Shown: positions 1 through 64,000 of the stretch, one piece after another
Layout of the letters: each line of letters opens with the position of its first letter
How positions within the stretch are numbered: the stretch's first letter is position 1
Origin: Allorhodopirellula solitaria
GTDB taxonomy: Bacteria; Planctomycetota; Planctomycetia; Pirellulales; Pirellulaceae
DNA length: 64,000 bases
Assembly: GCF_007859855.1 (NCBI RefSeq)
Contig: NZ_SJPK01000001.1
Location: 124,001-188,000 of the forward strand
Reading direction: 5' to 3'
Notes under the pieces: model-generated
The model's input: only the letters and a program-made list of their open reading frames with translations
Told to the model about the DNA's origin: nothing
The model's database searches: none
Position numbers and translations under genes: made by a program

Positions 1-122
1 TGCTGGCCCGCGGCTTGTCCCGCGCCGCACGGACCTGCGAGCAAACCGTGCCGACGGAACCGAACGTCGATGTTGGTTCGCACGATGACGAACTGGTCGC
101 GACCGAAGGAGGTGAACGATGA
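1..122 (+). CDS. C-terminal end of an upstream gene (partial)
   Basis: The reading frame beginning at base 3 is open from the window edge to a TGA at 120-122. Its TGA overlaps the ATG of the next gene in an ATGA arrangement. The peptide ends with an acidic tail (DVGSHDDELVATEGGER). The same 4-nt coupling recurs at the next two gene junctions, so this looks like the tail of the first gene of a co-translated recombinase cassette. Too little is present to name the protein. Confidence 0.5.
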   Translation, partial: LARGLSRAARTCEQTVPTEPNVDVGSHDDELVATEGGER

Positions 123-601
123 GTCCGAAGGTCACCGCCGAGATTGCTCGGCTGCCAGAGATGAAGGTCGCCGATTTGCAAAAACGATACGAACAAGTCT
201 TCGGCGAAGAATGTCGAAGTCGCAACAAGCAGTACTTGGTCCGCCGCATCGCCTGGCGGTTACAGGCCAACGATGAGGGTGGGCTGTCACGAGAGGCGTT
301 GATGAAAGCGGGCGAGTTGGCCGTTGATGCCGAATCGCGTGTGACTGCGCCTCGGGAACACGCCAACACCCAGGTCGCCAAACCGAAGCCTGCTGCGTTC
401 GTGGATTGGGATCCGCGACTGCCGCCGCCCAACAACGTCATCGAGCGTCAATACAAAGGCGAGATGATCCGCGTCGTGGTGCTGCAAGAAGGCTTTGAAT
501 ACGAAGGCGAACGATTTCGTTCGCTGACGGCGATTGCCAAGAAAGTCACAGGCACGCACACGAATGGATTCCTGTTCTTCAAACTTGGGAGGCGACCATG
601 A
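119..601 (+). CDS. DUF2924 family protein
   Basis: A 160-residue protein that matches my knowledge of the DUF2924 family: a helical N-terminal half (motif LQKRYEQVFGEE followed by RNKQYLVRRIAWRLQ), then a basic C-terminal half containing VIERQYKGEMIRVVVL and a last segment TGTHTNGFLFF. This family is repeatedly found directly before large serine recombinases in mobile elements; its biochemical role is unknown and DNA binding or recombinase assistance is an inference. The start is supported by AAGGAGGT seven bases upstream. The stop overlaps the recombinase ATG by 4 nt, so the two are translationally coupled. Confidence 0.85.
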   Translation: MSPKVTAEIARLPEMKVADLQKRYEQVFGEECRSRNKQYLVRRIAWRLQANDEGGLSREALMKAGELAVDAESRVTAPREHANTQVAKPKPAAFVDWDPRLPPPNNVIERQYKGEMIRVVVLQEGFEYEGERFRSLTAIAKKVTGTHTNGFLFFKLGRRP

Positions 602-2166
602 ACAAACGCGAAATAGCCACGACGGTGCAAACGATCCGTTGTGCAATCTACACACGGAAGTCGACCGAAGAAGGGCTCGATCAGGAATTCAATTCACTCG
701 ACGCACAACGCCAATCCGCCGAAGCGTTCATCGCTAGCCAACAACACGAAGGCTGGGTCATCAATCCGGAGATGTACGACGACGGCGGTTTTTCTGGTGG
801 GAACATTGAGCGGCCAGCACTCAAACGACTGATGGAAGACATCGAAGCGGGAAAGATCGACTGCGTGGTGGTTTACAAGGTCGACCGGCTGAGCCGATCA
901 CTGTTGGACTTCACCAAAGTCATGGAGACGTTCGACAAGTATGGCGTGTCGTTCGTTTCGGTGACTCAGCAATTCAACACCACGCATTCGATGGGCCGGT
1001 TGACGCTGAATATCCTGCTGTCGTTTGCTCAGTTCGAGCGGGAAATCATTGGCGAACGCATCCGCGACAAGATCGCCGGTCAACGGCGGCGTGGGCAATG
1101 GTGCGGCGGTTATCCGGTGTTGGGCTACGACGTCGATCGAAGCGAACGGACGCCGAAGTTGGTGGTCAACGCGGAAGAAGCGACCAAGGTGCGGCGGATC
1201 TTTCTGTTGTACTTGGAACTGCAATCGCTAACGCCGGTTAGCGATGCGGTGGCCGAGCGGAAATGGATGAACAAACTTTGGACGACGAAGAAAGGACTCG
1301 CCAAAGGTGGCCGACCGTTCGACAAGTGCAGCATCCACGCTTTGCTGACCAACCCGATTTACATCGGCAAGATCAAACACAAAGAGCAATTGTTCAACGG
1401 GCGGCACGAAGCGATCGTCGATGAAGCCATCTTTGACCAGGTTCAGATGCAGTTGCGGGCGAACAACCTGACCCGCGGCAGCCGGTTACCGAGCAAGTAT
1501 GGCGGCCTTTTGAAAGGGCTGATTCGATGCCCGCAATGCAACGTCGCGATGGTTCACACGTCGACCAAGAAGAAGTCCATCGCGTATCGCTACTACACCT
1601 GCGTTCGAGCGATCAAACGCGGTCGAAACTCGTGCGAACATCCATCGCTGCCGGCGGGTGAAATCGAAGAGGCGGTGGTGGACCAAGTGCGTGCGATCGC
1701 CGGCGATGATGGGTTGCGAGATGAGATCATCCGCCAAGCTGACGAGGCATCGCGTCGACGCAAGGAAGAATTCGAGACGCAGCGGATGCAACTGACACGG
1801 CAACTGGCCCGCGACCACGGCGAGGTTCGGAATCTGGTTCTGCTCGAACATGGCAACAGCTCAACCACGGCGCGAATCGCCGACTTGCAGCAACGCATCG
1901 AGTCGGCGGAGCGAAGTCTTGCCGGCGTCCATCGACAGATTGCCGAAGCCGAGAAGCAAGACATGTCGGCCGACTTCATCACCGAAGCCTTCTCCGACTT
2001 TGACCGTGTGTGGGATGCGCTCAACATGCGGGAGAAAGCCCAACTGCTCGGGTTGTTGGTGGCGAAGGTCGAGTTCGATCAAACCGAAAGTACGATTGAA
2101 ATTTCATTCCATTCCAGCGGCATCGCGTCGCTGGAAGCCCTGCAACAAGAGGAGGTCACCGCGTGA
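598..2166 (+). CDS. large serine recombinase / integrase
   Basis: A 522-residue site-specific recombinase. The N-terminal resolvase domain has the YTRKST motif with the predicted nucleophile Ser22, then VVVYKVDRLSRS and the FAQFEREIIGERIRDKI helix. A recombinase domain follows (about 160-290), then a zinc ribbon with CPQC and two later Cys, and a coiled coil around 370-450 as in phage and ICE integrases. It cuts and rejoins attP and attB through a phosphoserine link. Length and order fit an intact enzyme. It is coupled to genes on both sides by 4-nt overlaps and is the likely integrase of the element, although I could not identify att sites. Confidence 0.93.
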   Translation: MNKREIATTVQTIRCAIYTRKSTEEGLDQEFNSLDAQRQSAEAFIASQQHEGWVINPEMYDDGGFSGGNIERPALKRLMEDIEAGKIDCVVVYKVDRLSRSLLDFTKVMETFDKYGVSFVSVTQQFNTTHSMGRLTLNILLSFAQFEREIIGERIRDKIAGQRRRGQWCGGYPVLGYDVDRSERTPKLVVNAEEATKVRRIFLLYLELQSLTPVSDAVAERKWMNKLWTTKKGLAKGGRPFDKCSIHALLTNPIYIGKIKHKEQLFNGRHEAIVDEAIFDQVQMQLRANNLTRGSRLPSKYGGLLKGLIRCPQCNVAMVHTSTKKKSIAYRYYTCVRAIKRGRNSCEHPSLPAGEIEEAVVDQVRAIAGDDGLRDEIIRQADEASRRRKEEFETQRMQLTRQLARDHGEVRNLVLLEHGNSSTTARIADLQQRIESAERSLAGVHRQIAEAEKQDMSADFITEAFSDFDRVWDALNMREKAQLLGLLVAKVEFDQTESTIEISFHSSGIASLEALQQEEVTA

Positions 2167-2597
2167 TCAAAGTCAAAACCAAACTGAACGTCCAAATCAA
2201 TGCTCGCGGACGGAAGACGATCCGGCGATTCACCGGTGATGAAGACAACGTTGAATCACCAGCCAAGCCCGCCGGTCGCATCCCGCGGATCGCTCGACTG
2301 ATGGCTTTGGCGATTCGGTATCAGTCCATGCTTCAGAACGACGAGGTGGCAGACATGATCGAATTGGCCCGCATCGCACATGTCTCGCAACCACGCATGA
2401 CTCAGATCATGGGACTGAATCTGCTCGCCCCGGACATCCAGGAAGCGTTGTTGAACCTGCCGCCACAGCCCGGCAAATGCCAAATCCACGAGAAGCGATT
2501 ACGCCCCCTGACAGCGATGCTTCGCTGGGAGCAGCAGCGTTCGGCCTGGAGCGAAATGCTGGTCGAGATCGGCGAGGCCGAAGCCGTCGACGAGTGA
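2163..2597 (+). CDS. small helix-turn-helix protein of the recombinase cassette
   Basis: A 144-residue basic protein starting at GTG within a GTGA overlap with the recombinase stop. Residues near 65-95 (MIELARIAHVSQPRMTQIM) form a clear helix-turn-helix like the KorB/ParB type, followed by LLAPDIQEALLNLP. No effector domain is recognisable. In similar cassettes a short HTH protein follows the DUF2924-recombinase pair; a role as regulator or recombination directionality factor is possible but is inference. After its stop comes 265 bp without a gene, including a T8 run and a short TATC repeat. Confidence 0.7.
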   Translation: MIKVKTKLNVQINARGRKTIRRFTGDEDNVESPAKPAGRIPRIARLMALAIRYQSMLQNDEVADMIELARIAHVSQPRMTQIMGLNLLAPDIQEALLNLPPQPGKCQIHEKRLRPLTAMLRWEQQRSAWSEMLVEIGEAEAVDE

Positions 2598-2862
2598 CGG
2601 AAGCTGGGAATTTGGCCTCGCTACCGCTCCGTCAACCGGTTTTCCCGATTCTGTCTGTAATTTTTTTTGCACCGGTTTTTACGGTGAATTTGACGATTGT
2701 TCCGAAAATCCGGCCCGTGCAGTGACCAAACGTGTCCACCACCCTCTCTATCTATCTATATCCCAGTGCACCTGTCGCATTTGCTAGCAACCGGAATGGC
2801 TGGCTTCACCTTTGACAATCTCCAGGGAAGCGAACTCTTCAGAGCGGAATTTTTGATCTCGA

Positions 2863-4065
2863 ATGGCAACCTTCAATCCGAAACACTTCACCGACGCGGA
2901 CGTCCTCCGCACCATTCATCCGGAACACCTTTGCAAACTGATCGAACCCCACGCCACCTACTTCGGCGATCGAGGGTTGTCGCTTCCGTCGGCCCGGCAA
3001 GCGGCAACACTCGACGTCGACCGACTGGCACATTTGCTTGAATCGCCTGATGATGCGATCCCGCAAGAATTGCTCAACGCCATCGGCTACATCGACGAAA
3101 TGGCAACAGAGCGAGGCATGGATTCGCTGCTGCCCAAAGCAATCGAAGCAAAGATGCCGCTTGATCCGAACAAGGATCACTCACCAGCCGACATCGCGGT
3201 GCAGGTGTGGTTGTTCGATCCAATGATCGTGGAACGTGAACACATTTGGTTCACATGGAAGCCACCAAGACGAATGGATTGTTTTCGCGTCGGCGAGAAG
3301 AAGCACGGCAAGCTGCTGGAGATCACCCACGAGCGATGTCAACAAGCGGCGGAAGACATTGGTAGTTGGCTGAGCGAAAACAACCGCACGCCGTTCTGCA
3401 ATCTGGCTTACCGAGAGACCGATGATGGGTTTGAGTTCTCAATCCAACGCGGTGATCCGTTCACACGGAAGTCCACGATCGAACGAAACTCAATTGGCAA
3501 TGTTCACTTCCGTCCGGCTGGCAAGGACAAAGTGATCTTCAAGTTGGAAGACGTCATGGTCATGATCAACACGCCGATCCGTCGGGCGATCGCCGTCTAT
3601 CAGCGTGTGTTCGGAAATCTACTGTACGGCGATCCCGAGTTCTTTACCGACTCAAATATCATTTCGACGCGTGCATTGGAGGAACTCGGTGAAGGAGCGT
3701 TGTCATGCCGCGACGTCGACGGCATTGATGAGGTTTTGTTCGTGGAGTACCTCGTTGATCTGGGCGGCGACCAGGACGCGACGGTGACTTACAAAGCGAA
3801 CGACATCATTACTGATATGAAACAGCGAAATCGAAAATTGGATTTCGAGGGTCGGTTAATTAGTGCCACCTTTCGGATCCGGTATCGAGGCAGTCGTTAT
3901 TGGCGGACGTTGAAGCTGTACGACGGCAATGCAACGTGCTACACCCGAGACGCCAACGCCAGGCACGCCGAGCAATGGATGCGTCTTCGCAACTTCATCC
4001 AAGTAACCAACGCAAACGCCGAAAGCGATGTCGAAGTCAATGACGAGACTCTGGCGCTGCATTGA
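2863..4065 (+). CDS. uncharacterised protein, first of a coupled pair
   Basis: A 400-residue soluble protein that I do not recognise. It has no signal peptide or membrane segment. The N-terminal third is helical (EHLCKLIEPHATYFGDRGL); the middle contains IWFTWKPPRRMDCFRVGEKK and the last part is rich in beta-type sequence. Codon use is like its neighbours and the frame is uninterrupted. Its end overlaps the next ORF by 38 nt, so the two are probably one operon. It lies between the recombinase cassette and the regulator, a usual cargo position; a defence or accessory function is only a guess from location. Confidence 0.7.
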   Translation: MATFNPKHFTDADVLRTIHPEHLCKLIEPHATYFGDRGLSLPSARQAATLDVDRLAHLLESPDDAIPQELLNAIGYIDEMATERGMDSLLPKAIEAKMPLDPNKDHSPADIAVQVWLFDPMIVEREHIWFTWKPPRRMDCFRVGEKKHGKLLEITHERCQQAAEDIGSWLSENNRTPFCNLAYRETDDGFEFSIQRGDPFTRKSTIERNSIGNVHFRPAGKDKVIFKLEDVMVMINTPIRRAIAVYQRVFGNLLYGDPEFFTDSNIISTRALEELGEGALSCRDVDGIDEVLFVEYLVDLGGDQDATVTYKANDIITDMKQRNRKLDFEGRLISATFRIRYRGSRYWRTLKLYDGNATCYTRDANARHAEQWMRLRNFIQVTNANAESDVEVNDETLALH

Positions 4066-5233
4066 AGAGTCGGTCACTTTGCACGGGGCGGAGGGCGATT
4101 GGCGACGACGGCTCGGGACGGAGTTCGAGTCGTTTCGCCGATTCCTGAATCCCACAGATAGAATTGTTGCGAGGTTTCAGGGCGATGACGGTGGTGCGTC
4201 TTGGCGGGTGGAAGTGTTCGACGGGCGATGTTTCGCTCGGAATGAACAAACGCTTGAAAATCGTGAAATACCGCGTTCCCAGGTCACCAGCCTGAAGTTC
4301 GACGTGCATCTTCTTACGCGGGAGCTTGCTGCGGTTCTGTCGGTTGGTGATTCCGTCGAGGTTCTCGGGTTGACGCATCACGTCGTTCGGGTCGGCGTTT
4401 TGCCGGCCAGTCTTGGCTCGCGACCAGTTTATCTGTGCACGCACACCTGGACAGCGGATTTGGTCGCGGCACTCGATCAAATAGGTCGCCACGCGTCTGG
4501 GCCGTTTGTGCTGCTTCATCCAACCGGCCGAGCAATTGATTCGCATGTCCGATCATGGCTATCGAAAGCTGACGCACACGTCATCGCGCTGGATCAGCTT
4601 ATCCACGTGACTGGCGATGGTGAGCTTCTTGCCGCACCGCGTTTTGATCACTTGATCAGGCAAACCCTGGGCATCCAGAACACTAACTTGCCAGTCTATC
4701 GCTTTCGGAAAGACGACGACTTCTGGTGGGTCGCGTTCGGTGGTACGCCGCGACCGGTGAAGGACAGCAGCGGCATGCCGTACATCGCAAGCCTGTTGTC
4801 GCGTCCGAGCGTCGGAATGACTGCGATGCAGTTGGAATCAGTGGTTTCGGGTATCCACGAAGCGGTAAGAACGGGCGGACGTGGCAAAAAGGTCGACGAT
4901 CAATCGCTACGCGAATCGCACTCACGTTTGAAACAGATTGCCAGTGGATTGGATGCGGCGAAAGACGACCAGGATTTCTCTGCGATGACGCGGTTGGAAA
5001 CCGAGCGTGATGAAATCCTCGCCCAGGTGCGCAAGGACACCGGACTGAGTGGAGCGATTCACGATGACTCGGACGCGAAGCGTGCAGGCGATAGTGTCGC
5101 CCGTGCGATCCGGCGGGCGATCAAAGAAATCGAGAAGAAGGTACCCGAGCTAGCAGACCATCTTCGATCGGATGTGACTGTGGGCATTGACTGTATGTAT
5201 TCGCCCAAGCAACCGGTGGACTGGGAGTTTTGA
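4028..5233 (+). CDS. uncharacterised protein, second of a coupled pair
   Basis: A 401-residue soluble protein of unknown function. The longest start is ATG 4028 inside the preceding gene; ATG 4040 is an alternative. An alpha/beta core is visible around residues 125-200 (VYLCTHTWTADLVAALDQI, GPFVLLHPTGRAID), followed by FWWVAFGG and a charged helical, probably coiled-coil, C-terminal half (RETERDEILAQV-like and AIRRAIKEIEKKVPELADH). I see no known catalytic motif. The overlap with the preceding gene suggests joint action of the two products. Confidence 0.7.
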   Translation: MSKSMTRLWRCIEESVTLHGAEGDWRRRLGTEFESFRRFLNPTDRIVARFQGDDGGASWRVEVFDGRCFARNEQTLENREIPRSQVTSLKFDVHLLTRELAAVLSVGDSVEVLGLTHHVVRVGVLPASLGSRPVYLCTHTWTADLVAALDQIGRHASGPFVLLHPTGRAIDSHVRSWLSKADAHVIALDQLIHVTGDGELLAAPRFDHLIRQTLGIQNTNLPVYRFRKDDDFWWVAFGGTPRPVKDSSGMPYIASLLSRPSVGMTAMQLESVVSGIHEAVRTGGRGKKVDDQSLRESHSRLKQIASGLDAAKDDQDFSAMTRLETERDEILAQVRKDTGLSGAIHDDSDAKRAGDSVARAIRRAIKEIEKKVPELADHLRSDVTVGIDCMYSPKQPVDWEF

Positions 5234-5252
5234 GTCAAAAAAACCTCTGGCG

Positions 5253-5285
5253 GACAAACTTTGTCTGTCGCGGACAAAAGTTGTC
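5253..5285. promoter_or_regulatory. paired palindromes upstream of the regulator gene
   Basis: Two near-identical 13-bp dyads, GACAAACTTTGTC (5253-5265, perfect around its centre) and GACAAAAGTTGTC (5273-5285), each preceded by CG. Their centres are 20 bp apart, about two helical turns, so two protein dimers would sit on one face of the DNA. They lie in the 190-bp gap before the sigma-like gene and follow the stop of the preceding gene by 20 bp. A tandem operator for a dimeric repressor is the simplest reading; the binding protein is unknown. Confidence 0.5.
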
Positions 5286-5426
5286 TTGCCCCATCCCCGG
5301 CTGAGGGACGCAAACGATCGCCTCGCCGCCGCCCGTGCTATTTCGCGACTTTGATTCGCGACGCGGTCTTCTTGCGGTGGTGAATGTGGCGACGCTTTGC
5401 GAACTCCCCGGCCGGGAGATTCTGTT

Positions 5427-6017
5427 TTGAACAAGAAAGAAATTGCCCCGGAATTGATCGAATTCGCGATGCCGTTGGTGGAGCGAACCGCTCACAAGAT
5501 CAAGACGCGTCCCGAACTTCGCGACATGGACGTCGAAGACATCGAGCAAGACTTGCTGCTACACGTTTGCGAGCGGGCACCGAACTACAACCCCGAACTC
5601 GGCAGCGTGAAAGCGTTCGTGACCCAAGTGGTCGTCAACGGTGTCGGCATGTTGCTGCGGAAGGTCACCCGCCAACGATCGAATCCAGGCGAGGGGATGG
5701 AGATCACGTCGCTCTCGGACTACGTCGACGGTCCCGACCTCAAATCCGAGGAACGGATCGTGGGCATGTCTACCGACGATGGTGACCGGCTTCGTCAAAC
5801 CGAGGCTCGCGATCCAATCACGGACATCGAGTTGTCGGACGCCATCGAGGAACGCATCGCGACCTTGCCCAAAGATCTGCGGCCGATCGCCCGTGAATTG
5901 ATGACGTCCAACCAGAAGGAAACGGCGGAAAGATTGGGGCTTTCACGTCGCAAGATGGACTCCGCAATGGCGAAGATTCGCGAGCACTTTGGCGAGATCG
6001 ACTGGAACGAGAAATAA
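5427..6017 (+). CDS. sigma-70-family-like transcription regulator
   Basis: About 196 residues if translation starts at TTG 5427 (MNKKEIAPELIEF), placed after a GGGAGA about 7 bases upstream; ATG-type start 5397 would add ten residues. The N-terminal part resembles sigma region 2 (DVEDIEQDLLLHVCERAPNY, GSVKAFVTQVV). The C-terminal part resembles region 4 with a helix-turn-helix (KETAERLGLSRRKMDSAMAK). It likely directs transcription of the element's genes. It is the first gene after the paired palindromes and is followed by the recombination block. It could also be a phage late regulator of sigma type. Confidence 0.75.
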   Translation: MNKKEIAPELIEFAMPLVERTAHKIKTRPELRDMDVEDIEQDLLLHVCERAPNYNPELGSVKAFVTQVVVNGVGMLLRKVTRQRSNPGEGMEITSLSDYVDGPDLKSEERIVGMSTDDGDRLRQTEARDPITDIELSDAIEERIATLPKDLRPIARELMTSNQKETAERLGLSRRKMDSAMAKIREHFGEIDWNEK

Positions 6018-6113
6018 CTTCTTCGGACCGTGCGCTAAGCGATCGGCATAGATAGTACCGGGGCGGGCAAGCGTTTTTTGTCACGCCATCTGTTTCCACC
6101 TCGGAGGACGTTT

Positions 6114-6347
6114 GTGCAATCGCTGGACATTGAAAAACGCGTCGGGATTTCGCTCGCCGTCGGTCGCTATTTGCGATCGGCCGATCGGTTCAACGACGCC
6201 TCGCGTGACTTCACCGGAGCGTGTCGATCGCTCCGCAAGCAACTCGGAAGCGAACAACGCTTCGTCGTCCAAGTTGATTTCAAGCACTACCTCGTGACCA
6301 GTGATCGCGATGGCAATTTCGACGTCGAACCGATCGCGTCGCTCTGA
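6114..6347 (+). CDS. small uncharacterised phage-type protein
   Basis: A 77-residue protein starting at GTG 6114, chosen because GGAGG ends about 7 bases before it. It has no recognised motif: a helical N-terminal half (ISLAVGRYLRSADRF) and a beta-type end (FVVQVDFKHYLVTSD). The ORF can be extended upstream to 6078, but that stretch has no ribosome binding site of its own. Its place directly before the RecA-like gene suggests an early phage accessory gene. Confidence 0.6.
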   Translation: MQSLDIEKRVGISLAVGRYLRSADRFNDASRDFTGACRSLRKQLGSEQRFVVQVDFKHYLVTSDRDGNFDVEPIASL

Positions 6348-6391
6348 TTCATTTACTCAATCAACCATTCACACAAGGAACGATCCAAATA

Positions 6392-7150
6392 GTGAGCAAC
6401 TTACTTGAAACCATCCAATCCGGCCGGCAGTCGAAGCCGCCCCGTGTCTTGCTCTACGGGGTCGAAGGCATCGGCAAGTCGACCTTTGGCAGCGAAGCAC
6501 CGAAGCCGATCTTCATTCAAACCGAAGACGGTCTCGATGAGATCGACTGTGACCGCTTTCCGCTCGCGACGACGTTTGATGACGTTGTCGGGGCGTTGAA
6601 GACGCTCGTCAATGAGAAGCACGATTACGAGTCCGTCGTGATCGACTCGCTCGATTGGCTGGAGCGTCTCGTCTGGGACAAGCTCTGTCAGCAGTATGCC
6701 GTCGAGTCGATCGAAAAGGTCGACGGCGGGTACGCTCGCGGTTACATGCACGCCCTCTCTTTGTGGCGTGACGTGCTCGATCTGCTCGGGGCGTTGCGTT
6801 CCCGCGGGATGGTGATCGTGATGATCGCACATTCCAAGGTCGAACGCTTTGAAGATCCCGAGTCTTCGCCTTACGACCGTTATTCGCCACGGCTTCACAA
6901 ACACGCCGCGGCGCTCGTGAAAGAGTGGTGCGACGCCGTTTTGTTTGCCACCCGGAAAATGAGAACGGCCACGGAAGACGGAGGGTTCAATCGCAAACGC
7001 ACGGTCGCTCACGCCATTGGCAAAGAGGGAGGCGAGCGTGTCATTCGTGCTTACGGTTCGCCGACGTGCGTGGCGAAGAACCGCTACGGCATCGCCGAAG
7101 AATTGCCGCTGTCCTGGTCCGCCTTCGTCGGTGCGATGACCGCCAACTGA
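6392..7150 (+). CDS. RecA-like phage ATPase (Sak4-type AAA-ATPase)
   Basis: A 252-residue ATP-binding protein beginning with GTG. Walker A is GVEGIGKS at residues 23-30 and Walker B is ESVVIDSLDW near residue 80. A later VIVMIAHSKV strand fits the RecA core fold, and there is a QTEDGLDEI segment typical of phage single-strand annealing ATPases related to Sak4. In such phages this ATPase works with a DUF669 single-strand DNA-binding partner, and exactly that gene follows. The role is homologous recombination and repair of the phage genome. No terminal domain is missing. Confidence 0.85.
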   Translation: MSNLLETIQSGRQSKPPRVLLYGVEGIGKSTFGSEAPKPIFIQTEDGLDEIDCDRFPLATTFDDVVGALKTLVNEKHDYESVVIDSLDWLERLVWDKLCQQYAVESIEKVDGGYARGYMHALSLWRDVLDLLGALRSRGMVIVMIAHSKVERFEDPESSPYDRYSPRLHKHAAALVKEWCDAVLFATRKMRTATEDGGFNRKRTVAHAIGKEGGERVIRAYGSPTCVAKNRYGIAEELPLSWSAFVGAMTAN

Positions 7151-7202
7151 CCTTTCAACGAATCACTGAACCTTCTCTTTTCATCCAACCAAGGAACCAA
7201 CC

Positions 7203-7697
7203 ATGGCCAACCTCCAAGGCTTTGATGCCAACACCGTCGAACCATCCAACAACATGGAACCGATCCCCGACGGCAGCTACGTCGCGGTTATCACCGACAG
7301 CGAAATGAAGCCGACCAAATCGGGTGCCGGAAACTACTTGCAGCTTGTTTTTCAGATCGTGGAGGGAGAGTACGCAAACCGTCTTCTCTGGGTGCGACTC
7401 AACCTCGACAACCCCAATGCGACCGCGGTGGACATCGCCCGGCGGGAGTTGTCTGCGATCTGTCGGTCGGTCGGCGTCTTGGTGCCCACCGACTCATCGG
7501 ACCTGCACAACTTGCCGTGTGTCCTCGCGGTGAAGTTGAAGCGTCGCAACGACACCGGCGAACTTCAAAACGAAGTCAAAGGGTATTCCGCATGCGAGGC
7601 CAAGACCGCGCACACCGCGGCGAGCGACACGCCGTCTGGTATCGCAAAGTCGGGGAAGGACGCGCCGGCAGCGGGATCCCCTCCGTGGAAACGTTGA
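7203..7697 (+). CDS. DUF669 protein, putative ssDNA-binding partner
   Basis: A 164-residue protein with the DUF669 pattern: PIPDGSYVAVITDSEMKPTK near the N terminus, then NYLQLVFQIVEGEYANRLLW and an OB-like beta stretch. The C-terminal tail is flexible (TAASDTPSGIAKSGKDA) and ends SPPWKR, resembling the interaction tail of single-strand binding proteins but without acidic residues. It follows the RecA-like ATPase by about 50 bp and is followed by a strong terminator. The expected role is coating single-stranded DNA for the ATPase. Confidence 0.82.
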   Translation: MANLQGFDANTVEPSNNMEPIPDGSYVAVITDSEMKPTKSGAGNYLQLVFQIVEGEYANRLLWVRLNLDNPNATAVDIARRELSAICRSVGVLVPTDSSDLHNLPCVLAVKLKRRNDTGELQNEVKGYSACEAKTAHTAASDTPSGIAKSGKDAPAAGSPPWKR

Positions 7698-7729
7698 GGC
7701 TTGCCCTCTGACTCTGTTTCCACGGACTG

Positions 7730-7773
7730 ACGCTCGGCTGGCAATGGATTGCCGGCCGGGCGTTTTCTTTTTT
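7730..7773 (+). terminator. intrinsic terminator after the DUF669 gene
   Basis: A 16-bp stem (ACGCTCGGCTGGCAAT against ATTGCCGGCCGGGCGT, two G-U pairs) closes on a two-base loop and is followed by TTTTCTTTTTT. It sits 32 bp after the DUF669 stop and 15 bp before the RusA start, so RusA is either transcribed by read-through or from a promoter overlapping the stem. Confidence 0.85.
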
Positions 7774-7787
7774 CGGAATTCGACATC

Positions 7788-8309
7788 ATGATTCGCCTCA
7801 AACTTCCCTTCCCACCGTCGGTCAATCATTACTGGCGTCACGTTGGCCCGCGGGTGTTGGTCAGCAAGAAAGGTCGGCAATACCGCGCCGACGTTTCTTC
7901 ACTGCTTCACCGCAAGCAAATCAAAACGCTTGAAGGCGACTTGATCGTCGACATTCGATTAACACCACCGGACCGACGACGACGCGACGTCGACAATTCA
8001 CTTAAAGCACTTCTCGACTCGATGCAATTCGGCGGCGTCTATCACGACGACAGCCAAATTGTTCGTTTGACTGTCGAAAAGGTAGCTGCCGACCCGGACT
8101 CGCCGCGTGCCGACGTGGTTGTCCAGCATGTGCCAGCGTCGATTGGCAAACCTGGATTTCGCGTCTGTCTGCGCTGTGACGCTGCGTTTGAATCCGGCGG
8201 CCCTGGCAATCGAATCTGTCCGACCTGCACGTTGGTTAACAACAGCCTGCCAGCAGTGACACCAGAAGAGCGTGGGCGAAAGTTTCGCAACGGAGAGCCG
8301 CTGCTGTGA
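7788..8309 (+). CDS. RusA-like Holliday junction resolvase with C-terminal zinc ribbon
   Basis: A 173-residue protein starting at ATG 7788; the family begins with IRLKLPFPPSVNHYW. Key acidic residues are in PPDRRRRDVDNSLKALLDSM (Asp67, Asp69, Asp77), followed by GVYHDDSQI. The RusA domain ends near residue 115. The last 55 residues add a zinc ribbon with Cys127, Cys130, Cys144 and Cys147, which standard RusA proteins of about 120 residues lack. It would cut four-way junctions during phage recombination. The extension may give junction or partner specificity; that is inference. Confidence 0.88.
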   Translation: MIRLKLPFPPSVNHYWRHVGPRVLVSKKGRQYRADVSSLLHRKQIKTLEGDLIVDIRLTPPDRRRRDVDNSLKALLDSMQFGGVYHDDSQIVRLTVEKVAADPDSPRADVVVQHVPASIGKPGFRVCLRCDAAFESGGPGNRICPTCTLVNNSLPAVTPEERGRKFRNGEPLL

Positions 8310-8320
8310 AACGCCTTCGT

Positions 8321-8446
8321 TCAGAACTGACGCAATTCAAAAGCGTCCCACCCCAAGCCACCATGCCTTACGCCAGTGATATGAATGGTGTTGGCGTGAA
8401 AGATGTATCCAATGACATACGGGAATTGCCGACTCGTACGGAAGTC
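8321..8446 (-). pseudogene. C-terminal fragment of a ParE/RelE-type toxin
   Basis: Directly after the antitoxin stop and in another frame, about 40 codons read FRTSRQFPYVIGYIFHANTI and then HITGVRHGG, the usual last strands of a RelE/ParE toxin. The N-terminal two thirds, including the helical hairpin, is missing. The toxin is therefore inactivated by an internal deletion that left the antitoxin intact. Confidence 0.7.
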
Positions 8447-8663
8447 ATCGTCCGAACAACTCAGCTCTGACGTCGTCCCATGATTCGCCGCGATTGGGTT
8501 CAGCAAAGAAAGCTTCTTCACGCTGCATGAAGATCGCTTTCAGCTCTTCAGAGATTGGTGGCGGCCCTTCGCTCGCCAAACGATCAAGCACTGAGTTCGC
8601 CAGCGCGAATTGCACGTCTTTGGGAAGCGATTCGATTGTCGCCAGCAGTTCTTGATTGGTCAT
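8445..8663 (-). CDS. putative addiction-module antitoxin (TIGR02574-like)
   Basis: A 72-residue protein with the features of the short 'addiction module component' antitoxins: [20 protein letters not shown] at the N terminus and the end [12 protein letters not shown]. These normally precede a RelE/ParE toxin with a few bases overlap and bind it. Here only the toxin end remains downstream, so this is an orphan antitoxin. A GGAGGGACC stretch just upstream of the start acts as ribosome binding site. Confidence 0.78.
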
Positions 8664-8711
8664 TGGTCCCTCCTATGTGTTTTCTACATCATACTCAATC
8701 GCCACGGTCTC

Positions 8712-9296
8712 GTGAAGCTTCGCAATTACCAACAAGCCGCCGTTGACGCGGTCTACGATCACCTTCGCAATCGCGACGACAATCCCGTTGCTGTCTTACC
8801 CACCGGTGCCGGCAAAAGTCTCGTGCTCGCGAAGATCGCATCTGATGCCGTGGGGCAATGGAATGGTCGCGTGCTGATCTTGGCTCATGTCAAAGAGCTT
8901 CTTGAACAGAACGCTGATAAGGTTCGTCGTTTGTGTCCCGACAAGGTCTTGAACCTTGCCGAGGTACCGGTTCACGTCGCCATCGACATGGAACCCGAAG
9001 CGGTGTAGGCCTATCGGATCGCCGACAACCGCACCGGCGAGAACGCGGAGTGGGACTACGACTTACTGCCGCTGGAAATCGGAGCGTTGCAGGACAGCGG
9101 TTTCGATTGTGAACTGCTTGGTTTCGACAGCGACGAACTCGCCAAACTGCTCAACCCAGGCGTTGACCAAGGGTTGACCGATCCCGACGAAGTCCCCGAA
9201 CCGCCTGACGATGCAATCACGCAGCCCGGCGATATTTGGATCCCCGGCGAGCATCTAACCGACAGACGGTCAGAATCTCGAGTGCCAATCGAATAA
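8712..9296 (+). pseudogene. chimeric remnant: DEAD-type helicase start fused to ParB/DNA-methylase piece
   Basis: From GTG 8712 the frame encodes a helicase start ([16 protein letters not shown], Walker A LPTGAGKS, then [14 protein letters not shown]). Near base 8950 it passes without frame change into sequence typical of ParB-nuclease/N6-methylase fusions ([54 protein letters not shown]). A TAG at 9006-9008 replaces the expected Gln between these. The methylase homology stops at GEH, just where its catalytic domain should begin, and 15 codons later the frame ends against the convergent gene. A deletion joined two phage genes and an insertion removed the rest. Confidence 0.82.
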
Positions 9297-9617
9297 AGCG
9301 GCGAGATAGAGGTGGCCTTCGGGAACAGGCTCGCAAAGCTCGACCGAGGAGCCAGAGACAGCAAATCGCTTGTTTTTGTGTTGCACGATGAAATCGAGTC
9401 CGAAAGCTTGGTATTTGGAAGGACTTGCGTCCACGACATCGACTTTCTCTCCCAACACCTTGGCCGGAAACGGAAACACGAGTTCCTGAATCGTCATGTC
9501 GATCAGCGCAGATGCCTGCTCGTCATCGCCGTAACGATCGACAATGGATTCTAGGAAAGCTCCCTCGATCTCAGCCGAGTCGCAACGGGTTAACCATGTG
9601 GGTCGAATGACCTTCAT
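9270..9617 (-). CDS. small acidic protein, possible CcbP-like calcium-binding family
   Basis: A 115-residue acidic protein. The segment IQELVFPFPAKVLGEKVDVV resembles bacterial proteins annotated as calcium-binding (CcbP type), which share a 'FPF.A.V.GE.V.V' pattern; I cannot confirm this. It starts 2 bp from the stop of the upstream gene and is the last gene of a three-gene minus-strand operon. Its 3' end overlaps the broken methylase remnant, so it marks the left edge of the cargo island. Confidence 0.55.
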   Translation of the reverse strand: MKVIRPTWLTRCDSAEIEGAFLESIVDRYGDDEQASALIDMTIQELVFPFPAKVLGEKVDVVDASPSKYQAFGLDFIVQHKNKRFAVSGSSVELCEPVPEGHLYLAALFDWHSRF

Positions 9618-9618
9618 G

Positions 9619-10188
9619 TCACTTGCCTTTGGTAATTTTCTTCAGTTCAGCTTCACAGATGAAACCAACTTCATCGGCAGCAATCATCGCGGTGGCCCAT
9701 TCTTTCGCCTCCACGCCTCCTGTTTTGGCAATTGCCTTGATCACCGGCTTCAAGCAGTCTTCGATTTCCTCGGTCATCAATCCTTCGTCGCTACGAGCGA
9801 CCTGATAACTTCCCCTCTTCATCAGTTCAATTGATAGCCGTTTGGCTTCTTCGTGTTCTCCGGTTTCGACAAGCCGTTTCAGTCCGGCTTGAGCGGCCTC
9901 GTACGCGCCGTAGTCGTAGTCGAAATTGTGGTTCAGGCGTCGTTCATCAACCTGCGTCGCCTGCATGATCGCGATTTCAACGTCCGTCAAAACAAAATTT
10001 GTCGGCTTCTCGATCTCAAACCGGCTTTCAAGGTCACGCCCGATGTCGATGTGCTCATCGGCATACTCCACAAGCAAGTCGATCAGTTCCGCCTTTTTGC
10101 ATTTGGTCAGGGCGGTTCGTATCAGCTCACCGGGTGAGATTTTGTGTTGACTCGGGCGTTTGCTCGATCTGGATGCCTGCCGTTTCAT
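9619..10188 (-). CDS. uncharacterised helical protein
   Basis: A 189-residue, mostly helical protein with a basic N terminus (MKRQASRSSKRPSQHK). The segments TALTKCKKAELIDLLVEYAD and GLKRLVETGEHEEAKRLSIEL resemble the C-terminal helical repeats found beside SWIM zinc-finger domains, but the zinc finger itself is absent. No catalytic motif is visible. It overlaps the upstream gene by 4 nt (ATGA), so both products are probably made in equal amounts. Confidence 0.6.
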   Translation of the reverse strand: MKRQASRSSKRPSQHKISPGELIRTALTKCKKAELIDLLVEYADEHIDIGRDLESRFEIEKPTNFVLTDVEIAIMQATQVDERRLNHNFDYDYGAYEAAQAGLKRLVETGEHEEAKRLSIELMKRGSYQVARSDEGLMTEEIEDCLKPVIKAIAKTGGVEAKEWATAMIAADEVGFICEAELKKITKGK

Positions 10189-11309
10189 TTGTAATTCAGC
10201 CCTTCGGTTTTGAAAGCTCGCTTCAGGTAGCTTAATGTTGGGTACTTCTTTGCAAGACGCATGGCGGCTCGATCGGCAAGCCGTGTCCCGTTTTCTCCCG
10301 GCAATGCATCGCGTAATTCGGCGAGCAGTTTTGCGGCCTCGACGTAATTGGCAGTCGATCGGGTTTCAACCATCTTCTCCGCTTCTTTGATCGCTGACTC
10401 CGGATCGCTACGAAGTTTCGCAAGACGCTTCTCAAGTCGATTTTGCTCGGCGGTCGCCTCTCGTTGTTGCCGAGTGTTGGCTTTGCCGGTGGCTAATTCT
10501 CGCAGCTCCGCAAGCGTTCGCGTCCCCTCGACAACCGGCCATGTCGACGCCCCAAACATTTCGCGAATACCGGCGAGTGATTCGGCACGCACTGCGGCTG
10601 CATCGCCATCAAGCACACGTCGCATCAGCCCGCGAAGCGTTGCAGCGGTTTGCTTTTTCAGCCAGCCATCGAAATCCGTCGACGGATCAGCTTGCTTTGA
10701 TATGGCCGGCGATGCGGATGCTGCTGCGGCAAGCAAATCCACATCGAGTTCATGAAAGAGAACAAACTCCTGCAATTCTGGCGTCAGCTTCTTCAGCCCC
10801 GCTGGCACCGGCGGCTCGATCACTTCTTCATCCCAATTGCAGACGAGCCAGCCGAGATAAAGCAACCGAGTGTCACCACCGATCAACGTATCACGGATTT
10901 TCGGCAGCATCGCCCTCATTCGGTCGAACTCAAAATAGTCTTCGCAGTAGCTTCCCCCGTCGGACTCCGGCTGAATCGACAACACGCCGCCTTTGCCTCG
11001 CGGATTCTTCTTCCATTCCAGACAATACTCCAACGAATATCGTTTCAACGTTTTCGCATCGACCGGCAGTCCCAGCGGCAAACGAAACATTAATTTGCGA
11101 ATGCCAAAATTCGCGTAATGCAAATGCACGTCATAGCCACGCCGCATCATCTCGACAGCGTTACCGCGAAAGTCGCTGTAGTGATACTCGACATCATACT
11201 GCCATCGCGACACATCAGCCCGCGAAGACTGCTGTTCCATGTAGGCAAGCTGCTTGCCATCAAGCGGCTTGTCGATCGCCGCAAAGTGGATGGTTTGGAA
11301 CTCACTCAT
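10185..11309 (-). CDS. uncharacterised protein, first gene of a three-gene operon
   Basis: A 374-residue protein that I recall as a recurrent unnamed planctomycete family. The N-terminal half has MSEFQTIHFAAIDKPLDGKQ, GYDVHLHYANFGIRKLMFRL and a YLGWLVCNW segment; the C-terminal half is helical and charged and ends AKKYPTLSYLKRAFK, like the helical tails of SWIM-finger proteins. It has no signal peptide. It lies downstream of the CRISPR-Cas operon on the same strand after about 100 bp, so it could be co-transcribed, but a functional link is not shown. Confidence 0.65.
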   Translation of the reverse strand: MSEFQTIHFAAIDKPLDGKQLAYMEQQSSRADVSRWQYDVEYHYSDFRGNAVEMMRRGYDVHLHYANFGIRKLMFRLPLGLPVDAKTLKRYSLEYCLEWKKNPRGKGGVLSIQPESDGGSYCEDYFEFDRMRAMLPKIRDTLIGGDTRLLYLGWLVCNWDEEVIEPPVPAGLKKLTPELQEFVLFHELDVDLLAAAASASPAISKQADPSTDFDGWLKKQTAATLRGLMRRVLDGDAAAVRAESLAGIREMFGASTWPVVEGTRTLAELRELATGKANTRQQREATAEQNRLEKRLAKLRSDPESAIKEAEKMVETRSTANYVEAAKLLAELRDALPGENGTRLADRAAMRLAKKYPTLSYLKRAFKTEGLNYK

Positions 11310-11406
11310 GCCGTTGCACTCCCTCAGTTTGCGTCAGGATACTGGACGCGGGATTCTCTCCGATTCCAATCTCCCGACAAGGACTCTCGGTGCTGTCAGG
11401 TTTGGT

Positions 11407-11798
11407 TCACTCGTACGTTTCCGGTGGCCATCCATGAGGCCATTTTCCGTAAACGCTTTGACAGGCGCTTACGACCCACGGCGGCGGACCAGCGCGAGCA
11501 ATCTTCACTGCGTCGCGATGTCGCTCATCCAGGTCTTGTCGCATCTCCGCCAAATCTTCGCGGCCCTTCTCTTCCAACCGTTCATCAGCCAAAGATGATT
11601 CTGGCGAGTAGCCAGCTCAATCCAGAGGATGTCACCTTCCTTGTCTCGCGCAGCAGGCTTCAACTTTTTAACTGCCTTTACGAAGCCAGGAAGGTAATGC
11701 TCGATCGTCGCTTCCAAAACGGCGACGCGGGTTTCCTCCTCACGCATGCCCGGCGATTTGCAGTGGACGCCCAACGTCAGTTTCTTTGGTTCAGCCAT
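11407..11798 (-). CDS. small gene of the Cas operon, apparently frameshifted
   Basis: An ORF starts at ATG 11798 inside the end of the preceding cas gene (8-nt overlap) and gives 97 residues: MAEPKKLTLGVHCKSPGMRE, then LPGFVKAVKKLKPAARDKEG. After about ILWIEL its sequence becomes W/R-rich. In the -1 frame, open from about 11620, a much more protein-like stretch begins (SPESSLADERLEEK, DLDERHRDAVKIARAGPPPW) and ends VYGKWPHGWPPETYE at 11407. The two halves together would make about 130 residues. Either a one-base frameshift has split the gene, or two overlapping genes exist. Function unknown; position suggests an accessory or small subunit of the type I-G effector. Confidence 0.5.
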
Positions 11799-12816
11799 TA
11801 CGGTTTTCCTTTTCAAGAGTATTTTCTTCACACGAAACGCCGATGGCATTCCGCAGCGTTCCTCGCCCGTTGGCATCACGGACACAAGGACAGGTCATCA
11901 CAACGCGAACCCCGCGATTTCCGAGTTGGTTCGATTCGGGCGGTTGTTGGTGAAGCTCTGGATGGCTGAGCAGACATCGCAACGTCTCAACACTGATGGC
12001 GTCATCCCAAATTGGCCAACGTAGATGCTGTCCACTGCGATCGAACCCGGTAGTGTGCAACACGTTGGAAACCGGAATGGCTGGGAATAGAGGTAGCGAC
12101 TCGAACGCCAGCCAAACTGCTGCACGTACGCTGGTTGGTCCCGCATCTGAAGGAGAACGATCACTGAGCGCATACAGTCCCTCTGTTGCTGGATCCCAAC
12201 CGAGTGAATGAAACGAATCTTTGTATGTCCACGGCCCACGAATTGCGGTTAGATACGCATCCTGGAGCTCTTCAAGTCGTTCAGACTCCTTCTGACGCTT
12301 GCTTGATCGTTGATTCGGATCGAGCGAACTGGCAAGCTCTTTTACATTCTTCAAGAAACGCTGCTGTCCAGCGGTCATGTGGAAACCCGTAGGCTTCACT
12401 TCAGGCTTCGACTTCGCCAAAACAACTTCCGATCCGAACCCCGTTAGAAACGCTGCGTGTTCGTTCAATTCAAACAATGTGTTTTCATCGTGGTCGGTGA
12501 TCTGTTCACCATATCCCGCGACCACTTTCAGCCACTCGCCACGAAACATGGGAACACTTGATTTTATGTCGTCGTGCCAATCTAGCCAAGGTGCTGTGAC
12601 TCGACGCGGTTGACGCTGGATAAGGTATGCAACCAGTTGTTGCTCACCGAACTCGTTCGCACAGTGCAGCTCGGCTCGCCAGTCACCATCGAACACCCAA
12701 GCGAGCTTCGCGATTCCAAACGGTTTCTCAAGCGATAAAATTCTTAGCAGCCCGAATGCCGCCATCGCGCCGAGCGGATGACTGCCGGACAAGCCATTCA
12801 AACGCAGCGTCTTCAT
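11791..12816 (-). CDS. type I-G large-subunit-position Cas protein (Csx17/Csb3-like, Cas8 candidate)
   Basis: A 341-residue protein starting at ATG 12816, chosen because it forms an ATGA overlap with the cas3 stop. The N-terminal LRLNGLSGSHPLGAMAAFGL motif is what I associate with the Csb3/Csx17-type proteins of type I-G (formerly I-U) systems, where they hold the Cas8 position that recognises the PAM. It is shorter than the roughly 700-residue Csx17 proteins I know, so it may be the Csb3 type. No catalytic motif is expected or seen. The longer ORF from 12957 lies inside cas3 and is rejected. Confidence 0.7.
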   Translation of the reverse strand: MKTLRLNGLSGSHPLGAMAAFGLLRILSLEKPFGIAKLAWVFDGDWRAELHCANEFGEQQLVAYLIQRQPRRVTAPWLDWHDDIKSSVPMFRGEWLKVVAGYGEQITDHDENTLFELNEHAAFLTGFGSEVVLAKSKPEVKPTGFHMTAGQQRFLKNVKELASSLDPNQRSSKRQKESERLEELQDAYLTAIRGPWTYKDSFHSLGWDPATEGLYALSDRSPSDAGPTSVRAAVWLAFESLPLFPAIPVSNVLHTTGFDRSGQHLRWPIWDDAISVETLRCLLSHPELHQQPPESNQLGNRGVRVVMTCPCVRDANGRGTLRNAIGVSCEENTLEKENRNG

Positions 12817-15800
12817 TTCGTTACCTCCATTTTTGTCTTCGTCGCGCGAGATTCCTTTTCGGACTGGCGGTGATCGGCGAGACGGAACATCGCTTCGATC
12901 CATGCCAGACCCCAAATGCCGTAACGCTCGTTCATCCGCGCGAACAAACACTCCCAATCGTTCGCCAGTCGATAGAGTGCTGCGGAGCGATGGGCGTCAA
13001 CGTCGAGAGAGATTTCAAATCGTTGCCAGTTTGCGTTTAGGGGGAGCGGCGAATCGTCGACAACGCGATGCGATGCGCGACCATCACCGTGATGCGTTCC
13101 GATAACGTATTGCACCAATTCGGTATCGTGCGCTTCGGCGAGAACTTCGCGGAGATCGGTTTCGCGAAGCAAGATGACAGACAACCCTTCATGTCGAAAG
13201 CCATCTGGAACTCCCGCTTGCTTCCTCGCTTGCCTGCGGATCGTCGGATGCCGGTAGCCTTGACCTGATTTGGCAAGGGCATTCCCGCCAGCCACGGCAA
13301 TTGCCGCCTGCGCAGCATTACCGTCATGCAACAGCGTCTGAAACGATTCTTCTAGCTTTCCGACATCGTGCCACTGAGCAATTAACCCAATGTCGTTAAT
13401 CAGTTCTTTTTGCAAATGGGCAAGTTGAGCGAATCGTACGGCATGCCGTTGGACTCCCAACGAATGGTCGATCAGCGTGACAGGCTCGGAGTCCTCCAAG
13501 AATGACGATTGATCGCTGGCATCAGGAAGCGTGTTTTCAGAATCGGGCTCCCATTGCCCACTTGATTCGTTCAGCACCTGCTGTGTTGGAAGACGTTTGC
13601 GAGCAGTTGCGATCCATCCGTGTCTCAAGTCGCCGGACTCGACATACTTAGTAAATCGGATTCGACCTGATTCCACGAGCAACGACAGACAAGAAAGTCG
13701 TACAGCTTCGGGCAGTAAAGGCTCGTCGCATAGCTCCATTAAAAACTCACGCATGAGTAGGTATGCATCTTCGTCGAGATCGTCAAACCGACGAATGGCT
13801 TCCGGGCTGGCAACGCCCCACTGACCAATCGCTAGTAGGCTTGGATGAAAACGAACGACAGGTTTGGCTCTTCCCCAGCGTGATCCACATTCACCTATGT
13901 CTGTCACTGAACGCGAATCGGGATTCCAGCCGAAATCGTCATGCCCGCCGTAGGAACTTGGAACCACAATCGTGTCGCCGGGGCAAATCTCGCTGGCGGC
14001 GTCGATTCGCGATTCGTCTTCACCCTTCCAACGTAAGATCAGCTTCCCACTCTTCTGTTGGCGTCTGGATGAAGCATTGGGCGAAGCATCCCCTTCGACG
14101 TCCGAAACGTCTCCGATAAAACGCTCTTGCTTCTTGGACTCGCGATCAACGCCAAGCCATCGCTGCACCTCGTAAATCGGAATCGAGCACGCTTCCACGC
14201 TCGTCGGAGGCAACAAGGCGAGCGTGTTGATAGCTTGCTTTTGGCTTTCAGGTTCCCGAATGTCATCCTCGATATCCCAGAGGTCCGCACGCCAGACAAC
14301 TTGCACATCCGCTGGTCGAGACTGAGGACCGTGCAAGAACAGGCTTACGTCGGGATCAGCAACAGGAGCGGGGTTGGTCCGTGCCCAGAGATTCAAGTAT
14401 GTCGGAAGCAGTACCGGCGCGCGGGTTTTCTCGGCACAAAGTGAATCGACATTTGCAGACGCCAGTAGTGTTTCAAGCGAATCAACGCCAAAGTCAATCG
14501 TCTTGTTCTTGCCTTTGCCGCTCGCGTTCTTCTGCAGCCAGTCCCACGTCTTCGTCAAACGATCGCCATACACTCGATCCTTCGCTGTCTTGGCAACATC
14601 TGTGCTGCGACCTAACACAAACGCTGCCGTTAGCTTTCGCTTACCGCGTCGATCAAGCCTGCCAAAACGTTGCCGGAGGCAATCCAGCGGAGCGGCTTCG
14701 GTGACGATTGCATCAAAATCGAGATCAGCACCCACCTCGATCGTTTGCGTTGCGACAACGAATACGGGGCGATTCGGTTCCTCGTCGCGACCCGCTTCGA
14801 TCCATCCCATCCAACCTTGTTTTCCGCGAATCTCTTTTCGGAATAGTAGTTCGTCACGATCCGCAGGACGAATCCGCCCCGTCAGTAGAACGACATCAGC
14901 CTTCGTTGTTTCAAGAGCCAGGTCGACTTCCTTTGCTGGGTCACGAATGTCGGCTCGCTGGCACAATAACTCGAAAATCCGGCGAGCCGTTCGCACGCGG
15001 TTCACCACGATCCCGATTACGCTGCCCTTGCTCGCCTCTTGCGAATCCGCTTTGGACTTTCGTTTCTTGCGGGCATCGTCAGCCTTGGCAATCGTCGACA
15101 GCGAGACCGCTCGGGCAACTGCTGTCGCTGCAAACTCATTGTCAGCTTCAAGTGGATCGTCTTTGTTAACCGGCACCTTCTCCAGCCGAGCGACTTTGTT
15201 TGCAGACAAGCGCTCGTTGATAACATCATGCTCTCGATCGTCAACTTCAAGTTGAAACGGCGGACTCATCGACGACTGCGAATCAACAGTCGCCGACATC
15301 TGCACCACTCTTGGCGGACGCCCGACTGGCTGCTCACTGAATCGAGGGTTCATATAGAGCTGAACGGACTTCAAAGTCTCGACAAACGGGTTCGACAAGT
15401 GTGCTTCATCAAGCAAAAGCAAACTGTCGTTGCCAACTAAGCCCGCATGAACAGGGCGTATGGACGGCGAAACACCGTAGCCACGAAACAACAGCCGAGA
15501 GCCAACCTGATCGACGGTCGACACGCAAATGGTCGGTGTGGCTGGGCTGAGCGACCAACCATCGTCGCGATACATTCCGCCCCGCATCAGTGACACGGTT
15601 AGCGGTTCGATTGGCTCATCTTCGCTATCGACCTGGAAGTGCTGTCGCAATAATTCGCGTGCATCCACCAAAACCGGCTCGTTACTTTCTCGCAACTTTT
15701 TCGCCAGACTTCTCGCGTGTTGGTAAGCTCCATCGACAACGATTCGACGATCAACGATGAAAAAAATCCGCAGTGCCGCATCACGACGCTCGAGTTTTCC

Positions 15801-15989
15801 CACCTGAATCAGCCGTACTTGCTCGATCAAATGGTAGACAGCAATATCCAATGCGTTCGTCTTGCCAACGCCGGTCGGCAAGTCCAGCACGTCGGGCCAT
15901 CCTTCACCATTGACCTGCTTCGCCAAGCGTGATTGCCAGGGAAACGGATCATAGTCGTGGATCGCTTTGAAAAACGCCTCAAACGTCAT
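12813..15989 (-). CDS. cas3: Cas3 helicase-nuclease, type I-G arrangement
   Basis: A 1058-residue protein with superfamily 2 helicase motifs: Walker A LPTGVGKT (38-44), DEAH (194-197), MSATV (near 232), TQTIEVGADLDFDAI and the motif VI arginines in RQRFGRLDRRG. The HD nuclease is at the C terminus (QWHDVGK, His874-Asp875, and GTHHGDG near 966), the reversed order characteristic of type I-G Cas3. All motifs look intact. It is recruited by the crRNA effector to unwind and degrade target DNA. The start overlaps csb2 by 11 nt, and the stop overlaps the next gene by 4 nt. Confidence 0.95.
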   Translation of the reverse strand: MTFEAFFKAIHDYDPFPWQSRLAKQVNGEGWPDVLDLPTGVGKTNALDIAVYHLIEQVRLIQVGKLERRDAALRIFFIVDRRIVVDGAYQHARSLAKKLRESNEPVLVDARELLRQHFQVDSEDEPIEPLTVSLMRGGMYRDDGWSLSPATPTICVSTVDQVGSRLLFRGYGVSPSIRPVHAGLVGNDSLLLLDEAHLSNPFVETLKSVQLYMNPRFSEQPVGRPPRVVQMSATVDSQSSMSPPFQLEVDDREHDVINERLSANKVARLEKVPVNKDDPLEADNEFAATAVARAVSLSTIAKADDARKKRKSKADSQEASKGSVIGIVVNRVRTARRIFELLCQRADIRDPAKEVDLALETTKADVVLLTGRIRPADRDELLFRKEIRGKQGWMGWIEAGRDEEPNRPVFVVATQTIEVGADLDFDAIVTEAAPLDCLRQRFGRLDRRGKRKLTAAFVLGRSTDVAKTAKDRVYGDRLTKTWDWLQKNASGKGKNKTIDFGVDSLETLLASANVDSLCAEKTRAPVLLPTYLNLWARTNPAPVADPDVSLFLHGPQSRPADVQVVWRADLWDIEDDIREPESQKQAINTLALLPPTSVEACSIPIYEVQRWLGVDRESKKQERFIGDVSDVEGDASPNASSRRQQKSGKLILRWKGEDESRIDAASEICPGDTIVVPSSYGGHDDFGWNPDSRSVTDIGECGSRWGRAKPVVRFHPSLLAIGQWGVASPEAIRRFDDLDEDAYLLMREFLMELCDEPLLPEAVRLSCLSLLVESGRIRFTKYVESGDLRHGWIATARKRLPTQQVLNESSGQWEPDSENTLPDASDQSSFLEDSEPVTLIDHSLGVQRHAVRFAQLAHLQKELINDIGLIAQWHDVGKLEESFQTLLHDGNAAQAAIAVAGGNALAKSGQGYRHPTIRRQARKQAGVPDGFRHEGLSVILLRETDLREVLAEAHDTELVQYVIGTHHGDGRASHRVVDDSPLPLNANWQRFEISLDVDAHRSAALYRLANDWECLFARMNERYGIWGLAWIEAMFRLADHRQSEKESRATKTKMEVTK

Positions 15990-17583
15990 GCTGCTTCTCC
16001 TTCGGCTTCGTCACCTTGAGCCCACGCATAGGAACACACAGTCCCATTCCGTAATGACGTCCGGCTCCCAGGATGACCGGACCTTCCACCGGTTCTTCAA
16101 ACTCGACCGCAACGTGATACCGCATCCTGACCGCTTGGCCGCCGGGTAGCCGCTTTGGCAAAGTAAATTTCCCGTTGCGATAGCGAACCCAAACCGGCTT
16201 CCCTTCCGATGAAAGCGAAGGAAAGCGAAAACTCGGCGGCACGCCTTGAACCATGGAGACCGGCGACACATGAACGTACTTCGGCAAAGGAAGCCCAATC
16301 GCCTGACAAGCTCTACCGACAATCTTCGCAGTTCGAGGCTCGTCCAGCTTGCGCAAGAAGTGACCAAAAACCATCGGAGTCGTGGTTGCCCAGAACTTCG
16401 ACGTGCCCGTGTAACGTGAAGGTCTCAGCGATTGCAGCGAATCCGCTGGTGACGCGATGCTGACGGACCAATCAAAACTAAGATCAGCTTCGGTTCGCTC
16501 TCCGTTGTGATTCATCCATACCTTCAGCAGATCCCCCAGTCTGATCGCGATTTGCTGGCGTTCTTGCGGCGACGTCGCTGCTGGAAGAACGATTGCGAAA
16601 CCGTGAATCTCGCCGCGTGAGTGCTGATAGCCTGTGTTGGCAAGCGGCAAGAACGCGACATGATTCCGTTGCAATGGCGAACTATCCGACTCATGTCCGA
16701 TCAGTATTGCTGGTGCATCATCGTCACCAAGGCTGCAGACTGCCTTGCGAACACTTTGCGTCAACGCCAAGCATGCTTGCAGGGGAAGCGGCTTTCCAGA
16801 AGTTCGTTTGAAAACAAACCAGTTGCGTTGATCGCCAAATGCGTTGATTCGTTTTTCCGTCGTTGGCAAACCCTCACATGTCTTCACATAGCGATGCCAT
16901 GGCGCGTCGGAAGCTTCGCGACGCCGTACGGTTTTCTCGCTCAATTGGAATGCAGCGTCCAGTTGTTGAAGCCGACCTGTCGCCACCCCACGCAAAGTCG
17001 CACCAGCCATTCCCTTTGGATCCGATTTTCTCCGAAGCCTCCATTGTGGCAATGCAGCCTTCTTATCTGCGAGCGACACACGCACTAGGGACGACGAGTG
17101 CCCCAAATACGCAACCGACTCACACAATGTTTGCAATGCCTCTTGGTGTTGCTCTAAGTCAGCTTCCGCAACATCTTTCCAAACAAACTGAACGATCGGA
17201 TCGAACGGGATGATGGTCGGAAAAAAACGTTCCTTTCGATCACGCCCCAGAGCGATTCCAGAATCAATTGAAGACATGAACTTCAACGTGCGTTTTTTTC
17301 GATTCAGAACAATTTGTGAGTTGTTATCGTTGACGGGAACATAGGTTTCTAAACAGGCACGTTCTGCGTATTCCGAGAGCAATAACTCCGGCGGCTGCAA
17401 TTGTTCCAACCACAGCAATGCATCGCGAGCCTCGTCGCCCAGATCACATTCATACATCGCTGCAACCATTGCTGAAAACAACCGCTGGGGATGCGGCGGC
17501 CATTCCGCTTGGGTACGAGACTGCCGATCACTGGCAACCGCACGCCCCGTGAGATAATCCACTTCGATAATCAGCATTCTCAA
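15979..17583 (-). CDS. csb2: Csb2, fused Cas5-Cas6 of type I-G
   Basis: A 534-residue RAMP protein of the Csb2 (GSU0054) family. The N-terminal half begins MRMLIIEVDYLTGRAVAS and contains WPPHPQRLFSAMVAA, the hallmark of the Cas5-like half. The C-terminal half ends with a glycine-rich loop (VEGPVILGAGRHYGMGLCVP), as in Cas6 nucleases. In type I-G this protein cuts the pre-crRNA and stays at the crRNA 5'/3' ends in the effector. It is coupled to csb1 by an ATGA overlap. The frame is intact. Confidence 0.93.
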   Translation of the reverse strand: MRMLIIEVDYLTGRAVASDRQSRTQAEWPPHPQRLFSAMVAAMYECDLGDEARDALLWLEQLQPPELLLSEYAERACLETYVPVNDNNSQIVLNRKKRTLKFMSSIDSGIALGRDRKERFFPTIIPFDPIVQFVWKDVAEADLEQHQEALQTLCESVAYLGHSSSLVRVSLADKKAALPQWRLRRKSDPKGMAGATLRGVATGRLQQLDAAFQLSEKTVRRREASDAPWHRYVKTCEGLPTTEKRINAFGDQRNWFVFKRTSGKPLPLQACLALTQSVRKAVCSLGDDDAPAILIGHESDSSPLQRNHVAFLPLANTGYQHSRGEIHGFAIVLPAATSPQERQQIAIRLGDLLKVWMNHNGERTEADLSFDWSVSIASPADSLQSLRPSRYTGTSKFWATTTPMVFGHFLRKLDEPRTAKIVGRACQAIGLPLPKYVHVSPVSMVQGVPPSFRFPSLSSEGKPVWVRYRNGKFTLPKRLPGGQAVRMRYHVAVEFEEPVEGPVILGAGRHYGMGLCVPMRGLKVTKPKEKQHDV

Positions 17584-18857
17584 GCCTCCCCGACGCGGAG
17601 TTCTTGAAACTCGAATCGTCGGCTCTCGACAACCAATCCGATGAGGTCTTCGCTGGGCGTTAGCTCAATGGGCTGCTCCTGCCATGGCAAACCGGTCGCC
17701 TTGGCGGCGGTGACAGCGTCGTCGTAAATCGCGAGTGCCTGTTCGGAGGTGAGCGTCAGCTTGTCGTCGTCGGCAACGGTAGCGGAACGCACTCGTTCGA
17801 TCGTCAAAATCGTCGACTCGGGAACCAAATCACAGCGTGATCGCAAGAACGTACCTTGCTCAAATTGGCGAGTGATCGCAAACAATCCCAACGCTGCCAA
17901 TACCGTCTGAGCGGCTCGATTACTTTCTGCCGACGATTGCCCATCCACGGGAAATTTAAGCCGCCGAAGTGCGGGCAATGAAAGGACGGCACTACGAAGA
18001 GCAAAGTCCACCGTGACTCCACCCGAGATCGGCTCGCTCGACCGCTCCGCCGTCACAATGTCGGGTGTCACATTGCTGTGGTTCACTGCCGATGGATTCC
18101 CCTTTCCATTCTTTGATTCAAACTTCTTCAGTTCTCCGTCCTCGTTATGCTCTGCTTCTGATTCCAACGCAGTCCAACCTCCGCCCGTTCGAGCGTAAAT
18201 CGGAACTTTACTACTGATCGCCAGCGGATCTAGTCGGCTGCTCGTGCGCACGCCGGTTGTTGCACCGATGCCGACAACTTCGCAAACCAGTGCGCGAGCG
18301 AACTTGTTTCCTAGCCCTCCGCGACTGCCTGTCGAGTCCCACGTTCCGAACAACAACGCCGTCGGACAAAGTTCAAACAACGCCGTCGCGTTCTTGATGT
18401 TCGCCTCAAACGCGCGTGCGTATGCCTCACGAAATCCAGTACCGTCCTTCGTATTGCTATCACGAAAGATCGCATCGGCAATCCGGTGCGGTGCATCCAG
18501 TGTCGTCAGCCGATCAAGTTCCCTAACGCTTGCCAATACATGTTCGCTGGCACCCTCGAACTCAACGCCACTAAAATTTGAATAGACAATCGGCAGTTTC
18601 AGCACCCCGCCGTCCCATGCTTCTCGCAAGCAGGCTTCGAGCTGATTCGCTTCGGCTTGAACCGAATTCAACAGAACCGAATTAAGTTCAATGCCATTGA
18701 TGCGCCGTCGTTCGGTAGCGTACACGCCACCGCTATAAGTTGGCGGAAAGACCTTCGTGCCTTCGCCACCGGCCGGTTGCAGACGAATGTTGGCGCGAAA
18801 AGCGGCGACACCACCGGCGACGGCGTTTTGCAGATCAGTAAGAGTGAGCGTTTTCAT
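17580..18857 (-). CDS. csb1: Csb1, Cas7 backbone of type I-G
   Basis: A 425-residue RAMP protein of the Csb1 (GSU0053) family. Recognisable segments are FRANIRLQPAGGEGTKVFPP, RRRINGIELNSVLLNSVQAE near residue 55, and CPTALLFGTWDSTGSRGGLG in the middle. It forms the helical backbone that coats the crRNA spacer. It is the first gene of the minus-strand Cas operon, so the promoter should lie in the 18858-19009 gap, where a long palindrome is found. The next gene overlaps its stop by 4 nt. Confidence 0.94.
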   Translation of the reverse strand: MKTLTLTDLQNAVAGGVAAFRANIRLQPAGGEGTKVFPPTYSGGVYATERRRINGIELNSVLLNSVQAEANQLEACLREAWDGGVLKLPIVYSNFSGVEFEGASEHVLASVRELDRLTTLDAPHRIADAIFRDSNTKDGTGFREAYARAFEANIKNATALFELCPTALLFGTWDSTGSRGGLGNKFARALVCEVVGIGATTGVRTSSRLDPLAISSKVPIYARTGGGWTALESEAEHNEDGELKKFESKNGKGNPSAVNHSNVTPDIVTAERSSEPISGGVTVDFALRSAVLSLPALRRLKFPVDGQSSAESNRAAQTVLAALGLFAITRQFEQGTFLRSRCDLVPESTILTIERVRSATVADDDKLTLTSEQALAIYDDAVTAAKATGLPWQEQPIELTPSEDLIGLVVESRRFEFQELRVGEA

Positions 18858-18937
18858 TTGTTGGAATTCCTAAATTGAGTTGCCGGAGAAGCTACGCGAG
18901 TGATTGAATCAGGCCGAGCGTATCGGAGTGTCGTGAC

Positions 18938-18985
18938 ACGTTTGGTCAATCAAGCGAGAATTTTTCTTGCCGATTGACCAAACGT
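18938..18985. promoter_or_regulatory. long palindrome upstream of the Cas operon
   Basis: Perfect 14-bp arms ACGTTTGGTCAATC (18938-18951) and GATTGACCAAACGT (18972-18985) flank 20 bp that itself pairs (GCGAGAA with TTCTTGC, one mismatch), so the whole 48 bp can form a near-continuous hairpin. It lies 80 bp before csb1 and 25 bp after the GIY-YIG gene stop, both read leftward. No T-run follows on the minus strand, so a simple intrinsic terminator is unlikely. It may be an operator for the Cas promoter or an RNA structure. Confidence 0.55.
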
Positions 18986-19009
18986 TCACGCTAGCGGATC
19001 AGCCGTTCG

Positions 19010-19318
19010 TTAAATTTTCCCACAAGGGAAGCCGAAGTCGCGGCGAATCCGAGCCTCGATCGCCACGCGTGCCGCTTTCTGCTGGCCCGGTGTGTAAAGC
19101 ACCGCAACCATCAGCGTGCCGGAATGCCGGCGCTGCCAGCAAGTCGCGCGTTCATGAGCCGAAACCCGCGACTTAACCGCTGCTGATTCACCACAATCGA
19201 CCGGCGAATAGCCGGACGCTGTGGAGCCAACGATGACATAAACGCCCGAGCGATCCATCAGGTCGTCGGTCGAAGCGAACGGCCCCTCGAACGAGAAACC
19301 TGAAATTTCAAGAGCCAT
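19010..19318 (-). CDS. GIY-YIG-like small protein
   Basis: A 102-residue protein. RSGVYVIVGS at residues 23-32 matches the GIY core strand, followed by VDCGESAAVKSRVSAHERAT, the position of the second strand and helix in GIY-YIG proteins, and a conserved end FGFPCG. I recall similar short free-standing proteins annotated as GIY-YIG-like, but the second motif residues are degenerate and the usual catalytic Glu is not clear, so nuclease activity is uncertain. It reads toward csb1, 150 bp away, and may be part of the island's defence cargo. Confidence 0.6.
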   Translation of the reverse strand: MALEISGFSFEGPFASTDDLMDRSGVYVIVGSTASGYSPVDCGESAAVKSRVSAHERATCWQRRHSGTLMVAVLYTPGQQKAARVAIEARIRRDFGFPCGKI

Positions 19319-19364
19319 GAGACTCTCTCCTCTTCCCCTTTACGGCTTGAAAAAAAGGGGCGGC

Positions 19365-19405
19365 GGAGCCATAATAAGCCTAGGGGTGAGGCCGATTATG
19401 GCTCC
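19365..19405. promoter_or_regulatory. inverted repeat upstream of the GIY-YIG-like gene
   Basis: Perfect 11-bp arms GGAGCCATAAT (19365-19375) and ATTATGGCTCC (19395-19405) enclose an inner GCCT/AGGC stem. It lies 47 bp upstream of the minus-strand GIY-YIG-like start, directly after an A7 run followed by GGGG. It could be an operator or the hairpin of a plus-strand transcript. No sequence similarity to the palindrome at 18938 is seen. Confidence 0.45.
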
Positions 19406-19887
19406 ACTCCGCCACCCGCAAGCGCGCCCAGACACTCCCCTGCAAGGTTGTTACTGTGCGTGCTTGCGTCGTTTAACGCCCGCACATTTGCGAGCTCATC
19501 GAGCGAGTATATCCGTTCCCTCCCGCACGTTCAAGCTAGTCGCACTATTTCCCCAACAAAGGGTTACGCCTGCTTCCAGCAGCCGTAACCGACTAAACAC
19601 TTTCCGCGTTTGATCGAACGCGGCTTCGTTGAAGCCGGCTGCTGGACGACGGGGTCACGGAACCGACAAGACTTTCCGAGGTGGTCTCCACCTTCGGCCA
19701 CGGTGCTCCTGCGCTCCGACTACCGGCTCGATTGCTTGGTCGGTTGCGCCGTTGGTGTTCCGATGTTGGGTGCGTTGCTCTTCGGCACGGACATGGAGGC
19801 GACGCCGAAGCAGCAAAGAATCAGTTTCAAAGAAATGCAGCGGAGAAAACGCGATTAGCAATGGCAACCCGGTGCTACGTCGGTGGC
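19406..19887. other. gap without a convincing gene
   Basis: Short ORFs exist on both strands (the longest are 82 and 140 codons on plus, 80 on minus), but their compositions are Arg/Cys/Trp-rich and inconsistent with each other, as expected of chance frames. I searched by eye for repeated 28-37 bp units that would indicate a CRISPR array and found none. Confidence 0.5.
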
Positions 19888-20187
19888 TCAAACGCACTTC
19901 CGACCCACGCTGTCAATCTTGTCCTGCATCGACTGCCCGCGATCCGTGCGGGTTCCGACTTTGATGCTGGTCGTGATTCGCGGCGCTCCCATTTCGTGAA
20001 CACGCTCGTGGCATCGCTTGACCGCGGCAAACACGTCGTCCCATTCGCCCTCGATGTTCGTGCCGTACGCGTGAATTTGGTGGTTGAGTCCAGCTTCGTC
20101 TAACACTTTCTGACACTCGGCGACGTACTTGCCCACCGAGACACCCACTCCCATCGGGACGACACACAAATCTACAATGACTTTCAT
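19888..20187 (-). CDS. MTH1187/UPF0045 family thiamine-binding-like protein
   Basis: A 99-residue ferredoxin-fold protein starting at ATG 20187. It shows VIVDLCVVPMGVGVSVGKYV at the N terminus, YGTNIEGEWDDVFAAVKRCH in the middle and ITTSIKVGTRTD near the end, the signature of the MTH1187 family, members of which bind thiamine or related ligands. The upstream extension of the ORF to 20343 crosses the divergent gene and is rejected. It is a housekeeping-type gene inside the cargo island; its partner transporter is not here. Confidence 0.88.
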   Translation of the reverse strand: MKVIVDLCVVPMGVGVSVGKYVAECQKVLDEAGLNHQIHAYGTNIEGEWDDVFAAVKRCHERVHEMGAPRITTSIKVGTRTDRGQSMQDKIDSVGRKCV

Positions 20188-20302
20188 CGGGGCTGTTTTC
20201 CTCTCTTTTCGGCGGGGATAGTTTGCTGCACCAAAGCGTAATGCTTTGTGACCGAAAGTGCAGCGGCTTCGCTCAATCGAATTACCATCCAATAACGAAC
20301 CC

Positions 20303-20809
20303 GTGGCCGCTCCCAAACTGATCGTCTTTGACCTCGACTTCACACTTTGGGATTGTGGCGGAACCTGGTGTGATTGTCTGACGTCGCCGTTTCGTTCCAG
20401 CGGAGGTCGCGTTCTCGATCGTCGAAACCAGCACGTGACGTTTTATCCTGATGTGCTTTCGGTCCTAGATTTCTGTGACGCGCAAAGTATGCCCATCGCA
20501 TTGGCCTCGCGAACCGAACAACCGGCGTGGGCCAGAGAATTGCTCGATTTGTTGGCGGCCACTCACCGCTTTGCTTTCGCAGAAATCTATCCCTCATCGA
20601 AGGTGAAACATTTCTCAGCTCTTCGGGACGCCACGGGACTTGAACACGAGTCGATGCTCTTTTTCGACGACGAAATGCGGAACATCACCGAAGTCTCGCG
20701 ACTGGGTGTGACAAGCGTCCTTGTCGAGGAGGGCATGTCGATGGAGCTTTTCCGCAAAGGTCTGTCCCAACATTCCGGGAGCTCCGATGCGAGCCGGGCT
20801 GAAGGTTGA
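20303..20809 (+). CDS. magnesium-dependent phosphatase-1-like HAD protein
   Basis: About 168 residues from GTG 20303 (GTG 20258 would add 15). The HAD motif I FDLDFTLWD with Asp10 and Asp12 lies at the N terminus, motif II ALASRTEQP has the serine, a later lysine lies in SSKVKHF, and motif IV is MLFFDDE. This pattern is that of MDP-1, a small phosphatase that removes phosphate from protein or sugar substrates. It is divergent from the MTH1187 gene. Its end overlaps the start of the FKBP-like gene by 23 nt. Confidence 0.87.
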   Translation: MAAPKLIVFDLDFTLWDCGGTWCDCLTSPFRSSGGRVLDRRNQHVTFYPDVLSVLDFCDAQSMPIALASRTEQPAWARELLDLLAATHRFAFAEIYPSSKVKHFSALRDATGLEHESMLFFDDEMRNITEVSRLGVTSVLVEEGMSMELFRKGLSQHSGSSDASRAEG

Positions 20810-21110
20810 TCAGGAGACCGTCGGTGATGGAGCGACCGCAGAGCAAGGCGATCGAGTGACCGTTCGTCTCGAGATTCGATTGAATCGCGGCGAGCTGGTC
20901 CAATCTCTCGATGACTATTCGTTTGTCCTTGGAAAACGTGACGTCATCGCAGCGGTTGAATACGGTGTCGAAGGAATGAGGGTCGGCGGGCACCGAAACT
21001 TTCGCGCCGGTCCGCATCTCTGCTATCGCTCCGACGGAGTCCCCGGCGTGATTCCTGCCGACGCAGTTCTTTGCCTGGACATCCGCTTGTTGAAGTGCGA
21101 ACGCATTTAA
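20787..21110 (+). CDS. FKBP-type peptidyl-prolyl isomerase-like protein
   Basis: A 107-residue single-domain protein starting at ATG 20787. It contains GDGATAEQGDRVTVRLEIRL, a GKRDVIAAVEYGVEGMRVGG segment corresponding to the FKBP core strand and helix, and ends IPADAVLCLDIRLLKCE, the last strand of the fold. Some aromatic pocket residues seem to be replaced, so isomerase activity is not certain. It is coupled to the MDP-1-like gene. Its stop is the last recognisable feature of the cargo island before phage genes resume. Confidence 0.8.
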   Translation: MRAGLKVDQETVGDGATAEQGDRVTVRLEIRLNRGELVQSLDDYSFVLGKRDVIAAVEYGVEGMRVGGHRNFRAGPHLCYRSDGVPGVIPADAVLCLDIRLLKCERI

Positions 21111-21217
21111 TCTGCGAACTTATTTTCAACTAATTCTTCGGATTCCACAATTTTGATCGAGCCGTTTGCATAAGTAACCCTGAGAGAGACAACGCTTTCA
21201 CACCAGGATTGCAAATT

Positions 21218-21415
21218 TTGCCAGACAACCTCGAAGATGAAATTCGCGAGAACGCATCGGGGCCAGCGAAGGCATCGGGCGATGCCGGCAGCGTCGAACA
21301 GCACAAGCTGACCGACCAGATCGTGGCCGACAAACATCTCGCTGGCAAGAAAGCCGTTGCGAAACCTCACCGCGGACTTCGCTTCAACAAGATCGTGCCG
21401 CCTTCAGCTGGCTGA
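21218..21415 (+). CDS. phage connector-type small protein upstream of portal
   Basis: About 65 residues with the pattern LEDEIRENASGPAKASGDAG, VEQHKLTDQIVADKHLA and the end GLRFNKIVPPSAG. Proteins with this pattern stand directly before lambda-type portal genes in many phages, in the gpW-like head-tail joining position. TTG 21218 is chosen because AGGA lies nine bases before it; TTG 21209 is also possible. In a complete phage the large terminase gene would be just upstream; here that place is taken by the cargo island. Confidence 0.68.
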   Translation: MPDNLEDEIRENASGPAKASGDAGSVEQHKLTDQIVADKHLAGKKAVAKPHRGLRFNKIVPPSAG

Positions 21416-21472
21416 TCTTTCTTAGATACATACGCACAAGGGCTGCCGGGGACGGCAATAGGAACGGCACGG

Positions 21473-22969
21473 ATGCTGAAACGTTTGTCAGGGTTTATCG
21501 AGCAATTGCGCGGCGGGAGCGATCGTCGCCCCGACGCCTCTGGACGCTCGCCCCGGCAGCCCTTCTTTTCACGGTTGCGAGCGAAGTACGACGCGGCAAA
21601 CACGACGCTCGACAATATGAAGCACTGGTCGCGGACCGACGGGTTGTCGTCCGCGTCCGCGAACAGTCCCGAAGTTCGTCGCACGCTTCGCAATCGGTCC
21701 CGATACGAAGTCGCCAACAACAGCTACGCACGAGGAATCACGCTTACACTTGCCAACGATGTGGTTGGCACCGGTCCGCGATTGCAAATGCTCACGCCGG
21801 ACGATGCCGCGAATCGTTTTGTCGAGGCTGAGTTCTTCGCTTGGGCCGAAGCGATTGGTCTGGCGGAGAAGCTGCGAACGATGCGGCTTGCTCGAGTTTC
21901 GGACGGTAAATCGTTTGGTTTGCTGACCAGCAACGAACGCGTCGACGCGAGGGGCAAACTGGACCTGCGATTGATCGAAGCCGATCAAGTTGCATCGCCG
22001 ACCCTTGTGAATGACACGTCTCGATACATCGACGGCATCCGGTTCGACGCGGATGGGAACCCAATCAGCTACGACGTGCTCCGTCATCACCCTGGCGATG
22101 ACTTCTTCTCATACGAGGAAGAGTACAACACGATCCCATCCGCCGCGGTCCTGCACTACTTCTGCTGCGATCGGCCCGGACAAATCCGCGGCGTTCCCGA
22201 CATCACGCCGGCGCTACCGTTGTTCGCTCAACTACGGCGGTTCACGCTTGCCGTGCTGGCTGCCGCCGAGACCGCCGCAGACTTCGCCGGAATTCTCTAC
22301 ACCGATGCACCGGCCAACGGCGAAGCCGACTCGGCCGAACCGTTCGAGCCCATCGAACTTGAGAAGCGAATGCTGCTCACGATGCCGGGCGGCTGGAAAA
22401 TGTCTCAGATGAAGTCGGAACAACCTTCGACAACCTACGCCGAGTTCAAGAAGGAAATCCTCAACGAGATCGCTCGTTGTTTGAACATGCCGTTCAACGT
22501 CGCCGCCGGGAACTCCTCGGGCTACAACTATGCGAGCGGCCGTTTAGACCACCAAACCTACTTCAAGTCGATCCGCGTCGAGCAAACCCAACTTGCTCGC
22601 GTTGTACTGGATCGCATTCTGAACGCTTGGCTCCGCGAAGCCATTCTCATTGAGGGCTATCTGCCCAACTCGCTTCGCACGCTCGATTCGACGTTCGAGC
22701 ATCAATGGTTTTGGGATGGGCATGAACATGTCGATCCAGCCAAAGAGGCCAACGCCCAAAAGATCCGTCTCGCCAGTCACACGACAACTCTGGCGATCGA
22801 ATTCGCGCGGCAGGGGCGTGACTGGGAGACGGAACTTAAACAACGTGCGAAAGAACTCGCACTGATGCGTGACCTCGGTCTGACGATCGAGTCCGACGAA
22901 TCTGATTCACCACCCGAAACCAAGGTCACGGAAGACAATGCCGAAAAGTCTCAACAACAAACCAATTGA
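21473..22969 (+). CDS. phage portal protein, lambda family
   Basis: A 498-residue portal protein. It has the lambda gpB-like N terminus with many Arg (SPEVRRTLRNRSRYEVANNS), then YARGITLTLANDVVGTGPRL, IRGVPDITPALPLFAQLRRF, TYAEFKKEILNEIARCLNMP and GNSSGYNYASGRLDHQTYFK, all conserved blocks of the family. Twelve copies would form the ring through which DNA enters and leaves the head. The last 30 bp overlap the next gene. The frame is complete. Confidence 0.95.
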   Translation: MLKRLSGFIEQLRGGSDRRPDASGRSPRQPFFSRLRAKYDAANTTLDNMKHWSRTDGLSSASANSPEVRRTLRNRSRYEVANNSYARGITLTLANDVVGTGPRLQMLTPDDAANRFVEAEFFAWAEAIGLAEKLRTMRLARVSDGKSFGLLTSNERVDARGKLDLRLIEADQVASPTLVNDTSRYIDGIRFDADGNPISYDVLRHHPGDDFFSYEEEYNTIPSAAVLHYFCCDRPGQIRGVPDITPALPLFAQLRRFTLAVLAAAETAADFAGILYTDAPANGEADSAEPFEPIELEKRMLLTMPGGWKMSQMKSEQPSTTYAEFKKEILNEIARCLNMPFNVAAGNSSGYNYASGRLDHQTYFKSIRVEQTQLARVVLDRILNAWLREAILIEGYLPNSLRTLDSTFEHQWFWDGHEHVDPAKEANAQKIRLASHTTTLAIEFARQGRDWETELKQRAKELALMRDLGLTIESDESDSPPETKVTEDNAEKSQQQTN

Positions 22970-24959
22970 AGCCGAAGCCGAATCGGTCCCGAGTTCACTT
23001 CGCATTGTCTGCGATGACGCAGCAACGATCACGTTGGCCGCCGCCGAAGTACCCGAAGAAGGCAAGGCAGCACTCCGCAAGTTCTCGATGACCGCTTACA
23101 CCGGCGGAGCGATGCGGCTGGGTGGTTGGCCTTACCCGGTCGTTGTCGATCTCGCAGGCATGCGAGTGACCCGCAAGTCGCGTCCGATCCTCAAAGATCA
23201 TGATCGCGGGAGCATCGTTGGCCACACCGACGACATCGCGATCCACGACAAATCACTCGTTGTTGCCGGCGTCATTAGTGGCGTGGGAGCGACCGCGCAA
23301 GAAGTTATCGCAACCAGCGAGAACGGTTTCCCCTGGCAAGCCTCGCTCGGTGCCAGCGCCGACAAGGTCGTCTTCATCCCCGAAGGCAAGGAAGCCAAAG
23401 CAAACGGACGCGATCACAAAGGCCCGGTCTACATCGCCCGCAAGTCAACGCTCGGCGAAGTCTCCTTCGTCGCACTCGGTGCCGACGACAACACCGAAGC
23501 CCGCGTCGCTGCCGGACTGGCCGAAACGGATGAACCCGAAGAACCGGACACCGAATCCACGGACGACCTCGAACCCGTCAACGCAAGTTTGAACATGAGC
23601 ACAAAGCCAAAGACCGAAACGAAGCCGTCCAAACAAACATCTCCGGTCGACGACATGCGTGCCGAAGCCGCCGCGGAATCCCGACGCATCTCTGGCATTC
23701 GCAAGTTGTGTGCTGAAAAACATCCCGACATCGAAGCCGACGCGATCGAGCAAGGCTGGTCCATCACCAAAACGGAACTCGCCGTGCTGCGAAGCGAACG
23801 CCCCAAGGCACCGGATCAAACGCAAAACTCACCGCGTTACAACCGCGAAATCCTCGAAGCCGCCGCGTGTCTCTCAGTCGGCATCGAAGAAAAGGTGTTG
23901 CTGGCCGGCTACGGCGAGAAAACACTTAACGCCGCCGACCCGTTGCGTCACATCGGACTGCGAGAACTCGTCGCCGAGTGCGCCCGCAGCGAAGGCATCG
24001 ACGTTCCGCGGGTCTTCGGCGACGGTACGGCGACCATCCGCGCCGGTTTCAGTTCCATGAGCCTGCCCAGCATCATGGAAAACGTAATGAACAAGACGTT
24101 GCTGGCGGCCTACCAAAACACGCCGATCGCCGCCTTCGATCTGTGCAGCGTCGGTACAGTGACCGACTTTAAAGAAGTGGCCCGATACCGATTGTTGGGA
24201 ACCGGCGGCTTTGAACAAGTCGCACCCGACGGCGAATTGAAACACGGAAAGCTGTCGGAACAGAAATACAGCAACAAAGCCGACACCTACGGTCAAATCC
24301 TGACGCTGACCCGTCACGACATCATCAACGATGACCTGTCAGCCTTCATGGACATCCCGCGCCAAATGGGACGCTCGGGTGCCGAGTCCATCGACGACTT
24401 GTTCTTCACGTTATTGCTCAAGAACGCCGGCTTCTTCTCGTCGTCCAACGCCAACTTGCTGCAAGGTGCCGACACCAAGTTTGGTCCCGACGCACTGACG
24501 GTTGCCAAGACCACGTTCCGTAAGCAGAAAGCCGGACCCGGCGGCAAACCCAAGGACCAAAAGCCGATCAACATCCGGCCCGAGTTCTTGGTCGTTCCAG
24601 TCGAGTTGGAAACCGAAGCTGAACTGTTGATGGGTTCATCCCAGTTGATGATCGACGCCCAGGGATCACCCACGAAGATCCCAGTCGATAACCCGCACCG
24701 CAACAAGTACCGGATCATCAGCACTCCGCACCTGTCGGACAGCTACTACCCCGGTGCGAGTGCGGCAGCGTGGTACCTGTTCGCCAACCCGCAAGTGTTG
24801 CCGGCGTTCGAGATCGTGTTCCTCAACGGTCGTCGCACGCCGATCATCGAACGCGTCGAAATGCCACCGAACACGCTTGGCATGGGCTTCCGTTCCTACA
24901 TCGACTTCGGTGTGAACTCGCAAGATCACCGAGCCGCCGTGAAAGTCGCCGGCGAGTGA
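22938..24959 (+). CDS. prohead protease fused to major capsid protein
   Basis: A 673-residue fusion. Residues about 35-215 resemble a phage prohead protease (FSMTAYTGGAMRLGGWPYPV, PILKDHDRGSIVGHTDDIAI, with LGEVSFVALGADDNT closing the domain). A charged linker with a likely cleavage or scaffold region follows (about 215-300). Residues about 310-673 resemble the Mu gpT-type head subunit (SSMSLPSIMENVMNKTLLAA, TLTRHDIINDDLSAF, HLSDSYYPGASAAAWYLF). In most phages these are separate genes; the fusion would make the capsid protein release itself from its protease during assembly. Confidence 0.9.
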   Translation: MPKSLNNKPIEAEAESVPSSLRIVCDDAATITLAAAEVPEEGKAALRKFSMTAYTGGAMRLGGWPYPVVVDLAGMRVTRKSRPILKDHDRGSIVGHTDDIAIHDKSLVVAGVISGVGATAQEVIATSENGFPWQASLGASADKVVFIPEGKEAKANGRDHKGPVYIARKSTLGEVSFVALGADDNTEARVAAGLAETDEPEEPDTESTDDLEPVNASLNMSTKPKTETKPSKQTSPVDDMRAEAAAESRRISGIRKLCAEKHPDIEADAIEQGWSITKTELAVLRSERPKAPDQTQNSPRYNREILEAAACLSVGIEEKVLLAGYGEKTLNAADPLRHIGLRELVAECARSEGIDVPRVFGDGTATIRAGFSSMSLPSIMENVMNKTLLAAYQNTPIAAFDLCSVGTVTDFKEVARYRLLGTGGFEQVAPDGELKHGKLSEQKYSNKADTYGQILTLTRHDIINDDLSAFMDIPRQMGRSGAESIDDLFFTLLLKNAGFFSSSNANLLQGADTKFGPDALTVAKTTFRKQKAGPGGKPKDQKPINIRPEFLVVPVELETEAELLMGSSQLMIDAQGSPTKIPVDNPHRNKYRIISTPHLSDSYYPGASAAAWYLFANPQVLPAFEIVFLNGRRTPIIERVEMPPNTLGMGFRSYIDFGVNSQDHRAAVKVAGE

Positions 24960-25016
24960 TCGCTTTGCCGAATCGCTCCCTGACTCCCCCACTCCCCACT
25001 CCCCATCTGGTCTCCC

Positions 25017-25346
25017 ATGCAAGCTCAATACATCCACGACGGCAAACAGATCGACTTCACGCCCGACGTCGACGTACCCGTTGGTTCGCTCGTCATCCAA
25101 GGTGACTTGGTCGGCATCACCAAACGCGACCTGAAAGCCGACACGCTCGGTTCGATCGCGGTCGAAGGCGTGTTTGACATGCCCAAAGACTCCGCTGATG
25201 CCGAAACCTACACCGCTGGCCAACTGATCTACGCGACCACTGACGGCATCGTCACGGCCGTGCCCGATGGTTCGGTGCTGCTCGGCAAAGTTATCTCCGA
25301 CGCCGCACCAACCGACAACGTTATCCGCGTTCGCCTGAGCCAGTGA
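25017..25346 (+). CDS. DUF2190 capsid decoration/stabilising protein, copy 1
   Basis: A 109-residue protein with the DUF2190 pattern: YIHDGKQIDFTPDVDVPVGS, SLVIQGDLVGITKRDLKA and a conserved GVFDMPKD. These small beta proteins sit on the head surface and cement capsomers in related phages. It follows the capsid gene after 57 bp and is followed after 9 bp by a second copy of the family. Confidence 0.87.
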   Translation: MQAQYIHDGKQIDFTPDVDVPVGSLVIQGDLVGITKRDLKADTLGSIAVEGVFDMPKDSADAETYTAGQLIYATTDGIVTAVPDGSVLLGKVISDAAPTDNVIRVRLSQ

Positions 25347-25355
25347 TGAGCCAAC

Positions 25356-25706
25356 GTGAGCAACTCAATCATCGCACCCATCGGGGCGGCGTACGTCCAC
25401 GAAGGCGTGACGGTCCCGATCATCACCGACGTTGAGATCCCAGCCGGCAACGTCGTCGTGCTTGAAAAACTCGTCGGCGTCGCCAAGTACGGCATCTGCG
25501 AAAACTCACGCGGCAGCATCACGCTCGCCGGCGTCTTCAACCTTGTCAAAGACCCGACGACCAACATCCCCGCCGGCACGATTCTTTACTGGTCCAAGAT
25601 CAGTCACCACGTCATCAAGAACGCTTACCAACATTCGATGATCGGCATCGCCGTCGAAGATGCACCGCCGAGCACGCTGCGAGTGTTGGTGCGACTCAAA
25701 CAATAA
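25356..25706 (+). CDS. DUF2190 capsid decoration/stabilising protein, copy 2
   Basis: A 116-residue protein starting at GTG. The order of motifs is the same as in the preceding gene (AYVHEGVTVPIITDVEIPAG, then VLEKLVGVAKYGI and LAGVFNLVKDPTTN), with clear but limited identity, so the pair arose by an old tandem duplication. Two such proteins could occupy different sites on the capsid. Confidence 0.87.
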   Translation: MSNSIIAPIGAAYVHEGVTVPIITDVEIPAGNVVVLEKLVGVAKYGICENSRGSITLAGVFNLVKDPTTNIPAGTILYWSKISHHVIKNAYQHSMIGIAVEDAPPSTLRVLVRLKQ

Positions 25707-25717
25707 GGACGCATCCC

Positions 25718-27298
25718 ATGGATGACAAACTGCAATCGCTCTTTCAATCGCGACGCTTCTGGGTGGCAGCCGGCGGTGTTGTTCTCGTGTTTCTGCTGCC
25801 GTTCGAGGTCAAACTTTTGGTCACACTTCTCCTTGCCGCCTGGATCATCGGTGATTCGATCCGATCGACGAAGGCAATCTTGCTCGCGTTGACGCTTGCC
25901 ATCGCTGCACCCGGTTTCGCGATCGCCGGCGACTTGCACGACACTTGCCGCGAAGCCACCGTGCGAATCCGCAACGGCAACTCGATGGGCAGCGGGACGT
26001 TGTTCCGCGAAAGCGAAGAACATCTCTACGTTCTCACCAACGCTCACGTTGCCGGCACGGGGCTGGGCAATCGAGTCCAAGTCGAGTTCTGGAAAGAAGG
26101 TCACCAGTCGCGGCCGATCGAAGCTGAAACGGTCGCCGTCGCTTACATCCCACGAGCTTACCGAGACATCGCGGTCGTTCGCGTCGACCGACGGGCTCTG
26201 GGGAACTACCGCCCGCCGGTGATCCCGCTCGCCGACTCGCAGGACTCGTTCAACTACCAGAACATCTTCTCGGTCGGTTGCCCAAGCGGGCGATGGCCGA
26301 CTGCCTTTGAAGGTTTCGCCCTTCGCCGACAAGCCAACGGAGGTGACACGATTCACTTCGTGCCGATGCCAGCGGGCGGACGATCGGGCAGTGCGATTTT
26401 CGACGTCAACGGAGGCGAAGCCCAAATCATCGGCTTGATCGCGTGGCGAAGCACCGACTCGGGTGGTCACGGCCTCGATGGCCGAGGCGAAACGCACGGT
26501 TATGGCATCGCGATGACACATCAAGAAGTTTGGGCGGGCTTGAGTGGCAAGCAAACCACATCGTCCGTGCTGCTGGTGCCACCACCGAACGCTGTTCCTC
26601 TTGCAACGGAAGTCGAACCCGACGCCAAGGTCGAAACCAAGCCGGAAGTTCCCGACGGCGAAGAGAACCAAGGGGAATCGGACGAAGTCATCCTCAAATA
26701 CTCCGATCCGTTTGCGATCGAACGCGACGTTGAATCCATCCGAGCCCAACGCTTGCCAAGCGGCATCCCCGCCACTGGATCCGATCGCGACATCATGTTG
26801 CTTTACCAGGACTCGGTGACCGAAGGCCCGCAATCCAGCCCACCAGCACTCGCCTACCAAGGAAGCTGCTGCCAAAACTGCGGTTGCTACCTCACAACCG
26901 CCGGCAACTGCCCCAACGGTCAATGCCCGTTGCCGCAACGCCAACAACAACCTCAGCAATACGGCCAAGACCGTGGCGGCGGTGGACTGTTCCCGAGCTT
27001 GCCACGAAACCGTGAGCAAGGTGAACTTGAAAACCATCTGCTCCGTCGTCCCGGCGAACGCTTGCGAGAACTTTGGCCGTTCCCTTCCGTGAAAGACATC
27101 GTGACCTGGTCCATCATCGGCTTCTTCGTCTTCTACTTCATCGGTCAGTTCTTCAAGGCCCGAGTCAAACGCTTCATCGGCGACTTGGCAACGAACCTCG
27201 CAAACACCGAAGTCGAGGATGAGCCTGAACCACCGGCTCCGAAATCACGAGCGAAACCAGCCGCAACGCGAACCCGTAAACGCACCGCCGCCAAATGA
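25718..27298 (+). CDS. membrane-anchored trypsin-like serine protease in the head module
   Basis: A 526-residue protein. Residues 1-70 form a two-segment membrane leader (FQSRRFWVAAGGVVLVFL, then LLAAWIIGDSIRSTK and a third hydrophobic run ending in a possible signal cleavage site). A trypsin-like protease follows with His110 (LTNAHVAG), Asp150 (RDIAVVRV) and Ser223 (GGRSGSAIF). Then come an acidic linker, a Cys cluster (CCQNCGCYLT), a C-terminal membrane segment near residues 455-475 and a basic tail. The leader is shared with the minus-strand protein at 46977-47879. It may act in lysis or DNA entry rather than in head maturation; that is inference. Confidence 0.85.
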   Translation: MDDKLQSLFQSRRFWVAAGGVVLVFLLPFEVKLLVTLLLAAWIIGDSIRSTKAILLALTLAIAAPGFAIAGDLHDTCREATVRIRNGNSMGSGTLFRESEEHLYVLTNAHVAGTGLGNRVQVEFWKEGHQSRPIEAETVAVAYIPRAYRDIAVVRVDRRALGNYRPPVIPLADSQDSFNYQNIFSVGCPSGRWPTAFEGFALRRQANGGDTIHFVPMPAGGRSGSAIFDVNGGEAQIIGLIAWRSTDSGGHGLDGRGETHGYGIAMTHQEVWAGLSGKQTTSSVLLVPPPNAVPLATEVEPDAKVETKPEVPDGEENQGESDEVILKYSDPFAIERDVESIRAQRLPSGIPATGSDRDIMLLYQDSVTEGPQSSPPALAYQGSCCQNCGCYLTTAGNCPNGQCPLPQRQQQPQQYGQDRGGGGLFPSLPRNREQGELENHLLRRPGERLRELWPFPSVKDIVTWSIIGFFVFYFIGQFFKARVKRFIGDLATNLANTEVEDEPEPPAPKSRAKPAATRTRKRTAAK

Positions 27299-27675
27299 GC
27301 GACATGCTTCACAAGGGTCAGTCTTGGCTCTCTGCCAAGCTGACCCGGTTCGTGTCGCGCCGCGTCATCTACCAACGCGATGAACTCTCCGTCGAACTGC
27401 CCGCCACGATCGGTAAGTCCGAATACGAACAGGACGACGGCGAAGGCGTCATCACCCGCGCCCAAGTCCGCGACTTTCTGATCAACACCCAAGACCTGCT
27501 CGGCAGCGTCATCGGAACCTGGCCCCGCCGAGGCGATCGCATCCTCGAAACCGACGGCGACACCACGTTCGTTTACGAACTGATGTCGATCGGCAACGAG
27601 CCTCCGTGGCGATACAGCGACCCCTTCCGCGTCAAACTTCGCATTCACACCAAATTGGTCGACACCATCCCATGA
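27295..27675 (+). CDS. phage head-tail connector-region protein
   Basis: A 126-residue protein in the position of head-tail adaptors. It contains AKLTRFVSRRVIYQRDELSV, a beta-rich middle and the end SDPFRVKLRIHTKLVD, which is typical of phage head closure proteins. It overlaps the protease gene by 4 nt and the next gene by 4 nt. The family name cannot be fixed from the sequence alone. Confidence 0.75.
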   Translation: MSDMLHKGQSWLSAKLTRFVSRRVIYQRDELSVELPATIGKSEYEQDDGEGVITRAQVRDFLINTQDLLGSVIGTWPRRGDRILETDGDTTFVYELMSIGNEPPWRYSDPFRVKLRIHTKLVDTIP

Positions 27676-28121
27676 CAGCCGCCGCCACTCCCGCCACCGT
27701 CATTCAAATCGCTGAATGCGTCGTCTCCGAAATCAACGCCGGCGACTTCTCCAAGAAGAACCTGTCGGCACAACGACTCTACGTTCCCGACTTCGATCTC
27801 GAAGACATGAAGGAACTGCGAGTCACCGTGGTGCCTCGCGAGGTCGAATACCTCCCGCTCGATCGAGCCACAAACAAGTTCCACGCCACGATCGACGTCG
27901 CCATCCAGAAGAAGTTCAGCAAGGGCGAAGCCAAAGAGATCGACCCGCTGATCTTCTTCGTCGAAGAACTGGCCGACTACTTCCGTCTCAAGCGACTCAA
28001 CTCCTACGTCGCTGCTCGCTGCATCAAGGTCGAGAACGCGGTTCTATACTCATCCGAGCATTGGACGCAGTTCAATCAGTTCACGAGTCTGCTGACGCTC
28101 ACGTTTGAACTCGCCAAGTGA
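27672..28121 (+). CDS. phage neck/tail terminator-region protein
   Basis: A 149-residue protein starting at ATG 27672 in an ATGA overlap; the longer ORF from 27606 lies inside the previous gene. It has TVIQIAECVVSEINAGDFSK, DLEDMKELRVTVVPREVEYL and a C-terminal strand FTSLLTLTFELAK, the pattern of minor tail or neck completion proteins. Its order between the connector and the gp10-like gene supports this. Confidence 0.75.
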   Translation: MTAAATPATVIQIAECVVSEINAGDFSKKNLSAQRLYVPDFDLEDMKELRVTVVPREVEYLPLDRATNKFHATIDVAIQKKFSKGEAKEIDPLIFFVEELADYFRLKRLNSYVAARCIKVENAVLYSSEHWTQFNQFTSLLTLTFELAK

Positions 28122-28675
28122 TCCACATTCGGACGCGAGTTCGCTTCAACGCCAACCGCGTCAAGAAGAGGGCCGACCAAGCGTCGTTCAATTCGCTCGG
28201 TCATGCCGGCGGTGCGATTCGCAAGACTGCGTACCGCTCGATCCGCAAACGCAAGAACCCGTCGCGGCCCGGAACCGCCCCCAGTTCGCCCACCGGCCGG
28301 TTGCGACGATCGTTCCGCTACGAAATCGATCGAAGCACTCCGGGCGTTGTCATCGGCCCAGTCAACGAGATCGCCGGCCAACTCTGGAATCTCCACGAGT
28401 TCGGCGGCGTTGCCAAGAAACGTCGCAAACTCAAACGGCATCGCTTCCGAGTCGGCCAACACGGCCCAATACGACTGATCCGGCCCGGCAAGTTTGCTCG
28501 CATCGAACTGCGAACCGCCGCCCAAGCCAACCGAGCCCGCCGATTGATCGACGAAGAGAACCAGCGACGTGGGGCAAGCAAACCAAGGCGATACCCCAAA
28601 CGCCCATTCATGAAGCCGGCCCTCGACACGCACCGATCTCAACTCCCCAAGTTCTGGCGGGACTCCGTCAAGTAA
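28118..28675 (+). CDS. HK97 gp10-like/minor tail protein
   Basis: A 185-residue very basic protein starting at GTG in a GTGA overlap. Segments RKRKNPSRPGTAPSSPTGRL and VIGPVNEIAGQLWNLHEFGG, followed by a last RPFMKPALDTHRSQLPKFWR, match the layout of gp10-like head-tail or tail-completion proteins. It is probably structural. Confidence 0.75.
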   Translation: MIHIRTRVRFNANRVKKRADQASFNSLGHAGGAIRKTAYRSIRKRKNPSRPGTAPSSPTGRLRRSFRYEIDRSTPGVVIGPVNEIAGQLWNLHEFGGVAKKRRKLKRHRFRVGQHGPIRLIRPGKFARIELRTAAQANRARRLIDEENQRRGASKPRRYPKRPFMKPALDTHRSQLPKFWRDSVK

Positions 28676-28705
28676 ATCCCTGTCCACGGATGGAAACGAA
28701 ACCCT

Positions 28706-29119
28706 ATGTCCGCTGAAGTAAAACTCGGTCTCGACGCCGTCCTGACCATCGACGGTGCCGAGATCAAAAACGTCAAAGACCTGACGGTCAGTCTCGAAAA
28801 AGCCGAAGCCGACGCATCCACCCGCGACAACAACGGCTGGCGAGCCACCGTTGGCACGCTTAAAGACGCGTCGATCGAGTTCACCGTGCTCAACAAGAAC
28901 GGAGACACCGCCTTCGGCATGCTGCAAGGTCTGTGGTCATCCGGCACGCCAACCGATGTTGGGGTTTCCGACGCTGGCGGATCGCTGACGCTGACGTGCG
29001 AAGTGATGAACTTCAACGTCAACCAAAATCTGGAGGAAGTGGTATCGGCCGACGTGACTCTGAAACCGACCCAATCGTCGTCTGGTGGCGGAATGAACGT
29101 TGGTAGCGGCGGTCCCTGA
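28706..29119 (+). CDS. phage major tail tube protein
   Basis: A 137-residue beta-rich protein with AEVKLGLDAVLTIDGAEIKN at the start, NVKDLTVSLEKAEADASTRD, a GTLKDASIEFTVLN strand and a Gly/Ser end. This is the usual pattern of siphophage tail tube subunits. Its place before the chaperones and tape measure fits. Stacked hexamers would form the tail channel. Confidence 0.82.
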   Translation: MSAEVKLGLDAVLTIDGAEIKNVKDLTVSLEKAEADASTRDNNGWRATVGTLKDASIEFTVLNKNGDTAFGMLQGLWSSGTPTDVGVSDAGGSLTLTCEVMNFNVNQNLEEVVSADVTLKPTQSSSGGGMNVGSGGP

Positions 29120-29128
29120 TCAAACCTT

Positions 29129-29512
29129 TTACTTCGCCTTTTCAATTTTCTCTTTGATCGTTTCGGTATCACCAATTTCATAGAGGCTGATCAAACCCTC
29201 TTTGACCGTAAAGATTTGCTGGATCGTTGTGTCCACCAAGACATTGCCTTGCAAATCTTTGATGACTTGGTGAACCGTGACGACGTCGCGATTCTCTGAA
29301 TCCGTCTCGAAACTCAACGTTTCAAGTTCGCATCGAATGTTCTCGAACTGGCTCGTCCAGTACTGACGCACTTCATCGCGACCATGAACGAAGCCACCGT
29401 CAAGACCATTGGCCCATTTCACGTCCGGCTGCATCGTCGAAATGATGGTCTCAATCTCGCGTTCGTTGAACGCGTCGTAAAGGTTTTGAAGAAGTTCTTG
29501 ATGCTGACTCAT
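29129..29512 (-). CDS. NTF2/SnoaL-like protein on the opposite strand (moron)
   Basis: A 127-residue protein starting at ATG 29512. The cone-shaped NTF2 fold is indicated by LLQNLYDAFNEREIETIIST, MQPDVKWANGLDGGFVHGRD and the strands VVTVHQVIKDLQGNVLVDTT. The family includes polyketide cyclases and small-molecule binders. It stands alone, opposite to the surrounding tail genes, which is typical of a moron gene expressed from the prophage. The upstream ORF extension to 29821 runs through the next tail gene and is rejected. Confidence 0.82.
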   Translation of the reverse strand: MSQHQELLQNLYDAFNEREIETIISTMQPDVKWANGLDGGFVHGRDEVRQYWTSQFENIRCELETLSFETDSENRDVVTVHQVIKDLQGNVLVDTTIQQIFTVKEGLISLYEIGDTETIKEKIEKAK

Positions 29513-29611
29513 CGCATGCCGCTTGTTGGGGGTTGATTGAACGGCAACCACGAACAATTCGCGATGCAACCGATATGCAATTATCGCTATCCCACCACAG
29601 AACGGAATCCC

Positions 29612-30112
29612 ATGCAAAAGTTCGTTGACCGCCAAGGTCGCGTTTGGATCGTCGACATTGACAACACCACGCTTCGCCGCGTCAAAACATTGGCCGGCGT
29701 TCGATTGCTCGATGCGGTCGATGGCGACCTCATCCCGCAAATGACGCAAGACTTTCTCTTGCTTGGTGAAGTTCTGTTCGCGGTCTGTAAACCGCAAGCG
29801 GACAAAGACTCCGTCGACCAAGAAGCGTTTGAGTCTGGCCTCTCAGGCGATTGCCTGACCGAAGCACGCAACGCCCTCGTCGAAGCGTTGTTGGACTTCC
29901 TCCCGGAGGACCAACGCCGTCTGCTGACCAAAGCGGTGTCGCATCAACGCGAGGTGACGGCACGCGGGATGGAAATGCTGCATCGGAAGCTGGACGACCC
30001 GACGTTGGCGGACCGGATGGTCGCGGAGCTGGAATCGAACCTGGAGGTACCCGGCTTGAACGCGAAATCTTCCGCCTCGCCGGCATCCTCTGCGTCGACC
30101 CCGGACCGCTAA
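29612..30112 (+). CDS. tail assembly chaperone-like protein (gpG position)
   Basis: A 166-residue protein starting at ATG 29612. Segments MQKFVDRQGRVWIVDIDNTT and VKTLAGVRLLDAVDGDLIPQ begin it; helices follow (LTEARNALVEALLDFLPEDQ). It stands between tail tube and tape measure, the place of the lambda G chaperone. Its last 50 bases overlap another frame that encodes a typical second chaperone part, as in the G-GT arrangement. Confidence 0.72.
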   Translation: MQKFVDRQGRVWIVDIDNTTLRRVKTLAGVRLLDAVDGDLIPQMTQDFLLLGEVLFAVCKPQADKDSVDQEAFESGLSGDCLTEARNALVEALLDFLPEDQRRLLTKAVSHQREVTARGMEMLHRKLDDPTLADRMVAELESNLEVPGLNAKSSASPASSASTPDR

Positions 30113-30402
30113 CGCTGCGGCAAATGTGCTGGATGGCCGACGCCCGCCGTCAACACGATTGGCAACTCGCCAGCACGCTCGTGTGGATCACCGCCGAAGT
30201 CAATCGCGATCGCAAACGTCGTCGCAAGCCCTTCAAACCAGACGATTTCAATCCGTGCGTCACCACGCGGCCCGGACCAGCGAAGGCATCGGTTGAACAA
30301 GTCGCGTCGTTGCTCGGTGCGACCTTTCACCCTTCACCCGTCACTCCTCAAACTTCCGACCCATGTCCCAAGTCCGTGCCGGAGCCGCTTTCGTCGAACT
30401 GA
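30058..30402 (+). CDS. second tail assembly chaperone part (gpT position), -1 frame
   Basis: In the -1 frame relative to the preceding gene, the sequence EREIFRLAGILCVDPGPLTL followed by MCWMADARRQHDW and RRKPFKPDDFNPC is clearly protein-like and matches the short proteins found before tape measure genes. No ATG or GTG is present close to its beginning; the frame is open back to TTG 29851. Either translation reaches it by -1 frameshifting out of the preceding gene, or it starts at an unusual codon. I do not see a classic X-XXY-YYZ slip site. The coordinates give the protein-like part only. Confidence 0.65.
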   Translation, partial: EREIFRLAGILCVDPGPLTLRQMCWMADARRQHDWQLASTLVWITAEVNRDRKRRRKPFKPDDFNPCVTTRPGPAKASVEQVASLLGATFHPSPVTPQTSDPCPKSVPEPLSSN

Positions 30403-33400
30403 CGCTGAAGAACTCAGCTTTGGTGAAAGGATTGCGTTCTGCACAGAAACAATTGTCCTCGTTTGCCTCATCAACCTCGTTGCTGGGTGCAAAGATGACG
30501 GGCCTTGGTCTCGCGATGGCCGCGCCGCTGGGTGCCGGAATCCAAAAGTTTGCCGAGTACGACGACGCGATCCGACAAGTCGCCGCGATCACGGGAGCCA
30601 CTGGCGCAGCGTTCGATCGTTTGAACGCCAAGGCGAAACAACTCGGAGCGACCACCAGTTTCTCGGCCGTTGAAGTCGCGAGCCTGATGACGGAACTCGG
30701 CCGTGCCGGGTTCGATCCGCGGCAAATTGAAGACATGACCGGCAGCGTCATGAACCTCGCCCGAGCGACCGGCACCGACGCCACGCTCGCGTCGGGAATC
30801 TTCGCCGCCGCGATTCGCCAATTCAACATGGAAGCCGGCCAAGCCCCGCGAGTCGCCGACGCACTCACCGCCGCCGCCAACAAATCGTTCAACAGTGTCG
30901 AGTCGCTCGGCGAAGCACTGAAATACGCCGGCCCCGTCGCGGCCGATGCGAACATGAGCCTCGAAGAAACGCTCGCGATCCTGGGAACGCTTGGCAACGT
31001 CGGCATTCAGGGTTCATCCGCCGGTAACGCACTGAAGCGTCTGTTAACCCTGTCCGCTGCGGAGTCCGAGAAATTTCAGAAGGTGTTCGGGGTTGCCACC
31101 AAAGACGCAGCCGGCAACGCTCGACCGCTGGTCGATGTGTTGGGTGAAGTCGCCGAAGCCACCAAAGACCTCGGCTCGTCCGACCGAGCAGCCAAGTTCA
31201 ACGAAGTCTTCGGGATGCTGGGCATCACCGCCGCATCCGCGATCGGTAAGACAGTCACCGACACACGTGAGTTGCTCGGCGAACTCGAAGGTGCCGGAGG
31301 TATCGCAAAACGAACCGCCGACAAGATGGAATCCGGACTCGGCGGAGCGTTCCGTGTTCTGGCCAGTTCATTCGAGGCGGTCCGCATCGCTATCGGTGAA
31401 GCTCTCGAAAAGCCGATCCAACGACTAACTGAAAACCTCTCGTTCGCCGCATCCGCCATCACCGATTGGATCGGCGAAAACAAACGTGCCGTACAAATCG
31501 CCGCGTTGGTTGCTGCTGGTGTCGTCGCCGCCGGTGCCGCGTTGCTCGCAATCGGATCAGCCGCCGCCGCAGCATCCGTTGCCGTCGGCGGCTTACTGGG
31601 TATCTTCTCCGCGATCGGCGGTGTTGTCGGGATGGCGGGCGCAGCCGTCGCTGCACTCCTGTCACCCATCGGCTTAGTCGTCGCCGGCGTCGCGGGACTG
31701 GGCGTCTATCTCGCCAAAACCTCTAGACTGCTCGCCCGAGTGTCCGCGTTCTTCAAAACCGCGTTCGCTCAAATTGCCGTCGATTCACAGGCCGCCTTCA
31801 AAGCTATCGCCGCATCACTCGCGTCAGGTGACATCACCGGCGCGGCCAAGGTCATGTGGGCTTACTTGCGAGGCCTCTGGAAACAAGGCGTCACGGCCTT
31901 GTCCGATGCATGGGATCAATTGTCGGCCAGCCTCGATGGTTTCGCCGGCGGATTGCTGTCCGCTGTGGGCAGTCTCCTTCGCAGCACGCTTGCGTGGGCG
32001 AACGAAAACCGGGCGGCAATCCTAACCGCCGTTGCTGGGTTCGCTGCAATCAAAGTCGCCGCTTACGGAGTCGGTGCCGCGATGATCGCCCTCAAAGGCA
32101 TCACGCTCGGTCTCGCCGTTGCATCGAAAACACTCGCAGCGACGTGGGCAGTGTTGAAAGCGGTTGGGACCGGCATCAAAGCCGTCTTCATCGGACTGGC
32201 CGCCGTGAAGAAGATCAACATCGCACTCGCCGGAGTCTATGCCGCGGTCACCGCGGGATTGTCGGGTGCGTTTGGGCTACTCACCGGGGCAATCAGTGCT
32301 GCGGCCGGTGCGATGGCGTTGTTGTTTTCACCGCTCGGTTTGGTCGTTGCCGGCGTCGTCGCGCTCGGTGCTTATTTCCTCTACACATCGGGAGTCATCG
32401 GCAGCTCGATCGAGTTCCTCAAAGGAGCCTTCCAAACTCTCAAAGCCAACACGCTGGCCGCGTTTGGTGCGATCGCCAACGCTCTCCGCGCCGGTGACAT
32501 CAACGCGGCCGTCGACGTTCTGTGGTCGTACATCAAATTGCAATGGACCAAGGGCACGACCTGGTTGTCTGGCATGTGGTCACGTTTCACCGCATACCTG
32601 TCTGACGCCTGGGGAGACGCGATCTACAAACTGGCCGACCAACTTGCTCAAGGTTTCGGCGGCTTGCGAGCAATCTGGAACAGCACGGTCAGTTACCTCG
32701 CCGACGGTTGGACGATCCTCACGTCTGCCGTTCAAAAAGGTTGGAACAACACAGTCGGGTTCCTCAAGAAGGGATTCCTGAAACTCCACGAACTGGTCGA
32801 CATTGCCGGTGACGTAGCAATCCAAATCGGCGGTGTGCTCGTCAACGCTCTCGCCGGCGTCGAGGGTGCCTGGGTGGAAACGATCGACTATTTGGCTGAT
32901 TCATGGTCGGTGTTCGTGGGCGAAGTCCGCAAGATGTGGAACAGCACGGTCGGTTTCCTCCGCAAAGCATGGGTGAAACTGAAATCACTGTTCGACGACG
33001 ACATCAACGTCGAAGCCGAAGTCCGCAAAATCGACAACGAAACCAACGCCAACAACCTCGAAGAGCAACGCAAACGCCAAACGGCAATCGCCGGCCGCGC
33101 CGAGAAACGACGCAAACGCAAAGCGGAGATCGAAGCGAACCGCAAAGCGATGCAAGAAGACCTGCAACGCCAACTCGATCAGAGAAAGAAGTCTCGCGAA
33201 GGCCAAGACCTCGACGCCGATTTCGCTGCCATCGACGCCGAAACCGACCAGCAGAACGCCGCCGTCGATGCCGAACGTGATCGCCAGTTCGATGCCAACG
33301 CGAAGACGAACGACCAACGCGTCGCCGACACCGAAGAATTCACCGCCGGCGTGCGTGATTCACTCGACCAAATGCGGGAGCAAGCCAAAGCCGACGCCGC

Positions 33401-34328
33401 AGCCAAACGAGCCGAGCGTTCACAAGCCGAAGCCGACCGTCAAAACGAAGTCGCCAAAGCCGAAGCTGACTTCCAAGCCGCGATCGACAAAGCAAACGCA
33501 CTCAAACCGTCCGAAGACGGTCAACCAGCTGACACCAACACCAATCCGCCACGAATCAACGATGACTTGGCTGCCGCGATCGCCGAAGCCAAAGCGTCTC
33601 TCGAGGCCGCCCAAGCCGACGCCGGTATGACTGGTGAAGAGGCTGCCGGTGACGAACGGATCGAAAAGCTGAAAGCCGGCATCGCCGCGATGGAAGCCAA
33701 AGCCGCTGCCATCACCAATCAAAGCAACGAAGCCGGCAAAGTCAAACTCCCGCCGGCAAGGCTCGAAGACGATGCGGTCGCCCTGGAACTCGACCGCGAC
33801 GCCCAAGCCTCGATCGACAACTTTTCAGGAACCGACGTCGGCGACAAATCATCGAACGAATCCGTCACCGGCAAGTTCGACGCCAAGGGACTGAACTTCG
33901 GCAGCGGTGCCCGCAAGCTCGAACCGATCGCGTTGCAACCGGCCGAAAAGCTGAATCCGATCGACGATCCGGTCGAACCCGAAGTCATCGCCGCACCGAT
34001 GCTGCTACTCGACGAACCGGCCGCGGACGCTGATCCCAAGTTGGCAACCGAAGAACCGGATGCTGAAGCCGAACCAGTCATTCAAGCCGAATCGGCGATT
34101 AACCAAGACTCGGGTTTGCAGCAAATCAACGAACGACTCATCGCCATCGGACAACACCTCATGAAGTCGAACGTCTTACTCGCGGCCGGAAGCGGGAACC
34201 TCGACCAAACCGGCGAACGCTCGGGCCTGGGTTTAAGCGAGGACGTCCAACGCGCCATCGTGGAAACCGCTCAGAACACTCGCAAGTTGGCCGAACGGTC
34301 CAACGGCGGCGGATTGGTGTTTAGCTGA
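30363..34328 (+). CDS. phage tail tape measure protein, TP901 family
   Basis: A 1321-residue protein, the largest of the virion module. Residues 10-330 match the TP901 core (FAEYDDAIRQVAAITGATGA, FSAVEVASLMTELGRAGFDP, SLEETLAILGTLGNVGIQGS). Several hydrophobic Ala/Gly-rich membrane-type segments occur near 375-455 and 560-690. A Lys/Glu/Ala coiled coil extends from about 880 to 1150. It sets tail length and probably passes into the host envelope during DNA delivery. With roughly 1.5 A per residue a tail of about 0.2 micrometre would be expected (family rule, inference). Confidence 0.93.
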   Translation: MSQVRAGAAFVELTLKNSALVKGLRSAQKQLSSFASSTSLLGAKMTGLGLAMAAPLGAGIQKFAEYDDAIRQVAAITGATGAAFDRLNAKAKQLGATTSFSAVEVASLMTELGRAGFDPRQIEDMTGSVMNLARATGTDATLASGIFAAAIRQFNMEAGQAPRVADALTAAANKSFNSVESLGEALKYAGPVAADANMSLEETLAILGTLGNVGIQGSSAGNALKRLLTLSAAESEKFQKVFGVATKDAAGNARPLVDVLGEVAEATKDLGSSDRAAKFNEVFGMLGITAASAIGKTVTDTRELLGELEGAGGIAKRTADKMESGLGGAFRVLASSFEAVRIAIGEALEKPIQRLTENLSFAASAITDWIGENKRAVQIAALVAAGVVAAGAALLAIGSAAAAASVAVGGLLGIFSAIGGVVGMAGAAVAALLSPIGLVVAGVAGLGVYLAKTSRLLARVSAFFKTAFAQIAVDSQAAFKAIAASLASGDITGAAKVMWAYLRGLWKQGVTALSDAWDQLSASLDGFAGGLLSAVGSLLRSTLAWANENRAAILTAVAGFAAIKVAAYGVGAAMIALKGITLGLAVASKTLAATWAVLKAVGTGIKAVFIGLAAVKKINIALAGVYAAVTAGLSGAFGLLTGAISAAAGAMALLFSPLGLVVAGVVALGAYFLYTSGVIGSSIEFLKGAFQTLKANTLAAFGAIANALRAGDINAAVDVLWSYIKLQWTKGTTWLSGMWSRFTAYLSDAWGDAIYKLADQLAQGFGGLRAIWNSTVSYLADGWTILTSAVQKGWNNTVGFLKKGFLKLHELVDIAGDVAIQIGGVLVNALAGVEGAWVETIDYLADSWSVFVGEVRKMWNSTVGFLRKAWVKLKSLFDDDINVEAEVRKIDNETNANNLEEQRKRQTAIAGRAEKRRKRKAEIEANRKAMQEDLQRQLDQRKKSREGQDLDADFAAIDAETDQQNAAVDAERDRQFDANAKTNDQRVADTEEFTAGVRDSLDQMREQAKADAAAKRAERSQAEADRQNEVAKAEADFQAAIDKANALKPSEDGQPADTNTNPPRINDDLAAAIAEAKASLEAAQADAGMTGEEAAGDERIEKLKAGIAAMEAKAAAITNQSNEAGKVKLPPARLEDDAVALELDRDAQASIDNFSGTDVGDKSSNESVTGKFDAKGLNFGSGARKLEPIALQPAEKLNPIDDPVEPEVIAAPMLLLDEPAADADPKLATEEPDAEAEPVIQAESAINQDSGLQQINERLIAIGQHLMKSNVLLAAGSGNLDQTGERSGLGLSEDVQRAIVETAQNTRKLAERSNGGGLVFS

Positions 34329-35122
34329 TGAGCATTTCCGCCGGCGGATACACCTTTGAAGTCGCCGCGTTGTCGCCCAAGGCAACCCGCGGCACCCAAA
34401 CGTCAGACACGACTTCGTACGTGGCCAGTTCCGGAGGTGGCGGTGTCGATCCTGCAGCGGCGGCCAGTGCGTTGTTACAACACTTCCGCACAACGCAGCC
34501 CGAGTTGATCCCGTTCCTGCGAATCGACGCGGAACACATCAATGAAAAATACGCGATCGTCACCGCGAACTTGACCGAAACCAAACTCGATCCGGTTTCG
34601 TTTAATACAATGGGCGCGACAACGCACCTGAATCAATCGCTCGGCACGCGTGGCATCTACGCCGCTCCCGGCAAGATCGCACCGAACTACCGCAGTGCCA
34701 TCGGCGTCAGCGATTCAGGCGTGGCCGGCGTCGACGTGACGGTGCCGGCATTCGAGTTCTCGGTCCGCAAGAAGTTCGAGTTCGTTTCGACCTCATATCT
34801 TCTGGCCGTCGTCGCGATGACCGGCATGACCAACGGCACACCGTGGTCGATCTTCGGCCCCGGCGAAGCGTTGTTCCTCGGTGGCGAGGGCGGCGAGGAC
34901 GACAACAACTGGGTCGACATCACTTACCACTTCGCCGCTCGACCCAACCAGCCCGCTCTGCAACTCGGCGACATCGGCACAGTGTCGAAGCGTGGTTGGG
35001 ATTACTTGTGGGTGAAACACGACGAAGAAGTCGTCGGCGACCGTGTGCTGCAAACGCCCGCGGCAGCTTACGTCGAACAGGTTTATCCCGAAGGCAACTT
35101 CAACGCACTTGGAATCTCATAG
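34328..35122 (+). CDS. tail-tip region protein, function unknown
   Basis: A 264-residue protein directly after the tape measure (TGATG overlap), in the place of the distal tail protein. It begins MSISAGGYTFEVAALSPKAT and later has FLRIDAEHINEKYAIVTANL, VAMTGMTNGTPWSIFGPGEA and ITYHFAARPNQPALQLGDIG, a beta-rich pattern. No homologous family comes to mind. It is followed without a gap by the Ser-rich gene. Confidence 0.7.
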   Translation: MSISAGGYTFEVAALSPKATRGTQTSDTTSYVASSGGGGVDPAAAASALLQHFRTTQPELIPFLRIDAEHINEKYAIVTANLTETKLDPVSFNTMGATTHLNQSLGTRGIYAAPGKIAPNYRSAIGVSDSGVAGVDVTVPAFEFSVRKKFEFVSTSYLLAVVAMTGMTNGTPWSIFGPGEALFLGGEGGEDDNNWVDITYHFAARPNQPALQLGDIGTVSKRGWDYLWVKHDEEVVGDRVLQTPAAAYVEQVYPEGNFNALGIS

Positions 35123-37768
35123 TTGGCAAGACGCGTTCGACCCGGTGACAGTCTCAACATCACGGCGGTCGAATACAACCGACTGCTGTCGGCGGCCGAT
35201 GCGTCTCATCGCAATGGACTGCCCGGCGGTGCTGGCCCGCGAACACACTCACGCAACGCTTCCACGGTTCGTGTCCACAACAAATCCGGTGCAGTCGTTC
35301 CGATCGGCGGTATCGTCGGTTTCGAGTCACCACTCACCGACCCCAACGCCGGCCCAGTCGAACTGGCTCGCTTCGTTCGCGACGCTACGATCGAAACGGC
35401 CAAACCGACCGAAGACGATCACACTGGCCGCGTCGGTGTCGCGATTGAACCCATCCGTGACAACGAAGTCGGCCGAGTCGTCTTCGATGGCGTGGTCGCG
35501 GCCCAAGTCGATGTCACCAAAACGTGGCACCGTTTCGCCGACGTGGCCGAGTCTGGTGGCGACACACTGCAATCCAAGCCAGACGGATCGGCCCAGATCC
35601 TATGGCGAAAAGATCCCAATCAAACTGGCCGGCAATGGGCGGTCGTGCGAGTCGGCCGGCCTGCCGATCCGGTCTACCTCGTCAAAGTACCCCAAGGCGG
35701 CATCGCATCACGAAAGGGAATGCGAACCGGCGCAGCAGACTGCGATCTGTTTGAGCTCGACAAAGAAGGCGAGATCGAAGCGGTCAAAGATCCAGCCGGC
35801 GATTCCGTCCGCATCACCGCTCGCAATCACTCCGCCCAACGCATTCGCGGCCCCATCGAAGGCAGCGGCGAAGACCAGTACCTCGTCGTCAATTTTGATG
35901 GCCACCGATCGTGGGTCGTCGACCCGCCCAAGCAAACGCTGCTCTGCAAACCAACCAAGCGACTGAAAGCCAAGTCGTGGGGAATGGCTCGCGAGCTACG
36001 GTTCGATGGCAACGCGTGGAAACCCATCGGCGTCAAAGTCTCGGTCTACAACGTGTGCGACTACGCGTTGTTGCCCAGCCAACAAATCATCGGGCACTTT
36101 CACGAAGACACCGGCAGCTACGTCACGATCGGTTGCCGATGCTGTGACGGAAGCAGTTCGTCAAGCTCATCGTCTTCATCCGGTAGCTCATCATCCAGCG
36201 TTTCATCGTCATCGTCGAGTAGCTCGTCCAAATCAAGCAGCCCATCGAGCAGCAGTAGTTCATCACCGAGCAGCAGTTCATCGAGTCATTCTTCGATGAG
36301 CAGTTCGAGCTCAAGCAGCATGTCGTCGAGTTCGAGTAGCTCGCCATCAAGCTCGTCATCTTCCCCAAGTTCATCGTCACCGAGTTCGTCATCACCAAGT
36401 TCATCATCGCCGTCGAGCAGTTCGCATTCAAGCTCATCGTCGATCCCGTCATCGTCGAGCAACTCGTCTTCATCGCCCTCGTCATCTTCTAGCAACCAGT
36501 CATCGTCGCCAAGCTCTTCTTCAGTAAGCGACTCCTCGTCATCGAGCGTCTCGGATTCTTCGTCGAGCGAATCATCCAGCGTCTCGGACTCGTCCAGCAG
36601 CACACCTTCCGATTCATCATCGTCGACGCCACCAAGTTCAAGCTCCTACTCAACGGTCACAGATTCATCGAGCAGCAGTTCATCCAACGAATCATCATCG
36701 GATAGTCCGAGTTCGTCCTCGGTCGTTGATTCATCATCCAGCGATTCATCGGCATCGTCCGATTCATCGCAACCATCGTCTGACAGCCCATCGAGTGTTT
36801 CGGAATCATCAGCGAGCGAGCCATCCGATAGTTCAGCATCAATGCCCGAGAGTTCGGGCTCGTATTCAACGGTCACGGACTACAGTTCGTCCAGCAGCAC
36901 GCCGTCCTCTGGCAGTCCGTCGGATAGCAGCGACAGTTCAGTCTCCGACGGTTCGCCATCCAGCGAATCACAATCTGAGTCCGACTCACAATCCGATTCC
37001 GCTTCCGAATCAACGCCGTCCGAATCCAAAAGTGAATCATACTCAACGGTTGACGACTCATGGTCTTCATCCAGCCACCAATCATCCGACGTCAGTGACA
37101 GTTCAGTTTCTGACGGATCTCCATCGAGCGAATCAACTCCTTCCGAATCGGCATCCCAATCCGATTCAACGCCGTCGGCAAGCGAGTCCGAAAGCGACGA
37201 ATCGGACCAAAGCACTTCAGACAACCCAAGTGGCTCTGTCGAAGACCCAAGCTACTCGGTCTGGGACGGCTCAGGATCATCACACGATTCGACCTCGGAT
37301 GGGTCGCCGTCCAACGATTCAACATCCGATCAATCGGTTTCGGACGATTCAACATCCGATGCATCCGACTCTGACCTTTCCAACTCCGATGGTTCAGACT
37401 CACGAGACCAATCGGAATCGAACAACGACTCCGGATCCGACGAAACATCCGAAAACGATTCAGGTGGCGGCGGATCATCCGGCGTTAGTGACGGATCAGG
37501 CTCCGACGCCAGCGACAATTCCGGCGATTCCGCATCCGAGCAAAGCGAAGAATCAGTTGACGAATCGGAAGACGAACCATCGACCGACGGCAGCGAAGAC
37601 GAACCATCCGAAGATGGCGAGTCCAGCGAAGGTTCATCCGACGCTTGCGAATCCACCTGGATCTGGTCGTGCGGCTGGGAACTGCAAGGCAGCGACTGTG
37701 AGGACGCCGGCGACCCACCGTCGAGCAGCGGTTCGTATGACGGCGAAGTGGTAACGGTGTCCGCATGA
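35123..37768 (+). CDS. giant serine-rich virion-associated protein
   Basis: An 881-residue protein starting at TTG, one base after the previous stop. Residues 1-335 form an ordered, beta-rich domain (GIVGFESPLTDPNAGPVELA, VGVAIEPIRDNEVGRVVFDG), probably tail-tip or fibre. After a CRCCDG cluster about 500 residues are mostly Ser, first poly-Ser with Pro, later Ser-Asp/Glu. A YSTVTD-like motif recurs at codons starting 36644, 36860, 37037 and 37250 (spacing 72, 59 and 71 residues). The end has a Cys-containing CESTWIWSCGWELQG segment. The glycosyltransferase cluster right behind suggests the Ser tract is O-glycosylated (inference). Confidence 0.85.
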   Translation: MARRVRPGDSLNITAVEYNRLLSAADASHRNGLPGGAGPRTHSRNASTVRVHNKSGAVVPIGGIVGFESPLTDPNAGPVELARFVRDATIETAKPTEDDHTGRVGVAIEPIRDNEVGRVVFDGVVAAQVDVTKTWHRFADVAESGGDTLQSKPDGSAQILWRKDPNQTGRQWAVVRVGRPADPVYLVKVPQGGIASRKGMRTGAADCDLFELDKEGEIEAVKDPAGDSVRITARNHSAQRIRGPIEGSGEDQYLVVNFDGHRSWVVDPPKQTLLCKPTKRLKAKSWGMARELRFDGNAWKPIGVKVSVYNVCDYALLPSQQIIGHFHEDTGSYVTIGCRCCDGSSSSSSSSSSGSSSSSVSSSSSSSSSKSSSPSSSSSSSPSSSSSSHSSMSSSSSSSMSSSSSSSPSSSSSSPSSSSPSSSSPSSSSPSSSSHSSSSSIPSSSSNSSSSPSSSSSNQSSSPSSSSVSDSSSSSVSDSSSSESSSVSDSSSSTPSDSSSSTPPSSSSYSTVTDSSSSSSSNESSSDSPSSSSVVDSSSSDSSASSDSSQPSSDSPSSVSESSASEPSDSSASMPESSGSYSTVTDYSSSSSTPSSGSPSDSSDSSVSDGSPSSESQSESDSQSDSASESTPSESKSESYSTVDDSWSSSSHQSSDVSDSSVSDGSPSSESTPSESASQSDSTPSASESESDESDQSTSDNPSGSVEDPSYSVWDGSGSSHDSTSDGSPSNDSTSDQSVSDDSTSDASDSDLSNSDGSDSRDQSESNNDSGSDETSENDSGGGGSSGVSDGSGSDASDNSGDSASEQSEESVDESEDEPSTDGSEDEPSEDGESSEGSSDACESTWIWSCGWELQGSDCEDAGDPPSSSGSYDGEVVTVSA

Positions 37769-38328
37769 TCCACTGCCCTCACCTCACGCCTGACAACCAG
37801 TGCGAAGTCGCCGCCGGCATGGCGGGTTGCAAAGTCCGCACTTCGCCGGCCGCGTGCAACGCCTGCCAAAACGAGTCCAACCCAAGAGCGATCAATGTAG
37901 TCACGATCGGGATGGCGTTGGTCAACAAACGCCGGCGGAAACGTGACGTCGGTGAACTGTCCGCGATGCTGGCGAACTACATGCCCGACCGCGATGAGTT
38001 ACCTGCAACTCTGAAGATCGCGGATTACCGGCCTGGTCCCGGCAATGAACTCAAAAAGATGCTGGCTTGGTTTGCCAAGCCGAGCGAAACGTGCAACTGC
38101 GAAACTCGCGTCGACACGATGAACGATTGGGGCGTCGAAGGGTGTCTTCGCAACGTCGACACAATCACCGAATGGTTACTCGAAGAAGCCCAACTGAGAG
38201 GCATGCCCCATGGACGGTTCACCCGCGTCATCGCGAAATCGCTCGTCAACACAGCGATCCGAAAGTTCCAACGCAAGTTCCCCGACGGAGCACCCGAGCC
38301 GGATGACAACGATGATCGCCACCGATAA
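37765..38328 (+). CDS. Cys-rich uncharacterised phage protein, copy A
   Basis: A 187-residue protein with a Cys-rich N terminus (CPHLTPDNQCEVAAGMAGC, then CNACQNE), possibly metal-binding, and a conserved C-terminal half (LKKMLAWFAKPSETCNCETR, then FQRKFPDGAPEPDD). A paralogue of the C-terminal half is encoded at 51181-51669 on the minus strand, in both cases directly before a GT25-sulfotransferase gene. The start overlaps the Ser-rich gene by 4 nt. Function unknown; the linkage suggests a role in the same decoration process. Confidence 0.75.
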   Translation: MIHCPHLTPDNQCEVAAGMAGCKVRTSPAACNACQNESNPRAINVVTIGMALVNKRRRKRDVGELSAMLANYMPDRDELPATLKIADYRPGPGNELKKMLAWFAKPSETCNCETRVDTMNDWGVEGCLRNVDTITEWLLEEAQLRGMPHGRFTRVIAKSLVNTAIRKFQRKFPDGAPEPDDNDDRHR

Positions 38329-39688
38329 CAAGATCGTCGAACGATGCTTCTTGATGAACCTCGACCGCCGTGGCGATCGTTTGCGTGATTGGATGAAGCA
38401 ATTGCCGCAACCATGGCCATTCCCGCAACCCGAGCGGTTCGCCGCCGTCGATGGTCGTCACATCGCAACGCCTCCGCAATGGCGGGCCGGCAACGGAGCG
38501 TGGGGCTGTTACCGATCGCATTGCCTGATCCTCGAAAAGTGCTTGCTCGAAGGCATCGACTCGTACGTTGTCTTTGAAGACGACGCCGGCTTTGGCGAGG
38601 ATTTCCAAGAACGGTTGGTCGAATACGTCAGCGAACTGCCGGCCGATTGGGGACTGGCGTATCTGGGTGGCCAACACCTCTATGCCGGCAAGCATCCGCC
38701 ACACAAGGTCACCGAACGGGTCTACCGACCGTACAACGTGAATCGCACGCATGCGTTCATGGTTCGCGGACGAGACAACATGAAGGCCCTGTATCGTCAC
38801 CTTCATTGGAACGATTGGCACACCAAACACCACATCGACCACCACCTCGGTCGCCTGGCCCAGCGTCGGTATCAAGCGTTGGTGCAAGGCAAGAACGTCG
38901 ATAAAGAATCCATCGCCGTCTACACGCCCGACCGCTGGCTCGTCGGCCAATTGCCGACCAAGTCCAATATCTGCGGTCGCAAGTGGAGTCAAACGCGGTT
39001 TTTCAACGACGCCAAGAACGCAGACCACTCTGACGCCCCGTTCTACGCCGTCCTCGGTCCACACCGTGCCGGCACATCCTGCGTCGCGATGGTCATGCAC
39101 CACCTCGGTGTCCACATGGGCAACCAACTCGGCGGGTACGAAACCACCGGCGGAGGCGAAGCGGTCGGACTCGCACAACTTTGTGAAAAGGCAATGCGAT
39201 TCCCCGCCGTCGATCCCACGATGTCCGACACCCAACTCACCCAGCAACTGAAGTCTTGGATCGTCACCCGCAAAGCCGAAGCGAACCGCGACAAGACTGT
39301 CGCTGGAGCCAAGTACCCGCACCTGTGTCGCTTCGTCGAACATCTCCATGCGGGTCTCGGCGACTCGTTACGGATCATCAGCGTCGAACGGGACATCGAA
39401 GCGTCGATCCGATCGCTGCAATCGCGCAGCGAAAAGCACCGAGGCCAATGGTTCGCCGGCACCGACGAGCAATGCGAAACGCTACAGCAGAGCCTGCTCG
39501 AACACCGCGACGCGTTCATCAAGGCTCATCCCGACGTCCCGGTCTTCCGCATCGAGTTCGCCGAACTGGTGACGTACCCCGAAGAAGTCATCAAGAACCT
39601 GATCGAGTTCCTTGGCATCGAACCCACCGATGAGGAGATCTCATCCGCGATCGACCATGTGAACCCTGACCTGCGAAAGCATGGCTGA
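38303..39688 (+). CDS. GT25 glycosyltransferase fused to sulfotransferase, copy A
   Basis: About 461 residues from ATG 38303 (ATG 38312 also possible). Residues 10-240 match glycosyltransferase family 25: CFLMNLDRRGDRLRDWMKQL, GAWGCYRSHCLILEKC and YVVFEDDAGFGE with the catalytic acidic cluster. Residues 250-461 match sulfotransferases: the PAPS-binding loop AVLGPHRAGTSCVAM and SVERDIEASIRSLQSRSEKH. One enzyme may add a sugar and the other a sulfate to the same glycan. A paralogue lies at 49692-51119. The product is probably cytoplasmic. Confidence 0.88.
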   Translation: MTTMIATDNKIVERCFLMNLDRRGDRLRDWMKQLPQPWPFPQPERFAAVDGRHIATPPQWRAGNGAWGCYRSHCLILEKCLLEGIDSYVVFEDDAGFGEDFQERLVEYVSELPADWGLAYLGGQHLYAGKHPPHKVTERVYRPYNVNRTHAFMVRGRDNMKALYRHLHWNDWHTKHHIDHHLGRLAQRRYQALVQGKNVDKESIAVYTPDRWLVGQLPTKSNICGRKWSQTRFFNDAKNADHSDAPFYAVLGPHRAGTSCVAMVMHHLGVHMGNQLGGYETTGGGEAVGLAQLCEKAMRFPAVDPTMSDTQLTQQLKSWIVTRKAEANRDKTVAGAKYPHLCRFVEHLHAGLGDSLRIISVERDIEASIRSLQSRSEKHRGQWFAGTDEQCETLQQSLLEHRDAFIKAHPDVPVFRIEFAELVTYPEEVIKNLIEFLGIEPTDEEISSAIDHVNPDLRKHG

Positions 39689-40390
39689 AAAACTCCCCAA
39701 GCCAACCGAAGACCTCGGCGTAATGTACATCGCCATCGGTGGTAAATCGCTGTGGCAACTTCGCCGGTCGATCGCGTCCCTGCGTTTCCATTGCCCGGAC
39801 GTACCGGTTGCGTTGTTCACCAACCAACCGGCCGAAGCGTGCCCGTCGGTCGAGTACCGCTTCGAGGTCTCGGCGACGGGCGGCTACCACGTCAAACCAC
39901 GCTTCATCCCATGGCTGCCGTTCGATCGAACGGTCTACCTCGATGCAGACACGGTTGTGCTGAGTCCCACCGCAATCACGCCCACCGGTTTGCTCAACGA
40001 TGACTTTGGCTACGAGGCGATCTACGTTCACGACGCTGCGACAAAGTCCGCATCTGCGGTGTGCCGTCGATGAACTCCGGCGTCCTGATGCTCAAGAAAT
40101 GCCAGCGTGTTCTCGACGCACTCGCTCATTGGCGACGCATCTACCACGGCGGCAACGACGAGGTCTTGTTGACCAAGGCATTACTCCTCCATGCAGTGCC
40201 ATCATTCATCTTGCCGGCCGAGTGGAACTGCCGCGATCGCAGCCAAGTCCGTCACTACTCCACCATCCGCATCACACACCACCGTCACGTTTTGCGACTG
40301 GTCCAACCCAACGGATCGGTGCCGGACGCGTTGCTGAAAGATTGGTGGGAGACAGGAATCGCCCGTAATACGGGAGAGGTTGTCAAATGA
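39681..40390 (+). pseudogene. GT8-like glycosyltransferase split by a frameshift
   Basis: The first frame (39681-40073) gives LGVMYIAIGGKSLWQLRRSI, FTNQPAEACPSVEYRFEVS and TVYLDADTVVLSPTAITPTG with the DxD motif. Near 40030-40060 the reading moves to the -1 frame, where VPSMNSGVLMLKKCQRVLDA, the usual next block, continues to 40390. Together they would make about 235 residues, a normal length. A single base change would repair it. It is a recent mutation, an assembly error, or a tolerated slip. Confidence 0.8.
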
Positions 40391-40833
40391 TCAACCGCGA
40401 TGTTAATGACGTGCTGCGTCGAATCAAGTCACGCTATTTGCTGTTTGGCACCTTCGCGTTGCAGGTTCACGGATTCAGTTTCGGTAAACCCGACACCGAC
40501 TTGTGGCTCGATCCGAGTCTTGGCATGGAAGGCTGGAAAGACGCGGTCCGCGAGATCGCTGGTCCGCATGAGATTCTGTTCCGCGATCATCCCGACGCGG
40601 TCCCACCTTGCCAATCGGCACGTATTCATTGCACGCCGCACATGGACATCATCAGCCGGCCGAGCGGTCACACCGACGCTGACTTCGATCCGCTCTACGA
40701 CATCTCGATGCGATCACGCTACGGTCTCGTCCCACCGGTAAGGGTTTTGCTCCGCAGCAAGCTTCACGCTGGCCGACCGAAAGACTATCGGCACGTCATG
40801 CGAGTCGGTCGGCAAATTCTCAATATCTGGTGA
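40387..40833 (+). CDS. nucleotidyltransferase-fold-like protein
   Basis: A 148-residue protein. LFGTFALQVHGFSFGKPDTD followed by LWLDPS resembles the 'GG.AL..HG..R.T.D.D' core of AbiEii/MNT-type nucleotidyltransferases, with Asp residues in the expected place. The rest is short. It stands between glycosyltransferases, coupled by 4-nt overlaps on both sides, so it may provide activated sugar or modify a partner protein. Activity is not proven by the motif alone. Confidence 0.62.
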   Translation: MINRDVNDVLRRIKSRYLLFGTFALQVHGFSFGKPDTDLWLDPSLGMEGWKDAVREIAGPHEILFRDHPDAVPPCQSARIHCTPHMDIISRPSGHTDADFDPLYDISMRSRYGLVPPVRVLLRSKLHAGRPKDYRHVMRVGRQILNIW

Positions 40834-41582
40834 AGCACTTGGTCAACCTGTCTGACATTACGTTTTGCATCAAGACGATTCACCGACCGTGGTCATGCCA
40901 TCGCTTGGTCGAATCGCTACTCAAACACATCGACAACCCAACCATCATCGTGGTGGACGACGGCCAGCCCGATCGACGATTCGCTGAAAAATACCCGGAG
41001 TCCGCTGCACGCTGCCAGGTCATCCACACCGAGACACCCGACGTGGGCGTGGGCATCGGCCGCAACCTCGCTGTTGATGCGGTCCAAACCGAGTTCATGT
41101 TCCTGCTCGACGACGATCACGTCGTCACGCCCAACCTGAACCTCGATCGACTCTGTAAACGATTCACAACTGAAGACGTCGACATCCTCGGTGTCCGCCA
41201 AGGCAGCGGCGGTCGCCCGACGATGCTGTCCAAGCTGATGAACGGACAACGAATCTGGATTCACCGTGGTGAGACACACCGCAACGGTTATGTCGCGTGG
41301 TGTGATATGTCTTCCAACGCTTTCCTCGCTCGCACTGAAACGATTCGCAACCTCCGCTGGGACGAGGAACTCAAAACTTTCGAGCACTGGGAGTTTTTCT
41401 ACCGAGCCAAGCTGGCCGAACTGAAAGTCGCGGTCGCCGGCGATTGCTTCATCAAACACGCCCACGTCGAATCGTCCGACTACCGCGTTCTGCGAAAGCG
41501 ATCGACGTACCGCTCGATGGGACTCCAGAAGCACGGCTTTCACTCAATGCGTTACCCCGGCGGAGGTGTTGTTCGTGCGTGA
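40830..41582 (+). CDS. family 2-like glycosyltransferase, first of a tandem pair
   Basis: A 250-residue enzyme starting at GTG in a GTGA overlap. It shows ITFCIKTIHRPWSCHRLVES, the nucleotide-sugar site TIIVVDDGQPDRRF and the metal site FMFLLDDDHVVTP. The later block SNAFLARTETIRNLRWDEEL and FEHWEFFYRAKLAELKVAVA matches beta-1,4-N-acetylgalactosaminyl-type GT2 enzymes. It transfers one sugar to the growing glycan. The next gene is a tandem copy. Confidence 0.87.
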   Translation: MKHLVNLSDITFCIKTIHRPWSCHRLVESLLKHIDNPTIIVVDDGQPDRRFAEKYPESAARCQVIHTETPDVGVGIGRNLAVDAVQTEFMFLLDDDHVVTPNLNLDRLCKRFTTEDVDILGVRQGSGGRPTMLSKLMNGQRIWIHRGETHRNGYVAWCDMSSNAFLARTETIRNLRWDEELKTFEHWEFFYRAKLAELKVAVAGDCFIKHAHVESSDYRVLRKRSTYRSMGLQKHGFHSMRYPGGGVVRA

Positions 41583-42288
41583 TCAAGTCACCTTCTGCAT
41601 CAAGACGATCCATCGGCCGCAGTGTTGCGCCGCACTCGTTCGCAGTATTCACCGACACTACGGCGATGACCGACCGACAATCCATGTTCTCGACGATGGC
41701 CAGCCGGAACTTCGCTTCTCGACGATCTGTCCCGACGAAGCCGCGATGGTCGACCAAATCATCGAGACCGAATACGACATCGGGTTATCCGCCGGCCGCA
41801 ATCAATTGCTCGATGCCGGCGACACGCCGACTGTGGTGTTCACCGACGACGACCACCTCGTTACGGCACAGACGCGGTTGGCAGAACTGGTTCGCAAACT
41901 GAACCGACATCACGACATCGACTTGCTCGCCGCGTTGTCGAACCAGCAAGAACGTCCCAAGTTGCTCAAGGTCGAGGGCAAGACGCTGCGGATTCCCGGT
42001 GGGCATTTCAAGAAGCATGGTTCGCTTCGTTGGTGTCACTACGTCGGGAACTGCTTTGTGGCCTACCGCGACATCCTGCAAGCAATTCGTTGGGACGAAT
42101 CGTTGAAAGTCGAAGAGCATTGGGATTTTTTTTGGCGATGCAAGATTGCTCGTGTCAACGTGGCCTGCGACATCGACCATTCGTTCAAACACGAACACGT
42201 CGATCCGCCGGGCTACGTTCGTCGCCGACCTGAATTCTTGAAAGCCAGCCTTCGCAAACATGGATTGGAGCGAGTGATATGGAAATGA
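41575..42288 (+). CDS. family 2-like glycosyltransferase, second of a tandem pair
   Basis: About 237 residues from GTG 41575. The order is the same as in the preceding gene (QVTFCIKTIHRPQCCAALVR, IHVLDDGQPELRF, TVVFTDDDHLVTAQTRL, EEHWDFFWRCKIARVNVACD). Identity is spread over the length, so the pair arose by tandem duplication and then diverged, probably to use a different sugar or linkage. It overlaps both neighbours. Confidence 0.87.
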   Translation: MRDQVTFCIKTIHRPQCCAALVRSIHRHYGDDRPTIHVLDDGQPELRFSTICPDEAAMVDQIIETEYDIGLSAGRNQLLDAGDTPTVVFTDDDHLVTAQTRLAELVRKLNRHHDIDLLAALSNQQERPKLLKVEGKTLRIPGGHFKKHGSLRWCHYVGNCFVAYRDILQAIRWDESLKVEEHWDFFWRCKIARVNVACDIDHSFKHEHVDPPGYVRRRPEFLKASLRKHGLERVIWK

Positions 42289-43313
42289 CGAAACCACAAC
42301 GAGTGATCGCAGTGCTGGACCTGCCGCCGCGGCGAGCACCAAAGAACGTTCGCGAGAGTTACGAGGCTGCGGCCGTCCGCTGGGACGCGGAGCTGCATTG
42401 GATTCGCGGCGACTTGCAACCGTGCCATCCGTTCTGGCAGAAGATGTTTGTCTGCGGTCATGTGCGAAAACTGTTCGGACCGTCGCATGTGTTGCAACTC
42501 GACAACGACATGGTGATTCGGTCGGATTGCCCGTCGCCGTTTGAGCTTGTTTCGCCTGACCGATTCGCGATGGTGTCCGATCGCCAGTGTGCCCACAATC
42601 GACTTGACAACGGTGGTTGGCAAAAGCGTGCTCATGAGATCTGGGCGAAACGTTGTCACATGAAGCCCGCGCCGACTTGGATGCATCCCAACGGTGGTTT
42701 GTATCTGTACGGCACGCAGAAGTTCGCACGAATGTTTGAGCGAATCGCTCAATATCTGATCGTCACGCACGGGGCGAACGATCAAGCGACCGACGAATCG
42801 CTCATCATCAACCAGTTGTGGAAAGACCATCCCGCCGCCATCGAGTTCCTGCCACCTGATTTCAACACCAGCATGGTGCAGATGCTCGAGTGGGCCGCCA
42901 ACCCGGTGATGCAAACTTGGATCTACCACTTCATTCAATCCAGCAAACATTACCTGCCGGATTGCCGCTGGCAAAGAAACGATCTGATTGAACTTCCGTT
43001 CCCCGGCAACAAGCGATCGCGAGACTTGATCAGCCAGTGGGGGAGCACGCCACCGGCGACCTACGACATCGGCCCAATCCTCCGCGTCCAGCCCGTCGCC
43101 AATTTGCTGGCTGCCTATCCTGACCTAATCGTCACCGGGACGTGGTCAAACAATCCCGATCTTCGAGCGTCGCAGCTCTCGGAATCGGACGACACGTTTT
43201 CGTCGCACCTGATGCTCACCCGTTTCCTTTTGCGGCTTGGTATCAACGCTCGCCGCTTCCACCTTCGCGCTACGGAGGAAGCCGATGCAACGACACAACC
43301 TGCCGGCACTTGA
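42279..43313 (+). CDS. glycosyltransferase-like protein (nucleotide-diphosphosugar fold), copy A
   Basis: A 344-residue protein. RAPKNVRESYEAAAVRWDAE starts it; HVLQLDNDMVIRSDCPSPFE holds a D-N-D metal motif and MHPNGGLYLYGTQKFARMF follows, as in GT8-type fold enzymes. A paralogue is encoded at 48026-49093 on the minus strand with the same blocks. It overlaps the preceding gene by 10 nt and the following gene by 29 nt. Confidence 0.8.
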   Translation: MEMTKPQRVIAVLDLPPRRAPKNVRESYEAAAVRWDAELHWIRGDLQPCHPFWQKMFVCGHVRKLFGPSHVLQLDNDMVIRSDCPSPFELVSPDRFAMVSDRQCAHNRLDNGGWQKRAHEIWAKRCHMKPAPTWMHPNGGLYLYGTQKFARMFERIAQYLIVTHGANDQATDESLIINQLWKDHPAAIEFLPPDFNTSMVQMLEWAANPVMQTWIYHFIQSSKHYLPDCRWQRNDLIELPFPGNKRSRDLISQWGSTPPATYDIGPILRVQPVANLLAAYPDLIVTGTWSNNPDLRASQLSESDDTFSSHLMLTRFLLRLGINARRFHLRATEEADATTQPAGT

Positions 43314-44094
43314 GTACCACATCGCGCACGGATGCAATTTGTCGTGTCAGCAGTGCAGTCACTACTCAAACCATCACCTCGCGGGAAAACTGCCCACCGT
43401 TGAAGAGGCCGACACCGAGTACTCGAAGTGGTCGCATCGGCTAAAACCGAAGCGGTTCGCGTTGCTGGGTGGTGAACCGCTGCTCAACCCCGCGATCGAG
43501 CAACACATTCAGCTTGCGCGGCAACACTGGCCCGACAGCGAATTGATGCTCGTGACCAACGGCTTCTTCCTGAATCGGTTCCCGAATCTTCCGATCGTGC
43601 TTCGCGAAACCCGATGCCGTCTCGAAGTCAGTGAACACGGAACGCACGAATCCTACGCCAAGCGATTTCGCAGAGTCCGCGAACTCGTTTGGAAGTGGCG
43701 ACAAGATTTTCACGGTGTACAAATCAACGTCCGCCAATCGCACCAAGGTTGGATGCGGCAGTACAACGTCGAGAGCGGCAAACCGATGCCGTTCGATTCC
43801 AAGCCCACCGCCGCGTTCAAAGTTTGCATGCAGAAAACATGCACTCAGTTATTTCAGATTCGACTTTGGAAATGCCCGGCCCTCGCGTATTTCGCAAAAC
43901 TCGAAGCCAAGTTGAAGTTGCAAACCATCCCCGAGTGGCAACTCTTCCGCGACTACAAAGCTTGCTCGTTCGACGCGACCGACGTTGAACTTCGCACGTT
44001 CATCGAAACCAAAGCCATCCCGCAGTGCGGTCTGTGCCCCAGCAATCGCACCAAGTTCGTTCATCCCAACCCGCTGCAAAGGACTGCCGAATAA
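43285..44094 (+). CDS. radical SAM protein of the glycan cluster
   Basis: A 269-residue protein starting at ATG 43285. The iron-sulfur motif is HGCNLSCQQCSHYSNH with Cys17, Cys21 and Cys24 (CX3CX2C). It is followed by FALLGGEPLLNPAIEQHIQL, the SAM-binding GGEP block. A second Cys set at the C terminus (CMQKTC, KCPALAYF, CGLC) could bind another cluster, as in SPASM-type enzymes. The reaction is unknown; a sugar or Ser/Cys modification would fit the context. Confidence 0.85.
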   Translation: MQRHNLPALEYHIAHGCNLSCQQCSHYSNHHLAGKLPTVEEADTEYSKWSHRLKPKRFALLGGEPLLNPAIEQHIQLARQHWPDSELMLVTNGFFLNRFPNLPIVLRETRCRLEVSEHGTHESYAKRFRRVRELVWKWRQDFHGVQINVRQSHQGWMRQYNVESGKPMPFDSKPTAAFKVCMQKTCTQLFQIRLWKCPALAYFAKLEAKLKLQTIPEWQLFRDYKACSFDATDVELRTFIETKAIPQCGLCPSNRTKFVHPNPLQRTAE

Positions 44095-44567
44095 TGCCGA
44101 ACCCATACCACCCCGAGATGCCACCGTATCCGTTCGTGCCCCCGTTCGATCCTCCCGGCAGCGAACCACCTTACGAACCCGAGGATGATGATGAACCGGA
44201 AGAAGACGACAACGACGGCCCGATCATCTTGACGCCACCGCCCGAACCACCGCCACCGGTCTGGCCCGACGACTATCCGCCCGGCTATCCCGAGCCAGGC
44301 CCGCGCCCGCCATGGTATCCCGAGGACTTCCCGTGGCCGCCGCCGCCTGAAGAACCGGTGGTGATCCAGAATCCATTGCCACCGCACATCTGGCCGCGTT
44401 TGCCACCCGACCATCCATACCACTTACCGCCCGGAAATTCGTACCCAGACAACCTACCGCCCGGTCACCCCGGCGAAGCCTACCCCGGAATGCCCGACTA
44501 CCCTGTCGTGCATCCTGGCGATTGGGGCGACGACTGGCCCAGCTATCCCGGCATCCTGGACGACTGA
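44094..44567 (+). CDS. proline-rich acidic low-complexity protein
   Basis: A 157-residue protein starting at ATG 44094 in a TAATG overlap. Pro makes up about a third of it, with many Tyr, Trp and Asp (PPYPFVPPFDPPGSEPPYEP, PPGYPEPGPRPPWYPEDFPW). There is no signal peptide. It is the last gene of the long plus-strand virion/glycan operon and is followed by a terminator. Such proteins are often flexible virion or surface spacers; function unknown. Confidence 0.72.
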   Translation: MPNPYHPEMPPYPFVPPFDPPGSEPPYEPEDDDEPEEDDNDGPIILTPPPEPPPPVWPDDYPPGYPEPGPRPPWYPEDFPWPPPPEEPVVIQNPLPPHIWPRLPPDHPYHLPPGNSYPDNLPPGHPGEAYPGMPDYPVVHPGDWGDDWPSYPGILDD

Positions 44568-44620
44568 CCGCCGAGCTACAAAGACGGGGTGACTGAGGTC
44601 CAATCGCACATCAAACTCAA

Positions 44621-44657
44621 AAGAAGCCCGCACCGGAACGACCGGTGTGGGCTTCTT
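44621..44657 (+). terminator. terminator of the virion/glycan operon
   Basis: A stem of AAGAAGCCCGCACCGG (44621-44636) and the complementary ACCGGTGTGGGCTTCTT (44641-44657, one G-T pair) with loop AACG. It begins 54 bp after the last stop. The A-start on one side and T-end on the other make it usable in both directions. Confidence 0.8.
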
Positions 44658-44868
44658 TGCGTTTGTCTAGAAACAAACGCAATCGAAAAATGACTGAATG
44701 ATTCCTTCGCGAATACCTCTCGAAGCATAGGAACCGCAGTCGCGGTGCGTTTTGTTGGTCACTAATACACAATATCCAAAAACCGAGTATCGAGGGAATA
44801 AGAACGAGTCGTTGCAATACTAGTCCTCCCCCACAAAACAAGCTCCAATCCACGTTCGTCAGAGCCAG

Positions 44869-44903
44869 AACGCCCGCGAAGGTAGTTGTCGCAGGCGTTT
44901 TCT
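44869..44903. terminator. second terminator between convergent operons
   Basis: Stem AACGCCCGCGA/TCGCAGGCGTT (one mismatch) with a 9-base loop and TTTT on the plus side. It stands 36 bp beyond the stop of the minus-strand gene ending at 44939. Between the two terminators (44658-44868) I see no gene. Confidence 0.65.
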
Positions 44904-44938
44904 ATTAACGCCGAATGAGCATCACCAGAATCGGTGCG

Positions 44939-45529
44939 TCAACGTGAGCGGACGCCTCCGCATGACCGGATTCCAAGGAGCGGAATGGCTCGTCGAACCA
45001 ACCTCACTTGGCGTACGTGCAATTGTACCGGCCCGTGGGCCATGCTGCTGCTCGCCAGCCACGACGCAGATGATAGGCAAGCCTCGGACGTCGTCTGATA
45101 AACACGGACGCGATTTTCCGTCACCGGCAATGCGTGCTGACGCACAAAGTAGGCGGTGCGCACTTGCATTGGTTGCCCCAGTGGCTGGACGAATGCCATC
45201 GAGACTGGTCGCCCGATGACTTGCGTGTGTCCCGACATAGATGTTCCAGGGTAGCCGTCGTGTCGCAGTTCCGTCGATGGAACCGCATAGCTTTGCTGAT
45301 GCACCGACGATTCGTAGCGAACGCGATGGACGCTGGCAACGTCCGTGCGGTCGATGATGGCAGGTGGCGGTTGCGTCGAGGATGACTGCGGCTGATTGCA
45401 GTTGCCGTCAGCCTTGCAAACACTTGCCGGCCAGATCGATTTTAAGTCATCTGGCCAAGTCGCGTTTGCGGTTGGGCTGATCATGACCGAGATTGTCGTC
45501 AACACAACGATGGAGATTGCACTTTTCAT
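44939..45529 (-). CDS. putative secreted small protein
   Basis: A 196-residue protein starting at ATG 45529, chosen because a signal peptide follows (KSAISIVVLTTISVMISPTA with cleavage after ANA). The mature part has two Cys near the start (CKADGNC), a Gln/Pro/Ser stretch and a basic end. No family is recognised. It is the last gene of the minus-strand module and is followed by the bidirectional terminator. Confidence 0.6.
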   Translation of the reverse strand: MKSAISIVVLTTISVMISPTANATWPDDLKSIWPASVCKADGNCNQPQSSSTQPPPAIIDRTDVASVHRVRYESSVHQQSYAVPSTELRHDGYPGTSMSGHTQVIGRPVSMAFVQPLGQPMQVRTAYFVRQHALPVTENRVRVYQTTSEACLSSASWLASSSMAHGPVQLHVRQVRLVRRAIPLLGIRSCGGVRSR

Positions 45530-45573
45530 TGGATCGCTCTGTGGATGGGATTGGGCGCGTGCGAAGGGGTAAT

Positions 45574-45798
45574 TCATTTCGCCGACTTCGCCAGCTCGGC
45601 CAGTAGACTTTGCAGTTCCTCGGAGTTTGCTTCACGCTCCAGAAGACGAAGCAACAACGATCGCGCACGATCGTCCTCCAGCATCGACAGCAGTCTCGTC
45701 CGTCGTTCGTTCGGCATTCGCGAAAGGCACTCAATCAAGTCGGGCAAGTATTTGACCAACATTTCGATGATGATTCGGAAATTCATTTCAGTATCCAA
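45574..45798 (-). CDS. small helical protein behind a poly-C tract
   Basis: A 74-residue protein (or 70 from ATG 45786). It is helical and charged: MLVKYLPDLIECLSRMPNER, MLEDDRARSLLLRLLEREAN. No known family. Its start lies only 11 bp after a run of 11 C on the coding strand, which could change expression by slippage. It stands between the papain-like protease and the secreted protein. Confidence 0.6.
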   Translation of the reverse strand: MDTEMNFRIIIEMLVKYLPDLIECLSRMPNERRTRLLSMLEDDRARSLLLRLLEREANSEELQSLLAELAKSAK

Positions 45799-45808
45799 TC
45801 CAGTTTAA

Positions 45809-45819
45809 GGGGGGGGGGG
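45809..45819. repeat. homopolymer tract G11
   Basis: Eleven consecutive G on the plus strand (C on the coding strand) in the 43-bp gap between two minus-strand genes. Such tracts are slippage-prone in replication. Here it would alter spacing between promoter or ribosome site and the small helical gene, not a reading frame. Confidence 0.9.
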
Positions 45820-45841
45820 AACTCTTGACGCGATTTCACCG

Positions 45842-46915
45842 CTAGCCGAACAGTGGCGAGGGTTTTGGTAGCGTCAATTCACCAATGGACATGCACTCAG
45901 CTTGAGGAATCCAGGAATCAAAGAGACTCAATGGAATGACAAAGCATCCCGCTGGGAATCCGCGACCGATTTCACGGTGCGCTTCGGCACCCCATGAATT
46001 CTTCACAATGACAAACCACGTCCCTTTGACCTCGAAGACTCCATAGATGGTCATGTTGTGGTACCAAGTCCCAGATCGACGATAGATCGTCATCTCGTAC
46101 CGCGGGTCGAATCCTGCGGAAACGAATCCCCATCCGCTACAGATGTGACAAGGTTGTTTCAAAACGGTTATCACATTCATCAAATCTTGACCCGATCGCA
46201 CAACGACCGATTCCGACATGCGGAATTCACTTGCGATATCGAGATGCTCGTTGAGCTCGTCGCGTCGGTTGTTGCCCCAACTACGAACATCCGACGATTG
46301 AGGAAACGGGCCGCGAAACCGGTCTTTTACGCGGTCACAAGGGAGGATGCCGACCGTCTTGTAAGCCCAGATTTGAACCGAGCAGTAGGACCCATCGCCT
46401 CGGGAGATAGAACCGACGAATCGTTCTCCATCCCATAGGTTTTTGCATCGACCCGCGCCATAGTGGTATCCCGTGAACGGCATTGCATGATCTCGCAGAT
46501 TGTTTCCGTCCTGCGGGGACCATCCGACCGGATCTTCCAAGTCACCTTCGTTCAGGATTTCTTGGCTCGCCTTGGCGGCAATCGCCAGGCCACCGCCAGC
46601 CCCAACACAACTGCCAACGCTGCCTTGTGAGTGAACCAACGGTTCGCCGTACAGCAATTGTTCGCTCGCATGGAACGACCAGCCTTGATCAAACTGAAAC
46701 ATCGACCGGCAAAGTTGTTCCATGGGAGACTCCGTATCGGCGTCGGCCAACATCAGTCGGTCGTCGAGATTTGAGAAAAATTGTTGATCCTCCATTTCAA
46801 CCCGTTGGCGTCGTTCTTTGATCAGGCGGTGATTTGCCCAGTCGGTTGGATCGCCCCAACCCAGTTCATTGGCATGTTGAGAGTATTGGCGTTCGATTTT
46901 GGTAAGTGATGGCAT
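45842..46915 (-). CDS. papain-like (C1) cysteine protease
   Basis: A 357-residue protein starting at ATG 46915. The papain catalytic set is visible: Gln97 and Cys103 in HSQGSVGSCVGAGGGL, His286 in GTWYHNMTIYG and Asn306 in VIVKNSWGAE. There is no signal peptide; the 90-residue N-terminal part may be a pro-region or targeting part. It follows the membrane-leader protein gene (46977-47879), so it may be delivered to the envelope by it. Phage-linked C1 proteases are uncommon. A role in lysis or virion maturation is inference. Confidence 0.86.
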   Translation of the reverse strand: MPSLTKIERQYSQHANELGWGDPTDWANHRLIKERRQRVEMEDQQFFSNLDDRLMLADADTESPMEQLCRSMFQFDQGWSFHASEQLLYGEPLVHSQGSVGSCVGAGGGLAIAAKASQEILNEGDLEDPVGWSPQDGNNLRDHAMPFTGYHYGAGRCKNLWDGERFVGSISRGDGSYCSVQIWAYKTVGILPCDRVKDRFRGPFPQSSDVRSWGNNRRDELNEHLDIASEFRMSESVVVRSGQDLMNVITVLKQPCHICSGWGFVSAGFDPRYEMTIYRRSGTWYHNMTIYGVFEVKGTWFVIVKNSWGAEAHREIGRGFPAGCFVIPLSLFDSWIPQAECMSIGELTLPKPSPLFG

Positions 46916-46976
46916 GGATGCACTTTGAAATTGGAGGGTGTTTCGCGAAGTTCGGTGAATGGTGTGGCTGTGTTGG

Positions 46977-47879
46977 TCAGTTACCGAATCCAGCCAAGCC
47001 ATTTCCAACGGCGGTAATGAAGCGAGCCGCTTTGAAGCGATCCATGTCTGATTCAAACTTCTTCCACACTCGGTCGATTTCACCGCGGCATGTCATCCAG
47101 ACAGCGGAGTTTTCACCTTGCAGGATTTTGTCGTGTCCTTCGGTCAGAACCTCGCTTGCAGTAGCAACTGTCGGAATGATTGGTGTTTGCGATCCCGCAA
47201 GCCGTTTCGACGTCGTGAAGTACAGCAGCGACAACTCCGCAGTTGGGAACCCATCACCGGCGTTCGATTGCAGCAACGCGAAGACTTGCTTGCCGAGGTT
47301 GTCGAACTCGTCGTCGGGAACCGTGTCGGGGACGGGTTGCGGGCCAGGCCCTGGCGGCGGATCCGGTTCAGGCGGTGGCGTCGGATCCGGGCCGTTGCCC
47401 CGGATCGTGACCCGTGCGTGTGCTTGGGCCAGTGCACCATCGACCTGACAAATGAGATCGATTTCGTAAACGCCTGGCGGACCAGTCCAAATAGCCGCTT
47501 TGCCATCGTCGACCCGGACCAAGTCAGGCCGGAACCCATCCGGCAAACGGCGTACGATCCAGGCGTACCCGCCGGACCGCTCGCAATCCGCTTCACTGCG
47601 GACTAAGCGATAAGCATCGATTTCGCTCGGCGTGTCAATTTGTTGAGCAATTGCTGGAGCCACGCAGGAGCAAGCGACCATGCCAACGAAGAGACCGATT
47701 TTAACGCCCTGCGTTGCACGAAGTGAATCTCCGATGATCCATGCGGCCACCAACATGATGACCGATTGGACTTGATCTTCGGAAACTGGTAGTCCGAAGT
47801 GATCGGTGGCGACGAACAGAACACCGGATAACGCGAGCCAAAAACGTCGCGACTGAAATAAGTCTTTAAGCTTTTGCAT
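46977..47879 (-). CDS. protein with phage holin-like membrane leader
   Basis: A 300-residue protein starting at ATG 47879. Residues 1-80 match the leader of the plus-strand trypsin-like protease: LFQSRRFWLALSGVLFV, then IMLVAAWIIGDSLRATQ and a third hydrophobic run ending APAIAQQ, a possible signal cleavage site. The external part has an Ig-like beta stretch (GVYEIDLICQVDGALAQAHA), a Pro-rich linker (PPPEPDPPPGPGPQP) and an unrecognised helical end. It stands directly before the papain-like gene. Confidence 0.75.
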   Translation of the reverse strand: MQKLKDLFQSRRFWLALSGVLFVATDHFGLPVSEDQVQSVIMLVAAWIIGDSLRATQGVKIGLFVGMVACSCVAPAIAQQIDTPSEIDAYRLVRSEADCERSGGYAWIVRRLPDGFRPDLVRVDDGKAAIWTGPPGVYEIDLICQVDGALAQAHARVTIRGNGPDPTPPPEPDPPPGPGPQPVPDTVPDDEFDNLGKQVFALLQSNAGDGFPTAELSLLYFTTSKRLAGSQTPIIPTVATASEVLTEGHDKILQGENSAVWMTCRGEIDRVWKKFESDMDRFKAARFITAVGNGLAGFGN

Positions 47880-48025
47880 CTGCCAAACCTCGGGGCACAA
47901 GAATGCGAGCGGCCGAACCATTGGCGTGGCCGCGTGAGTGTCTCTCATCTCCTCTATGCTCGGAGGAGATTGAACGAGGGGGGAATTCTTACGAGAATCG
48001 AAAGTCACGGGTGAAGAGACCGTGA

Positions 48026-49093
48026 TCACGCGAACTTGTTCGCATCTCGCAATTGGTCGCCATCAAGAACAAAATCAAACGAACCAATCCATCGAGTGGC
48101 CTCGGCCAACGTGCATGGCAGCGAATGATATCGATGCGACAGCGGGCCAAGATCTGCGAGCACTTGTCGCAGCAATAGATAGTCGGTGTGCGACGCGCTC
48201 AGTTGTGAAGACAACGATCCAAGGTCGTCGGGCCAAACTATGGACTTATGAGCATGCAGCCCGTACAGACGCATTTCAGGAAAGAGAATCAGCAACTTAC
48301 AAATCGTTTCCGAGTCGGGCGATTCAACGCACCCGACGTTGTGTTTCCGGCAGCGAAGTTGGTCACTGAGTCGACGAATGGGATCGTCCTTGGCCCACGG
48401 CCAATCAGTTGTTTGCCACCGAGCGCCAGCAAGTTTGTTCTTTGCCCCCATGGCGTAGTGAGTGATGTAGGTTGGCGAGAATTTGTCGCGGAGCAACCCA
48501 GCGTTTTGACACAGAATCGTGTTAAATTCTTGTGGAAGAAATCGAATTGCCTCCCGATGCCACGTCCAAAGTATATTGCTAATGATACTTTCATCCGCCC
48601 CCATGTCTCCATAGTTTCGCCACCGCTTGGCTGCGAGATCAATGCGATGCCAAACCGAAGTGAAGTGTGGTAGCCCGTAGAGATAAAGGCCACCGTTAGG
48701 ATGGAGCGCCGGCGGCGAAGACGCAGACTTCAGCCGGCCTGCCCAAATGTTGTGCGCCTTGGCACCCCAGCTCGTTTCATCGACTCGCCGATCGGGTCTT
48801 TGTCTACCGGCGACCATCGCGAACTCGTTGGGTTTCGCGAGATCAAACGGACTTGGACAGTCTTCGCGAATCAACATGTCGTTGTCGAGCTGTAGCACAT
48901 GCGCGTCGCTGCGTTGATCCAACACCGCGCTAAACGCTTGCATCTTCTTCCAAAAGCAGTGCCCCCCCGTCTCGCAGTGAGTGAACCAGATCAATTCGGC
49001 ATCCCATCGTTTTGCCGCTGCCTGATACGATGCACGAACGTTTTGCGGGGCTTGTTTGGGCGGGAAATCGGGAACTACAATCACGCGTTTCAT
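48026..49093 (-). CDS. glycosyltransferase-like protein, copy B
   Basis: A 355-residue paralogue of the plus-strand protein at 42279-43313. Blocks shared are QAPQNVRASYQAAAKRWDAE, HVLQLDNDMLIREDCPSPFD with the D-N-D motif, and LHPNGGLYLYGLPHFTSVWH. It overlaps the sulfotransferase gene upstream by 4 nt. Acceptor and sugar are unknown. Confidence 0.8.
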   Translation of the reverse strand: MKRVIVVPDFPPKQAPQNVRASYQAAAKRWDAELIWFTHCETGGHCFWKKMQAFSAVLDQRSDAHVLQLDNDMLIREDCPSPFDLAKPNEFAMVAGRQRPDRRVDETSWGAKAHNIWAGRLKSASSPPALHPNGGLYLYGLPHFTSVWHRIDLAAKRWRNYGDMGADESIISNILWTWHREAIRFLPQEFNTILCQNAGLLRDKFSPTYITHYAMGAKNKLAGARWQTTDWPWAKDDPIRRLSDQLRCRKHNVGCVESPDSETICKLLILFPEMRLYGLHAHKSIVWPDDLGSLSSQLSASHTDYLLLRQVLADLGPLSHRYHSLPCTLAEATRWIGSFDFVLDGDQLRDANKFA

Positions 49094-49695
49094 TGGGCAC
49101 CTTGGTTGGTAAGGGTCAGAGGCTGCAACTCGTGATAAATTTCAATGTCGTTGACAAGTTGCTTGCACAGACGGCGTCGAGCTTCGTTCGAGACCGATGG
49201 TCGCGAAGGGGCCGCGTTGTGTTGCCGTTCGTTATCGATGGGGACATCGAGCCCAATTCGGTCAAACATCACTCGCATGCACGAGGACAGCGTGTGAGTG
49301 TCGTAGATCCATGTGCGATTAAGAACGCTCCGATAGTCGCCCGCGAAATAGTGGGCGAGGCCAAGAGAAACATGTCCCAAGAATTCAAAAGCGGCGTCCG
49401 CTTCGGGTGAACCCAGGGCATCACACCACTCTTGAGCATTGGGAAACCTCGCGAAAAACTTATTTTCATCGGGGCTCCAATCGGCTTGCTTGCGGAGCCT
49501 GGCATCAAAAGCCGACAAGGCATGCTGCACCGGTTCGCGTATTCCGATCAACAACCGGTCCGCCGGATGGGTCTCGGCGGCCAATATCAGTGGCGTGCAG
49601 TGACCAAGCCAAACATGATCCACACCACCTTCGCGTAGAACACGGTGAACATGAACCCCGCCGGTCTTTCCGACATGAACACAAACGATCATCAT
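49090..49695 (-). CDS. sulfotransferase-like protein
   Basis: A 201-residue protein. The 5'-phosphosulfate loop VCVHVGKTGGVHVHRVL starts it, and RLLIGIREPVQHALSAFDAR is the second PAPS-contacting block. It would transfer sulfate from PAPS to a sugar hydroxyl. It is coupled by 4-nt overlaps to the genes on both sides, the GT25-sulfotransferase before it and the GT-like gene after it. Confidence 0.82.
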   Translation of the reverse strand: MMIVCVHVGKTGGVHVHRVLREGGVDHVWLGHCTPLILAAETHPADRLLIGIREPVQHALSAFDARLRKQADWSPDENKFFARFPNAQEWCDALGSPEADAAFEFLGHVSLGLAHYFAGDYRSVLNRTWIYDTHTLSSCMRVMFDRIGLDVPIDNERQHNAAPSRPSVSNEARRRLCKQLVNDIEIYHELQPLTLTNQGAQ

Positions 49696-51119
49696 CCGTG
49701 CTTCCTCAACTTTGGGTTCACGTGCGCGATGGCTGCTTCCAACTCATCCTGTTCCGGTTCAATGCCCAAGAACTTCACCAAACGAACAATTTCGGCGCGC
49801 GGATCGGACGTGAGCGACGCAAAATTGATTCGGTGGACCAATACGTTCGGATGCGAGGCAATAAATTTCTCGCGATGATGCAACAGGCTTCGTTGCAATC
49901 GTTCGCACGCACGATCGCCTGCGGCGTACCATTGCCCGCGATTCTTGTGACTGCGAGTTTGCAAGCTGCGAATGGACGCTTCGATCGGACGGTCCACCGC
50001 AATGATTCGCAATGAATCACCAATGGCCGCGTAGACCTGATCGGCGAACCGGCACAGGTGCGGATACTTGCCGCCCGCGACACTCTCGTCACGCACCGCT
50101 TCGCTCTTCTTTCCGACGATGAATTTCTTCAGAAGCTGAGTCAGTTCCGCATCACCGATCGTTGGATCGGTGGCCGGGAACTTCATCGCCTTTTCGCACA
50201 ATTCGATCAGCCCAACCGCTTCGCCTCCGCCGGTAGCCTCGAATCCACCGAGTTGATTGCCCATGTGGACACCGAGGTGGTGCATAATCATCGCGACGCA
50301 CGATGTACCGCTGCGATGCGGGCCGAGGACCGCGAAAAAGGGTTCGTCGTTGTGATCAACGTTGACCGCATCGTTGAAGAAGCGGGTCTCGCTCCAACGG
50401 CGCCCCGAGATGTTGCTGCGTGTGGGAAGTTGGCCCACCATCCATCGATCGGGGGCGTAGACAGCAACGGCACCTTTGCCCAAGTTACGGCGAGCGATTC
50501 CAAAGTAGCGACGCTGGATCATTCGACCCAAATGATGGTCGATGTGGTTCGCTTTCTTCCAATCACGGGTGTGCAAGTGTCGGTAGAGGGCCGACATGGC
50601 GGTGCGTCCCCGGACCATGAACGCGTGCGTGCGATTGACGTTGTAGGGAAGATAGACGTGCTCGGAGATCTTCACCGGTGGATGCGAAACGGAATACAGA
50701 TGCTGCCCCCCCAAATACGCCATCCCCCAGTCGTCCGGCAATTCTTCGACGAACTGATGCAGGCGATTCCCAAATTGGTCCCCGAACCCTGCGTCGTCTT
50801 CAAAGACGACGTAGGAGTCGATGCCTTCGGAAAGACATTTTTCGAGAATTAAGAAATGGGATCGGTAACATCCCCAAGCACCGTTGCCCGCCCGCCAGTG
50901 CGCCGGCGGCGGAACACGCCGTCCGTCGATCGCGGCGAACCGCTCTGGTTCAGGCAAAGGCCATGGCTGGGGCAACTGCTCCATCCACTCGCGAAGTCGA
51001 TCGGGACGTTGATCCAGGTTCATCAAGAAACAACGCTGGACTATCTTGTCGCCGGACGTGTGCGATGCTTTATCACCGCGCGGAACCTGTTGTCGTGTAC
51101 TCATCGTGGTGGCGTTCAT
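49692..51119 (-). CDS. GT25 glycosyltransferase fused to sulfotransferase, copy B
   Basis: A 475-residue paralogue of the plus-strand gene at 38303-39688; long identical blocks occur (for example GAWGCYRSHFLILEKC, YVVFEDDAGFG, AVLGPHRSGTSCVAMIMHHL and GGGEAVG). ATG 51119 is chosen; the ORF reaches back to 51221 inside the next gene's end. Both catalytic halves appear intact. The two copies differ over the whole length, so the duplication is not recent. Confidence 0.86.
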   Translation of the reverse strand: MNATTMSTRQQVPRGDKASHTSGDKIVQRCFLMNLDQRPDRLREWMEQLPQPWPLPEPERFAAIDGRRVPPPAHWRAGNGAWGCYRSHFLILEKCLSEGIDSYVVFEDDAGFGDQFGNRLHQFVEELPDDWGMAYLGGQHLYSVSHPPVKISEHVYLPYNVNRTHAFMVRGRTAMSALYRHLHTRDWKKANHIDHHLGRMIQRRYFGIARRNLGKGAVAVYAPDRWMVGQLPTRSNISGRRWSETRFFNDAVNVDHNDEPFFAVLGPHRSGTSCVAMIMHHLGVHMGNQLGGFEATGGGEAVGLIELCEKAMKFPATDPTIGDAELTQLLKKFIVGKKSEAVRDESVAGGKYPHLCRFADQVYAAIGDSLRIIAVDRPIEASIRSLQTRSHKNRGQWYAAGDRACERLQRSLLHHREKFIASHPNVLVHRINFASLTSDPRAEIVRLVKFLGIEPEQDELEAAIAHVNPKLRKHG

Positions 51120-51180
51120 TTTGAATCCGTGAAGAAAGGGAATTGGAAATTCAGTTGTTTGCGAGTCTGCGTCCGCCGGA

Positions 51181-51669
51181 CTAATCGCCTTCCAACGATC
51201 CGTCGGGAAACTTGCGTTCAAAACGACCGATGGCGGTTTGAACCAACGCCCTCGCAGTCGCTAGCGGCAAGTCATCCGCCTCCATCCCGTGTTGGATCGC
51301 CTCGCTTACAAGCCAAGCAGCAATCGTTTCCAAGTTGAGTCGGCAACCCTTGGATCCCCACTTATTCATCGTGATGATGCGATGTTTAGCCAGGCCTGAT
51401 TTCGCTGTCTTCGATAGCCACGGCAGCATCCGTTTCAATTCGCTGCCCGGCCCCATCGCATGCGTTTCGTCCGCCGCACCGTTGCTGGGAACTCGATCAA
51501 AATCATCCTGTGATATTGCACGGTCAGTTAGTGTTTCGCTTGGAGAGCGGATCTGATTGCGACGATCCTCAGCAACTTGGACCCGACCATTCACGAGTTC
51601 GTTGCAGCGATGGCGTGCCGCAGCCCTTGGATCGTCACCATGGTGACCTGTATCTCGACGATCATTCAT
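51181..51669 (-). CDS. uncharacterised phage protein, copy B of 37765-38328
   Basis: 162 residues. The C-terminal half matches the plus-strand paralogue (GPGSELKRMLPWLSKTAKSG, then MNKWGSKGCRLNLETIAAWL and RFERKFPDGS). The N-terminal Cys-rich part of the paralogue is absent and residues 1-40 look unlike it, so the beginning may be lost or frameshifted. It is the first gene of the minus-strand module. Confidence 0.65.
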   Translation of the reverse strand: MNDRRDTGHHGDDPRAAARHRCNELVNGRVQVAEDRRNQIRSPSETLTDRAISQDDFDRVPSNGAADETHAMGPGSELKRMLPWLSKTAKSGLAKHRIITMNKWGSKGCRLNLETIAAWLVSEAIQHGMEADDLPLATARALVQTAIGRFERKFPDGSLEGD

Positions 51670-51990
51670 TCACACATCCTCGGTCGCAATAAGAAGTGGC
51701 CTTGCGAGAACGGAATGTCCTCGCAGGAATCGGATTGGCTGAACCAACCGAATCATCCTTCGCACATTTCTTACCTATGCCGTTCTCCTGCTCTGCGCGG
51801 GAGTAAATCCACAGGAAAATTCTCAGATTCATCGAAGGAAGATTTTCGGCTTTGTAGAAGTTACTAGCTGGAATCCGCAATCGACCTCGGGGGACGAACT
51901 CGCTTGCGGGTGTTGTGCGGTGAATGCAGCCAGGGACGCTGTCCATTGCCATGGGTTTCGACGGAGCAATTTCCACCAAATCAAAAAACG
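51670..51990. other. gap between divergent modules
   Basis: Short ORFs on both strands cross this stretch but none has a convincing protein pattern. The promoter of the minus-strand module and that of the RHS gene should lie here. If the RHS gene starts at TTG 51904 rather than ATG 51991, the gap is 235 bp. Confidence 0.5.
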
Positions 51991-54900
51991 ATGAGTGTTT
52001 TCGTGCTTCGCTCACCGGCCGGCGTGCATAGGTCAGATGGAAAACACCCCGTCTCGTTTGCTCGCGTTCCGGTCTCGAAGATTGTCTTGGCCGACGCAAG
52101 CAAACTCATGCCCCATCTACGGTCCCAGAAACACATGTCAACTCGAAAACACGTTCAATCTCAAGCCGACGCTCTTTCCTCTTCGGACTCGCTCGGTTCA
52201 GTACGTTCTCACGTTCGTCGCCGGTTGGAGTCGGCGGTGCGAAACAGTCGCAGCGAAACTAAGGAGACGCAGGTCGGCGATGCCGGACGCCTGGAGAAGA
52301 AGTCATCGCAAGCCGAGAAGTCTGAATCACAAAGCAGTGAAAGTGAAACTTTCCAGGCCTGCCAGGCAGATCCCCAGAAAGATCCCGCAGGTCAGTCAAT
52401 GTCCGAACCGCCAACGACCGAACAGTCCTCAGGCGGTGGCACGTCAGGCGGAGGCAACCTTCCGGACTTTGAAGAACTGGCCAACCGAATGATGGCCGCC
52501 GGTTTCGCAACCGACGGAAATGGCTTTGGCGATGATGGCGGTTCCGGCTCCGATGACGGCAGCAGTTCGTCGTCCTGCGGTGATGGACCGTGTCCAGATG
52601 ATGAACCGCCTTGCGAAGAATCTGACTCCCCAAAATCTTGTTGCGAGGCCAGTGGGGGATGCGACGGAGACACATGCAGCACTGACGGTGGCGGGGGAGA
52701 CGATGGCGGCGGCGATTGCACCGATGGGCAGTGTCCAATGCCGGAGACTTTCAGCGAGCAGCCGATCCGCTACTTCAACGGGGAATTGCGTTTGTCGGCG
52801 AGCGATCTGTCGGCCGGTCGTTTGGGCGGCTCGTTTGGACATCGTCGCTCTTACAGTAACCAGATGTCGCGTAGTCATGACTACGGCAACGGGTTCAACT
52901 GGCTCGTCAGCCAGTGGGGTTACCTCAACGAAGGTGGCGACGGCACGATCACGGTCGTTCGTGGGCCGGGTCGAAACCTGTGGTTTGAACTCGATGGCGT
53001 CGGCGGTTACGCCGGACGTTTCGGCGCGCTCTCGACACTCAAGCATGACACGGCCGCTGGCTTGTTGGTGCTGACGTCACCGACCGGCGAGCAGTATGCG
53101 TTTCGTGATTTCGACCAGTTCGAGCATCCACCGGGACTGCTTGCTTGGCACAAGGACGCCGGCGGACAGCTTACCGAAGTGACCGCGTACACCGACGATG
53201 ATCGCATCGCCACGGTCCAGCGAAGTGTTGACCAAGATGGCCAGACGATCACCGAATCACTGGCCTACGACTACTTCGGCAGCGGAGAGCAGCGTGGTCG
53301 ACTGCGTCACGTCACGCTGCAACGCAAGATCGATGCGGGAGCTTGGCAAGACATCCAACGCGCCAAGTACGATTACTACGGCAGCGGCGACACCGGCGGC
53401 AGCGTTGGTGATCTGCGCCGAGCGCGGCAACAGGAACCCGCCGACGGCGGAACGTGGCAAGACAAGAACACACATTACTATCGGTACTACACCGCAGGTG
53501 AAGCCAAGGGTTTTGAGCACGGCTTGAAGTATGTGCTCGAGCCGGAGAGCTATGCACGACTTTCGGAAGTCACCGATCCGTTGACCGCGTCCGATGCACA
53601 GCTTGCCCAGTACGCCGACTACCACTTCCAGTACAACGCCGCCCGTCGGGTGATCAAGGAGACCGTCCAGGCCGGCGCGATGACGTTCAAGTTCGCGTAC
53701 TCGGCCAACAACGACAGCGACGACAACTACAACCAGTGGCGTCGCAAGACGGTTGAAACACGGCCCGATGGTTCGCAGAACATCGTCTTCACCAACTACA
53801 TCGGCCAAGTTCTGGTGAAAGAGTTCCGCAGCGGTGCGGGCGAGAATGCCGATCGCTGGATCCAGTCGATGCGTTACAACAACGACGGACGCTTGGTGCA
53901 ACGCGCCCAACCTTCGGCCGTGGTCGGCTACGACGAGTCTCAAAACGATCTGGCCGTCACGCTCCACAGCGACGACGGCGTGATCCATCGCACCGAATAC
54001 TATTCAGCATCCAACGGCAGCGGCGCAGCCAAGGGATATGTCAAAGCTGAGAAGATTAAGCGAGGCAGCGGCGGTGACGCCATCCTGCTTCGATCGATGA
54101 AGTACGGTTCGCACACCGCTGGCGGCACGACGATTCGCCCGGTGTCAGACGAGATCGTTTACCGCAACGACGATGGCACCGGCAAGTCGACCACTCGGTA
54201 CGACTATCAATATCATGCCGATAGCTTTCAACCTTCGCAGCGAATCACCACGCTGCCGGTCGTGCCGACCGGCCAGAACGGTGACGGTTCGACCGACACC
54301 CGTACCGAACGCTTCGACATCCATGGCAACCGAACCTGGGTTCGAGACGAACGTGGCACGATCACCCACACGACCTACGATGTCGTCACCAGTGTGGCGA
54401 CGCGGCAGATCGTCGACGTAGATACTGCGCAAGTCGCCGGCGTTCCGGCCGGTTGGACCACGCCGGTCGGTGGCGGTCTGCACCTGATCACCGACTACCA
54501 GCACGACGACCGCGGTCGAATCACGCAGTCGCTCGGTCCGGTTCACTCGGCCGAAGTCAATGGCGTGACACGGCAGGTTCGCCGGGCGCGTTGGAACGTT
54601 TACCTCGATGTCGATCATCAACAGTGGACCGGCCAGGGTTTCCATGACGAGTTGGCCAATACCGACACGTTGGTCGGCCCGGTCTCGATCGTCAAGCGAA
54701 CCCGTAAGGGGCATCCGCTGGAGCAGATCGCGGCCGTGCGAAGTTCATCCTCGGGCAAGCTGACTGTCGCCGATTCGTTCACGCAAGGCGACTACGTTCG
54801 CTGGACGACCTACCAGTACAGCGACTGCTGCACGCTGATCTCCCAGCGTGTCTATCACACGATTCCCGTCAGCGGCGATGGCGCAGTGGGATCGAACTAT

Positions 54901-57900
54901 GACGAAACGCAGTTCGGATACGACACGCTGAAACGTCGCAACCGCACCGTCACCCCCGGCGGCACGATCCGCTTCGCTGTCTTCGATGTCCGCGGTCAGC
55001 AAGTCGCGATGTACGCAGGAACCGACGACACCGGCGCGAGCCAAAGCGATCCCAGCGGTGGCGGCACCCCTGGCAACGACATGACGTTGATGACCGAGCA
55101 GCAGTATGACTCCGGTAGCGACGGTGGTGATGGACTGCTGACACGGATTACCCAGCACGTCGACCCATCGACCATCCGCGTGACCGATTACGGTTACGAC
55201 TGGCGAAATCGTCAAACAGGGGTCGAAGGTGAACTGGACTTCTACCAAGTCGACACGCACGACAACCTGGGCCGCGTGATTAAGACCGAACGGTTCGATA
55301 CGAATTCCGCCGGCAACCTGGTCAGCCGCGAGAAGATCAAGTTCGACGTTCGAGGTCGCGTCTATCGCCGCATCCGCTTCGCCGTCGACCCGGCCACCGG
55401 CAGCGTGTCGGGCAACCAGACTCGCGACCAGTTCTATGACGCCGGCGGTAACGTCGTGCGACTGGAACCGGCCGGCGCGATGGACTATCAAACCTTCAAC
55501 TTCGACTCATTGAGTCGCCGTATCAAAGAGACCGATCCGCTGAATCACTCCCGCAGCTACACCTTCGACGACGCCGGCAACGCGGTGACCACGACCGACC
55601 AAGTCGGCAGCACGTGGACCAAGGCGTACGATGCGATCGGCCGACAAGTCGAAGCGATCACTCCGCTCGGCGACGTGATGACCTACGGCTACAACGATGC
55701 CGGTTATCAAACCACCGTCACCAACGGTGCCGGTGAAACGTCGACGACATCGTTCGATCATGCCGGACGCACGGCCAGCGTGACCGATCCGCTGAGCAAG
55801 GTGACCAGCTACGTTTACGATGCCAACAGCAATCAAACTTCGGTGACCGATGCCAACGGCAACACGACCACGACGGCGTACGATTACCTCGATCGCCGCG
55901 TGAAGGTCACCGACCCGGCTGGTCACGAAACCGAGATGGCGTACAACCGCGCCGGCGAAATGGTCAAGCAAACCGACGCCAAGGGCAACGATACTAATCA
56001 CGGTTACGATGCACTCGGCCGTCAATCCAGCGTGACCGATCGTCTGAACCACACGACCACGTTCGCCTACACCGTACTTGGGCAACTTGAGAGCCTGACC
56101 GACGCCGAAAGCCAAACGACCAGCTACGATTACGACGGCTACGGACGTCAAACCCGTGTGACCTGGCCCGACCACGTTCCCGGCAGCAGTCCCGGCGATC
56201 TGGGTTACGGCATCACGACGACCGAGCATGATGACCTGGACCGGGTCACGCGCACGACCGATCAACTCGGCGATACGGTATCAATGACCTACGATTCGGC
56301 CGGTCGCCTGCTCAAACGGGACTACCGAACGCGGGCCAACTCACCCTCGGGCACGATCGCCGACACCGACACGTTCACGCTGGACGATGCGTCACGGATG
56401 CTCACCGCTGTCAGTGGCCGTTACGGCAACACGGTGACGTACGTTTACGACATCGCCGGCCGCAAACTCAGCGAATCGCTCTCGATCGGCGGTCAAACCT
56501 ACACGACCAGCACGGTTTACGACGCGGCCGGGCGTGTCGGACGGCTGATCTACCCGGACGCCAGTGAAGTGACACGGACGTACACTGCGCGTGGTCAGCT
56601 CAAGAAAATCATCACCGGCGGTGTGAACTTGATGACCCGCGGCTACGACGACGGTGGTAGAATGACTTCGAGCGTTTACGACAACGGAGTCAGCGAGTCG
56701 CGAACTTACAACGTCGACAACACGCCATCAGCGATCAACTTCACCGGCGCGGGCGTAGGCAACCTGAGTTACGGCTGGGACGACAACCACAACAAGACAG
56801 CGGAGACAATCAGCGGCACGATGAGCGATTACGGGTTCACAGCAACTTACGACGCCGAAGACCGGCTAACCGGCTGGGACCGCGCCGATGCAGCGATCGA
56901 TCAATCGTGGAACCTGACACCGGTCGGTGACTGGCAGAAGTTCACCGAGAACTCGGTCATTCAGAACCGAACCCACGGCCCGGCCCACGAACTGACCGCC
57001 GCCGGCGGCCAAAGCGTGCAACACGACGCGAAGGGTAACGTCACTCTGCTGCCTTCATCCCTCCGCCCTCAGCCTTCATCCTTTAGCTGGGACTTCGACA
57101 ACCGCTTGGAGTCGGCCAACATCAGCAACAACGGCACCATCGATGTCGAGTACCAGTTCGACGCGCTGGGCCGGCGAGTCTCCCGTGACGATGGCACGAC
57201 GACGGTGTTCGTGCAGAATGGCCCGCAAACCCTGGCCGACTATGCTTCGGGTGCATCGCCCAGTTCGCCACAGTACACCTACGTCTGGGGCGACTACATC
57301 GACGAACTGGTCGTCCGAGACGGCACCGGCGGCCGGCGGTTCTACCACAGGAACCAGCAGTACAGCATCATCGCCCTAACCAACGCCTCAGGCACGATCA
57401 CCGAACGCTACGCCTACGACGCTTACGGCGACCTGACCATCACCGACGCCTCGGGAACCGTGCGCACCACATCGGCCGACAGCAACCGCTACACCTACAC
57501 CGGACGCGAATGGGACGAGACGCTCGATCTCTATCACTTTCGAGCGCGGATGTATGACCCGAAGGCGGGTAGGTTCATCGGTAGAGATCCAATTGGACAG
57601 CGAGGAGGGATTAACACATACGTCCCCTTGTTTGTACTAATTGCGACGGACTCTCTAGGACAGTCACCCGACGAGGAAGATCAGGAGGCCGGCGAAGGTT
57701 GTCAGATTCAAATATGCTCGAGTCCGATCCCTGGTGTTCCTGCCGGCCACTTGTTCCTACGTTGCGGAGGCAAACGGTATCGCGGCGGCCCAGGGCGGAG
57801 TCCCGAACAACCAGATGCCCCACCGCGAGGCAACAGCGATTGCGACTGTTTCGATAAGGGGAGAGGGCAATTGGTTACAGATGTCGATCCCTGGGACGAC

Positions 57901-58251
57901 AAGCCAATCGACCACCCTGAGAACGAAGAAAGCCCCTACCCAGCCGGTCAGATGGAGTGCAAGGACTATACCGTCCGAGGCAAATCTTGTGATGAAGTTT
58001 GTGGTTGCTTCCAAAAAGTCGCAGATGCAATTAACGACAGTTGTTGTGTTCCATATAAGGCCCTGCCAAAACCGGATGCAGTCGATGGCAACAGCAACAG
58101 TACCGTGGTATGGATGCTGAAATCGTGCGCACTCGGCGACCGCCCCTTCACCGTAGTTCCGTTGCCGGGAGGTCCGAAAAGGTTGATTCCCGGAATTGGC
58201 CAATCAGTGCCCAAATGTGTCAGCGACTCCCTTACGAAGGCATCCGAATGA
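51991..58251 (+). CDS. RHS repeat polymorphic toxin protein
   Basis: About 2086 residues from ATG 51991 (TTG 51904 and ATG 52135 are alternatives). After a charged N terminus comes a Gly/Asp/Cys-rich linker, then from EQPIRYFNGELRLSASDL a long series of YD repeats (TYDVV, SYDYDGYGRQTRVTW) forming the beta cocoon. The RHS core ends RYTYTGREWDETLDLYHFRA, ARMYDPKAGRFIGRDPIG at about 57600. The last 200 residues are a variable tip with many Cys (CFDKGRGQ, MECKDYTVRGKSCDEVCGCF), of unknown activity, likely a toxin released after auto-cleavage. No signal peptide is evident. Confidence 0.92.
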   Translation: MSVFVLRSPAGVHRSDGKHPVSFARVPVSKIVLADASKLMPHLRSQKHMSTRKHVQSQADALSSSDSLGSVRSHVRRRLESAVRNSRSETKETQVGDAGRLEKKSSQAEKSESQSSESETFQACQADPQKDPAGQSMSEPPTTEQSSGGGTSGGGNLPDFEELANRMMAAGFATDGNGFGDDGGSGSDDGSSSSSCGDGPCPDDEPPCEESDSPKSCCEASGGCDGDTCSTDGGGGDDGGGDCTDGQCPMPETFSEQPIRYFNGELRLSASDLSAGRLGGSFGHRRSYSNQMSRSHDYGNGFNWLVSQWGYLNEGGDGTITVVRGPGRNLWFELDGVGGYAGRFGALSTLKHDTAAGLLVLTSPTGEQYAFRDFDQFEHPPGLLAWHKDAGGQLTEVTAYTDDDRIATVQRSVDQDGQTITESLAYDYFGSGEQRGRLRHVTLQRKIDAGAWQDIQRAKYDYYGSGDTGGSVGDLRRARQQEPADGGTWQDKNTHYYRYYTAGEAKGFEHGLKYVLEPESYARLSEVTDPLTASDAQLAQYADYHFQYNAARRVIKETVQAGAMTFKFAYSANNDSDDNYNQWRRKTVETRPDGSQNIVFTNYIGQVLVKEFRSGAGENADRWIQSMRYNNDGRLVQRAQPSAVVGYDESQNDLAVTLHSDDGVIHRTEYYSASNGSGAAKGYVKAEKIKRGSGGDAILLRSMKYGSHTAGGTTIRPVSDEIVYRNDDGTGKSTTRYDYQYHADSFQPSQRITTLPVVPTGQNGDGSTDTRTERFDIHGNRTWVRDERGTITHTTYDVVTSVATRQIVDVDTAQVAGVPAGWTTPVGGGLHLITDYQHDDRGRITQSLGPVHSAEVNGVTRQVRRARWNVYLDVDHQQWTGQGFHDELANTDTLVGPVSIVKRTRKGHPLEQIAAVRSSSSGKLTVADSFTQGDYVRWTTYQYSDCCTLISQRVYHTIPVSGDGAVGSNYDETQFGYDTLKRRNRTVTPGGTIRFAVFDVRGQQVAMYAGTDDTGASQSDPSGGGTPGNDMTLMTEQQYDSGSDGGDGLLTRITQHVDPSTIRVTDYGYDWRNRQTGVEGELDFYQVDTHDNLGRVIKTERFDTNSAGNLVSREKIKFDVRGRVYRRIRFAVDPATGSVSGNQTRDQFYDAGGNVVRLEPAGAMDYQTFNFDSLSRRIKETDPLNHSRSYTFDDAGNAVTTTDQVGSTWTKAYDAIGRQVEAITPLGDVMTYGYNDAGYQTTVTNGAGETSTTSFDHAGRTASVTDPLSKVTSYVYDANSNQTSVTDANGNTTTTAYDYLDRRVKVTDPAGHETEMAYNRAGEMVKQTDAKGNDTNHGYDALGRQSSVTDRLNHTTTFAYTVLGQLESLTDAESQTTSYDYDGYGRQTRVTWPDHVPGSSPGDLGYGITTTEHDDLDRVTRTTDQLGDTVSMTYDSAGRLLKRDYRTRANSPSGTIADTDTFTLDDASRMLTAVSGRYGNTVTYVYDIAGRKLSESLSIGGQTYTTSTVYDAAGRVGRLIYPDASEVTRTYTARGQLKKIITGGVNLMTRGYDDGGRMTSSVYDNGVSESRTYNVDNTPSAINFTGAGVGNLSYGWDDNHNKTAETISGTMSDYGFTATYDAEDRLTGWDRADAAIDQSWNLTPVGDWQKFTENSVIQNRTHGPAHELTAAGGQSVQHDAKGNVTLLPSSLRPQPSSFSWDFDNRLESANISNNGTIDVEYQFDALGRRVSRDDGTTTVFVQNGPQTLADYASGASPSSPQYTYVWGDYIDELVVRDGTGGRRFYHRNQQYSIIALTNASGTITERYAYDAYGDLTITDASGTVRTTSADSNRYTYTGREWDETLDLYHFRARMYDPKAGRFIGRDPIGQRGGINTYVPLFVLIATDSLGQSPDEEDQEAGEGCQIQICSSPIPGVPAGHLFLRCGGKRYRGGPGRSPEQPDAPPRGNSDCDCFDKGRGQLVTDVDPWDDKPIDHPENEESPYPAGQMECKDYTVRGKSCDEVCGCFQKVADAINDSCCVPYKALPKPDAVDGNSNSTVVWMLKSCALGDRPFTVVPLPGGPKRLIPGIGQSVPKCVSDSLTKASE

Positions 58252-58655
58252 AGTTTCCAAAGCATCTAGGGCTGTCTGTTGTTGTAATTGTATCGTTGGT
58301 TTCAGGATGCATAACTAGCGATACTCGACGTCAGCCCGCGATGCGATCAGCGAGAGCAATCATCTTGGACGCGAGCGTAAATGTGCCAATTGGAACGAGT
58401 GTGCAAGATGCGAGAGAGTATTTGCGCAGTGCTCGATTCGACATCATTGAGGTTCGGAATGGATCGTTTTCCTATGATCTATCGAACATACCGAATTCTC
58501 TTGGCGGTGGTCGTCAGGATGATGTTCGATACATCGGAGGCCGGCGAGTATCAAGAAGCGGATTGGTTTCGACTAGCGAAGTCGTCCGCTTTGTGCTTGA
58601 CACCGAAAATACCGTTTGCGGTGTTTACTACTCTGTATCGCACAGTGGCACGTAG
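58248..58655 (+). CDS. lipoprotein, immunity candidate for the RHS tip
   Basis: A 135-residue protein starting at ATG 58248 in an ATGA overlap with the RHS stop. Residues 1-22 are a lipoprotein signal with lipobox VSGC. The mature part is small and mixed alpha/beta (VPIGTSVQDAREYLRSARFD; ISTSEVVRFVLDT-like end). Overlap with a polymorphic toxin gene is the classic place of the immunity gene; envelope anchoring would mean that the toxin acts in the periplasm. Sequence does not identify a known immunity family. Confidence 0.72.
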   Translation: MKFPKHLGLSVVVIVSLVSGCITSDTRRQPAMRSARAIILDASVNVPIGTSVQDAREYLRSARFDIIEVRNGSFSYDLSNIPNSLGGGRQDDVRYIGGRRVSRSGLVSTSEVVRFVLDTENTVCGVYYSVSHSGT

Positions 58656-58825
58656 CTTCGCGAAATCGTGAGTGCTAACGTGTTGCAGAAAACGCTTGAT
58701 GCCTGAAATCGCGCCGGCTTAGGGTAGGCCTCGAGCCGGCTTGCCCGCAGGCGGATTCGCTGCCCGGCGGCTACGACCAAAGTTACAGACTGCGATCGAG
58801 TGCTTATGACGACAGGTTCATCAAA

Positions 58826-60427
58826 AGCCGTACCTACAACGTTGACAACACGCCCTCGGCGATCAACTTCACCGGCGCGGGCATCGGCAACCTGAGTTAC
58901 GGCTGGGACGACAACCACAACAAGACATCGGAGACGATTGGCGGCACGATGAGCGACTACGGGTTCACAGCGAGTTACGACGCCGAAGACCGGCTTACCG
59001 GTTGGGATCGCGCTGATGCAAACCTGGATCAATCGTGGAACCTGACACCGGTCGGTGACTGGCAAAAGTTCACCAAGAACTCGGTGGTCCAGAACCGGAC
59101 CCACGGGCCGGCCCACGAACTGACCGCCGCCGGCGGGCAGAGTGTCCAGCACGACGCCAAAGGCAACATCACGCTGCTGCCTTCATCCCTCCGCCCTCAG
59201 CCGCTATCGCTGAGCTGGGACTTCGACAACCGCTTGAAGTCGGCCGACATCGGCAACAACGGCACCATCGACGTCGAGTACCAGTTCGACGCGCTGGGCC
59301 GGCGAGTCGCCCGTGACGATAGTACGACCACGGTCTTCGTGCAGAACGGCCAACAAACCCTGGCCGACTACGCCTCGGGTGCATCGCCCGGTTCGCCATA
59401 GTACACCTACGTCTGGGGCGACTACATCGACGAACTCGTCGTCCGCGACGGCACCGGTGGCCTTCGGTTCTACCACAGGAACCAGCAGTACAGCATCATC
59501 GCGCTGACCAGCGCCTCGGGCACGATCACCGAACGCTACGCCTACGAGGCCTATGGCGATCTGATCATCACCGACGCCTCGGGCACTGTCCGCACCGCGT
59601 CAGCCGACGACAACCGCTACACCTACACCGGTCGGGAATGGGACGGGACGCTCGACCTCTACCACTTCCGGGCAAGAATGTATGATCCGAAAGCCGGAGG
59701 GTTTATCGGAAGGGATCCTAGGTTCATGCGAAAGCTGACCTCTTACTACTTGTTCAATCTCTCGGCTCCGACACGATATGTCGATTCGAGTGGCAAAACT
59801 CCAGAAGATCCGGAAACAACCCCTCAAGACGATGGTTGTACAAACACCGAACGCCAGTTAATTGACCGCGCGAAACGAGAAGCGAAGAATCGGTTAGCGA
59901 GGAACCCCGATTGCTTCAAGCGGATGCGAAACGCAAGTCAAGAATGCAGCTCTCAGCTTCACGACTGTGTCACGCAAGGTTTAGATCGTTCCGTCTTCCG
60001 GTGCGGACATATTGGACAAGGTGAATGTCATGAAGAACGCCCTCTGCCCAAAGGCGTCACAGCAACTCCCTGTGCGAAGCTGAAAAGTGACGCTGCAAAT
60101 GGTGACGTTTATCCCGAACCAGACCGAGGTGGCGATCCGAAAAAATGCGAACCGTGCGAACACCCTGAGGATTTTGCAAATAATTGCAAGCTTTGTCCAG
60201 CAGATGGTGGCTATGGAACACTCGAGACCTGGATTTGCAGAAGTGGCCGCGGAAACACGATTGAAAGCGACGTTGAAGCACTTACTCAACTGCTCGTGCA
60301 TGAAGTTTCGCACAACTGTGTTGGGGGTCACGACACTACAGATATCCAATCGCCTGGTGGCAAGCAAGATGAATGCAAGCGTCCTGATGCTGGAAGCGTT
60401 GAAGACACATTCAAGAACTGTAGATAA
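58826..60427 (+). pseudogene. orphan RHS C-terminal cassette with HExxH tip
   Basis: From about 58826 the sequence repeats the end of the intact RHS gene (SRTYNVDNTPSAINFTGAGI, TGREWDGTLDLYHFRARMYD) in one frame, interrupted by TAG at 59399-59401 where the intact copy has CAG. After the core (GFIGRDPRF) the tip differs fully from the intact one: Cys pairs, then LLVHEVSHNCVGGHD, a zinc metallopeptidase HExxH motif. It has no start of its own and is a displaced old tip, possibly a reservoir for recombination. Confidence 0.85.
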
Positions 60428-60431
60428 AATC

Positions 60432-61505
60432 ATGTCTAGACTAATCAGTTATTCGCTAACGAACGACTGGAGGGTTTTCGGCGCACACGGCTACGGTCGC
60501 CAGGGCCTAGCCCACCGTCTGGCGACCGTAGCTAAGAGATCTGTTTTCTGGCCGGTTTTTGTCCTGACGCTGCTCGCAGCCTGTTCATTCAAAGCAAACG
60601 CAGACACCTACGAGATTTTTTCAGGCATCACCGAGTCAAGTCGATCGGCCGCGACCAACGTTGTGGTCAAACCACTCATTCGCTCCGAGTTGGGCCGTAC
60701 AGAATCAAATCTGCAAGTGTTTACAAGACTTCGCGAACCAGCGCAAACTGGTCGTCCGGTGAATACATTAAATTCATCATTTCGAGATGGAGCAGTTCGA
60801 TTCTTGATAGATGAAGATTTGCCGTTTAGACCAGCAGTTGTAAAGGTTAGCGATTCGCATGTTGCAGTTTTGAGTTACTGGGGTGCAAACCGATCCTGGC
60901 TCGCATCACATCCTGCGATTGAGATAAGGACACTGAAAGACAGCGAGCGTCGATCAGTAAATCTCAAGGATGTCATTGAAAACATTGACGATTGCGTTTT
61001 TGTTTCAAGATCGACAATTTCTTGGCTGAAAGATGCTTGCTTTTCCGAGTCCGGGAGTTTCCTTTACGCTGCTCTTTGGATGAAAGCGAGCGATCTGCCC
61101 GACGAGTACGATCGACTAGTTCGAATCGACATGTTGACTGGTGGGATCGAGCACCTTGACGAGTCGTCGTACGGTGTGGCGATGCAGCAAACAGAACTAA
61201 ACTTTCACTGTGCGCTTTTCGACATTGCGCGCGAAGAAAAAAGTAAGGTTCTTTATGACATTGCGAATGATGCTCTCAGTTCTGAGTCAGCAACGAAACG
61301 ATTGCGAGCCCATGCCGCAGCATATCTGTACCGAATCTTCGAAGAACAACCGGCAAGGAGGGTCTTGGTAGATTTGCAAGCAGAACTGACGACCGGTCTT
61401 CCGAAGAACGAACCGGAGGTGATGACAATCGGGTTTCACTATGAAGATGCTCATTCATTTGCCGGGAAAATCCTACGGGAATCAATAGAATCTGCACTCG
61501 ACTAA
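60432..61505 (+). CDS. immunity candidate for the orphan RHS tip, membrane/lipoprotein
   Basis: A 357-residue protein starting at ATG 60432, 4 bp after the orphan tip stop. Residues about 35-55 form a signal or membrane segment (VFWPVFVLTLLAACSFKANA) with a possible lipobox LAAC. The first 34 residues are encoded by a palindromic intergenic-type repeat, so the true protein may originally have started later. The mature part is soluble and unknown. The position argues for an immunity protein against a metallopeptidase toxin. It ends 168 bp before the kinase gene stop. Confidence 0.65.
   Translation: MSRLISYSLTNDWRVFGAHGYGRQGLAHRLATVAKRSVFWPVFVLTLLAACSFKANADTYEIFSGITESSRSAATNVVVKPLIRSELGRTESNLQVFTRLREPAQTGRPVNTLNSSFRDGAVRFLIDEDLPFRPAVVKVSDSHVAVLSYWGANRSWLASHPAIEIRTLKDSERRSVNLKDVIENIDDCVFVSRSTISWLKDACFSESGSFLYAALWMKASDLPDEYDRLVRIDMLTGGIEHLDESSYGVAMQQTELNFHCALFDIAREEKSKVLYDIANDALSSESATKRLRAHAAAYLYRIFEEQPARRVLVDLQAELTTGLPKNEPEVMTIGFHYEDAHSFAGKILRESIESALD
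60490..60532. repeat. REP-like palindromic element
   Basis: Perfect 14-bp arms GCTACGGTCGCCAG (60490-60503) and CTGGCGACCGTAGC (60519-60532) around a 15-base loop with inner GGC-CTA-GCC pairing. I recall such 'ctacggtcgccag' palindromes as common between genes in Rhodopirellula genomes. Here it is within the N-terminal codons of the immunity candidate. Confidence 0.75.
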
Positions 61506-61672
61506 GTCGCTGCGTCTGAACGTGATTCCTGACGAAAACAGTTTTGAACAACTAGAGATCCGTGACCGTCAATCCCGCACGCGGCTGACAAACCCGATGC
61601 GCGTCACCGGAAACACCAGCTAGAAAGCAAAACCCGATCGTTCGGTTGGGACCACGCTGATGATTCGTCAAA

Positions 61673-63529
61673 TCAATCAAGAGTTCTCTCATTAACGATG
61701 ATTCCCTCCGTTAGGTGAATTTTTTCGATGACGAATTCACCAGTTGTACCTAGAAAAACGGACCGTCTGTTGGGAATTTCCCAACCCGGTGGTAGTTCAA
61801 TCTGATTCGGAAGTCCATCCCATCGAATTGCTTCGACCCCATCGATCAGAACCGCAATTTCGTTCTCGCGTACCCTTAGATCGACGACATGTAACTCGTC
61901 AATCTCAAAGAAGAATCCTTCCGTCCATGTGGGTAACGACTGATGCGTTGAGATTCCGTCGATTCGCTCGATGAAGCAGCCGCCAACATCGCGGTGGGTT
62001 CCCATCGCGAGCATGCCTTGCGAATCCCCGAATGGAAAGGCGATGTTGAATCCACCAAAGCGCTCGTTGGCGTCACTGCGGCGGGCGACGACAAGTTGCA
62101 AATCGTACTCAGCGGGCACGTCGTGCGGCAGTTCCAACACCGCGCGGAGCCCGCGTTTGAAGTCGGGCGTTAATAGTTGTCCCGCTTCAACTCGCCACTG
62201 ACCAACGATGCTGTCCCGGACTGCATCAATCTTCTCGATCGCATCGACGTGTTGGTTCTCTTGCCCTGATTCCGGTAGCGTTAATCGTAGCATTGGCGAG
62301 GCAGGATCGCCAAATTGTGTCGACTGAAATAGCAAAGATCCAAGTTTCGTTGACTGGAAAAACCAAGCATCGATAAGCAACAGCAGTACGATGAAGCTGC
62401 TTGCCAACAAGGTCGCTGTCAGCAAACGCCCGAGCCAAAATGGGCGTTGCCGGTTCTCGGAGATATCGGAATTCTTGCTCGCCGTTTTGATGTTCTGATC
62501 GATGGCGATGAATGGAGTCAATACTCCGATCACTTCACTGGGCGTTTGAAAGCGATCCGCGGGGTCTGGAGACATCATCCGCTTGATGACGTCTCGCAGG
62601 GCGTTCGGTACCTTGTCTTGATCGACCCCATTTTGGGGTGAATCATTCTTGTCTTGTCTACTTTGAACGTCTGTCGTTTCTTTTAGCTCCCGAGGCGGTC
62701 GACCATGCAACAGAAACTTCAGTGTCGATCCGAGTGAATAAATATCGCTGCGAATGTCGGCTTGGCGTGCATCCTGTGCCTGTTCCGGTGCCACGTAATC
62801 TGGCGTTCCCATGAACGTTCCAATCGCGGTGATGCTATGGTCCGCGGTCTGCTCGTTCTCATCCGAATCGCCTTGCATGGCAAATGAAGCCAAACCAAAA
62901 TCGAGAATCTTGACCGTGACGCCAGATAACTCCACTGAACTTTCGAGTGGGCGGTTCTTCGAGTCTAACATCAACATCAAATTTTGGGGTTTAATGTCGC
63001 GGTGGACCATGCCGTTTTCAAACGCATGCTGCAAGCCGGCAGCAACTTGCGATATGCACCCGCAGGCAACCGGAACTGACAAAGGCCCTCGCTGCTTCAC
63101 CAGTTCACCCAGGTTGATTCCATCGACATACTCCATGACCAACAAATGCAGTTCACCGACCTGTTCGGCGTCGAAGGCCGTCACGATGTTCGGATGGGCC
63201 AACCGAGCCGCAGCCTTGACTTCTCGTTGGAAGCGTTGCACCGTTTTCGCGTTTCGGATCAACTCGGGTTTGATCACTTTGATCGCTACCGAGCGATCCA
63301 TCAGGCGATGTCGAGCTTTGTAGACACTGCCCATACCGCCTTGTCCGATTGCCTGAAGCACTTCGTAACGCGGATGAGTGGCAAGTTCAGCGGACACTGA
63401 GGACAACTGCGAAGAACCTTCGCCAGCGATTGAAAAACCTGACTCACCACCGACCGCTTGGTTTTCGTCAGCCGTTTCCCGATCGCCAATGTGTTCAGGG
63501 TCCGAATGCGGAGAGGGGTCGGTCATCAC
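61673..63529 (-). CDS. Hanks-type membrane serine/threonine protein kinase
   Basis: A 618-residue protein. The kinase domain has the glycine loop IGQGGMGSVY, Lys84 in VAIKVI, HRD at 176-178 in VHRDIKPQN, and DFG at 210-212, then GTPDYVAPEQ. It looks active. One membrane segment (LLASSFIVLLLLIDAWF, near 370) follows, then an external beta-rich domain of about 230 residues (with GGFNIAFPFGDSQGMLAMGT and VDLRVRENEIAVLIDGV), resembling laminin-G-type sensor folds common in planctomycete kinases. It may sense an envelope signal. It stands on the opposite strand between RHS remnants. Confidence 0.92.
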   Translation of the reverse strand: MMTDPSPHSDPEHIGDRETADENQAVGGESGFSIAGEGSSQLSSVSAELATHPRYEVLQAIGQGGMGSVYKARHRLMDRSVAIKVIKPELIRNAKTVQRFQREVKAAARLAHPNIVTAFDAEQVGELHLLVMEYVDGINLGELVKQRGPLSVPVACGCISQVAAGLQHAFENGMVHRDIKPQNLMLMLDSKNRPLESSVELSGVTVKILDFGLASFAMQGDSDENEQTADHSITAIGTFMGTPDYVAPEQAQDARQADIRSDIYSLGSTLKFLLHGRPPRELKETTDVQSRQDKNDSPQNGVDQDKVPNALRDVIKRMMSPDPADRFQTPSEVIGVLTPFIAIDQNIKTASKNSDISENRQRPFWLGRLLTATLLASSFIVLLLLIDAWFFQSTKLGSLLFQSTQFGDPASPMLRLTLPESGQENQHVDAIEKIDAVRDSIVGQWRVEAGQLLTPDFKRGLRAVLELPHDVPAEYDLQLVVARRSDANERFGGFNIAFPFGDSQGMLAMGTHRDVGGCFIERIDGISTHQSLPTWTEGFFFEIDELHVVDLRVRENEIAVLIDGVEAIRWDGLPNQIELPPGWEIPNRRSVFLGTTGEFVIEKIHLTEGIIVNERTLD

Positions 63530-63820
63530 AAATTTCGGAAATAAGCAGCCATGCGTCGGGAGTATCCCCTGTCAAGACTCGATAATAGCCGATCTTGAGT
63601 TGCTTTGCTGGCTCCGGCTAGAACCAGGAATGAAGGGCAGTGTCGGTGTGGTCGTCATGCACGCTTGTTTCATCTCCACCCACCCGAAAAAACGTGCTTT
63701 TTGGTTGCCGGACCCGATGTTTGACAAAACCGCAGAAGTCTCTGAAGTGCTCGCACGAACCCCCGAAGAACGGCAATTTGACAAGAACCGGGCGAAGGTT
63801 CCCAGCGAGGAGAGAGGCCG

Positions 63821-64000
63821 AAGAACGGGCAATCGGTTGAAATCGCGCCGATGCGAGCCTCAATCAATCGTGGAACACGACGCCAGCCGGCAACCGGCAG
63901 AAGTTTTCCGAGAACTCGGTGGTCCCAAGCCGCGTTTGCGGTCCGGCGCACCAGTTGACCGCTGCGGTTGGAAAGACGCTTCACAAAAGCGGACAGCAAC
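63821..64000 (+). pseudogene. third, decayed RHS fragment (runs off window)
   Basis: From about 63821 the plus strand again aligns with the intact RHS gene: RADASLNQSWNTTPAGNRQ, KFSENSVV and GPAHQLTAAVGK, corresponding to RADAAIDQSWNLTPVGDWQ, KFTENSVI and GPAHELTAAGGQ. A stop codon (TGA) replaces Trp near the beginning and several residues differ. No start precedes it; the 290 bp back to the kinase start hold no gene. It may continue into another tip cassette beyond the window. Confidence 0.75.

Follow-up and report, generated by a model that had tools for sequence, protein, structure and literature searches.

Phage-encoded glycosylation of virions is known from the mycobacteriophages Che8, Corndog and Myrna (Freeman et al. 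2023, as cited in PMC12363180), and Gram-positive bacteria have serine-rich repeat adhesins that come with an accessory Sec system and dedicated glycosyltransferases (PMC6973325). We analysed a stretch of 64,000 nucleotides from Allorhodopirellula solitaria (the window), in which a prophage carries a serine-rich gene followed by a cassette of candidate glycan-modifying genes. A sequence-only reading of this DNA had likened the arrangement to the adhesin systems and called it undescribed. The logic of the analogy held, as both have a serine-rich scaffold with adjacent, variable glycosyltransferase (GT) genes (PMC6973325), but the rest of it did not. There were no SecA2, SecY2 or Asp genes among the cassette genes; the cassette GTs, of the GT2, GT25 and DxD types, gave no family match to the GtfA/GtfB priming pair; and in place of a signal peptide and wall anchor, the serine-rich protein has an N terminus that is not hydrophobic and a C terminus formed by the WIWSCGW tip. 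The claim of novelty holds only in part, because phage-encoded virion glycosylation as such is already known from the mycobacteriophages (PMC12363180). Our analysis of gene content and linkage indicates that a family of planctomycete prophages probably makes a mucin-like fibre that is glycosylated and possibly sulfated.

The serine-rich gene and its cassette

From the serine-rich gene on, the genes of the cassette touch or overlap without gaps (Table 1). The GT25-sulfotransferase had been placed directly after the serine-rich gene; the gapless operon was confirmed, but p187 comes first. The genes are under purifying selection (dN/dS of 0.02 to 0.24; 0.02 for p187 compared with L037), and none of the cassette proteins has a transmembrane segment.

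Table 1. Features of the serine-rich locus and the second cassette, in window coordinates
Feature	Position	Strand	Evidence or remark
Tail tape measure protein (upstream context)	30363..34328	+	Pfam PhageMin_Tail E 2e-46; PHROG tape measure E 4.9e-79
p264, conserved tail-operon protein	34328..35122	+	conserved in 216 fetched loci
Serine-rich ORF	35123-37768	+	TTG start, 881 aa
Folded N-terminal domain of serine-rich protein	35123..36148	+	AF2 pLDDT about 80-92 at residues ~47-180
Serine-rich tract	36152..37645	+	residues ~344-841, ~498 residues, 56% Ser
Conserved C-terminal Cys/Trp tip	37646..37768	+	CxSTWIWSCGWELxxSDC...YDGEV
p187, small, Cys-rich N terminus	37765..38328	+	4-nt overlap with serine-rich gene
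GT25-sulfotransferase fusion, ORF core	38306..39688	+	PF01755 E 6.8e-10; PF13469 E 1.7e-8; ORF start possibly 38210
GT8-like gene, split	39681..40390	+	frames 39681-40073 and 40061-40390; DxD by eye, no Pfam match
Nucleotidyltransferase-like protein, 148 aa	40387..40833	+	motif reading only, no Pfam match
GT2 glycosyltransferase a (GT2a)	40830..41582	+	PF00535 E 7.4e-15
GT2 glycosyltransferase b (GT2b)	41566..42288	+	PF00535 E 1.7e-6
GTx344, GT-like with DxD motif	42279..43313	+	no Pfam or PDB sequence match; paralogue at 48026-49093
Radical SAM protein	43285..44094	+	PF04055 (Radical_SAM) E 2.7e-9
Pro-rich acidic protein	44094..44567	+	last ORF of cassette
Second, inverted cassette	48026..51669	-	no serine-rich gene beside it
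GTx355	48026-49093	-	second cassette
p201	49090-49695	-	second cassette
GT25-sulfotransferase B	49692-51221	-	second cassette
Truncated p187-like ORF	51181-51669	-	second cassette

The serine tract of about 500 residues reported earlier was borne out. Its first third is 79% serine and its last third is 36% serine plus 30% Asp/Glu, so that the tract turns acidic toward the C terminus. All six serine codons are present (TCA 71, TCG 70, AGC 52, TCC 49, AGT 28 and TCT 17); because TCN and AGY codons are mixed and do not form a DNA microsatellite, selection acts on the protein level. The resulting stalk is probably disordered. The tip motif is common to 45 proteins, namely those retrieved with it.

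Several of the enzyme assignments were confirmed by Pfam. The fusion has Glyco_transf_25 and Sulfotransfer_3/1 within one protein, with PF01755 at 39.6 bits (cut-off, 24) and an invariant EDDA motif, and PF13469 at 35.5 bits (cut-off, 27) and a conserved GxHRxGxS loop; by these profiles it carries a GT25 domain and a predicted PAPS-binding sulfotransferase domain. Glycos_transf_2 matched both GT2 genes, and Radical_SAM matched the radical SAM gene. In those window-type loci in which this gene and the Pro-rich gene were both detected, the two are adjacent. The labels GT8-like, nucleotidyltransferase-like and third GT gained no Pfam match and rest on visual reading of motifs of the DxD type (LDADTVV, DTDLWLD and LDNDMVI). 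Compared with the intact genes of two relatives, L037 and L057, the split GT8-like gene has a gap of 10 nt. A search of 50,697 phage records with GT2a returned two weak partial matches only.

The two GT25-sulfotransferase genes of the window are inverted relative to each other, but the idea of an invertible cassette was rejected, as their DNA is 70 to 79% alike and there are no perfect inverted repeats. As to the state of the prophage, searches of it found no terminase, and it may therefore be defective; no 14-mer that could mark att sites was common to the left end and the 44- to 64-kb part of the window.

Conservation and association with glycosyltransferase genes

The serine-rich gene and the cassette are a conserved system of planctomycete prophages. 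Gene order is the same in 12 same-family loci, and every one of the 36 window-type loci whose downstream sequence reaches 4.5 kb or more keeps the GT25-sulfotransferase. Across 84,980 species genomes, the fusion occurred at 39 loci, nearly all of them planctomycete; the culturable species Rhodopirellula rubra and Rubripirellula obstinata are among the carriers of the locus. Where it was at least 60% identical and at least 2.5 kb of upstream sequence was available, 23 of 26 loci had a serine-rich gene no more than 5 kb upstream, and so did all three Phycisphaera fusion loci, at 40 to 43% identity.

Records with serine-rich and serine-poor fibre genes were compared among 50 IMG/VR records with p264, which served as the anchor gene for the locus survey. 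GTs were detected in 23 of the 25 records with serine-rich fibre genes and in 5 of the 25 with serine-poor ones (P value = 3.7e-7, not phylogeny-corrected), with L119 moved from the serine-poor group to the serine-rich group with GT on reading its sequence, a choice made after the data had been seen. Among records with at least 5 kb of downstream sequence, the fractions were 19/20 and 4/13 (P value = 1.6e-4, not phylogeny-corrected). In a phylogenetic independent-pairs test, only 2 pairs lay on branches with support, a number that cannot reach significance. The serine-rich records without a GT were two near-identical (GS)n records, L104 and L130. The serine-poor records with GTs were L120 (collagen-like), L129, L165, L193 and, weakly, L180; the link between serine-rich genes and GTs is thus strong but not exclusive. 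Loci with (SSG)n linkers were also considered as controls without GTs, but Pfam found Mannosyl_trans3 and FkbM in L131 and Mannosyl_trans3 in L108, L134 and L135, and this contrast was therefore dropped, leaving L104 and L130 alone as GT-free.

The GT sets that follow serine-rich genes vary by lineage and are unrelated (GT25-sulfotransferase, GT4 with GT2, Mannosyl_trans3 with FkbM, and Gly_transf_sug). Sulfotransferase and radical SAM genes adjoin diverged serine-rich genes and are absent among the families shown beside serine-poor genes. Linkage, conservation and co-occurrence together give good support to a dedicated candidate modification cassette for a serine-rich virion protein.

A candidate modified fibre and its alternatives

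The serine-rich gene had been placed in a tail operon and its product read as a phage fibre. The gene does follow the tape measure gene, with p264 in between (the p264 structure gave no informative match to PDB folds), but a tail fibre is doubtful. Residues ~47 to 180 have a predicted fold like those of capsid decoration and head-fibre base proteins (Foldseek, PDB and BFVD): among the top 22 PDB matches, those with a probability above 0.9 were phage head or head-fibre entries. These PDB matches were weak by E value (0.02 to 0.2) with probabilities up to 1.00, and BFVD matches, mostly to unnamed phage proteins, reached E values down to 6e-7. Given this resemblance, a location of the fibre on the head is no less likely than one on the tail. 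Profile comparison detected no similarity between the anchor domain and the window's own head-decoration proteins, and scanning the anchor family against PHROG and Pfam at an E value of 0.5 gave nothing usable.

We lean towards a virion fibre made of an anchor, a serine stalk and a Cys tip, whose stalk the cassette O-glycosylates and sulfates before assembly. The anchor would be of the decoration or head-fibre-base type, the stalk long and disordered, and the tip small and Cys-containing. The translationally coupled cassette would supply soluble cytoplasmic GTs, and these would construct short O-glycans on serines of the stalk, the substrate we infer, while the protein awaits assembly. As to the order of steps, priming would probably fall to the GT2 enzymes and extension to the GT25 domain; the fused sulfotransferase domain may then sulfate the glycan with PAPS, and either the sugar or the Pro-rich protein encoded next to it may be altered further by the radical SAM enzyme. 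The outcome would be a mucin-like coat, bristled and with a negative charge, which could serve in surface binding, in preventing particle aggregation or in shielding the virion. Only tentatively do we entertain the fuller version, in which this sulfated coat consists of head fibres modified in the cytoplasm by their own operon, with serine stalks of several hundred residues and GT cassettes swapped between lineages so that the glycan changes.

It is unlikely that the cassette instead modifies the host envelope in lysogenic conversion (e.g., at a cytoplasmic LPS core step) and merely adjoins the fibre gene. Pfam describes the GT25 enzymes of bacteria as classical LPS-core transferases, but among solved structures the closest relatives of the GT25 domain here are procollagen galactosyltransferase 1 (E value = 8e-11) and Mimivirus R655 (3e-7), with bacterial GT25 more distant (0.001). 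Procollagen galactosyltransferase 1 and Mimivirus R655 are protein or virus glycosylators. The second cassette and the few GT-positive loci with serine-poor fibre genes would suit an envelope target; against it, the cassette is coupled gaplessly to a late structural gene and has no transmembrane protein or flippase, and GTs track serine-rich fibre genes across lineages despite their differing families. Gtr-type O-antigen conversion, with a GtrA flippase and membrane-bound GtrB/GtrC, likewise finds no counterpart among the cassette proteins.

We give equally little weight to the serine tract being an unmodified flexible spacer, with the GTs acting on another virion protein (for example the capsid, p264 or the Pro-rich protein). 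Low-complexity serine linkers are known elsewhere, such as the polyserine linkers of secreted carbohydrases, genome papers report bacteria with polyserine proteins, and the two (GS)n records without any detected GT fit a spacer. A spacer would not lead one to expect GTs in 23 of 25 serine-rich records, nor a tract that in window-type loci stays 48 to 67% serine while its length varies from 168 to 681 residues; p264, for its part, is also present in GT-negative serine-poor records. Glycosylation of phage DNA bases by enzymes of the TET-associated type is highly improbable, as the PF20691 TAGT match of GT2a is weak (22.2 bits, under the cut-off of 27.5), GT2a scores far better as PF00535, no TET/JBP dioxygenase or hydroxymethylase was found among the window proteins scanned, and the sulfotransferase and the serine-rich linkage would be left unexplained.

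Comparison with described systems

If the modified-fibre reading is correct, virion glycosylation would reach beyond a few mycobacteriophages into a large lineage of uncultured planctomycete phages, with sulfation as an addition; our literature search found no report of phage virion sulfation. Because a compact set of soluble enzymes and the presumed acceptor lie in one operon, acceptor and glycan are directly testable in E. coli, and related phages with serine-rich, Gly-Ser, collagen-like and serine-poor fibres form a natural comparison set.

Serine-rich repeat adhesins sit on the cell, whereas the protein described here would sit on the virion. As in the phi29 gp8.5 head fibre and beta-tulip decoration proteins (PMC7602432), an extended stalk would follow a base domain, which here is a candidate by likeness of predicted fold with weak PDB E values; the phi29 stalk is a helical supercoil, in contrast to the serine-rich tract. 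Capsid fibrils of the Mimivirus family are also decorated by virus-encoded glycosylation clusters (PMC10117803), and R655 is related to the cassette GT25 domain, but these are giant viruses of eukaryotes with other scaffold proteins and sugar pathways. The mycobacteriophages have phage-borne GTs for the phage's own structural proteins (PMC12363180), as the genes suggest here. In that account, their substrates are capsid and tail tube proteins, whereas the candidate substrate here is a dedicated, long serine-rich fibre of phages of other hosts, with a multigene cassette in which a sulfotransferase fusion is accompanied by a radical SAM enzyme.

The predicted fibre locus and its conservation

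The prophage region, in a genome of 6.8 Mb, encodes portal, head protease/capsid, head-decoration and tape measure proteins. The tape measure gene is followed by p264, a conserved tail-operon gene, and then by the Ser-rich gene, after which a gapless cassette, each gene abutting or overlapping its neighbour, runs to position 44567. Pfam agreed with the sequence-only reading on GT25 and sulfotransferase domains in a single protein, two GT2 proteins and one radical SAM protein, while the labels GT8-like, nucleotidyltransferase-like (NT-like) and GTx344 are motif based only. That reading had put the GT25-sulfotransferase straight after the Ser-rich gene and overlooked p187, which sits in between.

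Features of the prophage region and its surroundings, in window positions
Feature	Position	Strand	Remarks
Large serine recombinase	598-2166		Prophage region begins near here
Cas3-like, Csb2 (GSU0054), Csb1 (GSU0053)	12813-18857	minus	Type I-G CRISPR effector genes, within prophage region
p264	34328-35122
Ser-rich gene	35123-37768	plus	881 aa
GT8-like gene	39681-40390		Broken by a 10-nt gap relative to loci L037 and L057, each with one intact 238-aa frame
Pro-rich acidic protein	44094-44567		Here and in relatives adjoins radical SAM gene, in either order
Papain-like motifs (GSCVGAG, KNSWG)	45842-47083	minus	Seen by eye; no Pfam or PHROG match
Second GT25-sulfotransferase cassette	48026-51669	minus	Inverted; no Ser-rich gene

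A homologue of the N-terminal domain was found in 32 of 247 same-order genomes, and neither p264 nor this anchor domain matched any of 50,697 phage records at the sensitivity used. Twelve fetched same-family loci, one ending early at a contig end, share the order tape measure, p264, Ser-rich gene, p187 (where called), GT25-sulfotransferase, GT2a/GT2b and radical SAM; at a few loci ORF calling overlooked or fused certain genes, which tblastn did detect. The GT8-like/NT-like and GTx genes were variable among these loci. By tblastn, the GT25-sulfotransferase was present in all 36 window-type loci with at least 4.5 kb downstream, and dN/dS relative to L037 was 0.02 to 0.24 for p264, the anchor domain and the cassette genes. 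The fusion occurred at 39 loci in an 84,980-species collection, including Rubripirellula, Rhodopirellula, Stieleria, Roseiconus, Pirellula and Phycisphaera, with a Ser-rich gene upstream in 23/26 close relatives with enough visible sequence and in 3/3 Phycisphaera loci.

One Rhodopirellula rubra genome carries at least four such GT25-sulfotransferase loci (L258, L262, L263 and L268), and several related prophages therefore coexist there. The Roseiconus nitratireducens contig that bears the main cassette also has a similarly placed inverted second one, 69% identical (second-cassette loci L259 and L290). As for the type I-G effector genes, no Cas1/Cas2 was noticed, and one repeat scan of 11-21 kb returned no CRISPR array.

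Association of Ser-rich fibres with glycosyltransferases

Because p264 occurs with both Ser-rich and Ser-poor fibre genes, it served as a neutral anchor. Pfam counts for 81 ORFs beside diverged Ser-rich genes were GT2 12, GT1/4 10, GT25 6, GT64 5, Sulfotransfer_3 5, radical SAM 5 and FkbM 4; for 134 ORFs beside Ser-poor genes (including record L119, later reassigned to Ser-rich by eye) they were GT2 3, GT1/4 3 and GT9 3, with sulfotransferase and radical SAM absent from the 25 families listed. The comparison with relatives lacking a Ser-rich gene, proposed from sequence alone, supported the link: among 50 IMG/VR records that share ancestry, searched for five GT families (some added post hoc, after loci had been viewed), GTs were detected in 23/25 Ser-rich records, with L119 counted here, against 5/25 Ser-poor ones (P = 3.7e-7). 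With at least 5 kb downstream, the counts were 19/20 and 4/13 (P = 1.6e-4; shared ancestry likewise). A phylogeny-aware test had two usable pairs only, and independence is better argued from the unrelated GT sets that adjoin Ser-rich genes in different lineages. Sulfotransferases occurred as the GT25 fusion in ten Ser-rich records and unfused in one Ser-poor record, L193.

Ser-poor L120 (11927-14737 of that record) encodes a homologue with collagen-like GXY repeats, followed directly by a GT2 gene, possibly a glycosylated collagen-like phage fibre. Since GTs also accompany the Ser-poor fibres of L129, L165 and L193 (and, as a weak match, L180), the cassettes may serve fibres generally, with Ser-rich stalks the main but not sole acceptor.

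Fibre position and proposed modification

A DNA artefact does not account for the Ser tract, as all six Ser codons, AGY included, are used. Among 45 homologues with the conserved C-terminal tip, measurable tracts spanned 168 to 681 residues (48-67% Ser), with Ser densest near the anchor and the tract acidic near the tip.

The sequence-only reading of a phage fibre in a tail operon agrees with the position of p264 and the Ser-rich gene after the tape measure gene, but the anchor matches favour a head fibre. AlphaFold2 gave a confident core at residues ~47-180, whose high-probability PDB matches were phage capsid/head-fibre entries (including phi29 gp8.5, phage T1, FCWL1, BB1 and an HFTV1 capsid-portal entry); as their E values were 0.02-0.2, the predicted likeness is only suggestive. 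The best BFVD match had an E value of 6e-7, in a list mixing unnamed, collagen-repeat and "tail fiber-like" proteins. Taken with the beta-tulip base and extended spike of gp8.5 (PMC7602432), the core matches make a head fibre the favoured model, with a tail fibre as the alternative.

No cassette protein has a membrane-type hydrophobic segment, so the enzymes, and the acceptor they modify, would be expected to be cytoplasmic. Among solved structures, procollagen galactosyltransferase 1 and Mimivirus R655 come closest to the GT25 domain. The Ser tract is the inferred acceptor of cassette glycosylation; sulfate would be placed on its glycan, and the radical SAM enzyme may modify the sugar further or act on the neighbouring Pro-rich protein. 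The Pro-rich acidic protein may be a second substrate.

Relation to known systems

The system had been put forward as one not seen described. Literature searches, with most subscription journals outside their reach, found no paper combining sulfotransferase, phage tail fiber and glycosyltransferase, and for a planctomycete prophage with a serine-rich protein matched only a Lactobacillaceae species paper. Its elements, however, have precedents. Gram-positive bacteria are known to have Ser-rich adhesins encoded next to GT genes (PMC6973325), although the window cassette lacks both the export and the priming genes that define those systems; and mycobacteriophage GTs are known to glycosylate the virion, according to a passage in PMC12363180 citing Freeman et al. 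2023.
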